Under the pieces are notes generated by a model, which worked only from the letters and a program-made list of their open reading frames with translations, did no database searches and was not told where the DNA came from. A program made the translations under genes and the position numbers. Source: Mucidula mucida (taxonomy: Eukaryota > Basidiomycota > Agaricomycetes > Agaricales > Physalacriaceae). Taken from it: a stretch of 64,000 nt of DNA. Shown in pieces: positions 1 to 64,000 of this stretch; the stretch's first letter is position 1; each line of letters starts with the position of its first letter. The stretch lies in assembly GCA_015501055.1 (NCBI GenBank), contig JADNYV010000166.1, positions 1 to 64,000 on the forward strand, read 5' to 3'.

Positions 1-1707
1 GCTATTCGAAAAGGCCATTCTTGGGGTCATGTATTCGGGTGACTGGCTCTCCTTAATCAAGGAAGTGTACGTCTTACTCGCCTGCTTGCAGAACGTCACT
101 GAGCTGTCTAAAGGCTTAATATGCGCACCACTATCAACATATATCGCTCCTTATACAAGTATATTACTACAGTAGACGGGGAATCTCCGTCGGGTCATGA
201 TGATACAGTGGACGAGCATCTCCGGTCAGGAGTCTATTTTGGGTATGGATTGAGCAGCCTTATCCTGTCCCTCCTTCCTTCCAAGGTGATTACCATCGTC
301 GAGATTTTTGGGTATCATGGCGATCGTACCGAGGCGCTCGACGTTCTCCAAAGAGCAGGTGGATGGTCGAAAGAATCCGAGGAACCTACGGTTTCCGCTG
401 CAGACGAGGGCATTCGCCGATTGCTATGTGATATGATGGTCTTAACATTTCATACTGTTCTTTCTAGCGTCACTTTCGACGGTATAGACATCACGATGGC
501 CGACAAGATTGTACGATGGAGCTCTCATCGCTATCCAAATAGCGTGTTCCTTTTGTGGGGCCAAGGTCGGCTCCTCGTCGTTCGCTCGCAGCCAAGGGAA
601 GCTCTGGTTTATTACAAGAAAGCCATCGCTGCCCAATCACAATACCAACTCTCTACGCCATGTCGTATTGGGAAATGGCGATAGCAAACTTGGCGTTATG
701 GGATGTGCCAGAGGCATGGCGTCCTGGCGTGACCTGGAGAGGGAGTCCTCTTGGAGCAAGGCCATTATAATACGGTCCGTCGTGCGTGATGTCTGCTTTC
801 AAGGCAGCGGTCCGACCCTGACAATGCGGCGCACCTTTTGGAGAGATCAACTCTCCGGTCTGTTACAGAAGATTGCAGGGAAGAGTATCCGTTGAAACTG
901 ACGTGTTGTCGCGACGTGCGCGGAAGTTTATGAAAAGAGCGTCGCTTGGTCCTCCCTGCCCTAGAGATTGGGTACATATTCCTCGCTATTACGCACGCTC
1001 CTCGAGAGGTCTTGGCGAAGAAAATGCTTCCTGAGATCAAGAGTTGTTTGGAGGGCATGAAAGGCCGGGAAACGCTAGGAGGATATCACGATGACCTATG
1101 TCTGTCTAAATTTCTAGAGGGTGTATGTCTGCGATATTTGGCGTACCCGGTCAGTCGTTTCTCGAAGCATTTCAACTTGCCATCGGTGTTGACTTTGTGA
1201 CAGGATGTTGAAGCCGTTTTGCCATCCGATTCACCGTCGGTCGAGGAGCTGACTGGTATGTCGGAGGCGGAGTGTGCCAAGCAAGCGGAGGCGCGTTCAC
1301 TACCGTTTTCGAACATGGACCAAGTATTGAGCTCGACCATCATGTTGTTTATCATGCTCGTGCGTCGAGTTTCTTACGAATACGTGACTGCTTTCTGACA
1401 GGCTGGTAGATTATGAGTATGGGAGATTCTTGTCACGTCATGGACAGGAGGACAAGGCTCGAGGGCAGTTTGAACTCGTCCTTTCGGGTAAGTGTCAACC
1501 ATCGATGTTTATCAAGTTCACGGTCATGTCTAATTGCTCTCAGGGAAACACCTCGAAGTTGGTCCTTCGGGGAAGAAGGGCAAGTATAGTTTGAAGGCAG
1601 GTTTTTAACGATTTTGCTTCACAGCCTTGTCCTTATTTGTTTCACAGGATATGTTGTATGTCCAAACGCATGCTGCATTGGAGGCATTGGGGAAACGACC
1701 GCTCTGA
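1..1707 (+). pseudogene. IML2/TTC39-family outer-membrane TPR protein, 5'-truncated and frameshifted
   Basis: The longest piece (121-684) reads GVYFGYGLSSLILSLLPSK and later GYHGDRTEALDVL, which resembles the conserved core of the Iml2/TTC39 family (mitochondrial outer membrane or cytosolic TPR proteins involved in inclusion or lipid-droplet handling). The homology continues only if the frame changes several times: near 109-112 (a TAA in the leading frame), near 640-660 (SYWEMAIANLALWDV lies in another frame), near 710-720 (ESSWSKA in a third frame) and near 940 (ALEIGYIFLAI), with a TGA at 1198. Plausible introns remain (donor 68, acceptor 93; donor about 1360, acceptor 1402; donor about 1490, acceptor 1545). 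The C-terminus ends at a TGA at 1705-1707 after QTHAALEALGKRPL, typical of the family end. The 5' end lies outside the window. Interpretation: a pseudogene, or a gene in a poorly polished stretch. The family call is by motif memory. Confidence 0.6.
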
Positions 1708-5069
<3,362 letters not shown>

Positions 5070-5094
5070 GACTTTTATCTCCTTCTTGGGTTTT

Positions 5095-5240
5095 TGGACT
5101 ATCGTATCTCTCCCTCTCCTCTCATCCGAGTCTCTACAGTCCTTACACTTAACTACATCCACTCCTTCATCGTGATGACCATTTTTCTTTATGATTAGTA
5201 TTCTTGGCACGGACTCAGCATCACGGACTGTATACATTTA
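5095..5240 (+). repeat. GMC 3'-flank module reused downstream of FunK1 genes
   Basis: The segment containing CAGTCCTTACACTTAACT and, further on, TTCATCGTGATGACC and TTGGCACGGACTCAGCATCA recurs in whole or in part at about 12,005-12,046, 22,670-22,706, 31,630-31,765 and 40,080-40,220 (plus), and inverted at about 50,240-50,385. At the non-GMC sites it follows FunK1 3' flanks. This shows that duplicated blocks were stitched from GMC and FunK1 neighbourhoods. Confidence 0.7.
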
Positions 5241-5469
5241 CAAGGATATAGCATAGTTGTACATACTGTCTGCACACTCGGTTTAATTGTAATTTATCTC
5301 TTTTTCTCACGAAGACTTGTCGAGAACTTGCGTTTTTGAAGTTGATTGAGGGCTAGAATTCATGGCCAAGTACATTCGAGGGAGGTTGCCTTGTCGACGC
5401 TTTCCTGTCGAGGAACACTCATCGGGTGCCATGAAAAGCGCTCTCAGCTAGTTCTGAACTTTGAAGCCG

Positions 5470-5690
5470 CAGCGGGCGCCAGGCGGAATGTTGACACGAG
5501 ATCACGTGCCTTGGTTATCACTGTAGAATCTAGAGCGCGCTAGCCTGGCGAATGTACTCAACGCCAGTTTCTGCCTTGGTACTCCATCCGTATATACCTG
5601 ATCATTAATTCAGTTCTGGAAAGCCGAATCTTCGGAGGCGCTTAGAATCGGTCGCGTCGAGTTTCAAGGTCAGCCTTCGCCTTGATGAGT
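5470..5690 (+). pseudogene. remnant of tyrosine-recombinase N-terminal region
   Basis: The stretch matches 49,136-49,370 nearly base for base (for example GCCTTGGTACTCCATCCG and GTATATACCTGAT). There it is the downstream part of an ORF that reads like the N-terminal SAM-like domain of a DIRS-type tyrosine recombinase. Here the frame is broken. It directly precedes the OMT remnant, and the same arrangement recurs inverted at 49,816-50,060. Identity as recombinase depends on the 48.9-49.4 kb ORF. Confidence 0.5.
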
Positions 5691-6165
5691 TAGGGATGAT
5701 AATGTGGCGTATGTTAGTCCAAGACTTTTTCGGAAAACGGCGCGTCCAAGGGGCTGATGTATATCTTCTGAGATCTATATTGCACGACTGGAGTGACGTT
5801 TACTGTGCGCAAATTCTCAACCGCCTTCGAGAAGCAGCACGTCCACGATCAAAGCTTGTGGTAATCGACGTAGTCCTTTCATACGCTGTTCAGTCTGATG
5901 GTGGCGTTCTTCTTGCGAGTCATGGTCATGCGAATTTTACGGGGCACGCGTACTCATGTACATGATTTATCCTCCGATACTACCTGTAATGTTGACTTTG
6001 GTGTTAGATGATGTCCATGTTTAAGTGATGGCCAAGAAAGGACACTGCCTGAGTTCGAGCGATTCTTTGAGGAGAGCGGCTGGCGGATGGAGAACGTGAA
6101 GCGTCCTGATATGTTATATCAGTCTTTCATTGTTGCAGTTCCTTCAGATGTATCTATGAATTGAA
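5691..6165 (+). pseudogene. SAM-dependent O-methyltransferase, 3' part only
   Basis: The segment 5696-5955 reads QDFFGKRRVQGADVYLLRSI then LHDWSDVYCAQILNRLREAA and KLVVIDVVLS. This is the C-terminal part of plant/fungal-type O-methyltransferases, including the HDW catalytic-base region (His of LHDW). A likely intron (about 5956-6006) leads to MMSMF-type sequence and then ERTLPEFERFFEESGWRMEN, the family C-terminus, ending with a stop near 6163. A small indel near 6031-6036 disrupts the start of the last exon. The N-terminal dimerisation domain and SAM-binding core are missing, so this is not functional. The last exon, without the rest, also sits upstream of every full-length FunK1 gene here. 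Confidence 0.7.
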
Positions 6166-6312
6166 AATGCGTTGTTCAAATCCGAGTCATTAGCATTGTG
6201 ATTCGGTTAATGGAAATGTTAGATCCCTCGTGCCGCAGCGGTCCGATTTTCGCTGAGTCCACACGGAGGTAATGCTAGCGAAATTCAATGCGTCCACACC
6301 TCGAGTCCACGT
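6166..6312 (+). promoter_or_regulatory. displaced distal promoter of the FunK1 gene at 9050
   Basis: The sequence matches the region between OMT tail and FunK1 promoter at 61,636-61,790 and 13,560-13,750, including CTCGTGCCGCAGCGGTCC and CACACGGAGGTAATGCTAG. It is cut off from its gene by the helicase element that starts at 6313, and continues at 8864. Confidence 0.65.
6304..6312. repeat. 9-bp target-site duplication AGTCCACGT (partner at 8864-8872)
   Basis: AGTCCACGT ends directly before TAGTCTG at 6313 and is repeated directly after AGACTA at 8864-8872. The paralogous promoter near 13,736-13,745 carries a single AGTCCACGT followed by CCACAGACCG, i.e. the empty site. Confidence 0.85.
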
Positions 6313-6439
6313 TAGTCTGATTTCAAACACCGGTCCCTTGCCGGGCCTCAAATTTTTAGTCCCGTGCATATCATGTGATGTAGTTACCCAGGGTTTGAAA
6401 ATAAATTAGCGCGACGGCCTCCATCTCAGATCGCCTCTC

Positions 6440-8534
6440 ATGGCTGCTTCTAACGCGTCAACATCGACATTTCGATTTGATTCTCTCGAGGGAAGAAGGA
6501 TATGTCGGGAATTGGCCCGTCCATATCTGAATTACGATCCTCACGACTATTCACTTGACGTCGGTGTCAAAATCATCGATGGCATCGATTGCTTGGTCCG
6601 AGCAGCTTGCGGCTCCGGCAAGACTGGTATCATGGCTCTCCTAGCTATAGTTCTCAAGAAGCTCGGAGATGACCCGACAATATATCCCTCCAAAACTATC
6701 CATCCACTGGTCGAAGACCCGGTTATCCTAGTGATCTGCCCCACCAACGCACTTGAGCAGGATCTAGTATGTATACATGGCCTTCAAGTAAGAAGTTCTC
6801 TCTGATACCTTCCTCCAGGAGAAGAAGCTCTGTATGTTCGGCATCCAGGCAGTGGCCGTGAACGCTGTTCTCACTGAGAAAGTGCGCACGGATCCTAGTG
6901 CTGATGGAGATATCTGGGACCTCGCGAAGGAAGCCACTGTTGTCCTTCTGTCACCAGAAATGTTGGAAGGAGATAAATCTCGCAACTGTTTTGATGATCC
7001 ATCCTTTCGGTCCCGTTTGTCCTTGCTTGTCGTTGATGAAGCACATCTGGTGTATGTATGGTCGAAGCTCTTCCGAAAGGCATATGGACGGATTGGTTAT
7101 ACACGAGCTCGTCTTGACAGTCGAGTTAGACTGCTCCTTCTTAGTGCAACACTTCGAGCAGGCGCCCCGTACAACGCAGTCATGAAATCATTCTCATTGA
7201 CGAAAGGATCATTCTTCGACCTTCACCGTTCCAATCTCAGACCAGAGATCCGCGTGACAACATCCATTATTCATTCACCTTTGAAAACCTCTCTCTCCTT
7301 CCCCGAACTTCGTTGGATTGTTGGGCTTCCCGGTATTTCTATCATCTTCACTCGCGATCGTAATCTTGCCTTGCGTATTGCCCTCTATCTCAAACTGGTT
7401 TCACCCGCATATGCCAGTACTATCCGCAAATGTGATGCGACAAACGAGTCGGACTATGATGACGAGACATTCAAAAGAGTCTTTGAAGACTGCAGTACAT
7501 CGAGCACTGGCCTTGTTCTTGTTGCGACGACCATCCTCACTCTGGGAATCGACATTCCGAATATCCAGCGTGTTTGCATTATAGACCCTATCGAACTTGA
7601 CGATGAGGTTTAACAAAAAGGTCGTCTTCTGCGGAAGAAGGTTGCAGGAGCCATTGCCGAGGCATATGTTTATGTCTCGCCAACTACGATGGTGCGCGCT
7701 GCGGAGATGGTTGCAGATGACAAGGCCGGTGTTCTTCGAAAGAAGGATAGCGAAACAAAGGAGGAGACGAAGGGCCTTAGCCTGAGTATGGCATATCGAC
7801 TTGTTGCTCCGTGTCAAAGCATTGAACAGGACCGTCAATATGACAATCCTGTCCTCGACCCACCATGTTTTTGCGAGTCGTGTTCGACGTTCATTGTGCC
7901 AGATGAACCTCCTCCGTGTCTATGCAGCGGGTGTCAGCCTGGTAAATGCGACAGGGATTGGATTATCGAACATCGTACCAGAATTGGACAAGCTGGGAAG
8001 AAAGCAGCTGAACAGGCCATCACGAAAATCCCGTACCTTCAAGGCATCTTGGCTGTTTCCTTGGTCCCGCGTCGCGGTATCGTGGAAAAGCCTATGCGCG
8101 ATTACCTGATAGAACGTCTTCATATCCTCCGGATAACGATGTTTGATCATCCTGCCGAGCTGTATACGCGTGGCGGGTTCTATACACCGGAGGACCTCAT
8201 TCCGGATGCTGTTATCGTCATCATCCTCGACAATTTCTTTGCTTTAACTACGGCTCATGTTCTCCACGAGTACACAAAAGCATACCAGCTTATGTGGGAT
8301 TGGGTCGACTGCATATTCACAGACATACGCGACAGTATTCCGCATCTGCTTAGCATCCATATGGAGACAGCTCAAGCGGAGAAGGTCAAGAGGCAGGCTG
8401 CCTCAGATAAAGCTAAGGAGAAACGGCGCGACGAGCGGGCACTGAAAACAGGAATTAGAAAGCATCTGCCGATACCGGATAAGCCAGATGGGTTTCGGGG
8501 ACAGCGATGGCGTTGGACCTTTCCAAACGGGTGA
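6440..8534 (+). pseudogene. RecQ-like DEAH helicase, copy A, stopped at motif VI
   Basis: Exon 1 is 6440-6766, the intron 6767-6818, exon 2 starts 6819. The product has Walker A (CGSGKTG), a motif Ia-like PTNALEQDL, DEAH (VVDEAH), motif III (LLSATL) and TILTLGIDIPN (motif V). A TAA at 7611-7613 replaces the CAA found in copy C, so translation ends just before motif VI (QQKGRLLRK). The rest of the frame, with a Cys-rich segment (CFCESC...CLCSGC) and a basic C-terminus, remains open to 8534. The truncated 368-residue product would lack the arginine finger and probably ATPase-driven unwinding. RecQ-type helicases unwind DNA 3' to 5'; the role here is unknown. Confidence 0.8.
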
Positions 8535-8808
8535 GAGCATAGCTGATGAATTAAGATAACATACTAATGATATAACATTAGAAAACAAACAACAGTAACT
8601 CTGAAATTGTGAGAAGTCTAGTAGTATGTGGACGATTTTGGGACTCGCCCGAGTCCATAAATATGAGGAGATGTACGGAAACAAGCAGCTAACGCTGTAA
8701 AACCGCGAGCGGAAAATCATCACGTGTTGCTTCCCCAAAAGGCGATTGGTCCCAAAAAGGCGATTGAATTGCAAATTCCGAGGCCCCGTAAGCACGCCGC
8801 GTTTGGAA

Positions 8809-8850
8809 GCAGACTCTATATACGCTTGTTCTCAAGCGTTTTGAGTCTGC
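8809..8850. other. nested hairpin at the 3' end of element A
   Basis: GCAGACTC (8809-8816) pairs with GAGTCTGC (8843-8850). Inside, ACGCTTG (8822-8828) pairs with CAAGCGT (8833-8839) around a TTCT loop. The same structure is at 19,470-19,511 and 30,119-30,160. It could act as a helicase-gene terminator or as a transposition end signal. Confidence 0.75.
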
Positions 8851-8872
8851 CTAGGGGAGACTAAGTCCACGT

Positions 8873-9049
8873 CCACAGACCGAATGCGGCAAAAGTGTCC
8901 AAATCGGGTAGCTGTGACTGGCATCCCATTGTGACACTTCGATCATTTGAACTTGTCCACTACCAATCTGGACGCGAACAAAGAGGCGCGTCGTCGTGCT
9001 ATAAAAGGGTGAGATCTTTGTCTCTTCGTTTCCCCATCACTTTCTCATC
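8873..9049 (+). promoter_or_regulatory. core promoter of FunK1 A1 with TATA box
   Basis: TATAAAAG lies at 9000-9007, 43 bp before the ATG at 9050. The block GACCGAATGCGGCAAAAGTG (about 8879-8898) and CATCCCATTGTGACA are nearly identical in front of all six FunK1 starts in the window, so the proximal promoter is conserved with the gene. Confidence 0.75.
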
Positions 9050-11737
9050 ATGCCGACTTCCCGCCAGCATCGGACCGCGCCCGGGAGACTACTTTCGACA
9101 CCGCGCAAAGGGACCAGGATGTCCCAACCAGGAGCTGCTACGCTCAAACTCGAGGATCAGCGCTTACATTGGAAGGAGTCTAGTGCTGGAAACACCGTTC
9201 AAGTCCCCGTTGAAACCTTCCTTGCCCATTATACCAATCTTCTTCACTCTCAGCGAGACACCGATGACCTGGTCTCCCACATTGAAGAAGGGCTCAAGGC
9301 AAAGCCTAAGACTTCGAACGGGGAGACAAAGCCTAGGACTTTGAACAAGGATGGCTGGGCCGCAACAAACTTTATAGGTCCTCACGAAGACACAGTTTTC
9401 AAGGGACTGGAGGGCATTGCAGAGGAGATCCACTCCCATTGCGAAACATGGAATAAGACGAAGCAGCATCCCAAGCTCCAGCAGCGCACGACTCGTCTCA
9501 TTTGTCAACCGAATCATACAACGGCTTCTGAGGTTCGTGGAGGATCTATGAAGACAGATGCCCGCTTCATCCTCAATGAAATCGTCTCCGATGAGAACGT
9601 TCCGACCTCGGCAGCTGTCGCTCCTGCTGAGTTCAAGACTCGCATGAACCCTAAGAATCAGATAGATGTATGTCTTTGGGCTTTACTGTGTTGACTCGTT
9701 TTGACCTGCGTTTTAGAACGAAAGCAAAATTATTGGAGCCGTCGGTCACATACTCTACAATGATCCGTGTCGACGCTCTGTGATCGCTTTCACCATCGAG
9801 GATCGTCTGATGCGCTTCTGGTACTTTTCGAGATCACACATCGCTGTATCCGCTCAATTCGATTATCACGCGGTGAGTTGATTTGTGCGCGTTTATATTT
9901 CGCTCTCTTATGCTTTATCTCAGAATCCCAGGCTCTTCATTCGTTTCGTCATCTTTATGACCTTTGCTTCTCTCGAAGATCTCGGTTACGATCCCACCGT
10001 TGAACGCGTTCGAGTCGGCGACTCGAAGAAAATTCAGTATCGCTTCACCATTGGCGACAAAGTGTACCAGACCACGGGGATCATTTATGAATTAAATCTC
10101 GACCTTGTCACTCGTGCCACGCGGGTATGGTCAGTTGTAGAGCTCGACTCCAACTACCTGGCAATCGGCACGCCCAAGGTGTTGAAGGACGTTTGGCTAT
10201 ACTTCGACGCAACACCGGAGTCGGACATCTACAACGCAATCTTCGCAGCCCTTCGGCAATTGGATGAAGATGGCAGCGTCCCCGAGAACGAGCGTCCTCC
10301 TCCGTTGCAGTCAGGCTCCTCCCTGGAGCAGGACGCGAAGCACTATTTCATGACGATCGTTTCAGACTCAGTGGTCATGATAAACGGCCAGCCGGACGAG
10401 GCACAAGAGCCACCGGCAGGTTACCTCGAGTTCTTCTATACCGAAGAAGAGGATAAGTTCGCGATGGAGGCTGCTCTAGAGGGCACTCAGCGCGGGGACG
10501 TCGACGGTAATACACCTACACTAAAGAGGGCAGATGGAGAGGCATATCCCCACAAGAAAAGGACGCATCGGCGAATTGTCTTTGCGGAGTTGTGCCACAC
10601 GCTCTACAGGGTCTCAACCTACGCCGCCTTTACGAAGGGACTGGCACAGCTTGTCTATGGTAATGTTCGAACAGTGCACTCTCTTCGACAGAGCTGACGC
10701 AGTTCTTTTATAGGTCTCGAATACATGCGCTTAGCGGGCTTTGTTCATCGCGATATCAGTCCCGGAAATTGCCTCATTTTCGAAGGCCAAACGAAGATCT
10801 CTGACCTTGAATATACCCGCCCGTATGCTGCTCCGGGCCATGGCGCTGCCCCCCTTACCGTATGTGCCCCTGTCAAACCTTCCAAAGCGTACGACTCACT
10901 GAGTATTAGGGCACTCCGGGCTTTATGGCAGTGGAGTATCAGATGCAGAAACATGAATTCAAACCAAAAGCCGTAAGGCATATCCTCCGCGGGGTCTCAC
11001 GGTTGCCCCAGCCTGCTCCGTGGTTCAGGTTCAACTTTCTCCATGACCTGGAGTCCGTCATTTGGATTTACCTTTGGTTCTTACTGGAAACTCTCCCGGA
11101 GTCATTCACCCCGTCCGAGATTGACCAGCATCGTATCCCTATCTTAATCCTCCGTCATAGGCTGTTCGACGGCTCCCTCAAAGCCTCTACTGAGCGTCTA
11201 GACTTCATCCTAGATTGCTCTACGGACGAATGGTGCGAGTATGATAACGTTATGGATGTTCTTAAAGCGGTGTTTGGCTCCGAATCCAAGATACCCGAAG
11301 GCTTGCAATCTTTTGCGTACCTGGCTGGCTGTTACACGGCGGTGGAATCGTCGAAGCCGCTTTGTCCAGAGTCGCCACACATGGCGCACTGGGATCGTAA
11401 AGTGTTCTTGCACGAGTACTACGAGGAGATTCACTCATACTTCATGGACGCGCACAATCACATCACAGACACGACTGAGAAAGCGCTGCCGATCAGGTAC
11501 ACTGAACAGGAGCGGCAGCACCGAGCTCAGCAGGCTGCAGGCGCCTCGAAGACTGGTTCCAACAAAAGGCCTCGGACTGGTACGGGCCGGGACAGTGAGG
11601 CGTATGTGCCGCCTGTACGGGAAGATGAAGACGATGATGATGATGAGGCGGAGGGGGAGAGGGCAGCGTCGCCGACGGAAGAGAGCCAAGATCGGAAGCA
11701 AAGAGGAAGAGAACCGTTCGGAAGCAGATTTTCTTGA
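9050..11737 (+). CDS. FunK1-type protein kinase-like protein A1 (827 aa, 5 exons)
   Basis: Exons: 9050-9667, 9717-9872, 9924-10659, 10714-10859, 10910-11737. All borders are GT..AG and the frame is continuous. Residues about 1-250 are a FunK1-type N-terminal region; VLKDVWLYFDATPESD in exon 3 matches the family's Lys-Asp-x-Trp N-lobe element. The catalytic loop HRDISPGN is at about 515-522 (Asp517, Asn522), the metal site SDLEYTR starts near 533 (Asp534), and GTPGFMAVE (553-561) is the APE-like segment. The tail has NKRPRT and long acidic runs, suggesting nuclear location. Compared with the copy at 36,927, one A is missing near 11,700, so the last residues differ (KQRGREPFGSRFS instead of a basic end). 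The substrate of FunK1 kinases is unknown. The helicase element sits in its promoter. Confidence 0.85.
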
Positions 11738-12046
11738 AAAGTGGTCGCTTATATACTAGATTTCTCCCAAGTGTTCCCTTGTATTCATGGTATATATGTT
11801 CACGTATGGCATGTCTGTTTCATGACTGCGTGATGCTCATCGCCTCAAGCTTTCGGACCATGCCACTGGCATCTGAAAAGTTCTTGTATTTCAAACTATT
11901 TGGCGTGTTCTGGCTGCTGAAGGAGATACAGAGAGCCGACACGACGTTGCTTGATTTAGATTTATTTATTGTCTTGAATCGACAGCTCAAGCTCAAGCTT
12001 CGTATCTGTCCTCTCCACTTTCGTCAACAGTCCTTACACTTAACTG
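11738..12046 (+). other. FunK1 3' flank, no gene
   Basis: This sequence is shared with 22,398-22,706, 31,366-31,700 and 39,612-40,150. It holds the gene's 3' UTR (run GTGGTCGCTTATATACTAGA) and ends in the module shared with the GMC 3' flank. Short ORFs here are not supported. Confidence 0.6.
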
Positions 12047-12870
12047 AGACTGACTATAACCTCAACAAGGGCGCGGCGAATCGGCGAAGCATTTTCTACA
12101 ACGTCGGGAAATCGTTATATATGAATTCGAGACTACACCGACTTCACATTTGTGTTGACTCAGTTGGTTCAAGGTAAAATCACTGGAGCCTCCCGCCAAG
12201 AAGAATAAGGCTCCATGGTTCAGATTCAACTTTCTCTATGACCTCGAGTCTGTCCTTTGTATCTCTGGTTCTTACTAGACACTCTCCAGGAACAGTTCAC
12301 GCCGGCGGAGTGCAGCCTGCACCGTACCGGGCCTCGCATATGCCTCAAGCGGACGCTGCTTGCTGGGGACTCCCTCCGTATTCCGGTTGACCGTATATTG
12401 TTCATGCAAGTTTGCCAGGAAGGCGTGAGGTTTTAGTGCTATGATGAAATCATCAGCGCTCTTATGGCGTGGACTCCAAGCTACCCAAAGCCTTGCAGTC
12501 CTTCTACTGTCTGGCCGGCTGTTATGGTGAGGTGGAGTCGTCGAAATCACTTCTTCCAGAGTCGCCAGGATGTGACGCACTGGGACCGTAAAGTGTTTTT
12601 GCACGAGTACTATCAGGACATCTACACTTACTTTATGGATGCGCACAAAGACACGACTGAGAAAGCGCTCTCAATTCGGGACATTGGCCACTGGGAGGAG
12701 AAGCACAGGGCTCAGCAGGGGCCAAACAAAAGGCCTCAAACTGCTCCGGACCAGTGCAATGAGGCGTACATACCGCCTGTTCGGGAGGAGGAGGGACTCA
12801 GAGCCACCGTCACCGACTGAAGAGAGCCAAGGTCAGAAGACAAAAAGGAAAAGAGACGGTCGGAAGTAGA
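12047..12870 (+). pseudogene. FunK1 fragment (C-terminal half, decayed)
   Basis: It begins at GAGACTGACTATAACC, followed by the equivalent of the late exon-3 region (NKGAANRRSIFYNVGKSLY). Then it jumps to a C-lobe piece (APWFRFNFLYDLESVL) that meets stops. From about 12,550 it reads THWDRKVFLHEYYQDIYTYF, KRPQTAPDQCNEAYIPPVRE, the usual FunK1 tail. The catalytic exon (HRD) is absent. The paralog at 40,630-42,505 has the same gross structure. Confidence 0.75.
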
Positions 12871-12989
12871 TTTCCTCGAATAGCCATCTCTGTCCATATT
12901 CCTTCCTAGTACATGCTGTTGTATTCATTGTATATGTGCACCTATTGACTTTCTCTTTGAGTGTCTTCTTGACTATCATCAAATAATCG

Positions 12990-13240
12990 ACTGAAAAGCG
13001 CTGCCGATCCAGTACACTGATCAGGAGAAGCTCAGGGCTCCGAGTCAGCAGGCCGCGCGCCCTCCCAATGCGGGGACCCCGAACAAAAGGCCTCGGACTA
13101 TTATGAACCGGGACAGTGATAAATATGCACCGCCTGTGCGGGAAGACGGAGACGGAGATGAGGATTCAGAGGAGCCGCCGTCACCGACCGAAGAGAGCCA
13201 AGTCAGGAAGACGAAGAAAAAGATACTCGGTCTCAGATAG
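12990..13240 (+). pseudogene. FunK1 C-terminal tail fragment
   Basis: The piece reads EKALPIQYTDQEKLR, TPNKRPRTIMNRDSDKYAPP, VREDGDGDEDSEEPPSPTEE and a basic end, which is the FunK1 tail without the kinase domain. It lies between a larger FunK1 fragment and the OMT tail that precedes the next intact FunK1. Confidence 0.7.
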
Positions 13241-13384
13241 ATTCCTTCAATAGGCATCCTTCTCTCGTATATATTTCTCTCAATGTGCTCTTGTATTTCT
13301 TGTATAGTGTCCATGATTAGTTATCATATTCTCTTTGGATGACTGTGTCATTTGGGTGGGAGCGTGGGTAATCTTCATGGTCGT

Positions 13385-13552
13385 ACTCAATGTCCATGTT
13401 CAATGGCCAAGAAAGGACACTGCCTCAGTTCGAGGCTTCCAGCGATTGTTTGAGGAGAGGGGCTGGAGGCCGGAGAGCGTGAAGCGCTCTTCAATGTCAT
13501 ACCAATCTTTCATTGTTGTAGTTCCTTCAGATGTACCTACGAATTCAGAATG
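13385..13552 (+). pseudogene. O-methyltransferase 3' tail upstream of FunK1 A2
   Basis: The segment reads FNGQERTLPE-like sequence broken by an indel, then RLFEERGWRPESVKRSSMSY, QSFIVVVPSDVPTNSE. It is homologous to 61,475-61,620. Several 1-bp indels distinguish it from the tandem partner at 24,040. Confidence 0.65.
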
Positions 13553-13559
13553 TATTGTT

Positions 13560-13927
13560 GGTATCCGAGTCCTTAGCATTGTGATTCCTTCATATGGCCA
13601 ATGGTGATCCCTCGGCCCGCAGTGGTCCAATTTTCGCTGGGGAGGAACCGGCATTCTTGTGCGCCCATTGTCCACCCGGAGGTAATACTACAGAATCCCT
13701 CCGCAGGTATCACAGTAACAATGCGTCCACACCTCCAGTCCACGTCCACAGACCGAATGCGGCAAAAGTGTCCAAATCGGGTAGCCGTGACTGCCATCCC
13801 ATTGTGACAATTCGATCATTTCAAATTTGAACTCGTCCACTACCAATCTGGACGCGAACAAAGAGGCGGTCGTCGTGCTATAAAAGCGTGGGTTTCGGTT
13901 TCTCTGTTTCCCCATCACTTTCTCATC
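13560..13927 (+). promoter_or_regulatory. promoter of FunK1 A2 with TATA box; empty site for the helicase element
   Basis: TATAAAAG is at 13,879-13,886, followed by the start at 13,928. At about 13,736-13,745 the single AGTCCACGT followed by CCACAGACCG is the uninterrupted form of the site into which the helicase element is inserted upstream of A1. Confidence 0.75.
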
Positions 13928-16590
13928 ATGCCGACTTTACCCCAGCATCAAACCGCGCCCGGGAGACTACTTTCGACGCCGCGCAAAGCGACCAGGATGT
14001 CCCAACCAGGAGCTGCCACGCTCAACCTCGGCGAGCAACGTTTACATTTGAAGGAGTCTAGTGGTGGGAACACTGTTGAGGTTCCCGCTGAAACCTTCCT
14101 TGCCCACTATGCCAATCTCCTTCACTCTCAGCGAGACACCGATGACCTGGTCTCTCACATTGAAACAGGGCTGAAGGCAACGCCTGAGGATCAAAAGCCT
14201 CAGACCTTGAGCCGGAATGGCTGGACCGCAACAAACTTCATAGGTCCTAACGAAGATACAGTTTTCAAGGGACTGGCGGGCGTTGCAGAGGAGATCTACA
14301 CCCATTGCCAGACATGGAACGAGACGAAGCAGCATCCCAAGCTCCAGCAGCGCACGACTCGTCTCATTTGTCAACCGAATCATACCACGGCTTCTGAGGT
14401 TCGTGGAGGATCTATGAAGACAGATGCGCGTTTCATCCTCAATGAAATCGGCGACGATGTGCATGTGCCGACCTCGGCAGCTGTCGCTCCTGCTGAGTTC
14501 AAGACTCGCATGAACCCTAAGAATCAGATAGATGTATGTCTTTGGGCTTTACTGTGTTGACTCGTTTTGACCTGCGTTTTAGAACGAAAGCAAGGTTCTT
14601 GGAGCCGTCGGTCACATACTCTACAATGATCCCTGTCGACGCTTTGTGATTGCCTTCACCATTGAGGATCGTATGATGCGCTTCTGGTACTTTTCGAGAT
14701 CGCACATCGCTGTAACTGCTCAATTCGATTATCACGCGGTGAGTTGATTTACGCGCGTCTCTTTTTCGCTCTCTTACGCTTTGTCTCAGAATCCCAGGCT
14801 CTTCATTCGCTTTGTCATCTACATGACTTTCGCCTCCCTCGAAGACCTTGGATACGACCCCACCGTTCAGCGCATTCACGTTAGCGAAGAGGACATTCAA
14901 TATCGCTTCACCGTAGGCGACAAGGTCTATCAGACCATTCGGATTATCCATGAACTGAATCTGGACATTGTCACTCGTGCTACGCGGGTATGGGAAGTCA
15001 TAGAGCTCGATTCTGAAGACATGCCCATCGGTGAAAGCCAGGTTTTGAAGGACGTTTGGCTTTACTTTGACGCAACACCGGAGTCGGACATCTACAACGA
15101 GATCTTCGCGGCCCTTCGGCAATTGGATGCAGATGGCAGCGTCTCGGAAAGCGAGCGTCCTCCTCCATTGCAGCAAGGTTCCTCTTTGGAGGAGGATGCG
15201 AAACGTTATTTCATGAACATCATTTCCGACTCCGTTGTCACGGTCAATGGACGGGCCGATGAGGCGCGGGAACCCCCAACAGGGTATACCGAGTTCTTCT
15301 ATACAGAACTTGATGAGGAACAAGTCGCCATGGATGCTGTCATTGTCGCCGCTCAGAGAGGAGATGTCGATGGTTGTACGCCTAAACCAAAGACCAACAA
15401 AGCATACGTATACCCGCACAAGGCCAGGATACATCGACAAGTCATCTTTTTGGAAGTGTGCGAAACGCTTTACAAGGTTTTCTCGTACTCCAAATTCGCC
15501 TTGGGATTGGCTCAACTTGTCCACGGTACTTCTTCAACATTTCACTTTTTCCTATGGAGCTGACATTCTTTTCAGGACTAGCATACTTGCGGTTGGCAGG
15601 ATTCGTTCATCGTGACATTAGCCCCGGAAATTGCCTAATTTACGAAGGGCAAATGAAGATCTCTGACCTCGAGTATGCCCGCAAGTACATCAGTCAAGGG
15701 AAAAATATCACTCCACTGACGGTATGTCAAGTTCTCCTTAAAGTGAAGAATCACTGCTGACAGGTTGGTAGGGTACTCCGGGCTTCATGGCTGTGGAGTA
15801 TCAGCGCGGACAGTATATGTTCCAGGTGGGGGGCGGCCGCAAAGCCAATTTGGACTTATATTCCCGGAAGACTCCTTCGACAATCCGTTTCCAATTCAAT
15901 TTCCTCCATGACCTTGAGTCCGTCATTTGGATTTATATTTGGTTGTTGTTGGAGACGGTCCCAGGATACCTTACGAAAATCGAGGAAGACGCCCAACGCG
16001 ACAATATCCTTCGCCTTCGCCACAAACTCTTTGATGGCTCCCTAGAGGGTTCCGGCGACCGTTTTGGCTTCATTCAAAGTCTCACGCAAGACGAGACTAT
16101 ACGCTTTGATGAAGCCTGGGATACCCTATCGCCGCTGTATGGGGACGATTCCGCTCTGCTCATCGGTCTCAATAGCTTTCTACATCTTGCCAACTGCTAT
16201 GCAGAAGTCGAGAGTCTGCCGCGTCAAAGCGTCCTTCCAGGCTCCATGAATTGGGCCCCAACATGCTTCGTGCACAGGTATTATGCGCAGTTGCACGCGC
16301 TCTTTATGCATGTTCACGAGCAAATGAAGACGACGATCTACAGAGCGCGCCCTTTCCGATACATCGCGAACGAAGTAACGGATGCTGTGCGACCCCAGAA
16401 ACACCGCGTTAATGGCCACACGCAGGACGTACCGAACAAAAGGCATCGGTCACTCGCCGCCGATGACGCGTATGTGCCGGTGCGGGAGCAAGAGGAAGAG
16501 GAAGACCTTGACACACCGTCTTCTCCAACGGCGAATATTCAACAACGCCCGAAGAGGAACCTGCCGCTAAGGAAGAAAGGCGGTCATTAG
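13928..16590 (+). CDS. FunK1-type protein kinase-like protein A2 (820 aa, 5 exons)
   Basis: Exons: 13928-14533, 14583-14738, 14790-15525, 15576-15721, 15772-16590; all frames join. It is a diverged paralog of A1. It keeps VLKDVWLYFDATPESD, HRDISPGN (about 511-518), KISDLEYAR and GTPGFMAVEYQ (from about 549). The C-terminus is shorter and less acidic (EQEEEEDLDTPSS, then basic NLPLRKKGGH). There are no visible defects. An internal open frame of 335 codons on the minus strand (14,517-15,524) is a shadow of exon 3. Likely an active kinase of unknown substrate. Confidence 0.85.
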
Positions 16591-16974
16591 CTTTCCCACA
16601 CAGTATTCTCTTATATACTCAACTACTTTCTACATATGAAATCATGTTCTCTTTCTTTTCCAACTCCCTGTACACATAGAAATGTACGTATGCATGCAGT
16701 GTAGTCGACGAGCCGGGCTAGGCTGCCAGTGGCCGACGCGACGCTGAATATATCAGGCCATGTGACTTGACCGCTTTGTTCTCTTCTCAGTTTTCCTCCC
16801 TTTGTTCAAGACTCGCAAACTCTTGCTCCTTGCCCAAACTAGATATGTGTTCTCGTTTCGCAGCGTTCACCCCTCATATTTCACAGCGAGGTCTATAACT
16901 TGGTAGCACAGAAATCACGCCAAACGCAGACGGTTAGTGGCTACTGGTGAATGATTCCTGAGACTGACTATAAT
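16591..16974. other. 3' flank of FunK1 A2, no gene
   Basis: No coding sequence is recognised. It ends with GAGACTGACTATAAT, whose last nine bases (16,966-16,974) equal the target-site duplication of element copy C. The tandem-duplication junction is at 16,974/16,975. Confidence 0.5.
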
Positions 16975-19524
16975 TAGTCTGATTTCAAACACCGGTCCCT
17001 TGCCGGGCCTCAAATTTTTAGTCCCGTGCATATCATGTGATGTAGTTACCCAGGGTTTGAAAATAAATTAGCGCGACGGCCTCCATCTCAGATCGCCTCT
17101 CATGGCTGCTTCTAACGCGTCAACATCGACATTTCGATTTGATTCTCTCGAGGGAAGAAGGATATGTCGGGAATTGGCCCGTCCATATCTGAATTACGAT
17201 CCTCACGACTATTCACTTGACGTCGGTGTCAAAATCATCGATGGCATCGATTGCTTGGTCCGAGCAGCTTGCGGCTCCGGCAAGACTGGTATCATGGCTC
17301 TCCTAGCTATAGTTCTCAAGAAGCTCGGAGATGACCCGACAATATATCCCTCCAAAACTATCCATCCACTGGTCGAAGACCCGGTTATCCTAGTGATCTG
17401 CCCCACCAACGCACTTGAGCAGGATCTAGTATGTATACATGGCCTTCAAGTAAGAAGTTCTCTCTGATACCTTCCTCCAGGAGAAGAAGCTCTGTATGTT
17501 CGGCATCCAGGCAGTGGCCGTGAACGCTGTTCTCACTGAGAAAGTGCGCACGGATCCTAGTGCTGATGGAGATATCTGGGACCTCGCGAAGGAAGCCACT
17601 GTTGTCCTTCTGTCACCAGAAATGTTGGAAGGAGATAAATCTCGCAACTGTTTTGATGATCCATCCTTTCGGTCCCGTTTGTCCTTGCTTGTCGTTGATG
17701 AAGCACATCTGGTGTATGTATGGTCGAAGCTCTTCCGAAAGGCATATGGACGGATTGGTTATACACGAGCTCGTCTTGACAGTCGAGTTAGACTGCTCCT
17801 TCTTAGTGCAACACTTCGAGCAGGCGCCCCGTACAACGCAGTCATGAAATCATTCTCATTGACGAAAGGATCATTCTTCGACCTTCACCGTTCCAATCTC
17901 AGACCAGAGATCCGCGTGACAACATCCATTATTCATTCACCTTTGAAAACCTCTCTCTCCTTCCCCGAACTTCGTTGGATTGTTGGGCTTCCCGGTATTT
18001 CTATCATCTTCACTCGCGATCGTAATCTTGCCTTGCGTATTGCCCTCTATCTCAAACTGGTTTCACCCGCATATGCCAGTACTATCCGCAAATGTGATGC
18101 GACAAACGAGTCGGACTATGATGACGAGACATTCAAAAGAGTCTTTGAAGACTGCAGTACATCGAGCACTGGCCTTGTTCTTGTTGCGACGACCATCCTC
18201 ACTCTGGGAATCGACATTCCGAATATCCAGCGTGTTTGCATTATAGACCCTATCGAACTTGACGATGAGGTTAACAAAAAGGTCGTCTTCTGCGGAAGAA
18301 GGTTGCAGGAGCCATTGCCGAGGCATATGTTTATGTCTCGCCAACTACGATGGTGCGCGCTGCGGAGATGGTTGCAGATGACAAGGCCGGTGTTCTTCGA
18401 AAGAAGGATAGCGAAACAAAGGAGGAGACGAAGGGCCTTAGCCTGAGTATGGCATATCGACTTGTTGCTCCGTGTCAAAGCATTGAACAGGACCGTCAAT
18501 ATGACAATCCTGTCCTCGACCCACCATGTTTTTGCGAGTCGTGTTCGACGTTCATTGTGCCAGATGAACCTCCTCCGTGTCTATGCAGCGGGTGTCAGCC
18601 TGGTAAATGCGACAGGGATTGGATTATCGAACATCGTACCAGAATTGGACAAGCTGGGAAGAAAGCAGCTGAACAGGCCATCACGAAAATCCCGTACCTT
18701 CAAGGCATCTTGGCTGTTTCCTTGGTCCCGCGTCGCGGTATCGTGGAAAAGCCTATGCGCGATTACCTGATAGAACGTCTTCATATCCTCCGGATAACGA
18801 TGTTTGATCATCCTGCCGAGCTGTATACGCGTGGCGGGTTCTATACACCGGAGGACCTCATTCCGGATGCTGTTATCGTCATCATCCTCGACAATTTCTT
18901 TGCTTTAACTACGGCTCATGTTCTCCACGAGTACACAAAAGCATACCAGCTTATGTGGGATTGGGTCGACTGCATATTCACAGACATACGCGACAGTATT
19001 CCGCATCTGCTTAGCATCCATATGGAGACAGCTCAAGCGGAGAAGGTCAAGAGGCAGGCTGCCTCAGATAAAGCTAAGGAGAAACGGCGCGACGAGCGGG
19101 CACTGAAAACAGGAATTAGAAAGCATCTGCCGATACCGGATAAGCCAGATGGGTTTCGGGGACAGCGATGGCGTTGGACCTTTCCAAACGGGTGAGAGCA
19201 TAGCTGATGAATTAAGATAACATACTAATGATATAACATTAGAAAACAAACAACAGTAACTCTGAAATTGTGAGAAGTCTAGTAGTATGTGGACGATTTT
19301 GGGACTCGCCCGAGTCCATAAATATGAGGAGATGTACGGAAACAAGCAGCTAACGCTGTAAAACCGCGAGCGGAAAATCATCACGTGTTGCTTCCCCAAA
19401 AGGCGATTGGTCCCAAAAAGGCGATTGAATTGCAAATTCCGAGGCCCCGTAAGCACGCCGCGTTTGGAAGCAGACTCTATATACGCTTGTTCTCAAGCGT
19501 TTTGAGTCTGCCTAGGGGAGACTA
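16975..19524 (+). mobile_element. helicase-bearing element, copy B (hybrid flanks, 2,550 bp)
   Basis: The same TAGTCT...AGACTA ends as copy A are present. The left flank is GACTATAAT (16,966-16,974), as for copy C. The right flank is AGTCCACGT (19,525-19,533), as for copy A. So it has no duplication of its own, as expected for a crossover product between two inserted copies. Confidence 0.8.
17102..19195 (+). pseudogene. RecQ-like DEAH helicase, copy B, frameshifted at motif VI
   Basis: Exon 1 is 17102-17428, the intron 17429-17480, exon 2 starts 17481. Motifs are as in the other copies (CGSGKTG, DEAH, LLSATL). One base is missing at about 18,271-18,273 (GAGGTTAAC against GAGGTTCAAC in copy C). 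After DDEV the frame therefore shifts into NKKVVFCGRRL and runs to a stop at 18,446 without motif VI. The original frame resumes as an open stretch to 19,195. The damage affects the same codon that is a stop in copy A. Confidence 0.8.
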
Positions 19525-19533
19525 AGTCCACGT

Positions 19534-19710
19534 CCACAGACCGAATGCGGCAAAAGTGTCCAAATCGGGTAGCTGTGACTGGCATCCCATTGTGACACTT
19601 CGATCATTTGAACTTGTCCACTACCAATCTGGACGCGAACAAAGAGGCGCGTCGTCGTGCTATAAAAGGGTGAGATCTTTGTCTCTTCGTTTCCCCATCA
19701 CTTTCTCATC
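19534..19710 (+). promoter_or_regulatory. core promoter of FunK1 B1
   Basis: Identical in sequence to the promoter at 8873-9049; TATAAAAG at 19,661-19,668. Confidence 0.75.
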
Positions 19711-22397
19711 ATGCCGACTTCCCGCCAGCATCGGACCGCGCCCGGGAGACTACTTTCGACACCGCGCAAAGGGACCAGGATGTCCCAACCAGGAGCTGCT
19801 ACGCTCAAACTCGAGGATCAGCGCTTACATTGGAAGGAGTCTAGTGCTGGAAACACCGTTCAAGTCCCCGTTGAAACCTTCCTTGCCCATTATACCAATC
19901 TTCTTCACTCTCAGCGAGACACCGATGACCTGGTCTCCCACATTGAAGAAGGGCTCAAGGCAAAGCCTAAGACTTCGAACGGGGAGACAAAGCCTAGGAC
20001 TTTGAACAAGGATGGCTGGGCCGCAACAAACTTTATAGGTCCTCACGAAGACACAGTTTTCAAGGGACTGGAGGGCATTGCAGAGGAGATCCACTCCCAT
20101 TGCGAAACATGGAATAAGACGAAGCAGCATCCCAAGCTCCAGCAGCGCACGACTCGTCTCATTTGTCAACCGAATCATACAACGGCTTCTGAGGTTCGTG
20201 GAGGATCTATGAAGACAGATGCCCGCTTCATCCTCAATGAAATCGTCTCCGATGAGAACGTTCCGACCTCGGCAGCTGTCGCTCCTGCTGAGTTCAAGAC
20301 TCGCATGAACCCTAAGAATCAGATAGATGTATGTCTTTGGGCTTTACTGTGTTGACTCGTTTTGACCTGCGTTTTAGAACGAAAGCAAAATTATTGGAGC
20401 CGTCGGTCACATACTCTACAATGATCCGTGTCGACGCTCTGTGATCGCTTTCACCATCGAGGATCGTCTGATGCGCTTCTGGTACTTTTCGAGATCACAC
20501 ATCGCTGTATCCGCTCAATTCGATTATCACGCGGTGAGTTGATTTGTGCGCGTTTATATTTCGCTCTCTTATGCTTTATCTCAGAATCCCAGGCTCTTCA
20601 TTCGTTTCGTCATCTTTATGACCTTTGCTTCTCTCGAAGATCTCGGTTACGATCCCACCGTTGAACGCGTTCGAGTCGGCGACTCGAAGAAAATTCAGTA
20701 TCGCTTCACCATTGGCGACAAAGTGTACCAGACCACGGGGATCATTTATGAATTAAATCTCGACCTTGTCACTCGTGCCACGCGGGTATGGTCAGTTGTA
20801 GAGCTCGACTCCAACTACCTGGCAATCGGCACGCCCAAGGTGTTGAAGGACGTTTGGCTATACTTCGACGCAACACCGGAGTCGGACATCTACAACGCAA
20901 TCTTCGCAGCCCTTCGGCAATTGGATGAAGATGGCAGCGTCCCCGAGAACGAGCGTCCTCCTCCGTTGCAGTCAGGCTCCTCCCTGGAGCAGGACGCGAA
21001 GCACTATTTCATGACGATCGTTTCAGACTCAGTGGTCATGATAAACGGCCAGCCGGACGAGGCACAAGAGCCACCGGCAGGTTACCTCGAGTTCTTCTAT
21101 ACCGAAGAAGAGGATAAGTTCGCGATGGAGGCTGCTCTAGAGGGCACTCAGCGCGGGGACGTCGACGGTAATACACCTACACTAAAGAGGGCAGATGGAG
21201 AGGCATATCCCCACAAGAAAAGGACGCATCGGCGAATTGTCTTTGCGGAGTTGTGCCACACGCTCTACAGGGTCTCAACCTACGCCGCCTTTACGAAGGG
21301 ACTGGCACAGCTTGTCTATGGTAATGTTCGAACAGTGCACTCTCTTCGACAGAGCTGACGCAGTTCTTTTATAGGTCTCGAATACATGCGCTTAGCGGGC
21401 TTTGTTCATCGCGATATCAGTCCCGGAAATTGCCTCATTTTCGAAGGCCAAACGAAGATCTCTGACCTTGAATATACCCGCCCGTATGCTGCTCCGGGCC
21501 ATGGCGCTGCCCCCTTACCGTATGTGCCCCTGTCAAACCTTCCAAAGCGTACGACTCACTGAGTATTAGGGCACTCCGGGCTTTATGGCAGTGGAGTATC
21601 AGATGCAGAAACATGAATTCAAACCAAAAGCCGTAAGGCATATCCTCCGCGGGGTCTCACGGTTGCCCCAGCCTGCTCCGTGGTTCAGGTTCAACTTTCT
21701 CCATGACCTGGAGTCCGTCATTTGGATTTACCTTTGGTTCTTACTGGAAACTCTCCCGGAGTCATTCACCCCGTCCGAGATTGACCAGCATCGTATCCCT
21801 ATCTTAATCCTCCGTCATAGGCTGTTCGACGGCTCCCTCAAAGCCTCTACTGAGCGTCTAGACTTCATCCTAGATTGCTCTACGGACGAATGGTGCGAGT
21901 ATGATAACGTTATGGATGTTCTTAAAGCGGTGTTTGGCTCCGAATCCAAGATACCCGAAGGCTTGCAATCTTTTGCGTACCTGGCTGGCTGTTACACGGC
22001 GGTGGAATCGTCGAAGCCGCTTTGTCCAGAGTCGCCACACATGGCGCACTGGGATCGTAAAGTGTTCTTGCACGAGTACTACGAGGAGATTCACTCATAC
22101 TTCATGGACGCGCACAATCACATCACAGACACGACTGAGAAAGCGCTGCCGATCAGGTACACTGAACAGGAGCGGCAGCACCGAGCTCAGCAGGCTGCAG
22201 GCGCCTCGAAGACTGGTTCCAACAAAAGGCCTCGGACTGGTACGGGCCGGGACAGTGAGGCGTATGTGCCGCCTGTACGGGAAGATGAAGACGATGATGA
22301 TGATGAGGCGGAGGGGGAGAGGGCAGCGTCGCCGACGGAAGAGAGCCAAGATCGGAAGCAAAGAGGAAGAGAACCGTTCGGAAGCAGATTTTCTTGA
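19711..22397 (+). pseudogene. FunK1-type kinase-like B1, one-base deletion in exon 4
   Basis: This is the tandem copy of A1. Exons: 19711-20328, 20378-20533, 20585-21320, 21375-21519, 21570-22397. The run of six C near the end of exon 4 in A1 is five C here (about 21,510-21,514), which shifts the frame after the HRDISPGN and SDLEYTR motifs and before GTPGFMAVE. Unless splicing compensates, the C-lobe is lost. A homopolymer deletion in a near-perfect duplicate may be a consensus error, so the gene could be intact in the organism. Confidence 0.75.
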
Positions 22398-22706
22398 AAA
22401 GTGGTCGCTTATATACTAGATTTCTCCCAAGTGTTCCCTTGTATTCATGGTATATATGTTCACGTATGGCATGTCTGTTTCATGACTGCGTGATGCTCAT
22501 CGCCTCAAGCTTTCGGACCATGCCACTGGCATCTGAAAAGTTCTTGTATTTCAAACTATTTGGCGTGTTCTGGCTGCTGAAGGAGATACAGAGAGCCGAC
22601 ACGACGTTGCTTGATTTAGATTTATTTATTGTCTTGAATCGACAGCTCAAGCTCAAGCTTCGTATCTGTCCTCTCCACTTTCGTCAACAGTCCTTACACT
22701 TAACTG

Positions 22707-23530
22707 AGACTGACTATAACCTCAACAAGGGCGCGGCGAATCGGCGAAGCATTTTCTACAACGTCGGGAAATCGTTATATATGAATTCGAGACTACACCG
22801 ACTTCACATTTGTGTTGACTCAGTTGGTTCAAGGTAAAATCACTGGAGCCTCCCGCCAAGAAGAATAAGGCTCCATGGTTCAGATTCAACTTTCTCTATG
22901 ACCTCGAGTCTGTCCTTTGTATCTCTGGTTCTTACTAGACACTCTCCAGGAACAGTTCACGCCGGCGGAGTGCAGCCTGCACCGTACCGGGCCTCGCATA
23001 TGCCTCAAGCGGACGCTGCTTGCTGGGGACTCCCTCCGTATTCCGGTTGACCGTATATTGTTCATGCAAGTTTGCCAGGAAGGCGTGAGGTTTTAGTGCT
23101 ATGATGAAATCATCAGCGCTCTTATGGCGTGGACTCCAAGCTACCCAAAGCCTTGCAGTCCTTCTACTGTCTGGCCGGCTGTTATGGTGAGGTGGAGTCG
23201 TCGAAATCACTTCTTCCAGAGTCGCCAGGATGTGACGCACTGGGACCGTAAAGTGTTTTTGCACGAGTACTATCAGGACATCTACACTTACTTTATGGAT
23301 GCGCACAAAGACACGACTGAGAAAGCGCTCTCAATTCGGGACATTGGCCACTGGGAGGAGAAGCACAGGGCTCAGCAGGGGCCAAACAAAAGGCCTCAAA
23401 CTGCTCCGGACCAGTGCAATGAGGCGTACATACCGCCTGTTCGGGAGGAGGAGGGACTCAGAGCCACCGTCACCGACTGAAGAGAGCCAAGGTCAGAAGA
23501 CAAAAAGGAAAAGAGACGGTCGGAAGTAGA
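22707..23530 (+). pseudogene. FunK1 fragment, tandem copy
   Basis: Same as 12,047-12,870: late exon-3 remnant, C-lobe piece with stops, then THWDRKVFLHEYYQDIYTYF and the tail. The preceding 22,398-22,706 is the non-coding FunK1 3' flank. Confidence 0.75.
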
Positions 23531-23649
23531 TTTCCTCGAATAGCCATCTCTGTCCATATTCCTTCCTAGTACATGCTGTTGTATTCATTGTATATGTGCA
23601 CCTATTGACTTTCTCTTTGAGTGTCTTCTTGACTATCATCAAATAATCG

Positions 23650-23897
23650 ACTGAAAAGCGCTGCCGATCCAGTACACTGATCAGGAGAAGCTCAGGGCTC
23701 CGAGTCAGCAGGCCGCGCGCCCTCCCAATGCGGGGACCCCGAACAAAAGGCCTCGGACTATTATGAACCGGGACAGTGATAAATATGCACCGCCTGTGCG
23801 GGAAGACGGAGACGGAGATGAGGATTCAGAGGAGCCGCCGTCACCGACCGAAGAGAGCCAAGTCAGGAAGACGAAGAAAGATACTCGTCTCAGATAG
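23650..23897 (+). pseudogene. FunK1 tail fragment, tandem copy
   Basis: Counterpart of 12,990-13,240. Its end differs by several 1-2 bp deletions (GAAAAAGATACTCGG in unit 1, GAAAGATACTCG here). Confidence 0.65.
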
Positions 23898-24029
23898 ATT
23901 CCTCAATAGGCATCCTTCTCTCGTATATATTTCTCTCAATGTGCTCTTGTATTTCTTGTATAGTGTCCATGATTAGTTATCATATTCTTTGGATGACTGT
24001 GTCATTGGGTGGAGCGTGGGTAATCTTCA

Positions 24030-24205
24030 TGTCGTACTCAATGTCCATGTTCAATGGCCAAGAAAGGACACTGCCTCAGTCGAGGCTTCCAGCGATTGTT
24101 GAGGAGAGGGGCTGGAGGCCGGAGAGCGTGAAGCGCTCTTCAATGTCATACCAATCTTTCATTGTTGTAGTTCCTTCAGATGTACCTACGAATTCAGAAT
24201 GTATT
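24030..24205 (+). pseudogene. O-methyltransferase 3' tail upstream of FunK1 B2
   Basis: Counterpart of 13,385-13,552. It reads MFNGQERTLPQ, then a frame change, then EERGWRPESVKRSSMSYQSF. Confidence 0.65.
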
Positions 24206-24575
24206 GTTGGTATCCGAGTCCTTAGCATTGTGATTCCTTCATATGGCCAATGGTGATCCCTCGGCCCGCAGTGGTCCAATTTTCGCTGGGAGGAACCGGC
24301 ATTCTTGTGCGCCCATTGTCCACCCGGAGGTAATACTACAGAATCCCTCCGCAGGTATCACAGTAACAATGCGTCCACACCTCCAGTCCACGTCCACAGA
24401 CCGAATGCGGCAAAAGTGTCCAAATCGGGTAGCCGTGACTGCCATCCCATTGTGACAATTCGATCATTTCAAATTTGAACTCGTCCACTACCAATCTGGA
24501 CGCGAACAAAGAGGCGGTCGTCGTGCTATAAAAGCGTGGGTTTCGGTTTCTCTGTTTCCCCATCACTTTCTCATC
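24206..24575 (+). promoter_or_regulatory. promoter of FunK1 B2
   Basis: TATAAAAG at 24,527-24,534; otherwise as in front of A2. Confidence 0.75.
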
Positions 24576-27238
24576 ATGCCGACTTTACCCCAGCATCAAA
24601 CCGCGCCCGGGAGACTACTTTCGACGCCGCGCAAAGCGACCAGGATGTCCCAACCAGGAGCTGCCACGCTCAACCTCGGCGAGCAACGTTTACATTTGAA
24701 GGAGTCTAGTGGTGGGAACACTGTTGAGGTTCCCGCTGAAACCTTCCTTGCCCACTATGCCAATCTCCTTCACTCTCAGCGAGACACCGATGACCTGGTC
24801 TCTCACATTGAAACAGGGCTGAAGGCAACGCCTGAGGATCAAAAGCCTCAGACCTTGAGCCGGAATGGCTGGACCGCAACAAACTTCATAGGTCCTAACG
24901 AAGATACAGTTTTCAAGGGACTGGCGGGCGTTGCAGAGGAGATCTACACCCATTGCCAGACATGGAACGAGACGAAGCAGCATCCCAAGCTCCAGCAGCG
25001 CACGACTCGTCTCATTTGTCAACCGAATCATACCACGGCTTCTGAGGTTCGTGGAGGATCTATGAAGACAGATGCGCGTTTCATCCTCAATGAAATCGGC
25101 GACGATGTGCATGTGCCGACCTCGGCAGCTGTCGCTCCTGCTGAGTTCAAGACTCGCATGAACCCTAAGAATCAGATAGATGTATGTCTTTGGGCTTTAC
25201 TGTGTTGACTCGTTTTGACCTGCGTTTTAGAACGAAAGCAAGGTTCTTGGAGCCGTCGGTCACATACTCTACAATGATCCCTGTCGACGCTTTGTGATTG
25301 CCTTCACCATTGAGGATCGTATGATGCGCTTCTGGTACTTTTCGAGATCGCACATCGCTGTAACTGCTCAATTCGATTATCACGCGGTGAGTTGATTTAC
25401 GCGCGTCTCTTTTTCGCTCTCTTACGCTTTGTCTCAGAATCCCAGGCTCTTCATTCGCTTTGTCATCTACATGACTTTCGCCTCCCTCGAAGACCTTGGA
25501 TACGACCCCACCGTTCAGCGCATTCACGTTAGCGAAGAGGACATTCAATATCGCTTCACCGTAGGCGACAAGGTCTATCAGACCATTCGGATTATCCATG
25601 AACTGAATCTGGACATTGTCACTCGTGCTACGCGGGTATGGGAAGTCATAGAGCTCGATTCTGAAGACATGCCCATCGGTGAAAGCCAGGTTTTGAAGGA
25701 CGTTTGGCTTTACTTTGACGCAACACCGGAGTCGGACATCTACAACGAGATCTTCGCGGCCCTTCGGCAATTGGATGCAGATGGCAGCGTCTCGGAAAGC
25801 GAGCGTCCTCCTCCATTGCAGCAAGGTTCCTCTTTGGAGGAGGATGCGAAACGTTATTTCATGAACATCATTTCCGACTCCGTTGTCACGGTCAATGGAC
25901 GGGCCGATGAGGCGCGGGAACCCCCAACAGGGTATACCGAGTTCTTCTATACAGAACTTGATGAGGAACAAGTCGCCATGGATGCTGTCATTGTCGCCGC
26001 TCAGAGAGGAGATGTCGATGGTTGTACGCCTAAACCAAAGACCAACAAAGCATACGTATACCCGCACAAGGCCAGGATACATCGACAAGTCATCTTTTTG
26101 GAAGTGTGCGAAACGCTTTACAAGGTTTTCTCGTACTCCAAATTCGCCTTGGGATTGGCTCAACTTGTCCACGGTACTTCTTCAACATTTCACTTTTTCC
26201 TATGGAGCTGACATTCTTTTCAGGACTAGCATACTTGCGGTTGGCAGGATTCGTTCATCGTGACATTAGCCCCGGAAATTGCCTAATTTACGAAGGGCAA
26301 ATGAAGATCTCTGACCTCGAGTATGCCCGCAAGTACATCAGTCAAGGGAAAAATATCACTCCACTGACGGTATGTCAAGTTCTCCTTAAAGTGAAGAATC
26401 ACTGCTGACAGGTTGGTAGGGTACTCCGGGCTTCATGGCTGTGGAGTATCAGCGCGGACAGTATATGTTCCAGGTGGGGGGCGGCCGCAAAGCCAATTTG
26501 GACTTATATTCCCGGAAGACTCCTTCGACAATCCGTTTCCAATTCAATTTCCTCCATGACCTTGAGTCCGTCATTTGGATTTATATTTGGTTGTTGTTGG
26601 AGACGGTCCCAGGATACCTTACGAAAATCGAGGAAGACGCCCAACGCGACAATATCCTTCGCCTTCGCCACAAACTCTTTGATGGCTCCCTAGAGGGTTC
26701 CGGCGACCGTTTTGGCTTCATTCAAAGTCTCACGCAAGACGAGACTATACGCTTTGATGAAGCCTGGGATACCCTATCGCCGCTGTATGGGGACGATTCC
26801 GCTCTGCTCATCGGTCTCAATAGCTTTCTACATCTTGCCAACTGCTATGCAGAAGTCGAGAGTCTGCCGCGTCAAAGCGTCCTTCCAGGCTCCATGAATT
26901 GGGCCCCAACATGCTTCGTGCACAGGTATTATGCGCAGTTGCACGCGCTCTTTATGCATGTTCACGAGCAAATGAAGACGACGATCTACAGAGCGCGCCC
27001 TTTCCGATACATCGCGAACGAAGTAACGGATGCTGTGCGACCCCAGAAACACCGCGTTAATGGCCACACGCAGGACGTACCGAACAAAAGGCATCGGTCA
27101 CTCGCCGCCGATGACGCGTATGTGCCGGTGCGGGAGCAAGAGGAAGAGGAAGACCTTGACACACCGTCTTCTCCAACGGCGAATATTCAACAACGCCCGA
27201 AGAGGAACCTGCCGCTAAGGAAGAAAGGCGGTCATTAG
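24576..27238 (+). CDS. FunK1-type protein kinase-like protein B2 (820 aa, 5 exons)
   Basis: This is the tandem copy of A2, to which it looks identical. Exons: 24576-25181, 25231-25386, 25438-26173, 26224-26369, 26420-27238. HRDISPGN, KISDLEYAR and GTPGFMAVEYQ are intact, and the frame is continuous to the TAG at 27,236-27,238. Confidence 0.85.
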
Positions 27239-27622
27239 CTTTCCCACACAGTATTCTCTTATATACTCAACTACTTTCTACATATGAAATCATGTTCTCT
27301 TTCTTTTCCAACTCCCTGTACACATAGAAATGTACGTATGCATGCAGTGTAGTCGACGAGCCGGGCTAGGCTGCCAGTGGCCGACGCGACGCTGAATATA
27401 TCAGGCCATGTGACTTGACCGCTTTGTTCTCTTCTCAGTTTTCCTCCCTTTGTTCAAGACTCGCAAACTCTTGCTCCTTGCCCAAACTAGATATGTGTTC
27501 TCGTTTCGCAGCGTTCACCCCTCATATTTCACAGCGAGGTCTATAACTTGGTAGCACAGAAATCACGCCAAACGCAGACGGTTAGTGGCTACTGGTGAAT
27601 GATTCCTGAGACTGACTATAAT
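27239..27622. other. 3' flank of FunK1 B2, no gene
   Basis: Copy of 16,591-16,974. The last nine bases (27,614-27,622, GACTATAAT) are the left target-site duplication of element copy C. Confidence 0.5.
27614..27622. repeat. 9-bp target-site duplication GACTATAAT (partner at 30174-30182)
   Basis: GACTATAAT precedes TAGTCTG at 27,623 and is repeated right after AGACTA at 30,174-30,182. The related FunK1 fragment at 12,047 has one GACTATAAC at the equivalent place. Confidence 0.85.
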
Positions 27623-30173
27623 TAGTCTGATTTCAAACACCGGTCCCTTGCCGGGCCTCAAATTTTTAGTCCCGTGCATATCATGTGATGTAGTTACCCA
27701 GGGTTTGAAAATAAATTAGCGCGACGGCCTCCATCTCAGATCGCCTCTCATGGCTGCTTCTAACGCGTCAACATCGACATTTCGATTTAATTCTCTCGAG
27801 GGAAGAAGGATATGTCGGGAATTGGCCCGTCCATATCTGAATTACGATCCTCACGACTATTCACTTGACGTCGGTGTCAAAATCATCGATGGCATCGATT
27901 GCTTGGTCCGAGCAGCTTGCGGCTCCGGCAAGACTGGTATCATGGCTCTCCTAGCTATAGTTCTCAAGAAGCTCGGAGATGACCCGACAATATATCCCTC
28001 CAAAACTATCCATCCACTGGTCGAAGACCCGGTTATCCTAGTGATCTGCCCCACCAACGCACTTGAGCAGGATCTAGTATGTATACATGGCCTTCAAGTA
28101 AGAAGTTCTCTCTGATACCTTCCTCCAGGAGAAGAAGCTCTGTATGTTCGGCATCCAGGCAGTGGCCGTGAACGCTGTTCTCACTGAGAAAGTGCGCACG
28201 GATCCTAGTGCTGATGGAGATATCTGGGACCTCGCGAAGGAAGCCACTGTTGTCCTTCTGTCACCAGAAATGTTGGAAGGAGATAAATCTCGCAACTGTT
28301 TTGATGATCCATCCTTTCGGTCCCGTTTGTCCTTGCTTGTCGTTGATGAAGCACATCTGGTGTATGTATGGTCGAAGCTCTTCCGAAAGGCATATGGACG
28401 GATTGGTTATACACGAGCTCGTCTTGACAGTCGAGTTAGACTGCTCCTTCTTAGTGCAACACTTCGAGCAGGCGCCCCGTACAACGCAGTCATGAAATCA
28501 TTCTCATTGACGAAAGGATCATTCTTCGACCTTCACCGTTCCAATCTCAGACCAGAGATCCGCGTGACAACATCCATTATTCATTCACCTTTGAAAACCT
28601 CTCTCTCCTTCCCCGAACTTCGTTGGATTGTTGGGCTTCCCGGTATTTCTATCATCTTCACTCGCGATCGTAATCTTGCCTTGCGTATTGCCCTCTATCT
28701 CAAACTGGTTTCACCCGCATATGCCAGTACTATCCGCAAATGTGATGCGACAAACGAGTCGGACTATGATGACGAGACATTCAAAAGAGTCTTTGAAGAC
28801 TGCAGTACATCGAGCACTGGCCTTGTTCTTGTTGCGACGACCATCCTCACTCTGGGAATCGACATTCCGAATATCCAGCGTGTTTGCATTATAGACCCTA
28901 TCGAACTTGACGATGAGGTTCAACAAAAAGGTCGTCTTCTGCGGAAGAAGGTTGCAGGAGCCATTGCCGAGGCATATGTTTATGTCTCGCCAACTACGAT
29001 GGTGCGCGCTGCGGAGATGGTTGCAGATGACAAGGCCGGTGTTCTTCGAAAGAAGGATAGCGAAACAAAGGAGGAGACGAAGGGCCTTAGCCTGAGTATG
29101 GCATATCGACTTGTTGCTCCGTGTCAAAGCATTGAACAGGACCGTCAATATGACAATCCTGTCCTCGACCCACCATGTTTTTGCGAGTCGTGTTCGACGT
29201 TCATTGTGCCAGATGAACCTCCTCCGTGTCTATGCAGCGGGTGTCAGCCTGGTAAATGCGACAGGGATTGGATTATCGAACATCGTACCAGAATTGGACA
29301 AGCTGGGAAGAAAGCAGCTGAACAGGCCATCACGAAAATCCCGTACCTTCAAGGCATCTTGGCTGTTTCCTTGGTCCCGCGTCGCGGTATCGTGGAAAAG
29401 CCTATGCGCGATTACCTGATAGAACGTCTTCATATCCTCCGGATAACGATGTTTGATCATCCTGCCGAGCTGTATACGCGTGGCGGGTTCTATACACCGG
29501 AGGACCTCATTCCGGATGCTGTTATCGTCATCATCCTCGACAATTTCTTTGCTTTAACTACGGCTCATGTTCTCCACGAGTACACAAAAGCATACCAGCT
29601 TATGTGGGATTGGGTCGACTGCATATTCACAGACATACGCGACAGTATTCCGCATCTGCTTAGCATCCATATGGAGACAGCTCAAGCGGAGAAGGTCAAG
29701 AGGCAGGCTGCCTCAGATAAAGCTAAGGAGAAACGGCGCGACGAGCGGGCACTGAAAACAGGAATTAGAAAGCATCTGCCGATACCGGATAAGCCAGATG
29801 GGTTTCGGGGACAGCGATGGCGTTGGACCTTTCCAAACGGGTGAGAGCATAGCTGATGAATTAAGATAACATACTAATGATATAACATTAGAAAACAAAC
29901 AACAGTAACTCTGAAATTGTGAGAAGTCTAGTAGTATGTGGACGATTTTGGGACTCGCCCGAGTCCATAAATATGAGGAGATGTACGGAAACAAGCAGCT
30001 AACGCTGTAAAACCGCGAGCGGAAAATCATCACGTGTTGCTTCCCCAAAAGGCGATTGGTCCCAAAAAGGCGATTGAATTGCAAATTCCGAGGCCCCGTA
30101 AGCACGCCGCGTTTGGAAGCAGACTCTATATACGCTTGTTCTCAAGCGTTTTGAGTCTGCCTAGGGGAGACTA
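27623..30173 (+). mobile_element. helicase-bearing element, copy C, complete and with its own 9-bp TSD (2,551 bp)
   Basis: Same termini and 3' hairpin (30,119-30,160) as copies A and B. The insertion is at the 5' edge of a FunK1 fragment: removing the element and one GACTATAAT restores the sequence that runs into ACAACAAGGGCGCGG. Its helicase gene is the only uninterrupted one. Confidence 0.85.
27750..29844 (+). CDS. RecQ-like DEAH-box helicase, intact copy C (680 aa)
   Basis: Exons: 27750-28076 and 28129-29844 (intron of 52 nt, in frame). Domain order: motif I CGSGKTG (about residue 55), PTNALEQDL, DEAH, LLSATL, a second RecA-like lobe with SIIFTRDRNLALR and VLVATTILTLGID, and motif VI QQKGRLLRK with the arginine finger. 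A Cys-rich segment follows (CFCESC, CLCSGCQPGKC), possibly a zinc-binding region in the place of RecQ-Ct, and a coiled basic C-terminus. An ATP-dependent DNA unwinding role is expected from the family. It is the only long gene in the mobile unit, so it may serve the element or be captured cargo. One D to N change (FNSLEG) differs from copies A and B. ATG context and length agree in all three copies. Confidence 0.85.
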
Positions 30174-30182
30174 GACTATAAT

Positions 30183-31365
30183 ACAACAAGGGCGCGGCGA
30201 ATCGCATCGTTCACGACGTCGGGAAATCGTTATATGACATTCGAGACTACACCGACTTCACATTTGCGTTGACTCAGTTGGTTCAAGGTAAAATCTCAGC
30301 TCGATAGCTTTTCCTTCATGCTGAAGCTGGTCTTTCTTTTCAGGTCTTGAACGCGTGCATTTGGCTGGATTCGTTCATCGCGCTATCAGCCCAGGAAATT
30401 GTCTCATTCACCAGGGCCAAACGAAGATTTCTAACCTTGAATATGCCCGCCAGTATGCTGGCCCGGCCCATTGCGCTGCTCCCCTTATCGTATGTGTTCC
30501 AGTCACAAATGCCAAATCCTTCGACTCATCAAAGTATTAGGACACCCCGGGCTTTATGGCAGTGGAGTATCAGATGGAGCAACATCTTTTTGAATCACCC
30601 CCCGTGCGGCGCATACACCCCGGAATCTCACCGCCTCCTCAGTCTGCTCCATGGTTCAGGTTCAACTTTCTCCATGACCTGGAGTCCGTCATTTGGATTT
30701 ACCTTTGGTTCTTACTGGAAACTCTCCCGGAGTCATTCACCCCGTCCGAGATTGACCAGCATCGTATCCCTATCTTAATCCTCCGTCATAGGCTGTTCAA
30801 CTGCTCCCTCAAGGCCTCTTCTGAGCGTATGAACTTCGTCCAGAACTGCGCGACGTCCGTATGGTGTGGATATAATGATGTTACTAGCGTTCTTACGGCG
30901 GTATTTGGGGCCGACTCCAAGATAATCAAAGCCTTGCAATCCTTTGAATGCTTGGCTGGCTGCTACGAAGACGTGGAATTGTCGAAGCCGCTTCTCACAG
31001 AATCGCCACACACGAGGCACTGGGACCGTAAAGTGTTCCTGCACGAGTACTATCAGTACGTTCACCTTTACTTCATGAACGCGCACGATCACATCACCGA
31101 CACGACTGAGAAAGCGCTGCCGATCAGGTATACTGACCAGGAACGGCAGCACCGAGCTCAGCAGGCTGCAGGCGCCTCGAAGACTGGTTCAAACAAAAGG
31201 CCTCGGACTGGTACGGGCCGGGACAGTGAGGCGTATGTGCCGCCTGTTCGGGAAGATGAAGACGATGATGATGATGAGGAGGAGGGGGAGGAGAGGGCAG
31301 CATCGCCGACGGAAGAGAGCCAAGATCGGAAGACAAAGAGGAAGAGAGCCGTTCGGAAGAAGTAG
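30183..31365 (+). pseudogene. 5'-truncated FunK1 with altered catalytic residues
   Basis: It lacks the N-terminal 450 or so residues. The kept exons are about 30183-30287, 30344-30489 and 30541-31365, in frame and properly bordered. Three conserved motifs are changed: HRD is HRA (FVHRAISPGN), SDLEY is SNLEY and GTPGF is DTPGF. So both the catalytic-base Asp and the metal-binding Asp are lost. The C-lobe and the acidic/basic tail (VREDEDDDDDEEEG, KTKRKRAVRKK) are intact. It could only be a pseudokinase fragment, more likely a pseudogene cut by the helicase element. Confidence 0.8.
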
Positions 31366-31765
31366 ATTTTCTTGAAAAGTGGTCGCTTATATACTAGATT
31401 TCTCCCAAACGTTCCCTTGTATTCATGGTATATATGTTCACGTATGGCATGTCTGTTTCATGATTGCGTGATGCTCATCGCCTCAAGCTTTCGGACCATG
31501 CCACTGGCGTCTGGAAAGTTCTCGTATTCCAAACCATTTGGCGTGTTCTGGCTGCTGAAGGAGATACAGAGAGCCGACACGACGTTGTTTGATTTAGATT
31601 TATTTATTGTCTTGAATCGACAGCTCAAACTAAAGCTTCGTATCTGTCCTCTCCACTCTCATCAACAGTCCTCAGGCTTACACTTAACTAATCCACTCCT
31701 TCATCGTGATGACCATTTTTTATGATAGTATTCTTGGCACGGACTCAGCATCACGGCATGTATAC
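31366..31765 (+). other. FunK1 3' flank joined to GMC 3'-flank module
   Basis: 31,372-31,700 matches 11,738-12,046, and 31,630-31,765 matches 5,095-5,235 (ends TTGGCACGGACTCAGCATCA). No gene. Confidence 0.65.
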
Positions 31766-31769
31766 ATTT

Positions 31770-31960
31770 GGAATTCTCTGGGAAGAAGAAGCCTCTATCT
31801 TTATGGAACGTTCGGGTACTAGTGGCTGTTCACCCTTCCTGAAGCCGAGCGGGCGGTATGAGGCGTACATTACTTACCGCCTGTCCGGGAAGAGGAGGAG
31901 CCATCGTTACCGTCAAGGTCAGAAGACAAAAAGGAAAAGACTCGACGGTCGGAAGTAGAT
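31770..31960 (+). pseudogene. FunK1 tail fragment
   Basis: GRYEAYITYRLSGKRRSH and GQKTKRKRLDGRK are shifted-frame remains of the FunK1 tail. The following 3' flank (ATTCCTTCCTATTACATGCT) is like 12,900 and 42,530. Confidence 0.55.
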
Positions 31961-32679
31961 TTCCTCGAATAGACATCTTTGCCCATATTCCTTCCTATTA
32001 CATGCTGTTGTACTCATTGTATCTGTGCACGTATTGAATTTCTCCTTGAGTGAGTGTCTTCTTGGCTCTGAGCTTGCGTCAGTATTAGATCCTCCGCTGC
32101 ATGGTAGTCACATCTCTCCTCAGGTGCCAATGTTTTCTAGTAAATCTATTTTCTCTATATACGTGTGTTTTCCAGCCTGCATTGCTTGACTTCGCTAAGC
32201 TTTGTTACCCTCATCCTCATCCTGCCAAACTGTCCGGTATCGTGATTCTTCTTCCTTAGACCCTCATTGTTACCAGTATGAAAGCCTCCCAAGTTGTCAA
32301 AATCGCTGGTGTGAACCAATCCCGTCAATGCTTGTCCCAGCGGTCTAGCGTCTCATTAAAGGTTCACCATGCCATTTTTTCTTGTCACTCCAGGCTGCCA
32401 AGGCAGCGTAGCTATAGAACTCTTTGATGTAAGCGTGATTTTTAGACTTCAGCATAGCTCCTGGTCATGGGCCGTCCTCTACTTACTAGTAGACGCTTGC
32501 TTCGACCCTCTTCCGGCGTACGCCACTGGCAAAGAAATACTATAACTCAAACCCCCTTCATACGTCCATTCCTAAATCGATTCTATACGCATAATTAAAC
32601 AAGCTCATACTCTTTCCCTACCACTTCCCACCCCCATAAATTAAAAAAAACTACTACAAACTACCCTTCCCCTCCCCTT
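31961..32679. other. no recognised gene; source of the block copied to 42.6-43.7 kb
   Basis: This is non-coding sequence downstream of VPS10 (which is on the minus strand). A short ORF at 32,279 (MKASQVVKIAGVN) has no recognised match. The stretch from about 32,040 onward is duplicated at about 42,575 onward in CpG-decayed form. Confidence 0.5.
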
Positions 32680-35600
32680 TCACTCCCGCTCATCCTCAAA
32701 CCTCAAAATCTGCGCATCCTCATCAATCGGTATATTCCTATACCCTCTCCTCGACCGGAACCCAGCCCCCACACGCGACACCGTCCACTCCCACGCAATA
32801 CCCGCAACGCCAATCACAAACCACGGCACCGACGCCAGCGTCTCCATGATCCCAGACCCCGAATCCATGTTGCCCCGGTACATCGGCCCTCCACCGTCTC
32901 CCGGTAACCGTATTTGCCTTGAGAAGTATCAGTGGGGAGTAGAACGTGACATAGCATACCCTCTCGCAAGCCCGCTCTTCTTGTAGTACCAGTACCCAAC
33001 CAGCGCGGCGATCATAAACGGAACCATGATGACGAACCACCAGAAGAACGCCCCGTGCGCTTTGAATCCCGGACAGTCGTGTCGCATCCCGCGGTCAGGC
33101 CGCTCGCCGCCCTCACAGCTCGAGTATGGGATCTTGCGATACGCGGTGCGCTCATACCAGTAACCTTCATCGTCGCAAGATCCCTCATCGTTCGATAATG
33201 GCGTCGTCCCAGGTGCAAGGACACACTCGTCCGCATCATTCTTCGCGTAATTAAACTCGCTGGGCATTCCCATGAGCGATGCAGGGCATAGAAACGAGGT
33301 TGACATACCACTCAAAGTCGACTTTGGCGCAAATACAATTCTTCTGAACACGGGTCGCAGCCTTGGGCTGGTTCCCAACCACACAGTTTGTGTTGCGCAC
33401 ACGCCGGTGATAAAGAGTCTACAAATGTATCAGCAATTGTACCATCGCAGAACGCCGCATCCCACCTGTCCACCAAAGAGACATTGCTCTGACCGCTCCT
33501 CGCTCGGACTCCACAGTTCAAAGTCATCGTTCCCAGGATCCTCAACACTAAGTTGACCTGCACAACATCAGCAACAAAAACTCCTCCAGTCATATGCGAC
33601 TCACACTTGGTGTGCGTCAACGCGCTGAAATCAATATGAACAGCCACACTCGTCTGCGTGCTCGGATACTGCGCCAGCAAAATGAACTTGCGACTTGTAT
33701 CGCTCGGCACAGTAACAATGCTGTTCACCCGCATCTTGTCCTTTGTGAACGTATACTCCCTCCAATTCAGCCCCTCGTCAGTCGAGAACAAGACATGGTC
33801 CGTCGGCTCCTCATCATTAGCCATAATCAGTATACTCCCAGAATCGCCAAACTCCCATAGATGCGCGTCCTTGTGCACTTCTTCCCAGGTAAACCCAGCG
33901 TCACGACTAAGGAACGTGTCGGATTGAGTATACGGCGCCAGCGAGGTGCCCACGTTCCCCACAGCCATCAGCAAACCGACGATAGAGGGACTGCTGTATG
34001 TCGCGCGAGGATCTAAGCGCTCGGTGTATCCGTGGATGTGCAATGCACAACTCTGTGGAAATGTCAGCATGCGCTATTGACAGTCGAGACCAACTGACAG
34101 TCGTATCACAATCGTATTTATTGCCTTGCGAGTCCTTCGTCGGAGGCACCAATCGCTTCCATGTACTCCCTATATGAAATCAGTCAGTCAACAGCTCACA
34201 GAATCGCATTCAAACAAACCATCGTTATGCGTAATCCTCGTCTGCAAAGCCTTCTGACCAGTAACCACCGCCTCGTCAGCGTTCGACACGACGTTAATGA
34301 GAGCAATCCCATCCAGCCCAATCATCTTCTCAAAATCGACGTAACCCCGGTGATCACGATTGACATTCTCGATAGAAATCCCAAAATATGTCCCATTGCT
34401 GTTAGACTTTAAGATCGTGCCCCAATATGGACTGGGTGCCTCCGACATGGTCATATGCAAAAAGAGAGAATTGGTCGACGACTCGAGAACAGTGTACGCC
34501 TATATTAGAGGTTAACAAAGTACATCAAGACGGAAGATAACGTACGTGAGTTTCTGGATGCATGCTCGGCGGGAACTGGCCAGTAGCAAAGTTGACGCCA
34601 TCGAGCGACACTTGCAGTTCCAAGGAATGCCGGACGGGGACGAGCTAGAAGAAAGTGTCAGTAAAAGCCGGCTCCTACAAACAAACACAGACCTCAGCAA
34701 CGACCAGGAACTCCGAGAACTTGGCAAAGCCCACGACCTGATCAAACAGCTTCTTCTTCTTCGTGTAATACGACGAACCCTCGACGAGCTCCAAGGAGTT
34801 CTCAGTCAGGAAGAACCGCTGATTGCCCTCCTTCTTGTGATAGCTCTCGCATAAGATCTCCGTAGGGTCTGCCTTCAACCGCGTGTCGCGCGCCCAAGCG
34901 CAATTGACGACATACTTATCAACGATAGTCCACTTGCGGCCATTGTCCCGAGACCAGTGCGCCTCAGCGTGACAATCACTCGTCATACCACCTTCGCAGT
35001 TGTTGTTTCCCGTCCAAATGAGTTTGTCCGAGTCAGGCTGGAAGCGGAGCACCTGCGCGCGGAAGGTGTTGGGCGGGTTTGGAGCGAAGAACTTATTCCA
35101 TGAACGCCCCGAATCGGTGGTGCTATAGAACGTCTTGGTACTTGTAATGAGATATGCGCGGTCGTCGCTGTATGGGTGGTGATAAAAAGCTAAAGAGTTC
35201 TCTTCGGGGAATAATTGGTTCCAGGTATACCCCTCATTACTTGATTGCCAGATGGTGTTATCATCCAGCCGTGCGAGAATGGTCTAGTCGAAGGAGTCAA
35301 CATACCGCACGACAGAATTGACTAGATACATACCGTGGACTTTTTGAAGTATGCGTGCTGTACGATATGACTAGGGAATTCAAACTAGAAGTACTGTTAG
35401 CATATAAGGTTAAGACAGAGAAGGCAACCCACGGTCTGATGAAGAACCTGCCCTTCCTCGGGTTGAGCTTGATGGACAGTTAATGATTAGCATTGTTGTA
35501 GCGTAAGAGCACAAACCTTGCGAGCACTTCTTATCAACAAGCGCGTCCTTGGTCCCACCAGTACACGTGTTACCAGGAATCTTCCTCCAACCACTTGATC

Positions 35601-36475
35601 CCTTGTAAGTTTGATCGGGACGGAGGCAGATCCCAGGCGGAAGACCTGACGGTACACACTGATTGCCGTCACGGACAAAGTTGAAGTCACTAGTAAATTA
35701 TAGACAATGCAAATATAAGAGATAGAAAGAAGCGTACCATTCGTAGTCCTCGTCAACGCAAGAGCAGTTATCTTCATGCTCGATCGGATCGGTGAATTTC
35801 TCTCCCACATAGCAGTCAGCGTTCGGCTTTCTACGCTTATACCATTGCTAACAGAAGATCAGAGACGGGAAATAAGAACAGTACATCCCACAAACCTTGT
35901 GTCCCATCAAACATTCGCGATTGCCAGCCCGGGCATACCACTCCTCAAAGTCGTTATTGCTACACTTTCTTGAGCGAGTCGCAGCGAAATCCAGATGCAC
36001 AACAACGAATGTTCCAACATCACCAGTCTGGTCCTTCCTCGCGACCTGTCCCACCAACAGGAACTTTTGACTCGTCGAGTCCGGCACAGTCGTAAGAGCG
36101 CGAGCGCGCATCTTGATCCCGAGATCATACTCCTTCCAAGTGTTTCCAAGATCCAGGGAGTAGACCACCTTGGATACGCCATCCTCATCATTAACCGCAA
36201 CGATGACACTGCCCGAATCGCCAAACTCGTATTTGTGGCCATCGTCACGGATCTTTCTCCATGTCACCCCGGCGTCGGTGCTGATGTAGGTGTCGCAATC
36301 TTCGTAGGGAAGGAGAACATCACCGATGGAGCCCACACCCATTGCGAGACCGGGTGCAGGTGAAGAAAATATGCGGCCAAAGTTGTGGGGTGTAGTGACT
36401 GAGTGAAGGTGTAGGGTACAGTCAGACGCGCCTCAGTCGGGTGCTTTGATTGGCTGCCAAGAGCTACCATCGTCC
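32680..36475 (-). CDS. VPS10: VPS10 sorting receptor (sortilin family), 5'-truncated
   Basis: Read on the minus strand, the first kept part is the end of Vps10 domain 1: [53 protein letters not shown], then [17 protein letters not shown] and a Cys-rich region. A second domain follows: [84 protein letters not shown]. After [20 protein letters not shown] (transmembrane) the cytosolic end is [20 protein letters not shown]. The gene has many small introns (for example 35,848-35,895 and 35,690-35,737) and frames look open. Fungal VPS10 normally has about 1,400-1,500 residues; about 400 N-terminal residues including the signal peptide are missing, cut where OMT-tail/FunK1-promoter DNA begins. VPS10 ferries vacuolar hydrolases from Golgi to endosome. 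Without its start this copy is probably not made. Confidence 0.85.
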
Positions 36476-36601
36476 ATGTTCAATGGTCAAGAACGGACAC
36501 TGCCAGAGTTCGAGCGATTGTTTGAGGAGAGCGGCTGTTGGCTGGAGAGCGTACACCAGTCTTTCATTGTCGCAGTTCCTTCAGATGTATCTATGAATTG
36601 A
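36476..36601 (+). pseudogene. O-methyltransferase 3' tail upstream of FunK1 D
   Basis: It reads CCATGTTCAATGGTCAAGAA, then ERTLPEFERLFEESGCWLES, with a deletion before HQSFIVAVPSDVSMN and a stop. It abuts the truncation point of VPS10. Confidence 0.7.
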
Positions 36602-36926
36602 AAATGCGTTGTTCAAATCCGAGTCATTAGCATTGTGATTCGGCCCTCGTGCCGCAGCGGTCCAATTTTAGCTGAGGAAGGATCAGCATTCTTGTGCGCC
36701 CATTGTCCACACGGAGGTAATGCTAGAGAAATTCAATGCGTCCACAACGTCCACAGACCGAATGCGGCAAAAGTGTCCAAATCGGGTAGCTGTGACTGGC
36801 ATCCCATTGTGACACTTCGATCATCTGAACTTGTCCACAACAGTCACGACGCGAACAAAGAGACGCGTCGTCGCGGTATAAAAGCGTGAGCTCTCTGTCT
36901 CTTCGTTTCCTCATCACTTTCTCATC
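36602..36926 (+). promoter_or_regulatory. promoter of FunK1 D
   Basis: TATAAAAG at 36,877-36,884, 43 bp before the start. The block from about 36,641 is near-identical to 61,690-61,967 (FunK1 E). It lacks the AGTCCACGT site used by element A (it reads GTCCACAACGTCCACAGACC). Confidence 0.75.
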
Positions 36927-39611
36927 ATGCCGACTTCCCGCCAGCATCGGACCGCGCCCGGGAGACTACTTTCGACACCGCGCAAAGGGACCAGGATGTC
37001 CCAACCAGGAGCTGCTACGCTCAAACTCGAGGATCAGCGCTTACATTGGAAGGAGTCTAGTGCTGGAAACACCGTTCAAGTCCCCGTTGAAACCTTCCTT
37101 GCCCATTATACCAATCTTCTTCACTCTCAGCGAGACACCGATGACCTGGTCTCCCACATTGAAGAAGGGCTCAAGGCAAAGCCTAAGACTTCGAACGGGG
37201 AGACAAAGCCTAGGACTTTGAACAAGGATGGCTGGGCCGCAACAAACTTTATAGGTCCTCACGAAGACACAGTTTTCAAGGGACTGGAGGGCATTGCAGA
37301 GGAGATCCACTCCCATTGCGAAACATGGAATAAGACGAAGCAGCATCCCAAGCTCCAGCAGCGCACGACTCGTCTCATTTGTCAACCGAATCATACAACG
37401 GCTTCTGAGGTTCGTGGAGGATCTATGAAGACAGATGCCCGCTTCATCCTCAATGAAATCGTCTCCGATGAGAACGTTCCGACCTCGGCAGCTGTCGCTC
37501 CTGCTGAGTTCAAGACTCGCATGAACCCTAAGAATCAGATAGATGTATGTCTTTGGGCTTTACTGTGTTGACTCGTTTTGACCTGCGTTTTAGAACGAAA
37601 GCAAAATTATTGGAGCCGTCGGTCACATACTCTACAATGATCCGTGTCGACGCTCTGTGATCGCTTTCACCATCGAGGATCGTCCGATGCGCTTCTGGTA
37701 CTTTTCGAGATCACACATCGCTGTATCCGCTCAATTCGATTATCACGCGGTGAGTTGATTTGTGCGCGTTTATATTTCGCTCTCTTATGCTTTATCTCAG
37801 AATCCCAGGCTCTTCATTCGTTTCGTCATCTTTATGACCTTTGCTTCTCTCGAAGATCTCGGTTACGATCCCACCGTTGAACGCGTTCGAGTCGGCGACT
37901 CGAAGAAAATTCAGTATCGCTTCACCATTGGCGACAAAGTGTACCAGACCACGGGGATCATTTATGAATTAAATCTCGACCTTGTCACTCGTGCCACGCG
38001 GGTATGGTCAGTTGTAGAGCTCGACTCCAACTACCTGGCAATCGGCACGCCCAAGGTGTTGAAGGACGTTTGGCTATACTTCGACGCAACACCGGAGTCG
38101 GACATCTACAACGCAATCTTCGCAGCCCTTCGGCAATTGGATGAAGATGGCAGCGTCCCCGAGAACGAGCGTCCTCCTCCGTTGCAGTCAGGCTCCTCCC
38201 TGGAGCAGGACGCGAAGCACTATTTCATGACGATCGTTTCAGACTCAGTGGTCATGATAAACGGCCAGCCGGACGAGGCACAAGAGCCACCGGCAGGTTA
38301 CCTCGAGTTCTTCTATACCGAAGAAGAGGATAAGTTCGCGATGGAGGCTGCTCTAGAGGGCACTCAGCGCGGGGACGTCGACGGTAATACACCTACACTA
38401 AAGAGGGCAGATGGAGAGGCATATCCCCACAAGAAAAGGACGCATCGGCGAATTGTCTTTGCGGAGTTGTGCCACACGCTCTACAGGGTCTCAACCTACG
38501 CCGCCTTTACGAAGGGACTGGCACAGCTTGTCTATGGTAATGTTCGAACAGTGCACTCTCTTCGACAGAGCTGACGCCATCTTCTATAGGTCTCGAGTAC
38601 ATGCGCTTAGCAGGCTTTGTTCATCGCGATATCAGTCCCGGAAATTGCCTCATTTTCGAAGGCCAAACGAAGATTTCTGACCTTGAATATACCCGCCAGT
38701 ATGCTGGCCCGGTCCATGGCGCTGCCCCCCTTACCGTATGTGTTCCCGTCAAAACTGTCAAATCCTTCAACTCATCAAAGTATTAGGGCACTCCGGGCTT
38801 TATGGCAGTGGAGTATCAGATGCAGAAACATGAATTCAGACCAAAAGCCGTAAGGCATATCCTCCGCGGGGTCTCACGGTTGCCCCAGCCTGCTCCGTGG
38901 TTCAGGTTCAACTTTCTCCATGACTTGGAGTCCGTCATTTGGATATACCTCTGGTTCTTGCTGGAAACTCTCCCGGAGTCATTCACCCCGTCCGAGATTG
39001 ACGAGCACCGTATCCCTATCTTAATCCTCCGTCATAGGCTGTTCGACGGCTCCCTCAAGGCCTCTACTGAGCGTATGAACTTCATCCTGAACTGTGCGAC
39101 GCCCGTATGGTGTGGGTATAATGACGTTACTAGCGTTCTTACGGCGGTATTTGGGGCCGACTCCAAGATAATCAAAGCCTTGCAATCCTTTGAATGCTTG
39201 GCTGGCTGCTACGAAGACGTGGAATTGTCGAAGCCGCTTCTCACAGAATCGCCACACACGAGGCACTGGGACCGTAAAGTGTTCCTGCACGAGTACTATC
39301 AGTACATTCACCTTTACTTCATGAACGCGCACGATCACATCACCGACACGACTGAGAAAGCGCTGCCGATCAGGTATACTGACCAGGAACGGCAGCACCG
39401 AGCTCAGCAGGCTGCAGGCGCCTCGAAGACTGGTTCAAACAAAAGGCCTCGGACTGGTACGGGCCGGGACAGTGAGGCGTATGTGCCGCCTGTTCGGGAA
39501 GATGAAGACGATGATGATGAGGAGGAGGAGGGGGAGGAGAGGGCAGCATCGCCGACGGAAGAGAGCCAAGATCGGAAGACAAAGAGGAAGAGAGCCGTTC
39601 GGAAGAAGTAG
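36927..39611 (+). CDS. FunK1-type protein kinase-like protein D (826 aa, 5 exons)
   Basis: Exons: 36927-37544, 37594-37749, 37801-38536, 38590-38735, 38787-39611; the frame is continuous. All kinase-like motifs are present (VLKDVW, HRDISPGN, ISDLEYTR, GTPGFMAVEYQ). The tail ends in the basic RKTKRKRAVRKK, probably the ancestral form, in contrast to the shifted end of A1. It is mosaic: exons 1-4 and the start of exon 5 (QMQKHEFRPKAVRHI) follow A1, while the later part of exon 5 (ERMNFILNCATPVWCGYNDV) follows the fragment at 30.2-31.4 kb. It is apparently the best preserved A1-type copy in the window. Confidence 0.87.
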
Positions 39612-40220
39612 ATTTTCTTGAAAAGTGGTCGCTTATATACTAGATTTCTCCCAAACGTTCCCTTGTATTCATGGTATATATGTTCACGTATGGCATGTCT
39701 GTTTCATGATTTCTTCTTGTAAGAGATCGAAGTGGCCTTACGCCATAGGATTGACTCTGTGTTCTAACTACTCAAATATGTCTGCTTATATACTGCTCTA
39801 CAATATTACTAGAACTTTCTACATGACTCGAGGATGAGTAAGCCTCGGGGAGGCGGGGCATAGTCAATGGGCGGATCTACGTAGCACGAGCTACGAAGAT
39901 GCTCGAACCTTCCAACACTTCTTTGCGTGATGCTCATCGCCTCAAGCTTTCGGACCATGCCACTGGAGTCTGGAAAGTTCTCGTATTCCAAACCATTTGG
40001 CGTGTTCTGGCTGCTGAAGGAGATTCACAGAGCCGACACGACGTTGTTTGATTTAGATTTATTCATTGTCCTGCATCAACAGCTCAAACTAAAGCTTCGT
40101 ATCTGTCCTCTCCACTCTCATCAACAGTCCTCAGGCTTACACTTAACTAATCCACTCCTTCATCGTGATGACCATTTTCTATGATAGTATCCTTGGCACG
40201 GACTCAGCATCACGGAATGT
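39612..40220 (+). other. FunK1 3' flank interrupted by a solo LTR, then GMC-flank module
   Basis: Homologous to 31,366-31,765 apart from the inserted LTR at 39,718-39,917. No gene. Confidence 0.65.
39718..39917. mobile_element. solo LTR, 200 bp, TSD CTTCT
   Basis: It starts TGTAAGAG and ends TTCCAACA (TG..CA termini), between direct repeats CTTCT (39,713-39,717 and 39,918-39,922). The homologous flank at 31,455-31,480 lacks it. No internal retrotransposon sequence is present. Confidence 0.8.
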
Positions 40221-40625
40221 ATGCATTCGGAACCAAAGCGCGGTGAATTTCTTTTGTTGACAATCACCATCATCATAATCTCTTCTTCGACAGCGGCCTC
40301 CATTCAACTTGGCATGAAGCCTAACTTTGTAACGACTCTCTTCTGTCCCATATTCTTCCATTGGTCGACGACTGAGATTCAAACGTCCCCGGCATCGTTA
40401 CTCGCGCTCCACGAGTCTGGAAAGCGACAGGCCCAGAAACCGATACACGTAAGTACTGGACACTACAAAAACCTTTTACCTAACTCAGAAGCGGGAGAGG
40501 AAGTTAACGATCCCTTCCACCCCCCGGCATCTTTCAGGGAGGTCTATCATTCGGCGGAAGGTACATCTCACAACCCACAACCTGCCAACACTTGCATACG
40601 AGGACAAACGGGTGAAAATTGTTGA
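40221..40625 (+). other. open stretch of unknown origin
   Basis: An ORF of 134 codons runs here, but a good donor and acceptor (GTAAGTACTG at about 40,450 and AACTCAG at about 40,488) and a second plausible frame (LPTLAYEDKRVKIVEEVHES) suggest a spliced remnant. No family is recognised. Confidence 0.25.
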
Positions 40626-42505
40626 AGAGGTGCATGAGTCGTCGAAGCATCTTTCACGGTGTAGGGAAATCTTGGTATGACATTCAAGATTATGCCGACT
40701 TCACATCTGCGTTGGCTCAGTTGGTTCAAAGTCTGAGCTCTAATAGCATTTCGTTTGGACTGAAGCTGGCCTTTCTTTTCAGCTCTTGAACGCGTGCACT
40801 TGGATGGATTCGTTCATTGCGATATCAGCCCCGGAAATTGCCTCACTTACGAAGGGCAACTGAAGATCTCTGATCTTGAGTATGCACGGGAAATCGTTAT
40901 ATGACATTCGAGACTACGCAGACTTCACTTTTGCGTTGACTCAGTTGGTTCAAGGTAAGTCTCGGCCTGACGGTTTTGCTTTTGCATTGAGGCAGGCTCT
41001 TCTGTAGGTCTTGAACGCGTGCATTTGGCTGGATTCATTCATTACGCTATCAGCCCAGGGAATTGTCTCCTTTCAAGGACCAAACGAAGATTTCTGACCT
41101 TGAATCTGCTTGCCCTTATCATGCTGCTCCGAGTCCAGGCCATCGCGCTGTCCCCCTTTACCGTACGTTTTCCTATCAAAACTTCCAAAGTCTTCAACTC
41201 ATTAGGGATCAGGGCACTCCGCCGGTGTTCATGGCAGTGGAGTATCAAGTAGGGCAACATCTCTTTGAGCCTCTTTTACCCTTCAATTTCAAAGGACGTA
41301 CCCGCCCCGGGATGCCAGAGCCTCCCGCCAAGAAGAATAAGGCTCCATGGTTCAGATTCAATTTTCTTCATGACCTCGAATCTGTCCTTTGATCCTTACT
41401 ACACACACTTCTGGAAGAGTTCAAGCCGGCGGAATGCAGCCTGCACCGTACCGGGCCTCGCATATGCCTCAAGTGGATGCTACTTGCTGGGGACTCCCTC
41501 CGTATTCCAGTTGACCATATATTGTTCATGCAAGTTTGCCAGGAAGGCATGAGGTTTCAGTGCTATGATAAAATCATCAGCACTCTTATGGCGTGGACTC
41601 CAAGCTACCCAAAGCCTTGGAGTCCTTCTACTGTCTTACAGGCTGTTATGGTGAGGTGGATGTTAGCAACTGACTATAGCCACAAGACTAAACCAGGCAC
41701 CACAGCAAGAACTAAGGAAGAAAGCATTCGCGTTTGTAAGACTAGGCTAGGCCAGGTGTATAAACGAGATCGGAACTAAAGTACAATGATGCTATGCTAC
41801 TGTTTATATACTAGTAAGTCTGTGTTTGGAACTCCTTGTTCATACGTGTTTCCGCTAGGGTTAACTCCACGCCCTTGACCCAGTGTTGTATGCTACTAGT
41901 CCGTGAAACCATTAAATACGAGTGGTAACTGCATGTAAGTAATAATACTAAAACAATCATGTGTGCTACAAATGTCTGTGGTGTGTATCCAATAGGAAGT
42001 CCATGAGGTATCGGCATGTATGATGTCATCCATGTATTGGGTGTGTGTCCAACATGAGTACGGCTTCAGTAATGAAAAGGAGTATGATCGGTGATGAAAC
42101 AGATGATGAAACAGTCCGTTGGTTGATAAGACAAGGCCCCCAATAAGATATGATAAGATGTGAAAATGTGAAAATATGGCGATTCATAACAGTGGAGTCG
42201 TCGAAATCACTTTTTCCAAAGTTGCCAGATGTGACACACTGGGACCGTAAAGTCTTTTTGCACAAGTACTATCAGGACATCTACACTTACTTTATGGATG
42301 CGCACAAAGACACGACTGAGAAAGCGCTCTCAATTTGGGATATTGGCCACTGTGAGGAGAAGCACAGGGCTCAGCAGGGTCCAAACAAAAGGCCTCAAAC
42401 TGCTCCGGACCAGTGCAGTGAGGCATACATACAGCCCGTTTGGGAAGAGGAGGAGCCACCGTCACCATTAAGGTCAGAAGACAAAGAGACGGGCAGAAGT
42501 AGATT
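40626..42505 (+). pseudogene. two stacked FunK1 fragments, the second split by a solo LTR
   Basis: First piece (about 40,640-40,890): late exon 3 then exon 4 with FVHCDISPGNCLTYEGQLKI and SDLEYA. Within it the sequence jumps back to another exon 3 end (REIVI, DIRDYADFTFALTQLVQ). The second exon 4 (GFIHYAISPGNCL) has lost HRD. The C-lobe starts QGTPPVFMAVEYQVGQHLFE and stops at FLHDLESVL followed by TGA. After the LTR (41,661-42,191) the tail resumes with THWDRKVFLHKYYQDIYTYF and ends near 42,500. Intermediate frames are broken. Confidence 0.75.
41661..42191. mobile_element. solo LTR, 531 bp, TSD GTGGA
   Basis: It starts TGTTAGCAAC and ends GATTCATAACA (TGTTA..TAACA termini), flanked by GTGGA at 41,656-41,660 and 42,192-42,196. 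The paralogous FunK1 fragment near 12,530 is continuous here (GGTGAGGTGGAGTCG), which proves the insertion. Confidence 0.88.
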
Positions 42506-42574
42506 TTCTCGAATAGACATCTTTGTCCATATTCCTTCCTAGTATATGCTGTTGTATTCATTGTATATGTGCAC

Positions 42575-43988
42575 ATAATTTCTCCTTAAATGAATGTCTC
42601 CTTGGCCTAATCAAGATTTCTGAGCTTGCGTCAGTATTAGATCCTTCGCTGGATGGTGATGCACCACAGGCAATTGGTGTTACATTACTCCTCAGGCTTC
42701 AGGTGTTAATGTTTTCTAGTATTCATTTTCTATACAAGTGTGTTTTCCAGCTGGCATTGTTAAGCCAAGCAGAGTCTATTTTTTGTTATCCTCACCAAAT
42801 TGTCCAGTGTCACAAATCACCTCTATTCTGTTGCCCCCACCTCGTCATTGCGTCAACACCACACTCTTCCATCATCACATGTCACACGCTCCGGGTTCGG
42901 TCCGCACTGCCTTAGCCCAGGCCTGATCCAGGTATAGCCCATCAGCATAGCCTGTCACCTGTCCATCACCTCATGACGTGATCCACACTGCCTCTTGTTT
43001 AACTTTGAGCCATTCTATTGTTTACACAGCCAAAGACTCTTTATATATATACACGGCCTTTCTAGGTAGATTCCTCAGTTCATCAACTTCATCTCTACAC
43101 TGTTCAGTAGCTCCCTGCACTGTATTGAGCCTGACCTGCTCCTACCTCACCCTATTATCATCCTTGCCTCTTGTCTTCATTGTTCCCCCGTCCTTGTGCA
43201 ACTTGGGTGGTTGTTTGATTCATGCCGGACTCCGTCGTTGACATCCAGTATCTTGGTTCTTCTTCCAAAGATCCTCATAATTACCAGTATAAAAGCCTTC
43301 TAAGTTATCAAATCAGTGGTGTGAACCAATCCCGTTGACTTCCTGAGGATGCTTGTCCCAGCGGTCTAGCATCTCCTTCAGTGAATGTTACTCATAACAT
43401 TTTTTCTTGTTACTACAGGTTGCCAAAGCAGTGTAGCTATAGAACTCCTTAATGTAAGTGTAATTATATTGAGATGTAGGTTTCAGCATAGCTCCTGGTC
43501 ATGCAGTATTGCTTCAAACTTCTTCCGGCATACATCACTGGCAAAGAAATACTATATTTCAATCCCCCTTCCTATGTCCATTCCTAAATTGATTCTATAT
43601 GCATAATTATACATGCTTATACTTTTGCACTACTACCACTTTCCACCCCCATAAATTTGAAAAACACTACTACAAACTACCCTCCCCTCCCCTTTTACTC
43701 CTGCTCATCCTCAAATCTCAAAATCTGTGCATCCTCATTAATCAGTATATTCCTATATCCCCTCCTTAACCGGAACCCAGCCCCCACATGTGACACTGTC
43801 CACTCCCACGCAATGCCCGCAACACCAATTACAAACCACAGCACCAACACCAGTGTCTCCATAATCCCTGACCCCAAATCCATGTTGCCCCTATAAATTG
43901 GCCCTCCACCGTCGCTCGGTAACCATATTTGCCTTCAGAAAAAAAAATCAGTATCAGCACTGGAAGGTAGAACATGACATAGCATACT
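42575..43988. repeat. CpG-decayed duplicate of the VPS10 3' end and its flank
   Basis: Apart from an inserted LTR, it aligns with about 32,040-32,955. On the minus strand 43,692-43,883 still reads [20 protein letters not shown], the end of VPS10. Almost every difference is C to T or G to A, mainly at CpG (CGCGAC to TGTGAC-type changes). The similarity stops at about 43,988. Confidence 0.8.
42808..43243 (+). mobile_element. solo LTR, 436 bp, TSD TCCAG
   Basis: It starts TGTCACAAAT and ends CGTTGACA (TGTCA..TGACA), flanked by TCCAG at 42,803-42,807 and 43,244-43,248. The empty site is visible in the parental block near 32,233-32,242 (CTGTCCGGTATCGTG). It contains a TATATATATA box. Same family as the LTR at 46,911-47,353, which is inverted. 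Confidence 0.88.
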
Positions 43989-44232
43989 GCTAGCTTGGAC
44001 TACGTGAGGAACAAACAAGTCTAAGCAATAGATAAGTTAGTTAAACAAGTGAGAGAATACAGAGCCAGCAAATGCCCAACTGGTACAGTTGGTCCAACAT
44101 TTTTGGGGCAATCATGTAAGCACTGCCGGCGTTGGGCACACTTTGCTCTTTTCCTTTTGTGTGTCCATCTGTGTATTCTTAATGTATTTTCCTCTGCATT
44201 TTCAGTGAAATTTTTGAATTTTCTCTCTCAGC

Positions 44233-44691
44233 ATGACATACCAGCAGCCTCTTCCTGCTAGAACAGCTCACAAGAGTCATTTTCCTTATCATCCATGGCT
44301 CCCCAATGCCAATACTTTTCCGCCATTGCTTGCAGATTTTGATTATGATTTTCTTTGCAAGCTCCCTAATTCTGTTGAAAATTTTTTCATTTCTATTTCT
44401 CACAGACACTGTTTGAATGTGGCTGCAAAGGCTCACAACCTGGCCTTTATTGCGGATACCAGACTCTGCCAAATGAATGCTAGGAATGCCCTGACTCTTG
44501 ACGTTAGGCCGCCTCTTAAGCCATACTTCTTATACACTGAGGAGGAACTGGAGGAGCTTGTACGCTTCAACGACATGGTAAGGGAGTTGAGGCCAATCCC
44601 ATTGTTTGTGCGGAGGGAAATTAATGTGGAACACATGATGTTGAAGGAGGTGGAGAAGAAGGAAAAAGAGGTTTGGAAGAAGAAGGAGTAG
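44233..44691 (+). pseudogene. gag-like ORF of the DIRS-like element
   Basis: The 152-codon ORF ends in an acidic/lysine-rich stretch (EEELEELVRFNDMVRELRPI, KEVEKKEKEVWKKKE). No domain is recognised; it is assigned to the element by position only. A further ORF at 44,971-45,228 (NLRLLVTKDVTLMWMVAKPN) is probably a continuation after decay. Confidence 0.4.
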
Positions 44692-45441
44692 GAGGGTGTT
44701 GAGAGAACGGAGTTAAGGCTCAAAAAGGAAAGCGGCTTGCAATTGCGCTATACCATTAGGTAGGCTTGTGTTAGGGCAAACTGATGCCCTACTACGGTAT
44801 ATTCAGGTAGTATTTATAATACATACTAAATGTACTAGAAAGTTCTAATCCTACTTATTTACTAAGCTTCTGACTAAATCAGAATGTTCTCCAAGGTTCA
44901 AGCATGGGTGAGTTGCTAACAGCTCAAACTCCAATAGAGGGCATTCCCATTAACAACTTATAGACACCCTTTGTCCATTATTTACAATAAGTTTGGAAAT
45001 GCAAAGACACCCATTCCCAACTCCTACTTACAGTCCTTCCATGCAGGTCAGATTGCTAACATTCATTTCTTGACAGACAACAAGCTGGACTCAATCTTCT
45101 TCAACCTACGCCTTTTGGTCACTAAGGATGTTACTTTGATGTGGATGGTTGCCAAACCTAACCCAAAGAAGGTGACTATTATTAATTTGGTTGAAATGGC
45201 AAAGATCTGGGGTAAGGACACAAACTGATCCTATGTTACGGCGGCAGGTTACAAGCAGGCTCTGGAGAATATATTAACCGCTGTACAACATATTTTAAAA
45301 GTGGGCGCTAGCAGTTTTTCTTTTGCCAAGGAAATGGAGGTGCATATTGAGTATGTCTTCTTCCTTACCAGCTTTGAACACTCATACCCTTATTGGTATG
45401 CTTAGGAGCGCAAGAATTGAAACAAGATTCTGGTTTGAGTA

Positions 45442-45939
45442 ATGCGCTTTGATCTAATGGACTGGAAGATTGGTGTGGCGGGTGCATTGGACAGGTTTTG
45501 CGCTGCTAAGTTGGCGGGTTTGTTGATCTTGTCAACTAAGCATCTTGCGTCTCCATTGTCCTCTGGGGACACGGGCTTGGCCAAGGTACCACACACGTCT
45601 GGGTCTGCTTTATGTTTGGGTGCTTCTTTGAATGCTTTTTGTGCGCGTCTCCCACTTGTCTGTATTATCTGTGGCGGCAACCACCTCAACAGGGACCACC
45701 CGCCCATCATTACTTCCTTTCCAGATGGCTCTTTCTTCTTTATCAAAAACAAAGAAGGTTCTCTTTACACCACTAGGACATTTTGTGAAGCCATTAAGAA
45801 TGTCTGCCTTTTCTTTAACCTCCCATCTGGATGCTCCAAGACTTACCAGCGTAAAGTCATCCACATCTGTAGCCTCTGCGGAGGCAACTACAGCGCCGGC
45901 ACCAGAGACCCTGCATGCCCGCACACCCCATGCATCTAG
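45442..45939 (+). pseudogene. gag/zinc-knuckle region of the DIRS-like element
   Basis: It contains CIICGGNHLNRDHP and HICSLCGGNYSAGTRDPAC, paired Cys/His motifs seen in the pre-RT region of basidiomycete DIRS-like elements. It overlaps in another frame with 45,632-46,318, which leads into the RT, so a frameshift separates them. Confidence 0.55.
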
Positions 45940-45977
45940 CATGGGAGACATGTCCTCCAACCCGCAAACTATACACA

Positions 45978-48339
45978 CTGCTATTAAGGATGCTTTTGCC
46001 TCTGCTTTGTCTTCCGCTGCTTGCTTGTCTGGTCTGGTCTACTTAAATATCTCTGAATCCATTGCTCATTGTTTGCCACTGCCGGACTCCTTTCCTAAAG
46101 ACTCTTTTATTTATAATGTGGTGATTACCCCTTACAACGCCAATGCTTTTGAACACACATTAGAGGATCATGGTATCCGGCACAAATTTCCGGATCTGGT
46201 TAAAAACTTGAAGAACAGTTTTCCTATTGCTTGTCTCCCTGCTCTCACCTCCACTATCATCATTTCTAACCACCCTTTGGTTCATCAGCACCCAAAGGCT
46301 ATGTGCACATATATTTAGATGGAACTCAATGCTAGTTGTATGTCAGGTCCATATACTTGTGAGGAGGCCAAACAGATTCTTCGCAGGCCATTCTACACTT
46401 TGCCACTCATTGTTGCAGAACAGGATTATGGACCAAACTCACCTCCAAAGCTCAGAGTATGCCACAATTTCTTAAATGATGACAAGTTCTTAGGCACTGG
46501 CTTGGTGAACAGCTTTGTTGAGAAGGAGTTCTTCCCAACTCATTTTGATATGGCACAGAATGTTGAAGATGTGATGAGTCAGATTTCTTCTGCCGTTGGG
46601 CATGTGTTTGGCACTCATGGGGCTGTGTTGTATCATGGGTCGCGTTTTTTTGCTCGTGGAGCGCGCTTGTTGTTGGTATATTTCATGTTGCTGATCCGGT
46701 TGCTAGATTGCATCCGCACCAGATCAAATGCAGGCTTGCCAGTTTGACATTAAATCTTTTCACCAGACATGTCCAGTTTACCCTAATCACAAGCCCTACC
46801 TTATTGTTGAATTTGAAGGTTGCTTCTACATAAACCATATTCACCCATTTGAACTTGGCACTGCTAGCAGCAACTTGGGCCAAATTGCTAATGCCGCTGT
46901 CCATGTCTGGTGTTAAGAACAAAGTTCAGCGTAAACCAAACAACCATCCAAGTTGCACCAAGATGGGAGAGCAATGGAGAAGTAAGGTAAAATGATAATA
47001 GGGAGAGGTGGAAGCAGGTCAGGCTCAATACAGTGCAGGGAGCTACCAAACAGTGTAGAGACAAAGTTGACAAACTGAGGAATCTACCTAGAAAGGCCAT
47101 ATATATATAAAGAGTCTGTGGCTGTGTAAATAATAGAATGGCTCAAAGTTGAACAAGAGGCAGTGTAGATTGTGTCATGGGGTGGTGGACAGGTGACAGG
47201 CTATGCTGATGGGCTATACCTGGGTAAGGCCTGGGCTAAGGCAGTGCGGACTGGACCCGGAGCATGTGATATGTGATGATGGAAGAGTGTGGTGGTAACA
47301 CAATGACGAGGTGGACTGAGGTGGGGGCAACAGAATAGAGGCAATTCATGACATCTGGAATATTATTTAAACGTCTAACGGTCTTGTTTTGAAGTACGAG
47401 GATGACATAATCAATATTTGCTTTCTTATTCCTTTCTCTCCTGCTCATAACAGCACCTATCGCTACTCTCAAGACGAATCTATGGCCCTGATTGCTAACT
47501 TTTATATTCTATGACATCCAACAAAGATGGGTAAGAACTTTGTCAAGGAGATTGTCTTCATTGGTTTTTACTAGGATTTTTGCTGGCGCCAAGTCTCTCT
47601 TCCACTGAAAAAGTGTCTTAAGTTTCTGTGCCGTGTTCAGGAGTTCAGAGCACTCAAGACAGTCACACTCCTGCAGGTTCAAAGAATCCATGGCTTGCTC
47701 TTCCATGTAATGTTTGTTTATTAGGATGGCTCCTCGTGATTGCCAGCAATTTCCAGGTTCATTGCTGTATTCAAGTTGGAGCATGTGATGCTGCATATTC
47801 TATGCTTGGTTAAGGATGTTCTGGTTTGGTGCAAACAGCGACTGTCAGACCCTCTTGTCTTTTGCCAGCTCAAACCTCTTTCGCCGCTTGAAGATCTTCA
47901 TATTTATGTGGATGCCTCAATGTTGTGGGGTATTGAGATTATTATTAGACAACAGTGGTACACTTTCCGGCTTACAGACACTTGGAAGACACCAGGAAGG
48001 AGTATTGGCTAGCTAGAGACAGTGGCTCTAAAGATCCTTGCCTATTTTCTGGTGCAGCTCGGTTTTAGGAATTGGCATTTACTAGTACACTTTGACAACA
48101 ATGGAGCCATTGGCGCTTACACAAAGGGTTGCAGTCTTAACATCAAGATGAATCTTAGTGTCCGGCGCGCATATGAGGTTCTTGTGAAGCATGGCATTGC
48201 ACTGTCTTTTATTTATGTGGCCTCCGCGGACAATCCGGCGGATCCAGTGTTAAGAGGTGTTTTTTCTTTGGAGAGGCATCTTACTTATTTGTTTAAGCTT
48301 CCCGCTGAGTTCTCAAGTGTTCTTGTGGATGTGTGGTGA
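45978..48339 (+). pseudogene. reverse transcriptase-RNase H of the DIRS-like element, interrupted
   Basis: The RT starts before 46,318. A TAG at 46,316-46,318 stands where CAG is expected, before MELNASCMSGPYTCEEAK. LRVCHNFLND, FDIKSFHQTCPVYPNHKPYL and LGTASSNLGQIANAAVHV follow. The solo LTR (46,911-47,353) splits the frame at HVW; after it comes LKYEDDIINI (47,389 onward), the catalytic Y-x-DD, preceded by a TAA (CAA expected). RNase H is at 47,880-48,339 (IYVDASMLWGIEI, LVHFDNNGAIGAYTKG, YVASADNPADPVLRG). Dead. Confidence 0.75.
46911..47353 (-). mobile_element. solo LTR, 443 bp, inside the RT, TSD TCTGG
   Basis: Its sequence is the reverse complement of the LTR at 42,808-43,243. It is flanked by TCTGG at 46,906-46,910 and 47,354-47,358. 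Removing it rejoins the RT frame (..AVHVWNII, then the stop and SNGLVLKYEDD). Confidence 0.88.
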
Positions 48340-48924
48340 GTTTACATTGTATATTTCCAGCAAGGTTTTGTTCTGATAACTTGTATAAAATGCTCTGAAT
48401 TTTTATTTGTGTCTTGTGTGTTTATTAGTATTGCTGTAGTGCTTGATTATGCTTTCTACAGCTGCCCGATATTACATTTTTATTTCTGTTTGAAAATGTG
48501 CCAGTCTGGAAAATCTTAGGGTTAGGGTCTAAATGTGTGACTGTCTGAGATATTCACGTCTTTGCTTCTGACCACTATTATGTTGTGCCCAGACAGGTCT
48601 CTCTTCATCTTGTCTGGTCCGCATCCAGCTTTCATGAACAGGTCTTCTTTTATAGTTTGACAGACTTGTGAGCCCCAAGTGGCTGTGTCTCCTTTCCCGC
48701 CAATGTCCAGAGCCCGTGCACGCTCTTCACCACCAGCTCAGGCTTTGTGCTTTCCCACTCCCACCTCCATCTTTCCAACTTCAGACAGAGCGAACACTTT
48801 ACAAGATGCTTGACTTGCGGCTTCACTGGTCATACCACTCACTAAGGCATGCAGGCCACAGAAGGAGGACAGATACAATCCCAGTTCTTTTTGCCCGCCG
48901 GTCTTAGCAAATTGTCAACTATTT

Positions 48925-49365
48925 ATGTGGACAACACCCTACTCGTGGTTAGCAGAGGAAGAGTGTGACACAATTATCTTGCCGGCGCTTCCAGCATTGA
49001 TTTTCTCTAAATTGGCTGGATCCCTAGTCCCAGACTCGCTCAGCTCGTATAGTGCGGGCTTATTGCAATACATACAGTTTTGCGACTTGCATTGTATTCC
49101 TGAATTGTTACAAATGCCTGCACCAGTTCCTCTTCGGGTGCCAGGCAGAATGTTGACACAAGATCACATGACTTGGTTATCACTGTATGTAGAATCTAGA
49201 GCGCGCTATCCTAGCAAGTGTACTCAACATCAGTATCTGCCTTGGTACTCCATCCGTATATACCTGATTAATAGTTTAGTTCTGGAAAGCCAAATTTCTG
49301 GAAGCACTCAGAACCGGTTGCGTCAAATATCAGCCTTTGTCTCAGAACTTGATGAATTAGGATGA
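48925..49365 (+). pseudogene. tyrosine recombinase, N-terminal part
   Basis: The 146-codon ORF reads LPALIFSKLAG, LSSYSAGLLQYIQFCDLHCI and PRYPSKCTQHQYLPW-like sequence, resembling the N-terminal core-binding domain of fungal DIRS-type recombinases (SSYxxGLxxFxxFCD). The catalytic Arg-His-Arg-Tyr domain is not present: homology passes into OMT sequence at about 49,365. Assignment relies on this pattern and on position after the RNase H. Confidence 0.55.
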
Positions 49366-50060
49366 TAATGTGGTGCATGTCAGTCCAAGACTTTTTTAGA
49401 ACACAGTGCATCCAAGATGCTGATGTATATCTTCTGAGATCTCTCAAACAACTGCTCAAACTCAGGCAGTGTCCTTTATTTAATATGGACATCATCTAAC
49501 ACCCAAGTCAACACTTCAATTAGAATGGGAGCATATATCATGTACATGTACTGAGTACGCGTGCCCCGTGAAATTTGCTTGTCCACAATTCACAAGAAGA
49601 ACACCACCATCAGACTGAACAGTGTGTGAAAGGACCGCGTCGATTACCACAAGCTTTGATCGTGGACGTGCTGCTTCTCGAAGGCGGTTAAGAATTTGCG
49701 CACAGTAAACGTCACTCCAGTTGTGCAATATAGATATCAGAAGATATACATCAGCACCTTGGACGCGCTGTTTTCCAAAAAAGTCTTGGACTAACATACA
49801 CCACATTATCATCCCTAACTCATCAAGGCGAAGGCTGACCTTGAAACTCGACGCGACCGGTTCTAAGCGCCTCCGGGGATTCGGCTTTCCAGAACTGAAT
49901 TAATGATCAGGTATATACGGATGGAGTACCAAGGCAAATACTGACGTTGAGTACACTCGCTTCTACAGTGATAACCAAGTCACGTGATCTCGTGTCGGCA
50001 TTCCGCCTGGCGCCCGCTGCGACTTCAAGCTTCAAAGTTCAGATTGAGCTTAGATTTCAT
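49130..50060. repeat. fold-back: inverted repeat of recombinase/OMT sequence
   Basis: The forward arm 49,130-49,440 matches 5,470-5,775. The opposite arm 49,745-50,060 is the reverse complement of the same block, with about 300 bp between them made of reversed OMT sequence. Confidence 0.75.
49445..49815 (-). pseudogene. O-methyltransferase 3' part, inverted copy
   Basis: On the minus strand it reads QDFFGKQRVQGADVYLLISI, LHNWSDVYCAQILNRLREAA and KLVVIDAVLS, then the intron and the start of the last exon (to about 49,445). It matches 5,691-6,070. The catalytic His remains but is followed by Asn (LHNW instead of LHDW). The N-terminal part is absent. Confidence 0.7.
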
Positions 50061-50406
50061 GGCACCCAATCAGTTTACTCAACAGAAAAACCTTCCTCAA
50101 ATGTACTTGGCCTACAGGATTCTAGCCACAATCGACTTCAAAAATGCAAGTTCTCGACAAGTCTCCGTGAGAAAAAGAGATAAATTACAATTAAACCGAG
50201 TGTGCAGACAGTATGTACAACTATGCTAAATCCTAGTAAATGTATACAGTCCGTGATGCTGAGTCCGTGCCAAGAATACTAATCATAAAGGAAAATGGTC
50301 ATCACAATGAAGGAGTGGATGTAGTTAAGTGTAAGGACTGTAGAGACTCGGATGTGAGAGAGGGAGAGATACGATACTCCAAAAACCCAAGAAGGAGATA
50401 AAAGTC
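50061..50406 (-). other. inverted copy of the GMC 3' flank, no gene
   Basis: Reverse complement of about 5,070-5,470. Confidence 0.6.
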
Positions 50407-51900
50407 CTAGAACAAGAGTACTCCCACTAGGGAAGCACCAAGCATTGTCCACCAACTGAGGGCAAGAGAAGGAGAAGCGCTGTCCGAATCATCAGAGTTC
50501 CCACTCGACGAAAACGAGCCCCCGTTCGAGTTTGACCCAGACCCAGAACCCCCGTTGTACTGCGCCAGAATAATTTCAGCCGCCTTCTCAGCAACACCGA
50601 TCGTTGGCGCTTCCAACTGCAGAGCCACATTATTAGTTCTGGACTCAAATGAAACGATAGATGAAAGAGACTTACGTGGCAACTCATATCAATAGGGAAG
50701 ATCGCGCTGTCCGCGACACGCACGTTATCCGTTCCATAAACCTGGAGCTTTGCGTTCACAACACCGCCTTGATCAAGCGGCAACATCGAGCACGAGCCGC
50801 GGGGGTGATACTCGGTCCTCGCGTTGTCCTTGAGCCAAGCCTCCCATTCTTCATCAGTGTCGACCTCTGATCCAGGTGAAGTCTCGCCGGTGAGATAATT
50901 CGACAGCGGCGGTGTGTTACCTGCGATACGCGCAAGCTTGATGCCCTCACGCAGAATCGTCAAGTCGGAAGAGTGGCTAAGGTAACCCGGATCGATGACG
51001 GGGTAGTCGAATGCAGAGCTAGAGTTCATGTAGATGTGGCCCGGGCTAGAACAACAAGTCAGTAAGCCGAAAAATGTGGAACATTGCGGGAATATACGGA
51101 CCTCATCGGGTGTTGCAAGCCTGCTTGGATGCCGACTGCACCTGCACCGGTAATGGCGAGAAGGAGCTCGATGTTGCCAACTGGTGTATTCTGGAAGAGC
51201 TCGACAGCCTTGGAGTACATCGAGCGGTAGCCAGCGACGACCTCCTGGTACTGACTAGGGACGAGGCTAGCAGAAGCATCGGCGGCATCAGCAATGCTCT
51301 GAACCAACTCGGAGCGCGCAGACTCTCCCATGATGGCGGTGAGATTGACGTAGGCAGTCGCCGAGTTGATGTACGAGGTGAACTCCGGTGTCCTCAAGCC
51401 ATTGGCGTACAAGGTTCCGGCAGTCTCGACATCGGTACTCCAGTAGATTGCAGCGACCTGAGATCGAAATCAGCAAACGCTCGACTCCAAAGGAGAATAT
51501 CGACTAACCAAATGATCTTGAACATGTTGGCCAACACCAGGAAGAGCGTTCTGGACAGTGACGCCAGCGCTTTCGAGAACATCCGTAGGGCCGATATCGC
51601 TGAGCATCAGGACTTGCGGGCTTCCAATGACACCACCAGCGAGAATGACCTCCTTCTTGACGCTAACGCTCGAAGTCGCCGCACCTGCAGAAGCAGCGTA
51701 TTCGACGCCGGTCGCAGTGAGGTTGCCGGTGCTAGAGCTTTTCTCGAAGACAATCCGGGTAACAGTGGCATCAGCAAGGATGTCAAGGTTGGAGCGAGGA
51801 GGTAGAGGGTCAATGTAGGCCGATCGCGTGTAGGAACGAGTCCAGTTCGTGGGGTTAATGAACGATTGCGTGATGTAGGCTCCCCAGGTTTCCCCACGGG
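50407..51900 (-). pseudogene. GMC oxidoreductase, 3' half, inverted copy with open frame
   Basis: It matches 3,575-5,069. It reads [67 protein letters not shown] and the GPI-like end. The four introns and reading frame of this half are preserved, including sites that are frameshifted in the plus-strand copy. The 5' half (signal peptide, FAD-binding motif) is missing here. A further 300 bp of the gene lies at 61,134-61,437 in the same orientation, so 9.2 kb of other DNA separates the two parts. Confidence 0.8.
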
Positions 51901-52439
51901 GCAATTCGCTCCAGCTTGAATATCGACCTAGATCCGAGTATTCAATAGAAAATTTGGCGAGCTCGTCCATATCGACATGGAAAGAGGAAGAACGCGCGTT
52001 CCCCTGGGATTTTCCCGCGCGATCATTCTTTGCTTCTGTCCTGCTCGTAAATCCGTGTCAAGAACTATTCAAGAACAAGCTGGTGACGCGCGCGTTCGTG
52101 ATAATTGGTGGGTCAACACGTAACACTAAAGTTCGGAATGAACACGACAACAGATGTGATTGAGACAAGTACCGTGGACGATGTAGATAGCGATACGGAA
52201 TAAAAAGAGACAGATGCACAAAAATCATAATATGAGAGAAACTCGGAAACCAGGGAAACGATAGCAATACGAGATAAACAGAGAGATGCATGTGGGAATA
52301 TGTACGGGTATCGTAAACGCGATGGATATGATAATGCGCTATGTAGCAGCAAAGTGACAGGGAAAATAAGACATGTGATGAGGATGAATGGTGAGAAGAT
52401 GCAGAGATAGATGAGACAGTGAAAAAGAAAAAAAGAAAT
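51901..52439. other. no recognised gene
   Basis: Junction sequence between GMC and the HMG-box gene. Short ORFs only; possibly the 3' UTR of the HMG-box gene. Confidence 0.35.
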
Positions 52440-53270
52440 ATCGAAAAACTCCCGGTTCTCATAACACATGGATTTGATGAGCACATCGTCTCGCCTCAGC
52501 TCGTCAAAGTTGATGCCCCATTCAATCTCCGGCTGGAAAAGTCGGCGGCGTAAGCTAATCGTCGTTTCTTCCAGAGAGTCGTTGGGATCCAAGGGCGTAG
52601 TAACCTGGCGAGTCATTTAGCCAAAGACCAAGAGCCAAGTGATGACAATAGCCATACCGGAATCGGATTGAATTTGTAGCCAGTGAGAAAAGCCGAGTCT
52701 TCGTTAAATCCATCGAGGGCGTAGGTCGGTTGGGCGTACTGCTTGAAGGACGAGTCAGACGAGAAACAAAGAATAAGCCAACACTGCACATACCTGATTC
52801 GAGGGACCAGCGACAGCCATAGAACGCATAACCATTGAATGCGGTCGTCTGGGTCGGCCATTGCTAAAAGGATTAATTAGACGAGGACAAAGAGGCGAAC
52901 AAAGCACATACCTGTAACGACGCGTCAACAGAAGCCTGCGGTGCGAGAATGTCTGGCGATTGAACGTGTTCATGCTCATTGAGCGGGGGCGAGGGCCTAG
53001 ACGACTCGGGATATTGCGGTGGTGCAGCCACCAATGAGCTCTAGATTTGGAATGTGAATGGATAGTCCGTCAGCGCCGCGGCGGCTGTGTTTCGGGAGGG
53101 GATACACTCGCAGGTTCGCGACGTCAAGGACTTGGAACTCTCCATCTTGCGCTTCTTGGCCGCGCACTGTTTCGCCGAAAGATGATTGTAACCCGGAGGG
53201 GCTTTTGCGTGTCTCCGCTTCGTTTCCTGCTGCATTTCCTGCCAAGGACAGCCGGAAAGTTGAAGTCGCG
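52440..53270 (-). pseudogene. HMG-box (MATA/PRF-like) transcription factor, 5'-truncated
   Basis: The first recognisable part on the minus strand is WQEMQQETKRRHAKAPPGYN, the end of an HMG box of the mating-type/pheromone-response class (normally HPGYKYxP), followed by basic AAKKRKME. After a frame change the downstream exons join well: HRRLLLTRRY / SNGRPRRPHSMVM..GPSNQ / QYAQPTYALDGFNEDSAF / VTTPLDPNDSLEETT..IEWGINFDEL, with introns of about 50 nt. The 5' half of the box and the start codon are missing. A DNA-binding regulator by family; this copy is probably inactive. Confidence 0.55.
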
Positions 53271-53963
53271 TTGTTCATCATGCGCGTCTCTTGTCCACCG
53301 ACGATGGTTCTGGACGGCCACGGCGTGAACAATCATCGAGCTAAGATCTTGCGTCAACGACCGCGGGGATGAGGCGACTATATAAAGGGGAGAAGAGGGA
53401 AATAAAGGAGGATGTGAGCGGATGGACGGTAGTGCTCGAGGGGACGTGTTTTCCGAATGTCGACGCCGAACGTGACGAGGGACGCTGTCTGCATATTGTA
53501 CATGTCAACTCGAGTTGTAAGCTCGCCAGGATGTTTGCTGACCGAGTATTCAGCGAGGGCAACGTACATATATCCCAACTCAATGCTCATGTCATTTTAC
53601 AGCAGTGTGTCCGGTATGTCGCCGTCCCGTGAGTGTCCTCGACATATCATGCGAGACGTTTGATACGCAGAAGGAATTGTTATATTGGCGGGCTCACAAT
53701 GCCGGGGAAGAAAAATATTGATGAAGAGAGTCGGTGCAGCAGGTGTTTGCACGAGGTGAGGAGTCCGGTTGAAGGACAGCGAGGTTGGACAGAAGTGTTT
53801 CGAGAAATAAAGAGCGGGGACGTGGTAGAGGTGAATGAGCGGACGACTGGGATGCGTTGGACTCGCTGACGCTCGGGGAGAATCCGGGCATGCTGGTGGA
53901 ACGGAGGATGACTCGAAAAAGTGACACATTATGTCAGCGTCTATATCTCTTGCTTTCGTCCAC
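53271..53963. other. no recognised gene
   Basis: Short overlapping ORFs on both strands without motifs. Confidence 0.35.
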
Positions 53964-54960
53964 GATGGACGAATCCCTTTCGCAAGACCATACATCCCCC
54001 CAAGCTACCGAATCATCGCTCATAGCGAAGGTTCTGAATGTCGTCGTCCTTCTGCTGTTTAATATAGTCTTGCTGACGTTCGGCGTCGTCCTCGTTAATG
54101 ACTGCCTCACCGTGGCGACAACACCAGCAGCTTTTGCGGTAATAGTACAGTGTATGATCCTGGTGCTTGCAACATGCTCTAAATGGCCCCCTCTTCTCCT
54201 TTATGGCCTGCATATGGTGTGTTTTTGTGGTGCGTAGTTTCATATTCGGTCTGCCTCCTGTTCTGAATGTGATCCCTAGGTCTACCGTGGTTCTTCCCTT
54301 GCAACACCAGACACGCTTGGAACGTCGTTGTGATCCTGATGGTCAGCTCCCTTGTGTTCTATGGGGCGATTAGGATGCATCCGGGGGGATTGCGGTCTAT
54401 GGGTATGTTTTTGTTATCAGTGCCTATACCAACTCAACCCGCCTAAGGTCATTGGGTGACTGGTTTCGAGTCCTTGTTGCAGCATCTAGGGTCGACTATA
54501 TCTGGCATAGTGTTGTCCCTCCGTCTCATGGTTGCCATTGTCGTCAAATCCCTTGGGCGCGTGCTCTATGGGCCTGACAACGAGTCACCTGGCTTGTCAG
54601 TCCCCAAGGATGAGGCCCAGGTGTTGTCGGATTCTGATGATCCCCCTCCAGTCAGTTGTTTTCTCTTTTGAAGATTCTGTCTTCTTTTTGTGTGCAGTTG
54701 GATGCTCAAGGGTGCTTCTGTAGAGCTACATGGATGCTGATTGTCCCGCTAGGTTGGTGTTCACAAAGATGTTGGCCAGCCGGGACACCAGCCAGAGCCC
54801 TCCGATGGCTAGGATGGTTTAGAGTAAGTTTTGTGATTAGATCTTTTGAGGGCACTACTCAAATTCCCCCCCGCAGCTTGTCGAACAAATATTTTTATTT
54901 GCAGCTTTTCTCGTTCAATTGTACTCTACATCATCGCATGGACCTGGACTTGTTAGAATG
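53964..54960 (+). CDS. hypothetical multi-exon membrane protein
   Basis: The first exon from ATG 53,964 has two hydrophobic segments (VLNVVVLLLFNIVLLTFGVV and FAVIVQCMILVLATC). After a likely intron (about 54,215-54,281), a second open stretch reads NTRHAWNVVVILMVSSLVFY (third membrane segment), and another (54,456 on) reads GIVLSLRLMVAIVVKSLG and DEAQVLSDSDD. Exon joins could not be fixed in one frame, so it may be decayed. No family is recognised. Confidence 0.35.
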
Positions 54961-57032
54961 TTAGATATCACTGTATGTATAGTATAGTAATCCTCATACT
55001 TGTCTGAATTGTATCCGCTGTTGTAATTTCTATGGTGTAGCGTGACGGTGACAGCACACGTTGCAGGACAATCTCAGCCAGCAACGACGATGATCTCAAA
55101 GTCGACAACAGCGGCGCCGGTGAGGTCAATTTCCACACTTTTTTTGGCGGCAGCAGTCAACCGAAGGTCGGCTTGTCGTCACAGGCAAAGCCGCCACCAC
55201 TTGAAAGGCTGCAGCAGAAGGCGAATGGAGTTGAGAGGACGATATGCCGCCAAAGAAAAAGATAGCGGGCGAGCAGAATCATCGGCATCAGTGCGTATAT
55301 TACTACAGTGGTCCGAATACTATTGATATATCTTCAGGCAATGATGACGACTATGCGCCATCTCCAACGAGACAACGGTCAAGAGTTTAAAGGCGGTGCT
55401 CGTGTCTAGCGACGAGGACGAGCTGGCGTTGAAGAGGATCAAGCCACGCCCACAGGGTACTCCCTGCGTATTAAGCTAAAGCCGAGTTGTAGATGATGCC
55501 AGACCTGCTCCTAAACACAAGAAACCGGTTGCGAGACGACACAGCATCACCCACGCCCAAGAAGCAATTGATACCTGCTAAACAGTCAGCCAAAACTGGA
55601 GCGAAACCTAGAAAGTCTGCTTCGTCCAAGAAGAAGGACACAATATACAGTGTTGCCTCGGACGACGATAATGATCTTGCCAGACTGCCCTATGAATGCT
55701 TGAGAACCAGTCGATGTTTTACCTGGAACAAACTGTCCCGCTCGCTTCAAACAAAATACATCGACGCACACCCAAATCAGCCACCTGCACTCTCCATTCT
55801 CTCAACATAAAACTCACCTGTCGCAGCAGCAGAGTTGACGTCTTTCAATGTATCTCTCCTCACGGCTTCGTTCACTCTGACAAGTATCAATGCCACCAGA
55901 ACGACGGGGTCGAGGCTTCCTTCCCAGCAGCCAGAGGCAGCGACATCTAGTGGGGTTTGGGTAGATGTCCATTTGTGGTTTGTTGTGCTTGGAGTGATTG
56001 TGTCAGAAGTATACCATGTGAGTTTGTTACGTGTTCATGTCGTGAAAGCAGACACTTATGCATGGTTACAGTTAGTAATACTATGTATACTCTGAATTGA
56101 ATACATCTTGTTAGCCTCTCTCTGCATTCATCAGATTGGGTTCTTATGAAGGTCTATGTTCCATCGTTGAATGCTACGTCACGGGGAATAGAAAGTGCTG
56201 CTTATAATGGTATGTCCATATTGAAAGGTCAATGCAAAAATCGAGGCTCGTGATGCCTATATAGTAGGTGGAGATTGCTGCATTAGTAGCATCGGTTCCT
56301 TTTGTCACCATGACCAAGCAGCTATCAATGCTTATTGCTAAATGGTTTGCAATTATTGTTGATCTTACTCGCGCGCAACTAGCGGTAGCTATTGAACCAC
56401 CATTGATGGTGTCCAGACTTCGAGCGCGCCGTTGAGGTATGCAAATGTCGAGTTTTCTGCTAGTGGGGTCTGATGTTCTCCGTTAGAACTGCTCGGACGC
56501 GACCTTGAGCTTTTGTACAGAGGAGTTTGTTGATAGCCTCATCAAGTGTGTAGATAGTCCTGATTATCTTGACGTTCAAACCCATTTCCGGGGTACGTAC
56601 TTTGTTTAGCGCGCTTGAACATGCTGATGATCTACATTACTAGGGTTGCAGCAATATTGTCATCGCTATGGAAAACCTATTTCGCTTCCAGGCGCGATAG
56701 AGTTGCAGAAACCGACTTCGAGTTGTGAACGGTTTCTTTGTATGATGTTACGGCTTGAATAAGTAGCATGCTGTGACGGTTTTTTATCTTTGAACCTCGA
56801 ATTAGGACAACTTCACTTAGATGAATAGGATAATTCACCGATTTGAGATTGCTGCGTGGTCATTAGACGCAAGCGCTCTGAGAATCATGCCATTTGCAAT
56901 CCAGTAGGAAGACTACGTAGAGCCTGAACCTGTCAACTTCTCACTGCTCAAGTTTCCACGGGTTCATCTGACGTGTATCTATCTTGATTTTCTGTGTGTG
57001 GCGTAAAAAAAAGAGGACAAAATCATTTCCAT
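54961..57032. other. no recognised gene; contains a degenerate direct repeat
   Basis: Fragments read SSDEDELALKRIK and similar but are split by stops. About 55,845-56,160 resembles 59,588-59,860 (shared TGTATCTCTC.TCACGGCTTC, CAGCAGCCAGAG and CAGATTGGGTTCTTATG), so two copies of an unknown, decayed gene are likely. Confidence 0.4.
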
Positions 57033-57120
57033 TGCATTAAGGGGGAATCGAACCCCCGGCGGGTCAAATATTCTTCAAACACAATGGCAACGACCCAGGT
57101 TACCACTACCCTATTAATTC
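57033..57120 (-). tRNA. tRNA-Gly(GCC): tRNA-Gly (anticodon GCC) with a 17-nt intron
   Basis: On the minus strand the acceptor GAATTAA pairs with TTAATGC (one A-G mismatch at the second pair), followed by A73. The D-arm is GGGT..AACCT. The anticodon stem GGTCG/TGACC has a TTGCCA.T loop giving anticodon GCC (57,086-57,088). A 17-nt intron lies right after position 37 (57,068-57,084). The T-arm is GGGGG TTCGATT CCCCC. The cloverleaf is complete; whether the acceptor mismatch matters is unknown. Confidence 0.8.
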
Positions 57121-59039
57121 TGGGATGCGGCAGTGACAGTCTGATACATGACAGTTCTGACTCTCCTTTGAACCATCTGTAACCAGCAAGAAAAAAAAGG
57201 CCGTTAAACGAAATGTCGAATACCTACTATGACCACGAACTTTGCACTCTTGACTTATGTCAATCATCTAACACTTTTCATGTTTGATCCAAGAAAACAT
57301 GTATATTGAGTGTACATATATGATATAGCAAAGCTCAGATCATGCACAAGGAAGGTGTCCATTGATTAATTGGTTTTCTGCTTCTGCTTGAAGTGGCTTC
57401 TCAGCCGACCCAGTAGTTGTTGCCCGTTTCGCTGGTTCCGAAGCCGTGGACTTCAAGTAGTTTGGTGGACCGTTACATGCTCCTCTGGCATTCAGCTCTT
57501 GGCGGCGCAGTGTAATCTCGGCTGCCGTCCCTCAACGCATGGCAGGAGGCGTGGATGGTTGCGTACAAGGACCAGACCGCGCTGGTCATACCCATCCCAT
57601 GTGCCATTGAGAGATAGCCTGCATGGTGTATGAGCGACAGGACTTTGTGGAATAAAACACTATTGATCACGGGCGGTTTTGTTGGATTTGGGGAATAGAT
57701 AAACAAGCCATAGTTTCGATAGAGGATAGATTGTTGTATGGGTCTTGGTATCGCTTATCGCCCACGTAGAGTATTTCGCTCTCTCCGAGTCCGCTGGGGT
57801 GATTCTTGACTGATATGTGTATTCACGCAGAGGAAAGTTCTGGTAAGGCGTTATATATAGATTTAAAGCGCATATCACAAGCGCACCAGGGTGAAGATGA
57901 TGCGGTCTTCTAGCAAGGTAGAAGATGCATGGTTATGAGTACAATGAGTACAACGAGCGAGTAGACCTTTGAAGTCTCCTTGAGAAGGCAGTAAGGTCTA
58001 GTTTCCTTTTTTTGTAACATGTCGCTGCGGACTAGAAGAGGGGTGATATCAGCTGCCATTGACAGAGGGTTCATGGTCAACGTTAACATACGTTTTGTGC
58101 TGTTCAAGGCCGTTTCAGAGTAGTTCTTGAGATTGCCTTACTCGAGACCCAATGAACTTTCAAGGCTGTCACGATTCTGGCGATTCACGGTCAGTATTAA
58201 TTTGCCAAATTCTGGTAGATGCACAAAAAATGACGGGGAATGCCTTCAAGGGTTGGATAAAAGTAAAGTCCATCACTTCAGACGAGATTGGATCCATGGT
58301 TAGCCCAAATTTTACCTATGAATTACGCCAAATCCGCCGACATTTTATTACCTTTGACCTCGAATCCGCGACTTTCCGCCTCCAAAATCGTGTTTTCAAA
58401 GTCTCTAAATCCGTCAAATTCACCGGAGTCCGAGGGAAGTTTCTCAGGGCCTGACAAGACCAATAAGGAGACTACGAAGAATGCTGCACACGGCGAGTCC
58501 GCTTGTGATATCGCCAAACATCAATGTGTTGCTTTGAGAGTCATATGATCCTCTGCAGCTGAAGACGGCCTCGAGGAACTTCAAGTGCAAGCCGGCGGTG
58601 ACTAAGGCGACAGAGACCATTCAAGTGAGCCTGTGAATACTGAGACGATTGAATGGAAATAATCTGTACTTTGTATGTAAAGTAATGAATATTCCAAAGG
58701 AACTCCAAGAGACGTACCTCATCAGCACGTAGAAAAGAGGCGCTGAGAATAACGATTGAACAGTGTTCTTTACTGTGTTGGCTTGAGGCTGTATACCAGT
58801 GGAACATGTTTGGTAAAATCTATGTCCTACCCAGGTCCTAGGTGCCCCTATTTTCATGGGGCGAGTATGAGCTCGCCTGGAGCTTGCAAAACCCTACTGG
58901 AACGAACTGGACTATCCCGCTTGCTCGGCCAAAACCGTGTCGGCGCACCTGGATTGGAGCCTAAAATCTTGTTGCGCTCTCCATACTCTCAACAGAGAAA
59001 TGGACTGACGAATATAATTAAATTTGGTGGCATATAATC
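57121..59039. other. no recognised gene
   Basis: Several short ORFs are seen (for example minus 57,473-57,706 with YLSMAHGMGMTSAVWSLYAT, and plus 58,152-58,454 with FTYELRQIRRHFITFDLESA), but none can be tied to a family or to splice sites. Confidence 0.35.
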
Positions 59040-59201
59040 ATGAAATTTGACCGAGGAACATCTCTATGGACGCTCATTCGCGATATGGCCGGTTGCCATC
59101 TTTATATCCTTGTTCTTGCTACCTTTGTGTCTGCAGTGGCTGCTGCGGTCTTCTGGCTTAGAATTCAGCATCTACCAGTAGCAGGACGACTACTCGTATG
59201 A
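59040..59201 (+). CDS. small ORF with one membrane segment
   Basis: A 53-residue ORF has a central hydrophobic stretch (LYILVLATFVSAVAAAVFWL). It is followed in another frame by a strongly acidic stretch (DEEDDFKEDDDHGKSADD, to about 59,318) that ends at a possible donor, so this may be the first exon of a decayed gene. No family recognised. Confidence 0.25.
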   Translation: MKFDRGTSLWTLIRDMAGCHLYILVLATFVSAVAAAVFWLRIQHLPVAGRLLV

Positions 59202-60717
59202 TGATATGGGAAAAGACGCGGCAGACGACAATTGTTATGACGAGGAAGATGATTTCAAAGAGGATGATGATCATGGCAAGTCTGCGGACGATCTAGACAA
59301 TTGTGAGGGAGATCAGGTATGCCCGGTTTCTCTTCTTATATCTCTATTTGACATGATGTGAACAGGGTATGACTGTGTTGATTCCAAGGTCTTTATCATC
59401 CTGAGGGGGGGGCACTGTTGTCTACCGTAACCGTCTCAGTTTCCGTCAATCCTTACCGGCAACAGCCTCCTGCACGTCCGTGGAAGCGGTTTGTCTTGTC
59501 AGTTGAAGCCCACACTGTTGTCGTCCACAACATTATTGTCGGTAGTATCATCTCCAAATATGTGAACAAACAGATACCACTAGGCATTGACGTTTTTTGA
59601 TGTATCTCTCTTCACGGCTTCGTTGCCTACCTTCACAATGGGGTTGAAGCTACCTTTCCAGCAGCCAGAGTCCGCAATGTCTGACAATAACGCTGGGCTT
59701 TGGACGGGTTTGCTGTAAGGGGCGATATTGATTGTTCTTTTTATCTATGTGAGTTGCATGCGCGTTCAAAAAAAGACGCTGATGCACAAAAACAGCTCAA
59801 TTGATGTACACTTGGACTTTGTGAATCGCTTTCAATATCAGATTGGGTTCTTATGTAGGTATAGGTTCCGGTGGCACCTTGTTGCCATCATCAAGCACTT
59901 GTCCTTATTGTGGGATTTTGTGGTGATGGCCTTAAGATGTGTTGTGATCGCGATTTCAACTGACAGATTCTATCTTCATTAGGTCTTCTTTTCCATTCTG
60001 TTTGGGACCGAATCCAACGGGGGTTGGAGTTTCAATCTTTGATGTCGGTCACCAGTACCGTTCAAATGGAGTTACGACTACGGTGCGCACCCCCCTGCAC
60101 TCCTTCTAACGCGGGGACGGAGGGCGTGGCTTGGCGTGGTAGACGGAACACGTTCACGTGACATTGTGCTCCTCTATGCGGGAGGGCTAACATAGTATGC
60201 TGGACTATTTCAACCGGACCCCTGACGATCCTGGTCTTCCTTGTCTCATCTATGGGCTGACTATGTCTCTAGAGTTACGCTCTCCTAATGTACTCGGCTG
60301 ACAGAGGCACATGTCTGGTTTGCCTCTAACCAGCTGGATGTTTCTTTGGTGGACAAATTGTCGTAGGTCTTGCTGGAACATGTAGCTCTGAATGTTACAC
60401 TATGGCTTATAGATCGACTCAGTGTCAAGTTGATGATCAAAGCCTGAGTGGCTTTGTGCGTCAATGTGGCATAATTATTTGTGGTGCGAGATTGTAAGAA
60501 GTTTATTACTTCGTGCCCTAGAAACGTTAATACTAACATTGTACACTATTATCCAGGCCTTGAAGCAATTGAACGACCCCGCTTTGATGTTTTTCCTTCT
60601 ACGATGAATTGCACGTGATCTTTTACCCAATAAGAGCGAGACGCGCTTTGTCTCTTGTTCACAGCCTACCACCATCGTCACTCATCACAAAAGGCAAACT
60701 TTCATCTATTTCAGTCA
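59202..60717. other. no recognised gene
   Basis: Holds the second copy of the degenerate repeat (59,588-59,860) and otherwise unassigned sequence. Confidence 0.35.
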
Positions 60718-61154
60718 TGGCACCACGGGCTCCTCGCATTGCAGCTCCTGAGCTTACAGAAGAGCTCAAGACAAGATATACGGTGTCGTTTGTGCATATC
60801 CCAAACAAAGACAATGTTCTGAAATTGCAGGAAACGAGAGCTGCCATTCAACCAAAGAAGAGGAAGGCCGGTGAAGAGGAGGAACATGTCGACTGTCCCT
60901 CCAACCAGTTTATGCTGTACAAGGCGTGAATGTCTGATCAATTGGCCACAACTCTCTGTGCAGAGCTCAAGGCCACATACGGCCCACTGTGGTTCAACAT
61001 GTTTTCGAAGGTGGTCTCATACCATTGGAAGCGTTTGGGCACGGAGGCCGAGGCATTTTGGCAGGAAATGCAGGAGGAAACGAAGCGGAGACACGCAGAG
61101 GCCCATCCGGGTTACAAGTATCATCCGGCGAATCAGTGCGCGATTCAATGCTGA
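60718..61154 (+). pseudogene. HMG-box (MATA/PRF-like) transcription factor, 5' part, with nonsense codon
   Basis: From ATG 60,718 the ORF reads MAPRAPRIAAPELTEELKTR, then KKRKAGEEEEHVDCPSNQFM and LYKA, then TGA at 60,927-60,929, then MSDQLATT..WFNMFSKVVSYHWKRL, WQEMQEETKRRHAEAHPGYK and YHP. Reading through the TGA (a CGA to TGA change would explain it) gives a continuous HMG box of the mating-type class. Just after the box, at about 61,134-61,142, the sequence switches to inverted GMC DNA, so the C-terminal half is missing. Confidence 0.65.
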
Positions 61155-61437
61155 TAGCATTGAGCGATGTGGTCCAGTTTCCGTTGAGACCAAATTCACT
61201 GAGAAGAAGCAGGTCAAAATTGTGCACAAAGAAAGGCGAAATACTGCTTACAATCCGGGATAGCTGTTGTGCATGGGACCATCTTTACCATGGACCGACT
61301 CGTTGTAGGTGATGTGCACCATGGCCTCTAGGTCAGCGGTGGGAGCAGTAAATGTTTCGCTCTTTTTCATCGCAGTGTTGAATGAATCCCAGCTCCAGTT
61401 ATCAGCGCCATCTTGACCATCAAGGAGTGACTGCTCT
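61134..61437 (-). pseudogene. GMC oxidoreductase internal fragment
   Basis: Reverse complement of about 3,270-3,568: FTAPTADLEAMVHITYNESV, HGKDGPMHNSYPG, then the intron and NGNWTTSLNAISIESR. It retains the in-frame GKDG that is frameshifted at 3,421-3,425 in the first GMC copy. Confidence 0.8.
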
Positions 61438-61623
61438 CCGATACTACGTGTAATGTTGACTTTGGTGTTAGATGATGTCCATGTTCAATGGTCAAGAACG
61501 GACACTGCCAGAGTTTGAGCGATTGTTTGAGGAGAGCGGCTGGCGGCTGGAGAGTGTGAAGCGTCCTGATATGTCATATCAGTCTTTCATTGTTGCAGTT
61601 CCTTCAGATGTATCTATGAATTG
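61438..61623 (+). pseudogene. O-methyltransferase 3' tail upstream of FunK1 E
   Basis: Includes the end of the last OMT intron and a clean last exon: [40 protein letters not shown] and VAVPSDVSMN with a stop. It is the best preserved copy of this tail. Confidence 0.75.
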
Positions 61624-61967
61624 AAAATGTGTTGTTCAAATCCGAGTCATTAGCATTGTGATTCGGTTAATGGAAATGTTAGATCCCTCGTGCCGCAGCG
61701 GTCCAATTTTAGCTGAGGAAGGATCAGCATTCTTGTGCGCCCATTGTCCACACGGAGGTAATGCTAGAGAAATTCAATGCGTCCACAACGTCCACAGACC
61801 GAATGCGGCAAAAGTGTCCAAATCGGGTAGCTGTGACTGGCATCCCATTGTGACACTTCGATCATCTGAACTTGTCCACAACAGTCACGACGCGAACAAA
61901 GAGACGCGTCGTCGCGGTATAAAAGCGTGAGCTCTCTGTCTCTTCGTTTCCTCATCACTTTCTCATC
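61624..61967 (+). promoter_or_regulatory. promoter of FunK1 E
   Basis: TATAAAAG at 61,918-61,925, 43 bp before the start. The block from 61,690 to the ATG is near-identical to that of FunK1 D. Confidence 0.75.
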
Positions 61968-64000
61968 ATGCCGACTTCCCGCCAGCATCGGACCGCGCCC
62001 GGGAGACTACTTTCGACACCGCGCAAAGGGACCAGGATGTCCCAACCAGGAGCTGCTACGCTCAAACTCGAGGATCAGCGCTTACATTGGAATGAGTCTA
62101 GTGCTGGGAACACCGTTCAAGTCCCCGTTGAAACCTTCCTTGCCCATTATACCAATCTTCTTCACTCTCAGCGAGACACCGATGACCTGGTCTCCCACAT
62201 TGAAGAAGGGCTCAAGGCAAAGCCTAAGACTTCGAACGGGGAGGCAAAGCCTAGGACTTTGAACAGGCATGGCTGGGCCGCAACAAACTTTATAGGTCCT
62301 CACGAAGACACAGTTTTCAAGGGACTGGAGGGCATTGCAGAGGAGATCCACTCCCATTGCGAAACATGGAATAAGACGAAGCAGCATCCCAAGCTCCAGC
62401 AGCGCACGACTCGTCTCATTTGTCAACCGAATCATACAACGGCTTCTGAAGTTCGCGGGGGATCTATGAAGACGGATGCCCGCTTCATTCTCAATGAAAT
62501 CGTCTCCGATAAGAACGTTCCGACCTCGGCAGCTGTCGCTCCTGCTGAGTTCAAGACTCGCATGAACCCTAAGAATCAGATAGATGTATGTCTTTGGGCT
62601 TTGCTGTGTTGACTGGTTTTGACCTGCGTTTTAGAACGAAAGCAAAGTTATTGGAGCCGTCGGTCATATACTCTACAATGATCCGTGTCGACGCTCTGTG
62701 ATCGCTTTCACCATCGAGGATTGTTGGATGCGCTTTTGGTACTTTTCGAGATCGCACATCGCTGTATCTGCTCAATTCGATTATCACGCGGTGAGTTGAT
62801 TTGTGCGCGTTTATATTTCGCTCTCTTATGCTTTATCTCAGAATCCCAGGCTCTTCATTCGTTTCGTCATCTTTATGACCTTTGCTTCTCTCGAAGATCT
62901 CGGTTACGATCCCACCGTTGAACGCGTTCGAGTCGGCGACTCGAAGAAAATTCAGTATCGCTTCACCATTGGCGACAAAGTGTACCAGACCACGGGAATC
63001 ATTTATGAATTAAATCTCGACCTTGTCACTCGCGCCACGCGGGTATGGTCAGTTGTAGAGCTCGACTCCAACTACCTGGCCATCGGCACGCCCAAGGTGT
63101 TGAAGGACGTTTGGCTGTACTTCGACGCAACACCGGAATCGGACATCTACAACGCGATCTTCGCAGCCCTTCGGCAATTGGATGAAGATGGCAGCGTCCC
63201 GGAGAACGAGCGTCCTCCTCCGTTGCAGCCAGGCTCCTCCCTGGAGCAGGACGCGAAGAACTATTTCATGACGATCGTTTCAGACTCAGTGGTCATGATA
63301 AACGGCCAGCCGGACGAGGCACAAGAGCCACCGGCAGGTTACGTCGAGTTCTTCTATACCGAAGAAGAGGATAAGTTCGCGATGGAGGCTGCTCTAGAGG
63401 GCACTCAGCGCGGGGACGTCGACGGTAATACACCTACACTAAAGAGGGCAGATGGAGAGGCATATCCCCACAAGAAAAGGACGCATCGGCGAATTGTCTT
63501 TGCGGAGTTGTGCCACACGCTCTACAGGGTCTCAACCTACGCCGCCTTTACGAAGGGACTGGCACAGCTTGTCTATGGTAATTTTCGAACAGTGCACTCT
63601 CTTCGACAGAGCTGACGCCATCTTCTATAGGTCTCGAGTACATGCGCTTAGCAGGCTTTGTTCATCGCGATATCAGTCCCGGAAATTGCCTCATTTTCGA
63701 AGGCCAAACGAAGATTTCTGACCTTGAATATACCCGCCAGTATGCTGGCCCGGTCCATGGCGCTGCCCCCCTTACCGTATGTGTTCCCGTCAAAACTGTC
63801 AAATCCTTCAACTCATCAAAGTATTAGGGCACCCCGGGCTTTATGGCAGTGGAGTATCAGATGGAGCACCATCTTTTTGAAACAACCCCCGTGCGGCGCA
63901 TGCACCCCGGAATCTCACCGCCTCCTCAGTCTGCTCCATGGTTCAGGTTCAACTTTCTCCATGACCTGGAGTCCGTCATTTGGATTTACCTTTGGTTCTT
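61968..64000 (+). CDS. FunK1-type protein kinase-like protein E (3' end beyond window)
   Basis: Exons: 61968-62585, 62635-62790, 62842-63577, 63631-63776, 63828 to beyond 64,000; frames join. HRDISPGN, ISDLEYTR and GTPGFMAVEYQ are present. Small changes against D (for example K to N in HWNESSAG, and PGSSLEQDAKNYF). Exon 5 opens with QMEHHLFETTPVRRMHPGIS, like the 30.2 kb fragment and unlike D, which points to recombination within the family. No defects are seen in the visible part. Confidence 0.85.

Follow-up and report, generated by a model that had tools for sequence, protein, structure and literature searches.

A RecQ-like helicase unit of Mucidula mucida as a probable internally deleted, AcademH-type DNA transposon

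AcademH is a lineage of the Academ DNA transposons (Kojima 2020, Mob DNA 11:15; via PMC10045372 and PMC10799480). As summarized in PMC10045372, AcademH elements make target-site duplications of 9 or 10 bp and AcademX elements of 3 or 4 bp, a difference that is tied there to the helicase of the former and the nuclease of the latter. The hosts named for AcademH are animals and fungi, including Basidiomycota (PMC10799480; title of Kojima 2020), and PMC10799480 gives it a low copy number in Basidiomycota, Ascomycota and Mucoromycota. In the mushroom Marasmius oreades, putative non-autonomous elements assigned to Academ are described as widespread (PMC8290104). A RecQ helicase is also carried by KolobokH, a fungal DNA transposon that is presented in PMC9587614 as known from fungi only.

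The window analysed here is a 64-kb stretch (64,000 nucleotides) of a Mucidula mucida contig. An initial annotation, made from this stretch alone, had described a 2,551-bp TAGTCT...AGACTA unit with a perfect 9-bp duplication and had placed its pre-insertion form near position 13,736. Both were confirmed, at the following positions:

6313..8863, + strand: element copy 1, 2,551 bp, tips TAGTCT...AGACTA
6304..6312, no strand: left target-site duplication of copy 1, AGTCCACGT
8864..8872, no strand: right target-site duplication of copy 1, AGTCCACGT
13737..13745, no strand: paralogous empty site, one AGTCCACGT in a paralogous upstream region

At the empty site the single AGTCCACGT is followed directly by CCACAGACCG. 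The gene carried by the unit is read in two exons:

6440..6766, + strand: helicase exon 1, N-terminal part of DEAD
6767-6818, + strand: helicase intron, 52 bp, inferred from its GT-AG ends and the reading frame
6819..8534, + strand: helicase exon 2, remaining DEAD, Helicase_C and a tail that is Cys-rich by eye

In Pfam searches, Helicase_C scored over the curated cut-off and DEAD slightly under it in each of its two split pieces; the closest solved structures are those of RECQ5 (E 1e-5) and RecQ. In copy 1 the helicase frame is interrupted by an in-frame TAA at 7611-7613.

Two more copies of the 2,551-bp unit lie within the window:

16975..19524, + strand: element copy 2, 2,550 bp; left flank that of copy 3, right flank that of copy 1
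27623..30173, + strand: element copy 3, flanked at 27614-27622 and 30174-30182 by a perfect duplication of its own, GACTATAAT; helicase frame uninterrupted

The position of the copy 1 TAA coincides with a 1-base gap in copy 2, and the frame is open there in copy 3. Between copies 1 and 3 there are 2 differences in 2,551 positions, and each has a perfect 9-bp duplication of a different sequence (AGTCCACGT and GACTATAAT), which makes them separate insertions. The mixed flanks of copy 2 are as expected from a crossover between these two copies: it forms the junction of a 10.65-kb tandem duplication such as unequal crossing-over of copies 1 and 3 would give. Because the two 8.1-kb intervals concerned (8864-16974 and 19525-27622) show no mismatch and 11 gap openings when aligned, the 10.65-kb duplication may alternatively be an assembly artefact. 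A frame at 9885-10697, inside the first of these intervals, matches PF17667, a family of fungal protein kinases.

The M. mucida assembly (59.9 Mb, 1,047 contigs) was searched with the whole unit and with its helicase, which retrieved 16 loci beyond the window. A pair of exact TAGTCT/AGACTA ends whose 9-bp flanks match at 7 or more of 9 positions was present in 9 of these 16; the same exact-end scan found no such pair in the other 7. With the window copies included, the two-ended copies number 12 and occupy 10 independent sites, since C194 and C455 represent a single site and copy 2 is chimeric. The initial annotation had proposed the flanks of other genomic copies as a check, and these agree with it: the duplication is a perfect 9 bp at 9 of the 10 independent sites and 8/9 at the tenth (C125), and its sequence varies from site to site. 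At random points, with about 80 positions allowed, a perfect 9-bp match arises in 0.1% of cases and a match of at least 8/9 in 1.6%, which places the two-ended duplications beyond chance. The family falls into two subfamilies, about 68% identical, and the helicase is present in both. Two-ended copies range from 683 to 3,405 bp, and the match between the ends is confined to the six bases TAGTCT/AGACTA.

The three window copies share a second feature, near the right tip, that is read towards the helicase gene:

8614..8658, - strand: second-gene remnant of copy 1, first 15 codons, MDSGESQNRPHTTRL, identified through the copies on C125 and C359
start 19319, - strand: second-gene remnant of copy 2, the same MDSGESQNRPHTTRL
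start 29968, - strand: second-gene remnant of copy 3, the same MDSGESQNRPHTTRL

This remnant, of 15 codons with the start codon included, is kept in 3/3 window copies; on C125 and C359 the open frame extends further. The longest copy with TAGTCT...AGACTA ends, on C111 (3,405 bp), holds the 5' part of the helicase and, convergent to it, the N-terminal half of the second gene, several hundred codons long. A longer relative with a transposase gene between the same ends, which the initial annotation had suggested looking for, is therefore found in part: the ends and the length are there, and the gene is present as its N-terminal half only. From the convergent remnants and these longer pieces we infer that the parent had two genes and that the window copies are internal deletions of it. 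The C111 copy also contains a nested insertion (L035, ~2700-3680), which is multi-copy, hAT-like by eye and 93-99% identical to its best genomic matches.

Used as an X-padded query, the second-gene piece of C111 matched 2 of 3,133 candidates at E <=1e-5. One is the corresponding M. mucida protein; the other, from Lentinula raphanica, is a DUF6589 protein of 736 aa with 38% identity. For a predicted DUF6589 model with a pLDDT of 88, Hermes ranked as the closest structure, followed by the RAG1 and P-element transposases; the product of the DUF6589 gene is most likely a DDE transposase. A full-text search of the literature collection used here found no paper that mentions DUF6589. The assembly search found no intact second gene; it gave pieces only, on C125 and C359, for the window subfamily, and six matches, all from an N-terminal query only, for the other subfamily. 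Among the matches listed, M. mucida has at least 30 to DUF6589. As a candidate full-length relative, C804 (L046, L047) was set aside, the locus consisting of distant helicase and second-gene fragments amid other elements. Tyrosine-recombinase-like and reverse-transcriptase-like frames, DIRS-like by eye, lie there near the old helicase and transposase fragments.

The two genes also occur together elsewhere. The 7,995 best word-sharing helicase candidates were scored, and the 19 helicase homologues listed were compared with the 69 DUF6589 rows listed. Four of the 19 lie on contigs equal in size to those of DUF6589 homologues:

P0003/P0034: contigs of equal size
P0012/P0022: Hymenopellis, contigs of equal size
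P0014/P0023: Paramarasmius, consecutive locus tags
P0016/P0039: Marasmius, consecutive locus tags

Within M. mucida, a distant element unites both genes:

L048:542-6353 (C73): 5,812 bp, 22-bp inverted repeats, 9-bp duplication GTTCTGATG

It contains a helicase gene and a convergent DUF6589 gene. On C738, a locus with 8-bp repeats and a 9-bp duplication (L041:1983-6989) has the appearance of a divergent element that carries two genes; both of its genes are apparently cut at their 5' sides, and as a damaged second example it supports, but does not prove, a two-gene parent. On C104 a helicase and a DUF6589 gene are both present, and a search for element ends there found none.

In the published descriptions AcademH is marked by a helicase together with duplications of 9-10 bp, and the unit is classed as AcademH-type on that basis. 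Homology of its transposase to that of Academ aside, we are confident that the unit is a non-autonomous AcademH-type DNA transposon that has undergone an internal deletion. The non-autonomous element envisaged in the initial annotation was correctly recognized, the second gene being lost except for its first 15 codons. The two origins offered there were not supported: the helicase is one of two ancestral genes, the other of which still has its start in the window copies, rather than a captured one, and helicase transposons with 9-10 bp duplications are already published as AcademH (as described in PMC10045372). The parent would have had short asymmetric ends, TAGTCT on the left and a hairpin plus AGACTA on the right, with a RecQ-like helicase gene reading inward from the left and a DUF6589 gene reading inward from the right. 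In the window copies, the second gene would have been deleted down to its first 15 codons and the helicase kept. The transposase of a full relative may then act in trans to bring both ends together; the ends would be opened with help from the helicase and inserted at a 9-bp stagger, and host gap filling would yield the 9-bp duplications.

The right end differs from the left in its capacity to fold:

8809..8850, + strand: right-end subterminal hairpin, outer stem GCAGACTC/GAGTCTGC

With DNA parameters, the right ends of the two subfamilies fold at -14.4 and -14.8 kcal/mol, an energy matched by 0 of 200 mononucleotide shuffles in either. The outer stem is identical between the subfamilies; the inner stem varies in sequence, with its pairing kept in both of them and in a third type (C76/C360). 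Folding is weaker in three right ends of greater divergence. No hairpin excess is seen at the left ends, 94/200 and 126/200 shuffles folding as low.

Searched against the genome with up to 3 mismatches, the 23-base right tip gave 47 matches, against 0 in a reversed control. Of these, 17 lie in copies that are two-ended, of the helicase type or longer, some with left ends lost or unread, and the other 30 were collapsed, as judged by eye on shared flanks, into 20 right-tip-only sites. Upstream of the tip, four sites were read over about 1.2 kb and C327 over about 5 kb, where similarity to known elements is limited to 31-52 bases. For the remaining sites the upstream reading covered about 80-100 bases, and longer, divergent elements may be among them. 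At 5 of the 20 sites the 9 bases at the exact right boundary are duplicated perfectly, the other copy lying 39-47 bp upstream:

C110, C405, C471 (two sites) and C505 (loci L051, L057, L058, L059, L061): perfect-duplication inserts, 39-47 bp

With matches of 8/9 or better counted at the exact right boundary, 8/20 sites have a duplication and the remaining 12 have none at that standard boundary; among those 12, C242/C269 has a perfect duplication 3 bases further out. The rates at random points, for comparison, are 0.1% for perfect matches and 1.6% for 8/9 or better. A convincing duplication was not found at C327, C949 and C237. With the boundary displaced in either direction by 1-6 bases, a perfect duplication occurred at no more than 1/20 sites; sites at 8/9 or better stayed numerous only beside the true boundary (7 and 6 for a one-base shift) and dropped to 0 or 1 for shifts of five and six bases. 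A search with joined flanks found an uninterrupted counterpart for 3 of the 4 sites tested:

C505: counterpart on C283
C471: counterpart on C460
C110: counterpart on C132

For the other C471 site the search found no such counterpart. Two of the counterpart loci were read directly, and each has the 9-bp sequence once and lacks the insert; the counterparts may be alleles or paralogues. All five inserts have a fixed right boundary and no left end, and their left boundaries fall, by eye, inside the 5' arm of the hairpin. They consist of part of the hairpin and the AGACTA end.

One possible explanation, which we put forward tentatively, is that the machinery of the family inserts the right tip alone, in a one-ended and perhaps copy-in reaction that stopped at the hairpin. 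The main alternative is that the inserts are excision remnants, left by an exact cut at the left end and a break within the right-end hairpin. Both readings predict the same structure beside an uninterrupted counterpart. We lean towards one-ended insertion. In its favour, three sites (C405, C471 and C61/C240, the last without a duplication) share a 40-bp form that begins with one and the same non-parental base. Nor were left-tip-only counterparts found among matches with up to 2 mismatches, in a weak test that used the left end of one subfamily: the search gave 43 matches, 28 of them with 3 mismatches, against 51 in a reversed control, and left four unpaired matches with up to 2 mismatches. 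At the one on C358 the sequence, over the 100 bases covered, goes on like that of a normal element, and the other three are chance-like. Should one-ended insertion be correct, the inserts would rank with the smallest products of transposition known from eukaryotes. Intron gain by the inserts was considered and dropped, their duplications having, by eye, no consistent splice-site pattern. Right-tip inserts of this kind were not met in our literature search, in which one-ended transposition was covered narrowly.

These observations suggest that a helicase-only 'transposon' can be explained as a decayed two-gene element. They also tie the uncharacterised fungal family DUF6589, through its remnants, its pairing with helicase genes and its predicted fold, to helicase-accompanied transposases. 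The right-tip-only inserts are the part that a specialist would not expect, and with their uninterrupted counterparts they offer a handle on the role of the helicase and on the sufficiency of a single end.

Other helicase-bearing or 9-bp-duplicating systems fit the unit less well. Kolobok elements duplicate TTAA, and Helitrons make no target duplication and have TC...CTRR ends. It is very unlikely that the unit belongs to either. Helitrons too carry a helicase, and KolobokH has in common with the unit a RecQ helicase and a fungal host, but the duplications here are 9 bp of varied sequence and the second gene encodes a DUF6589 protein, whereas KolobokH has a transposase of another superfamily. 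The exclusion of Helitrons in the initial annotation was sound, given the 9-bp duplications and the TAGTCT...AGACTA ends. Mutator-like elements encode a MULE transposase, make duplications of about 9 bp and have long terminal inverted repeats, though not in all members. That a non-autonomous element, for example of the Mutator kind, captured a host helicase is highly improbable. The helicase is indeed the only near-complete gene in the window copies, and the duplication length would suit such an origin. Against it, the helicase is found in both subfamilies despite their divergence, four of its listed homologues share contig sizes with DUF6589 homologues, the missing gene is DUF6589 with its start retained, and the ends match over six bases without long repeats. 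Least likely is a new type of element that needs the helicase alone: copies 1 and 3 are near-identical insertions with only this gene, but copies of 683-973 bp at six sites lack most of it, share these ends and carry 9-bp duplications (8/9 at one site), a further gene of the family has a predicted fold like that of transposases, and the helicase frame is broken in copies 1 and 2.

For the right-tip-only inserts, the nearest likeness is one-ended transposition of the bacterial Tn3 type, in which one end is fixed, the other is variable and the target duplication is normal. The pattern of a fixed and a variable end is the same, whereas the Tn3-type products are bacterial and their fragments much larger than 39-47 bp. 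Marasmius oreades belongs to the same suborder as M. mucida, and its Academ elements, likened here by description only, are likewise non-autonomous elements of a related mushroom. The closest system is AcademH, to which the unit is compared by description rather than by sequence. The window copies differ from it in having no transposase gene. In both, a helicase lies inside a DNA transposon with duplications of 9 or 10 bp, and M. mucida, a member of the Agaricales in the Basidiomycota, falls within the host range described for AcademH.
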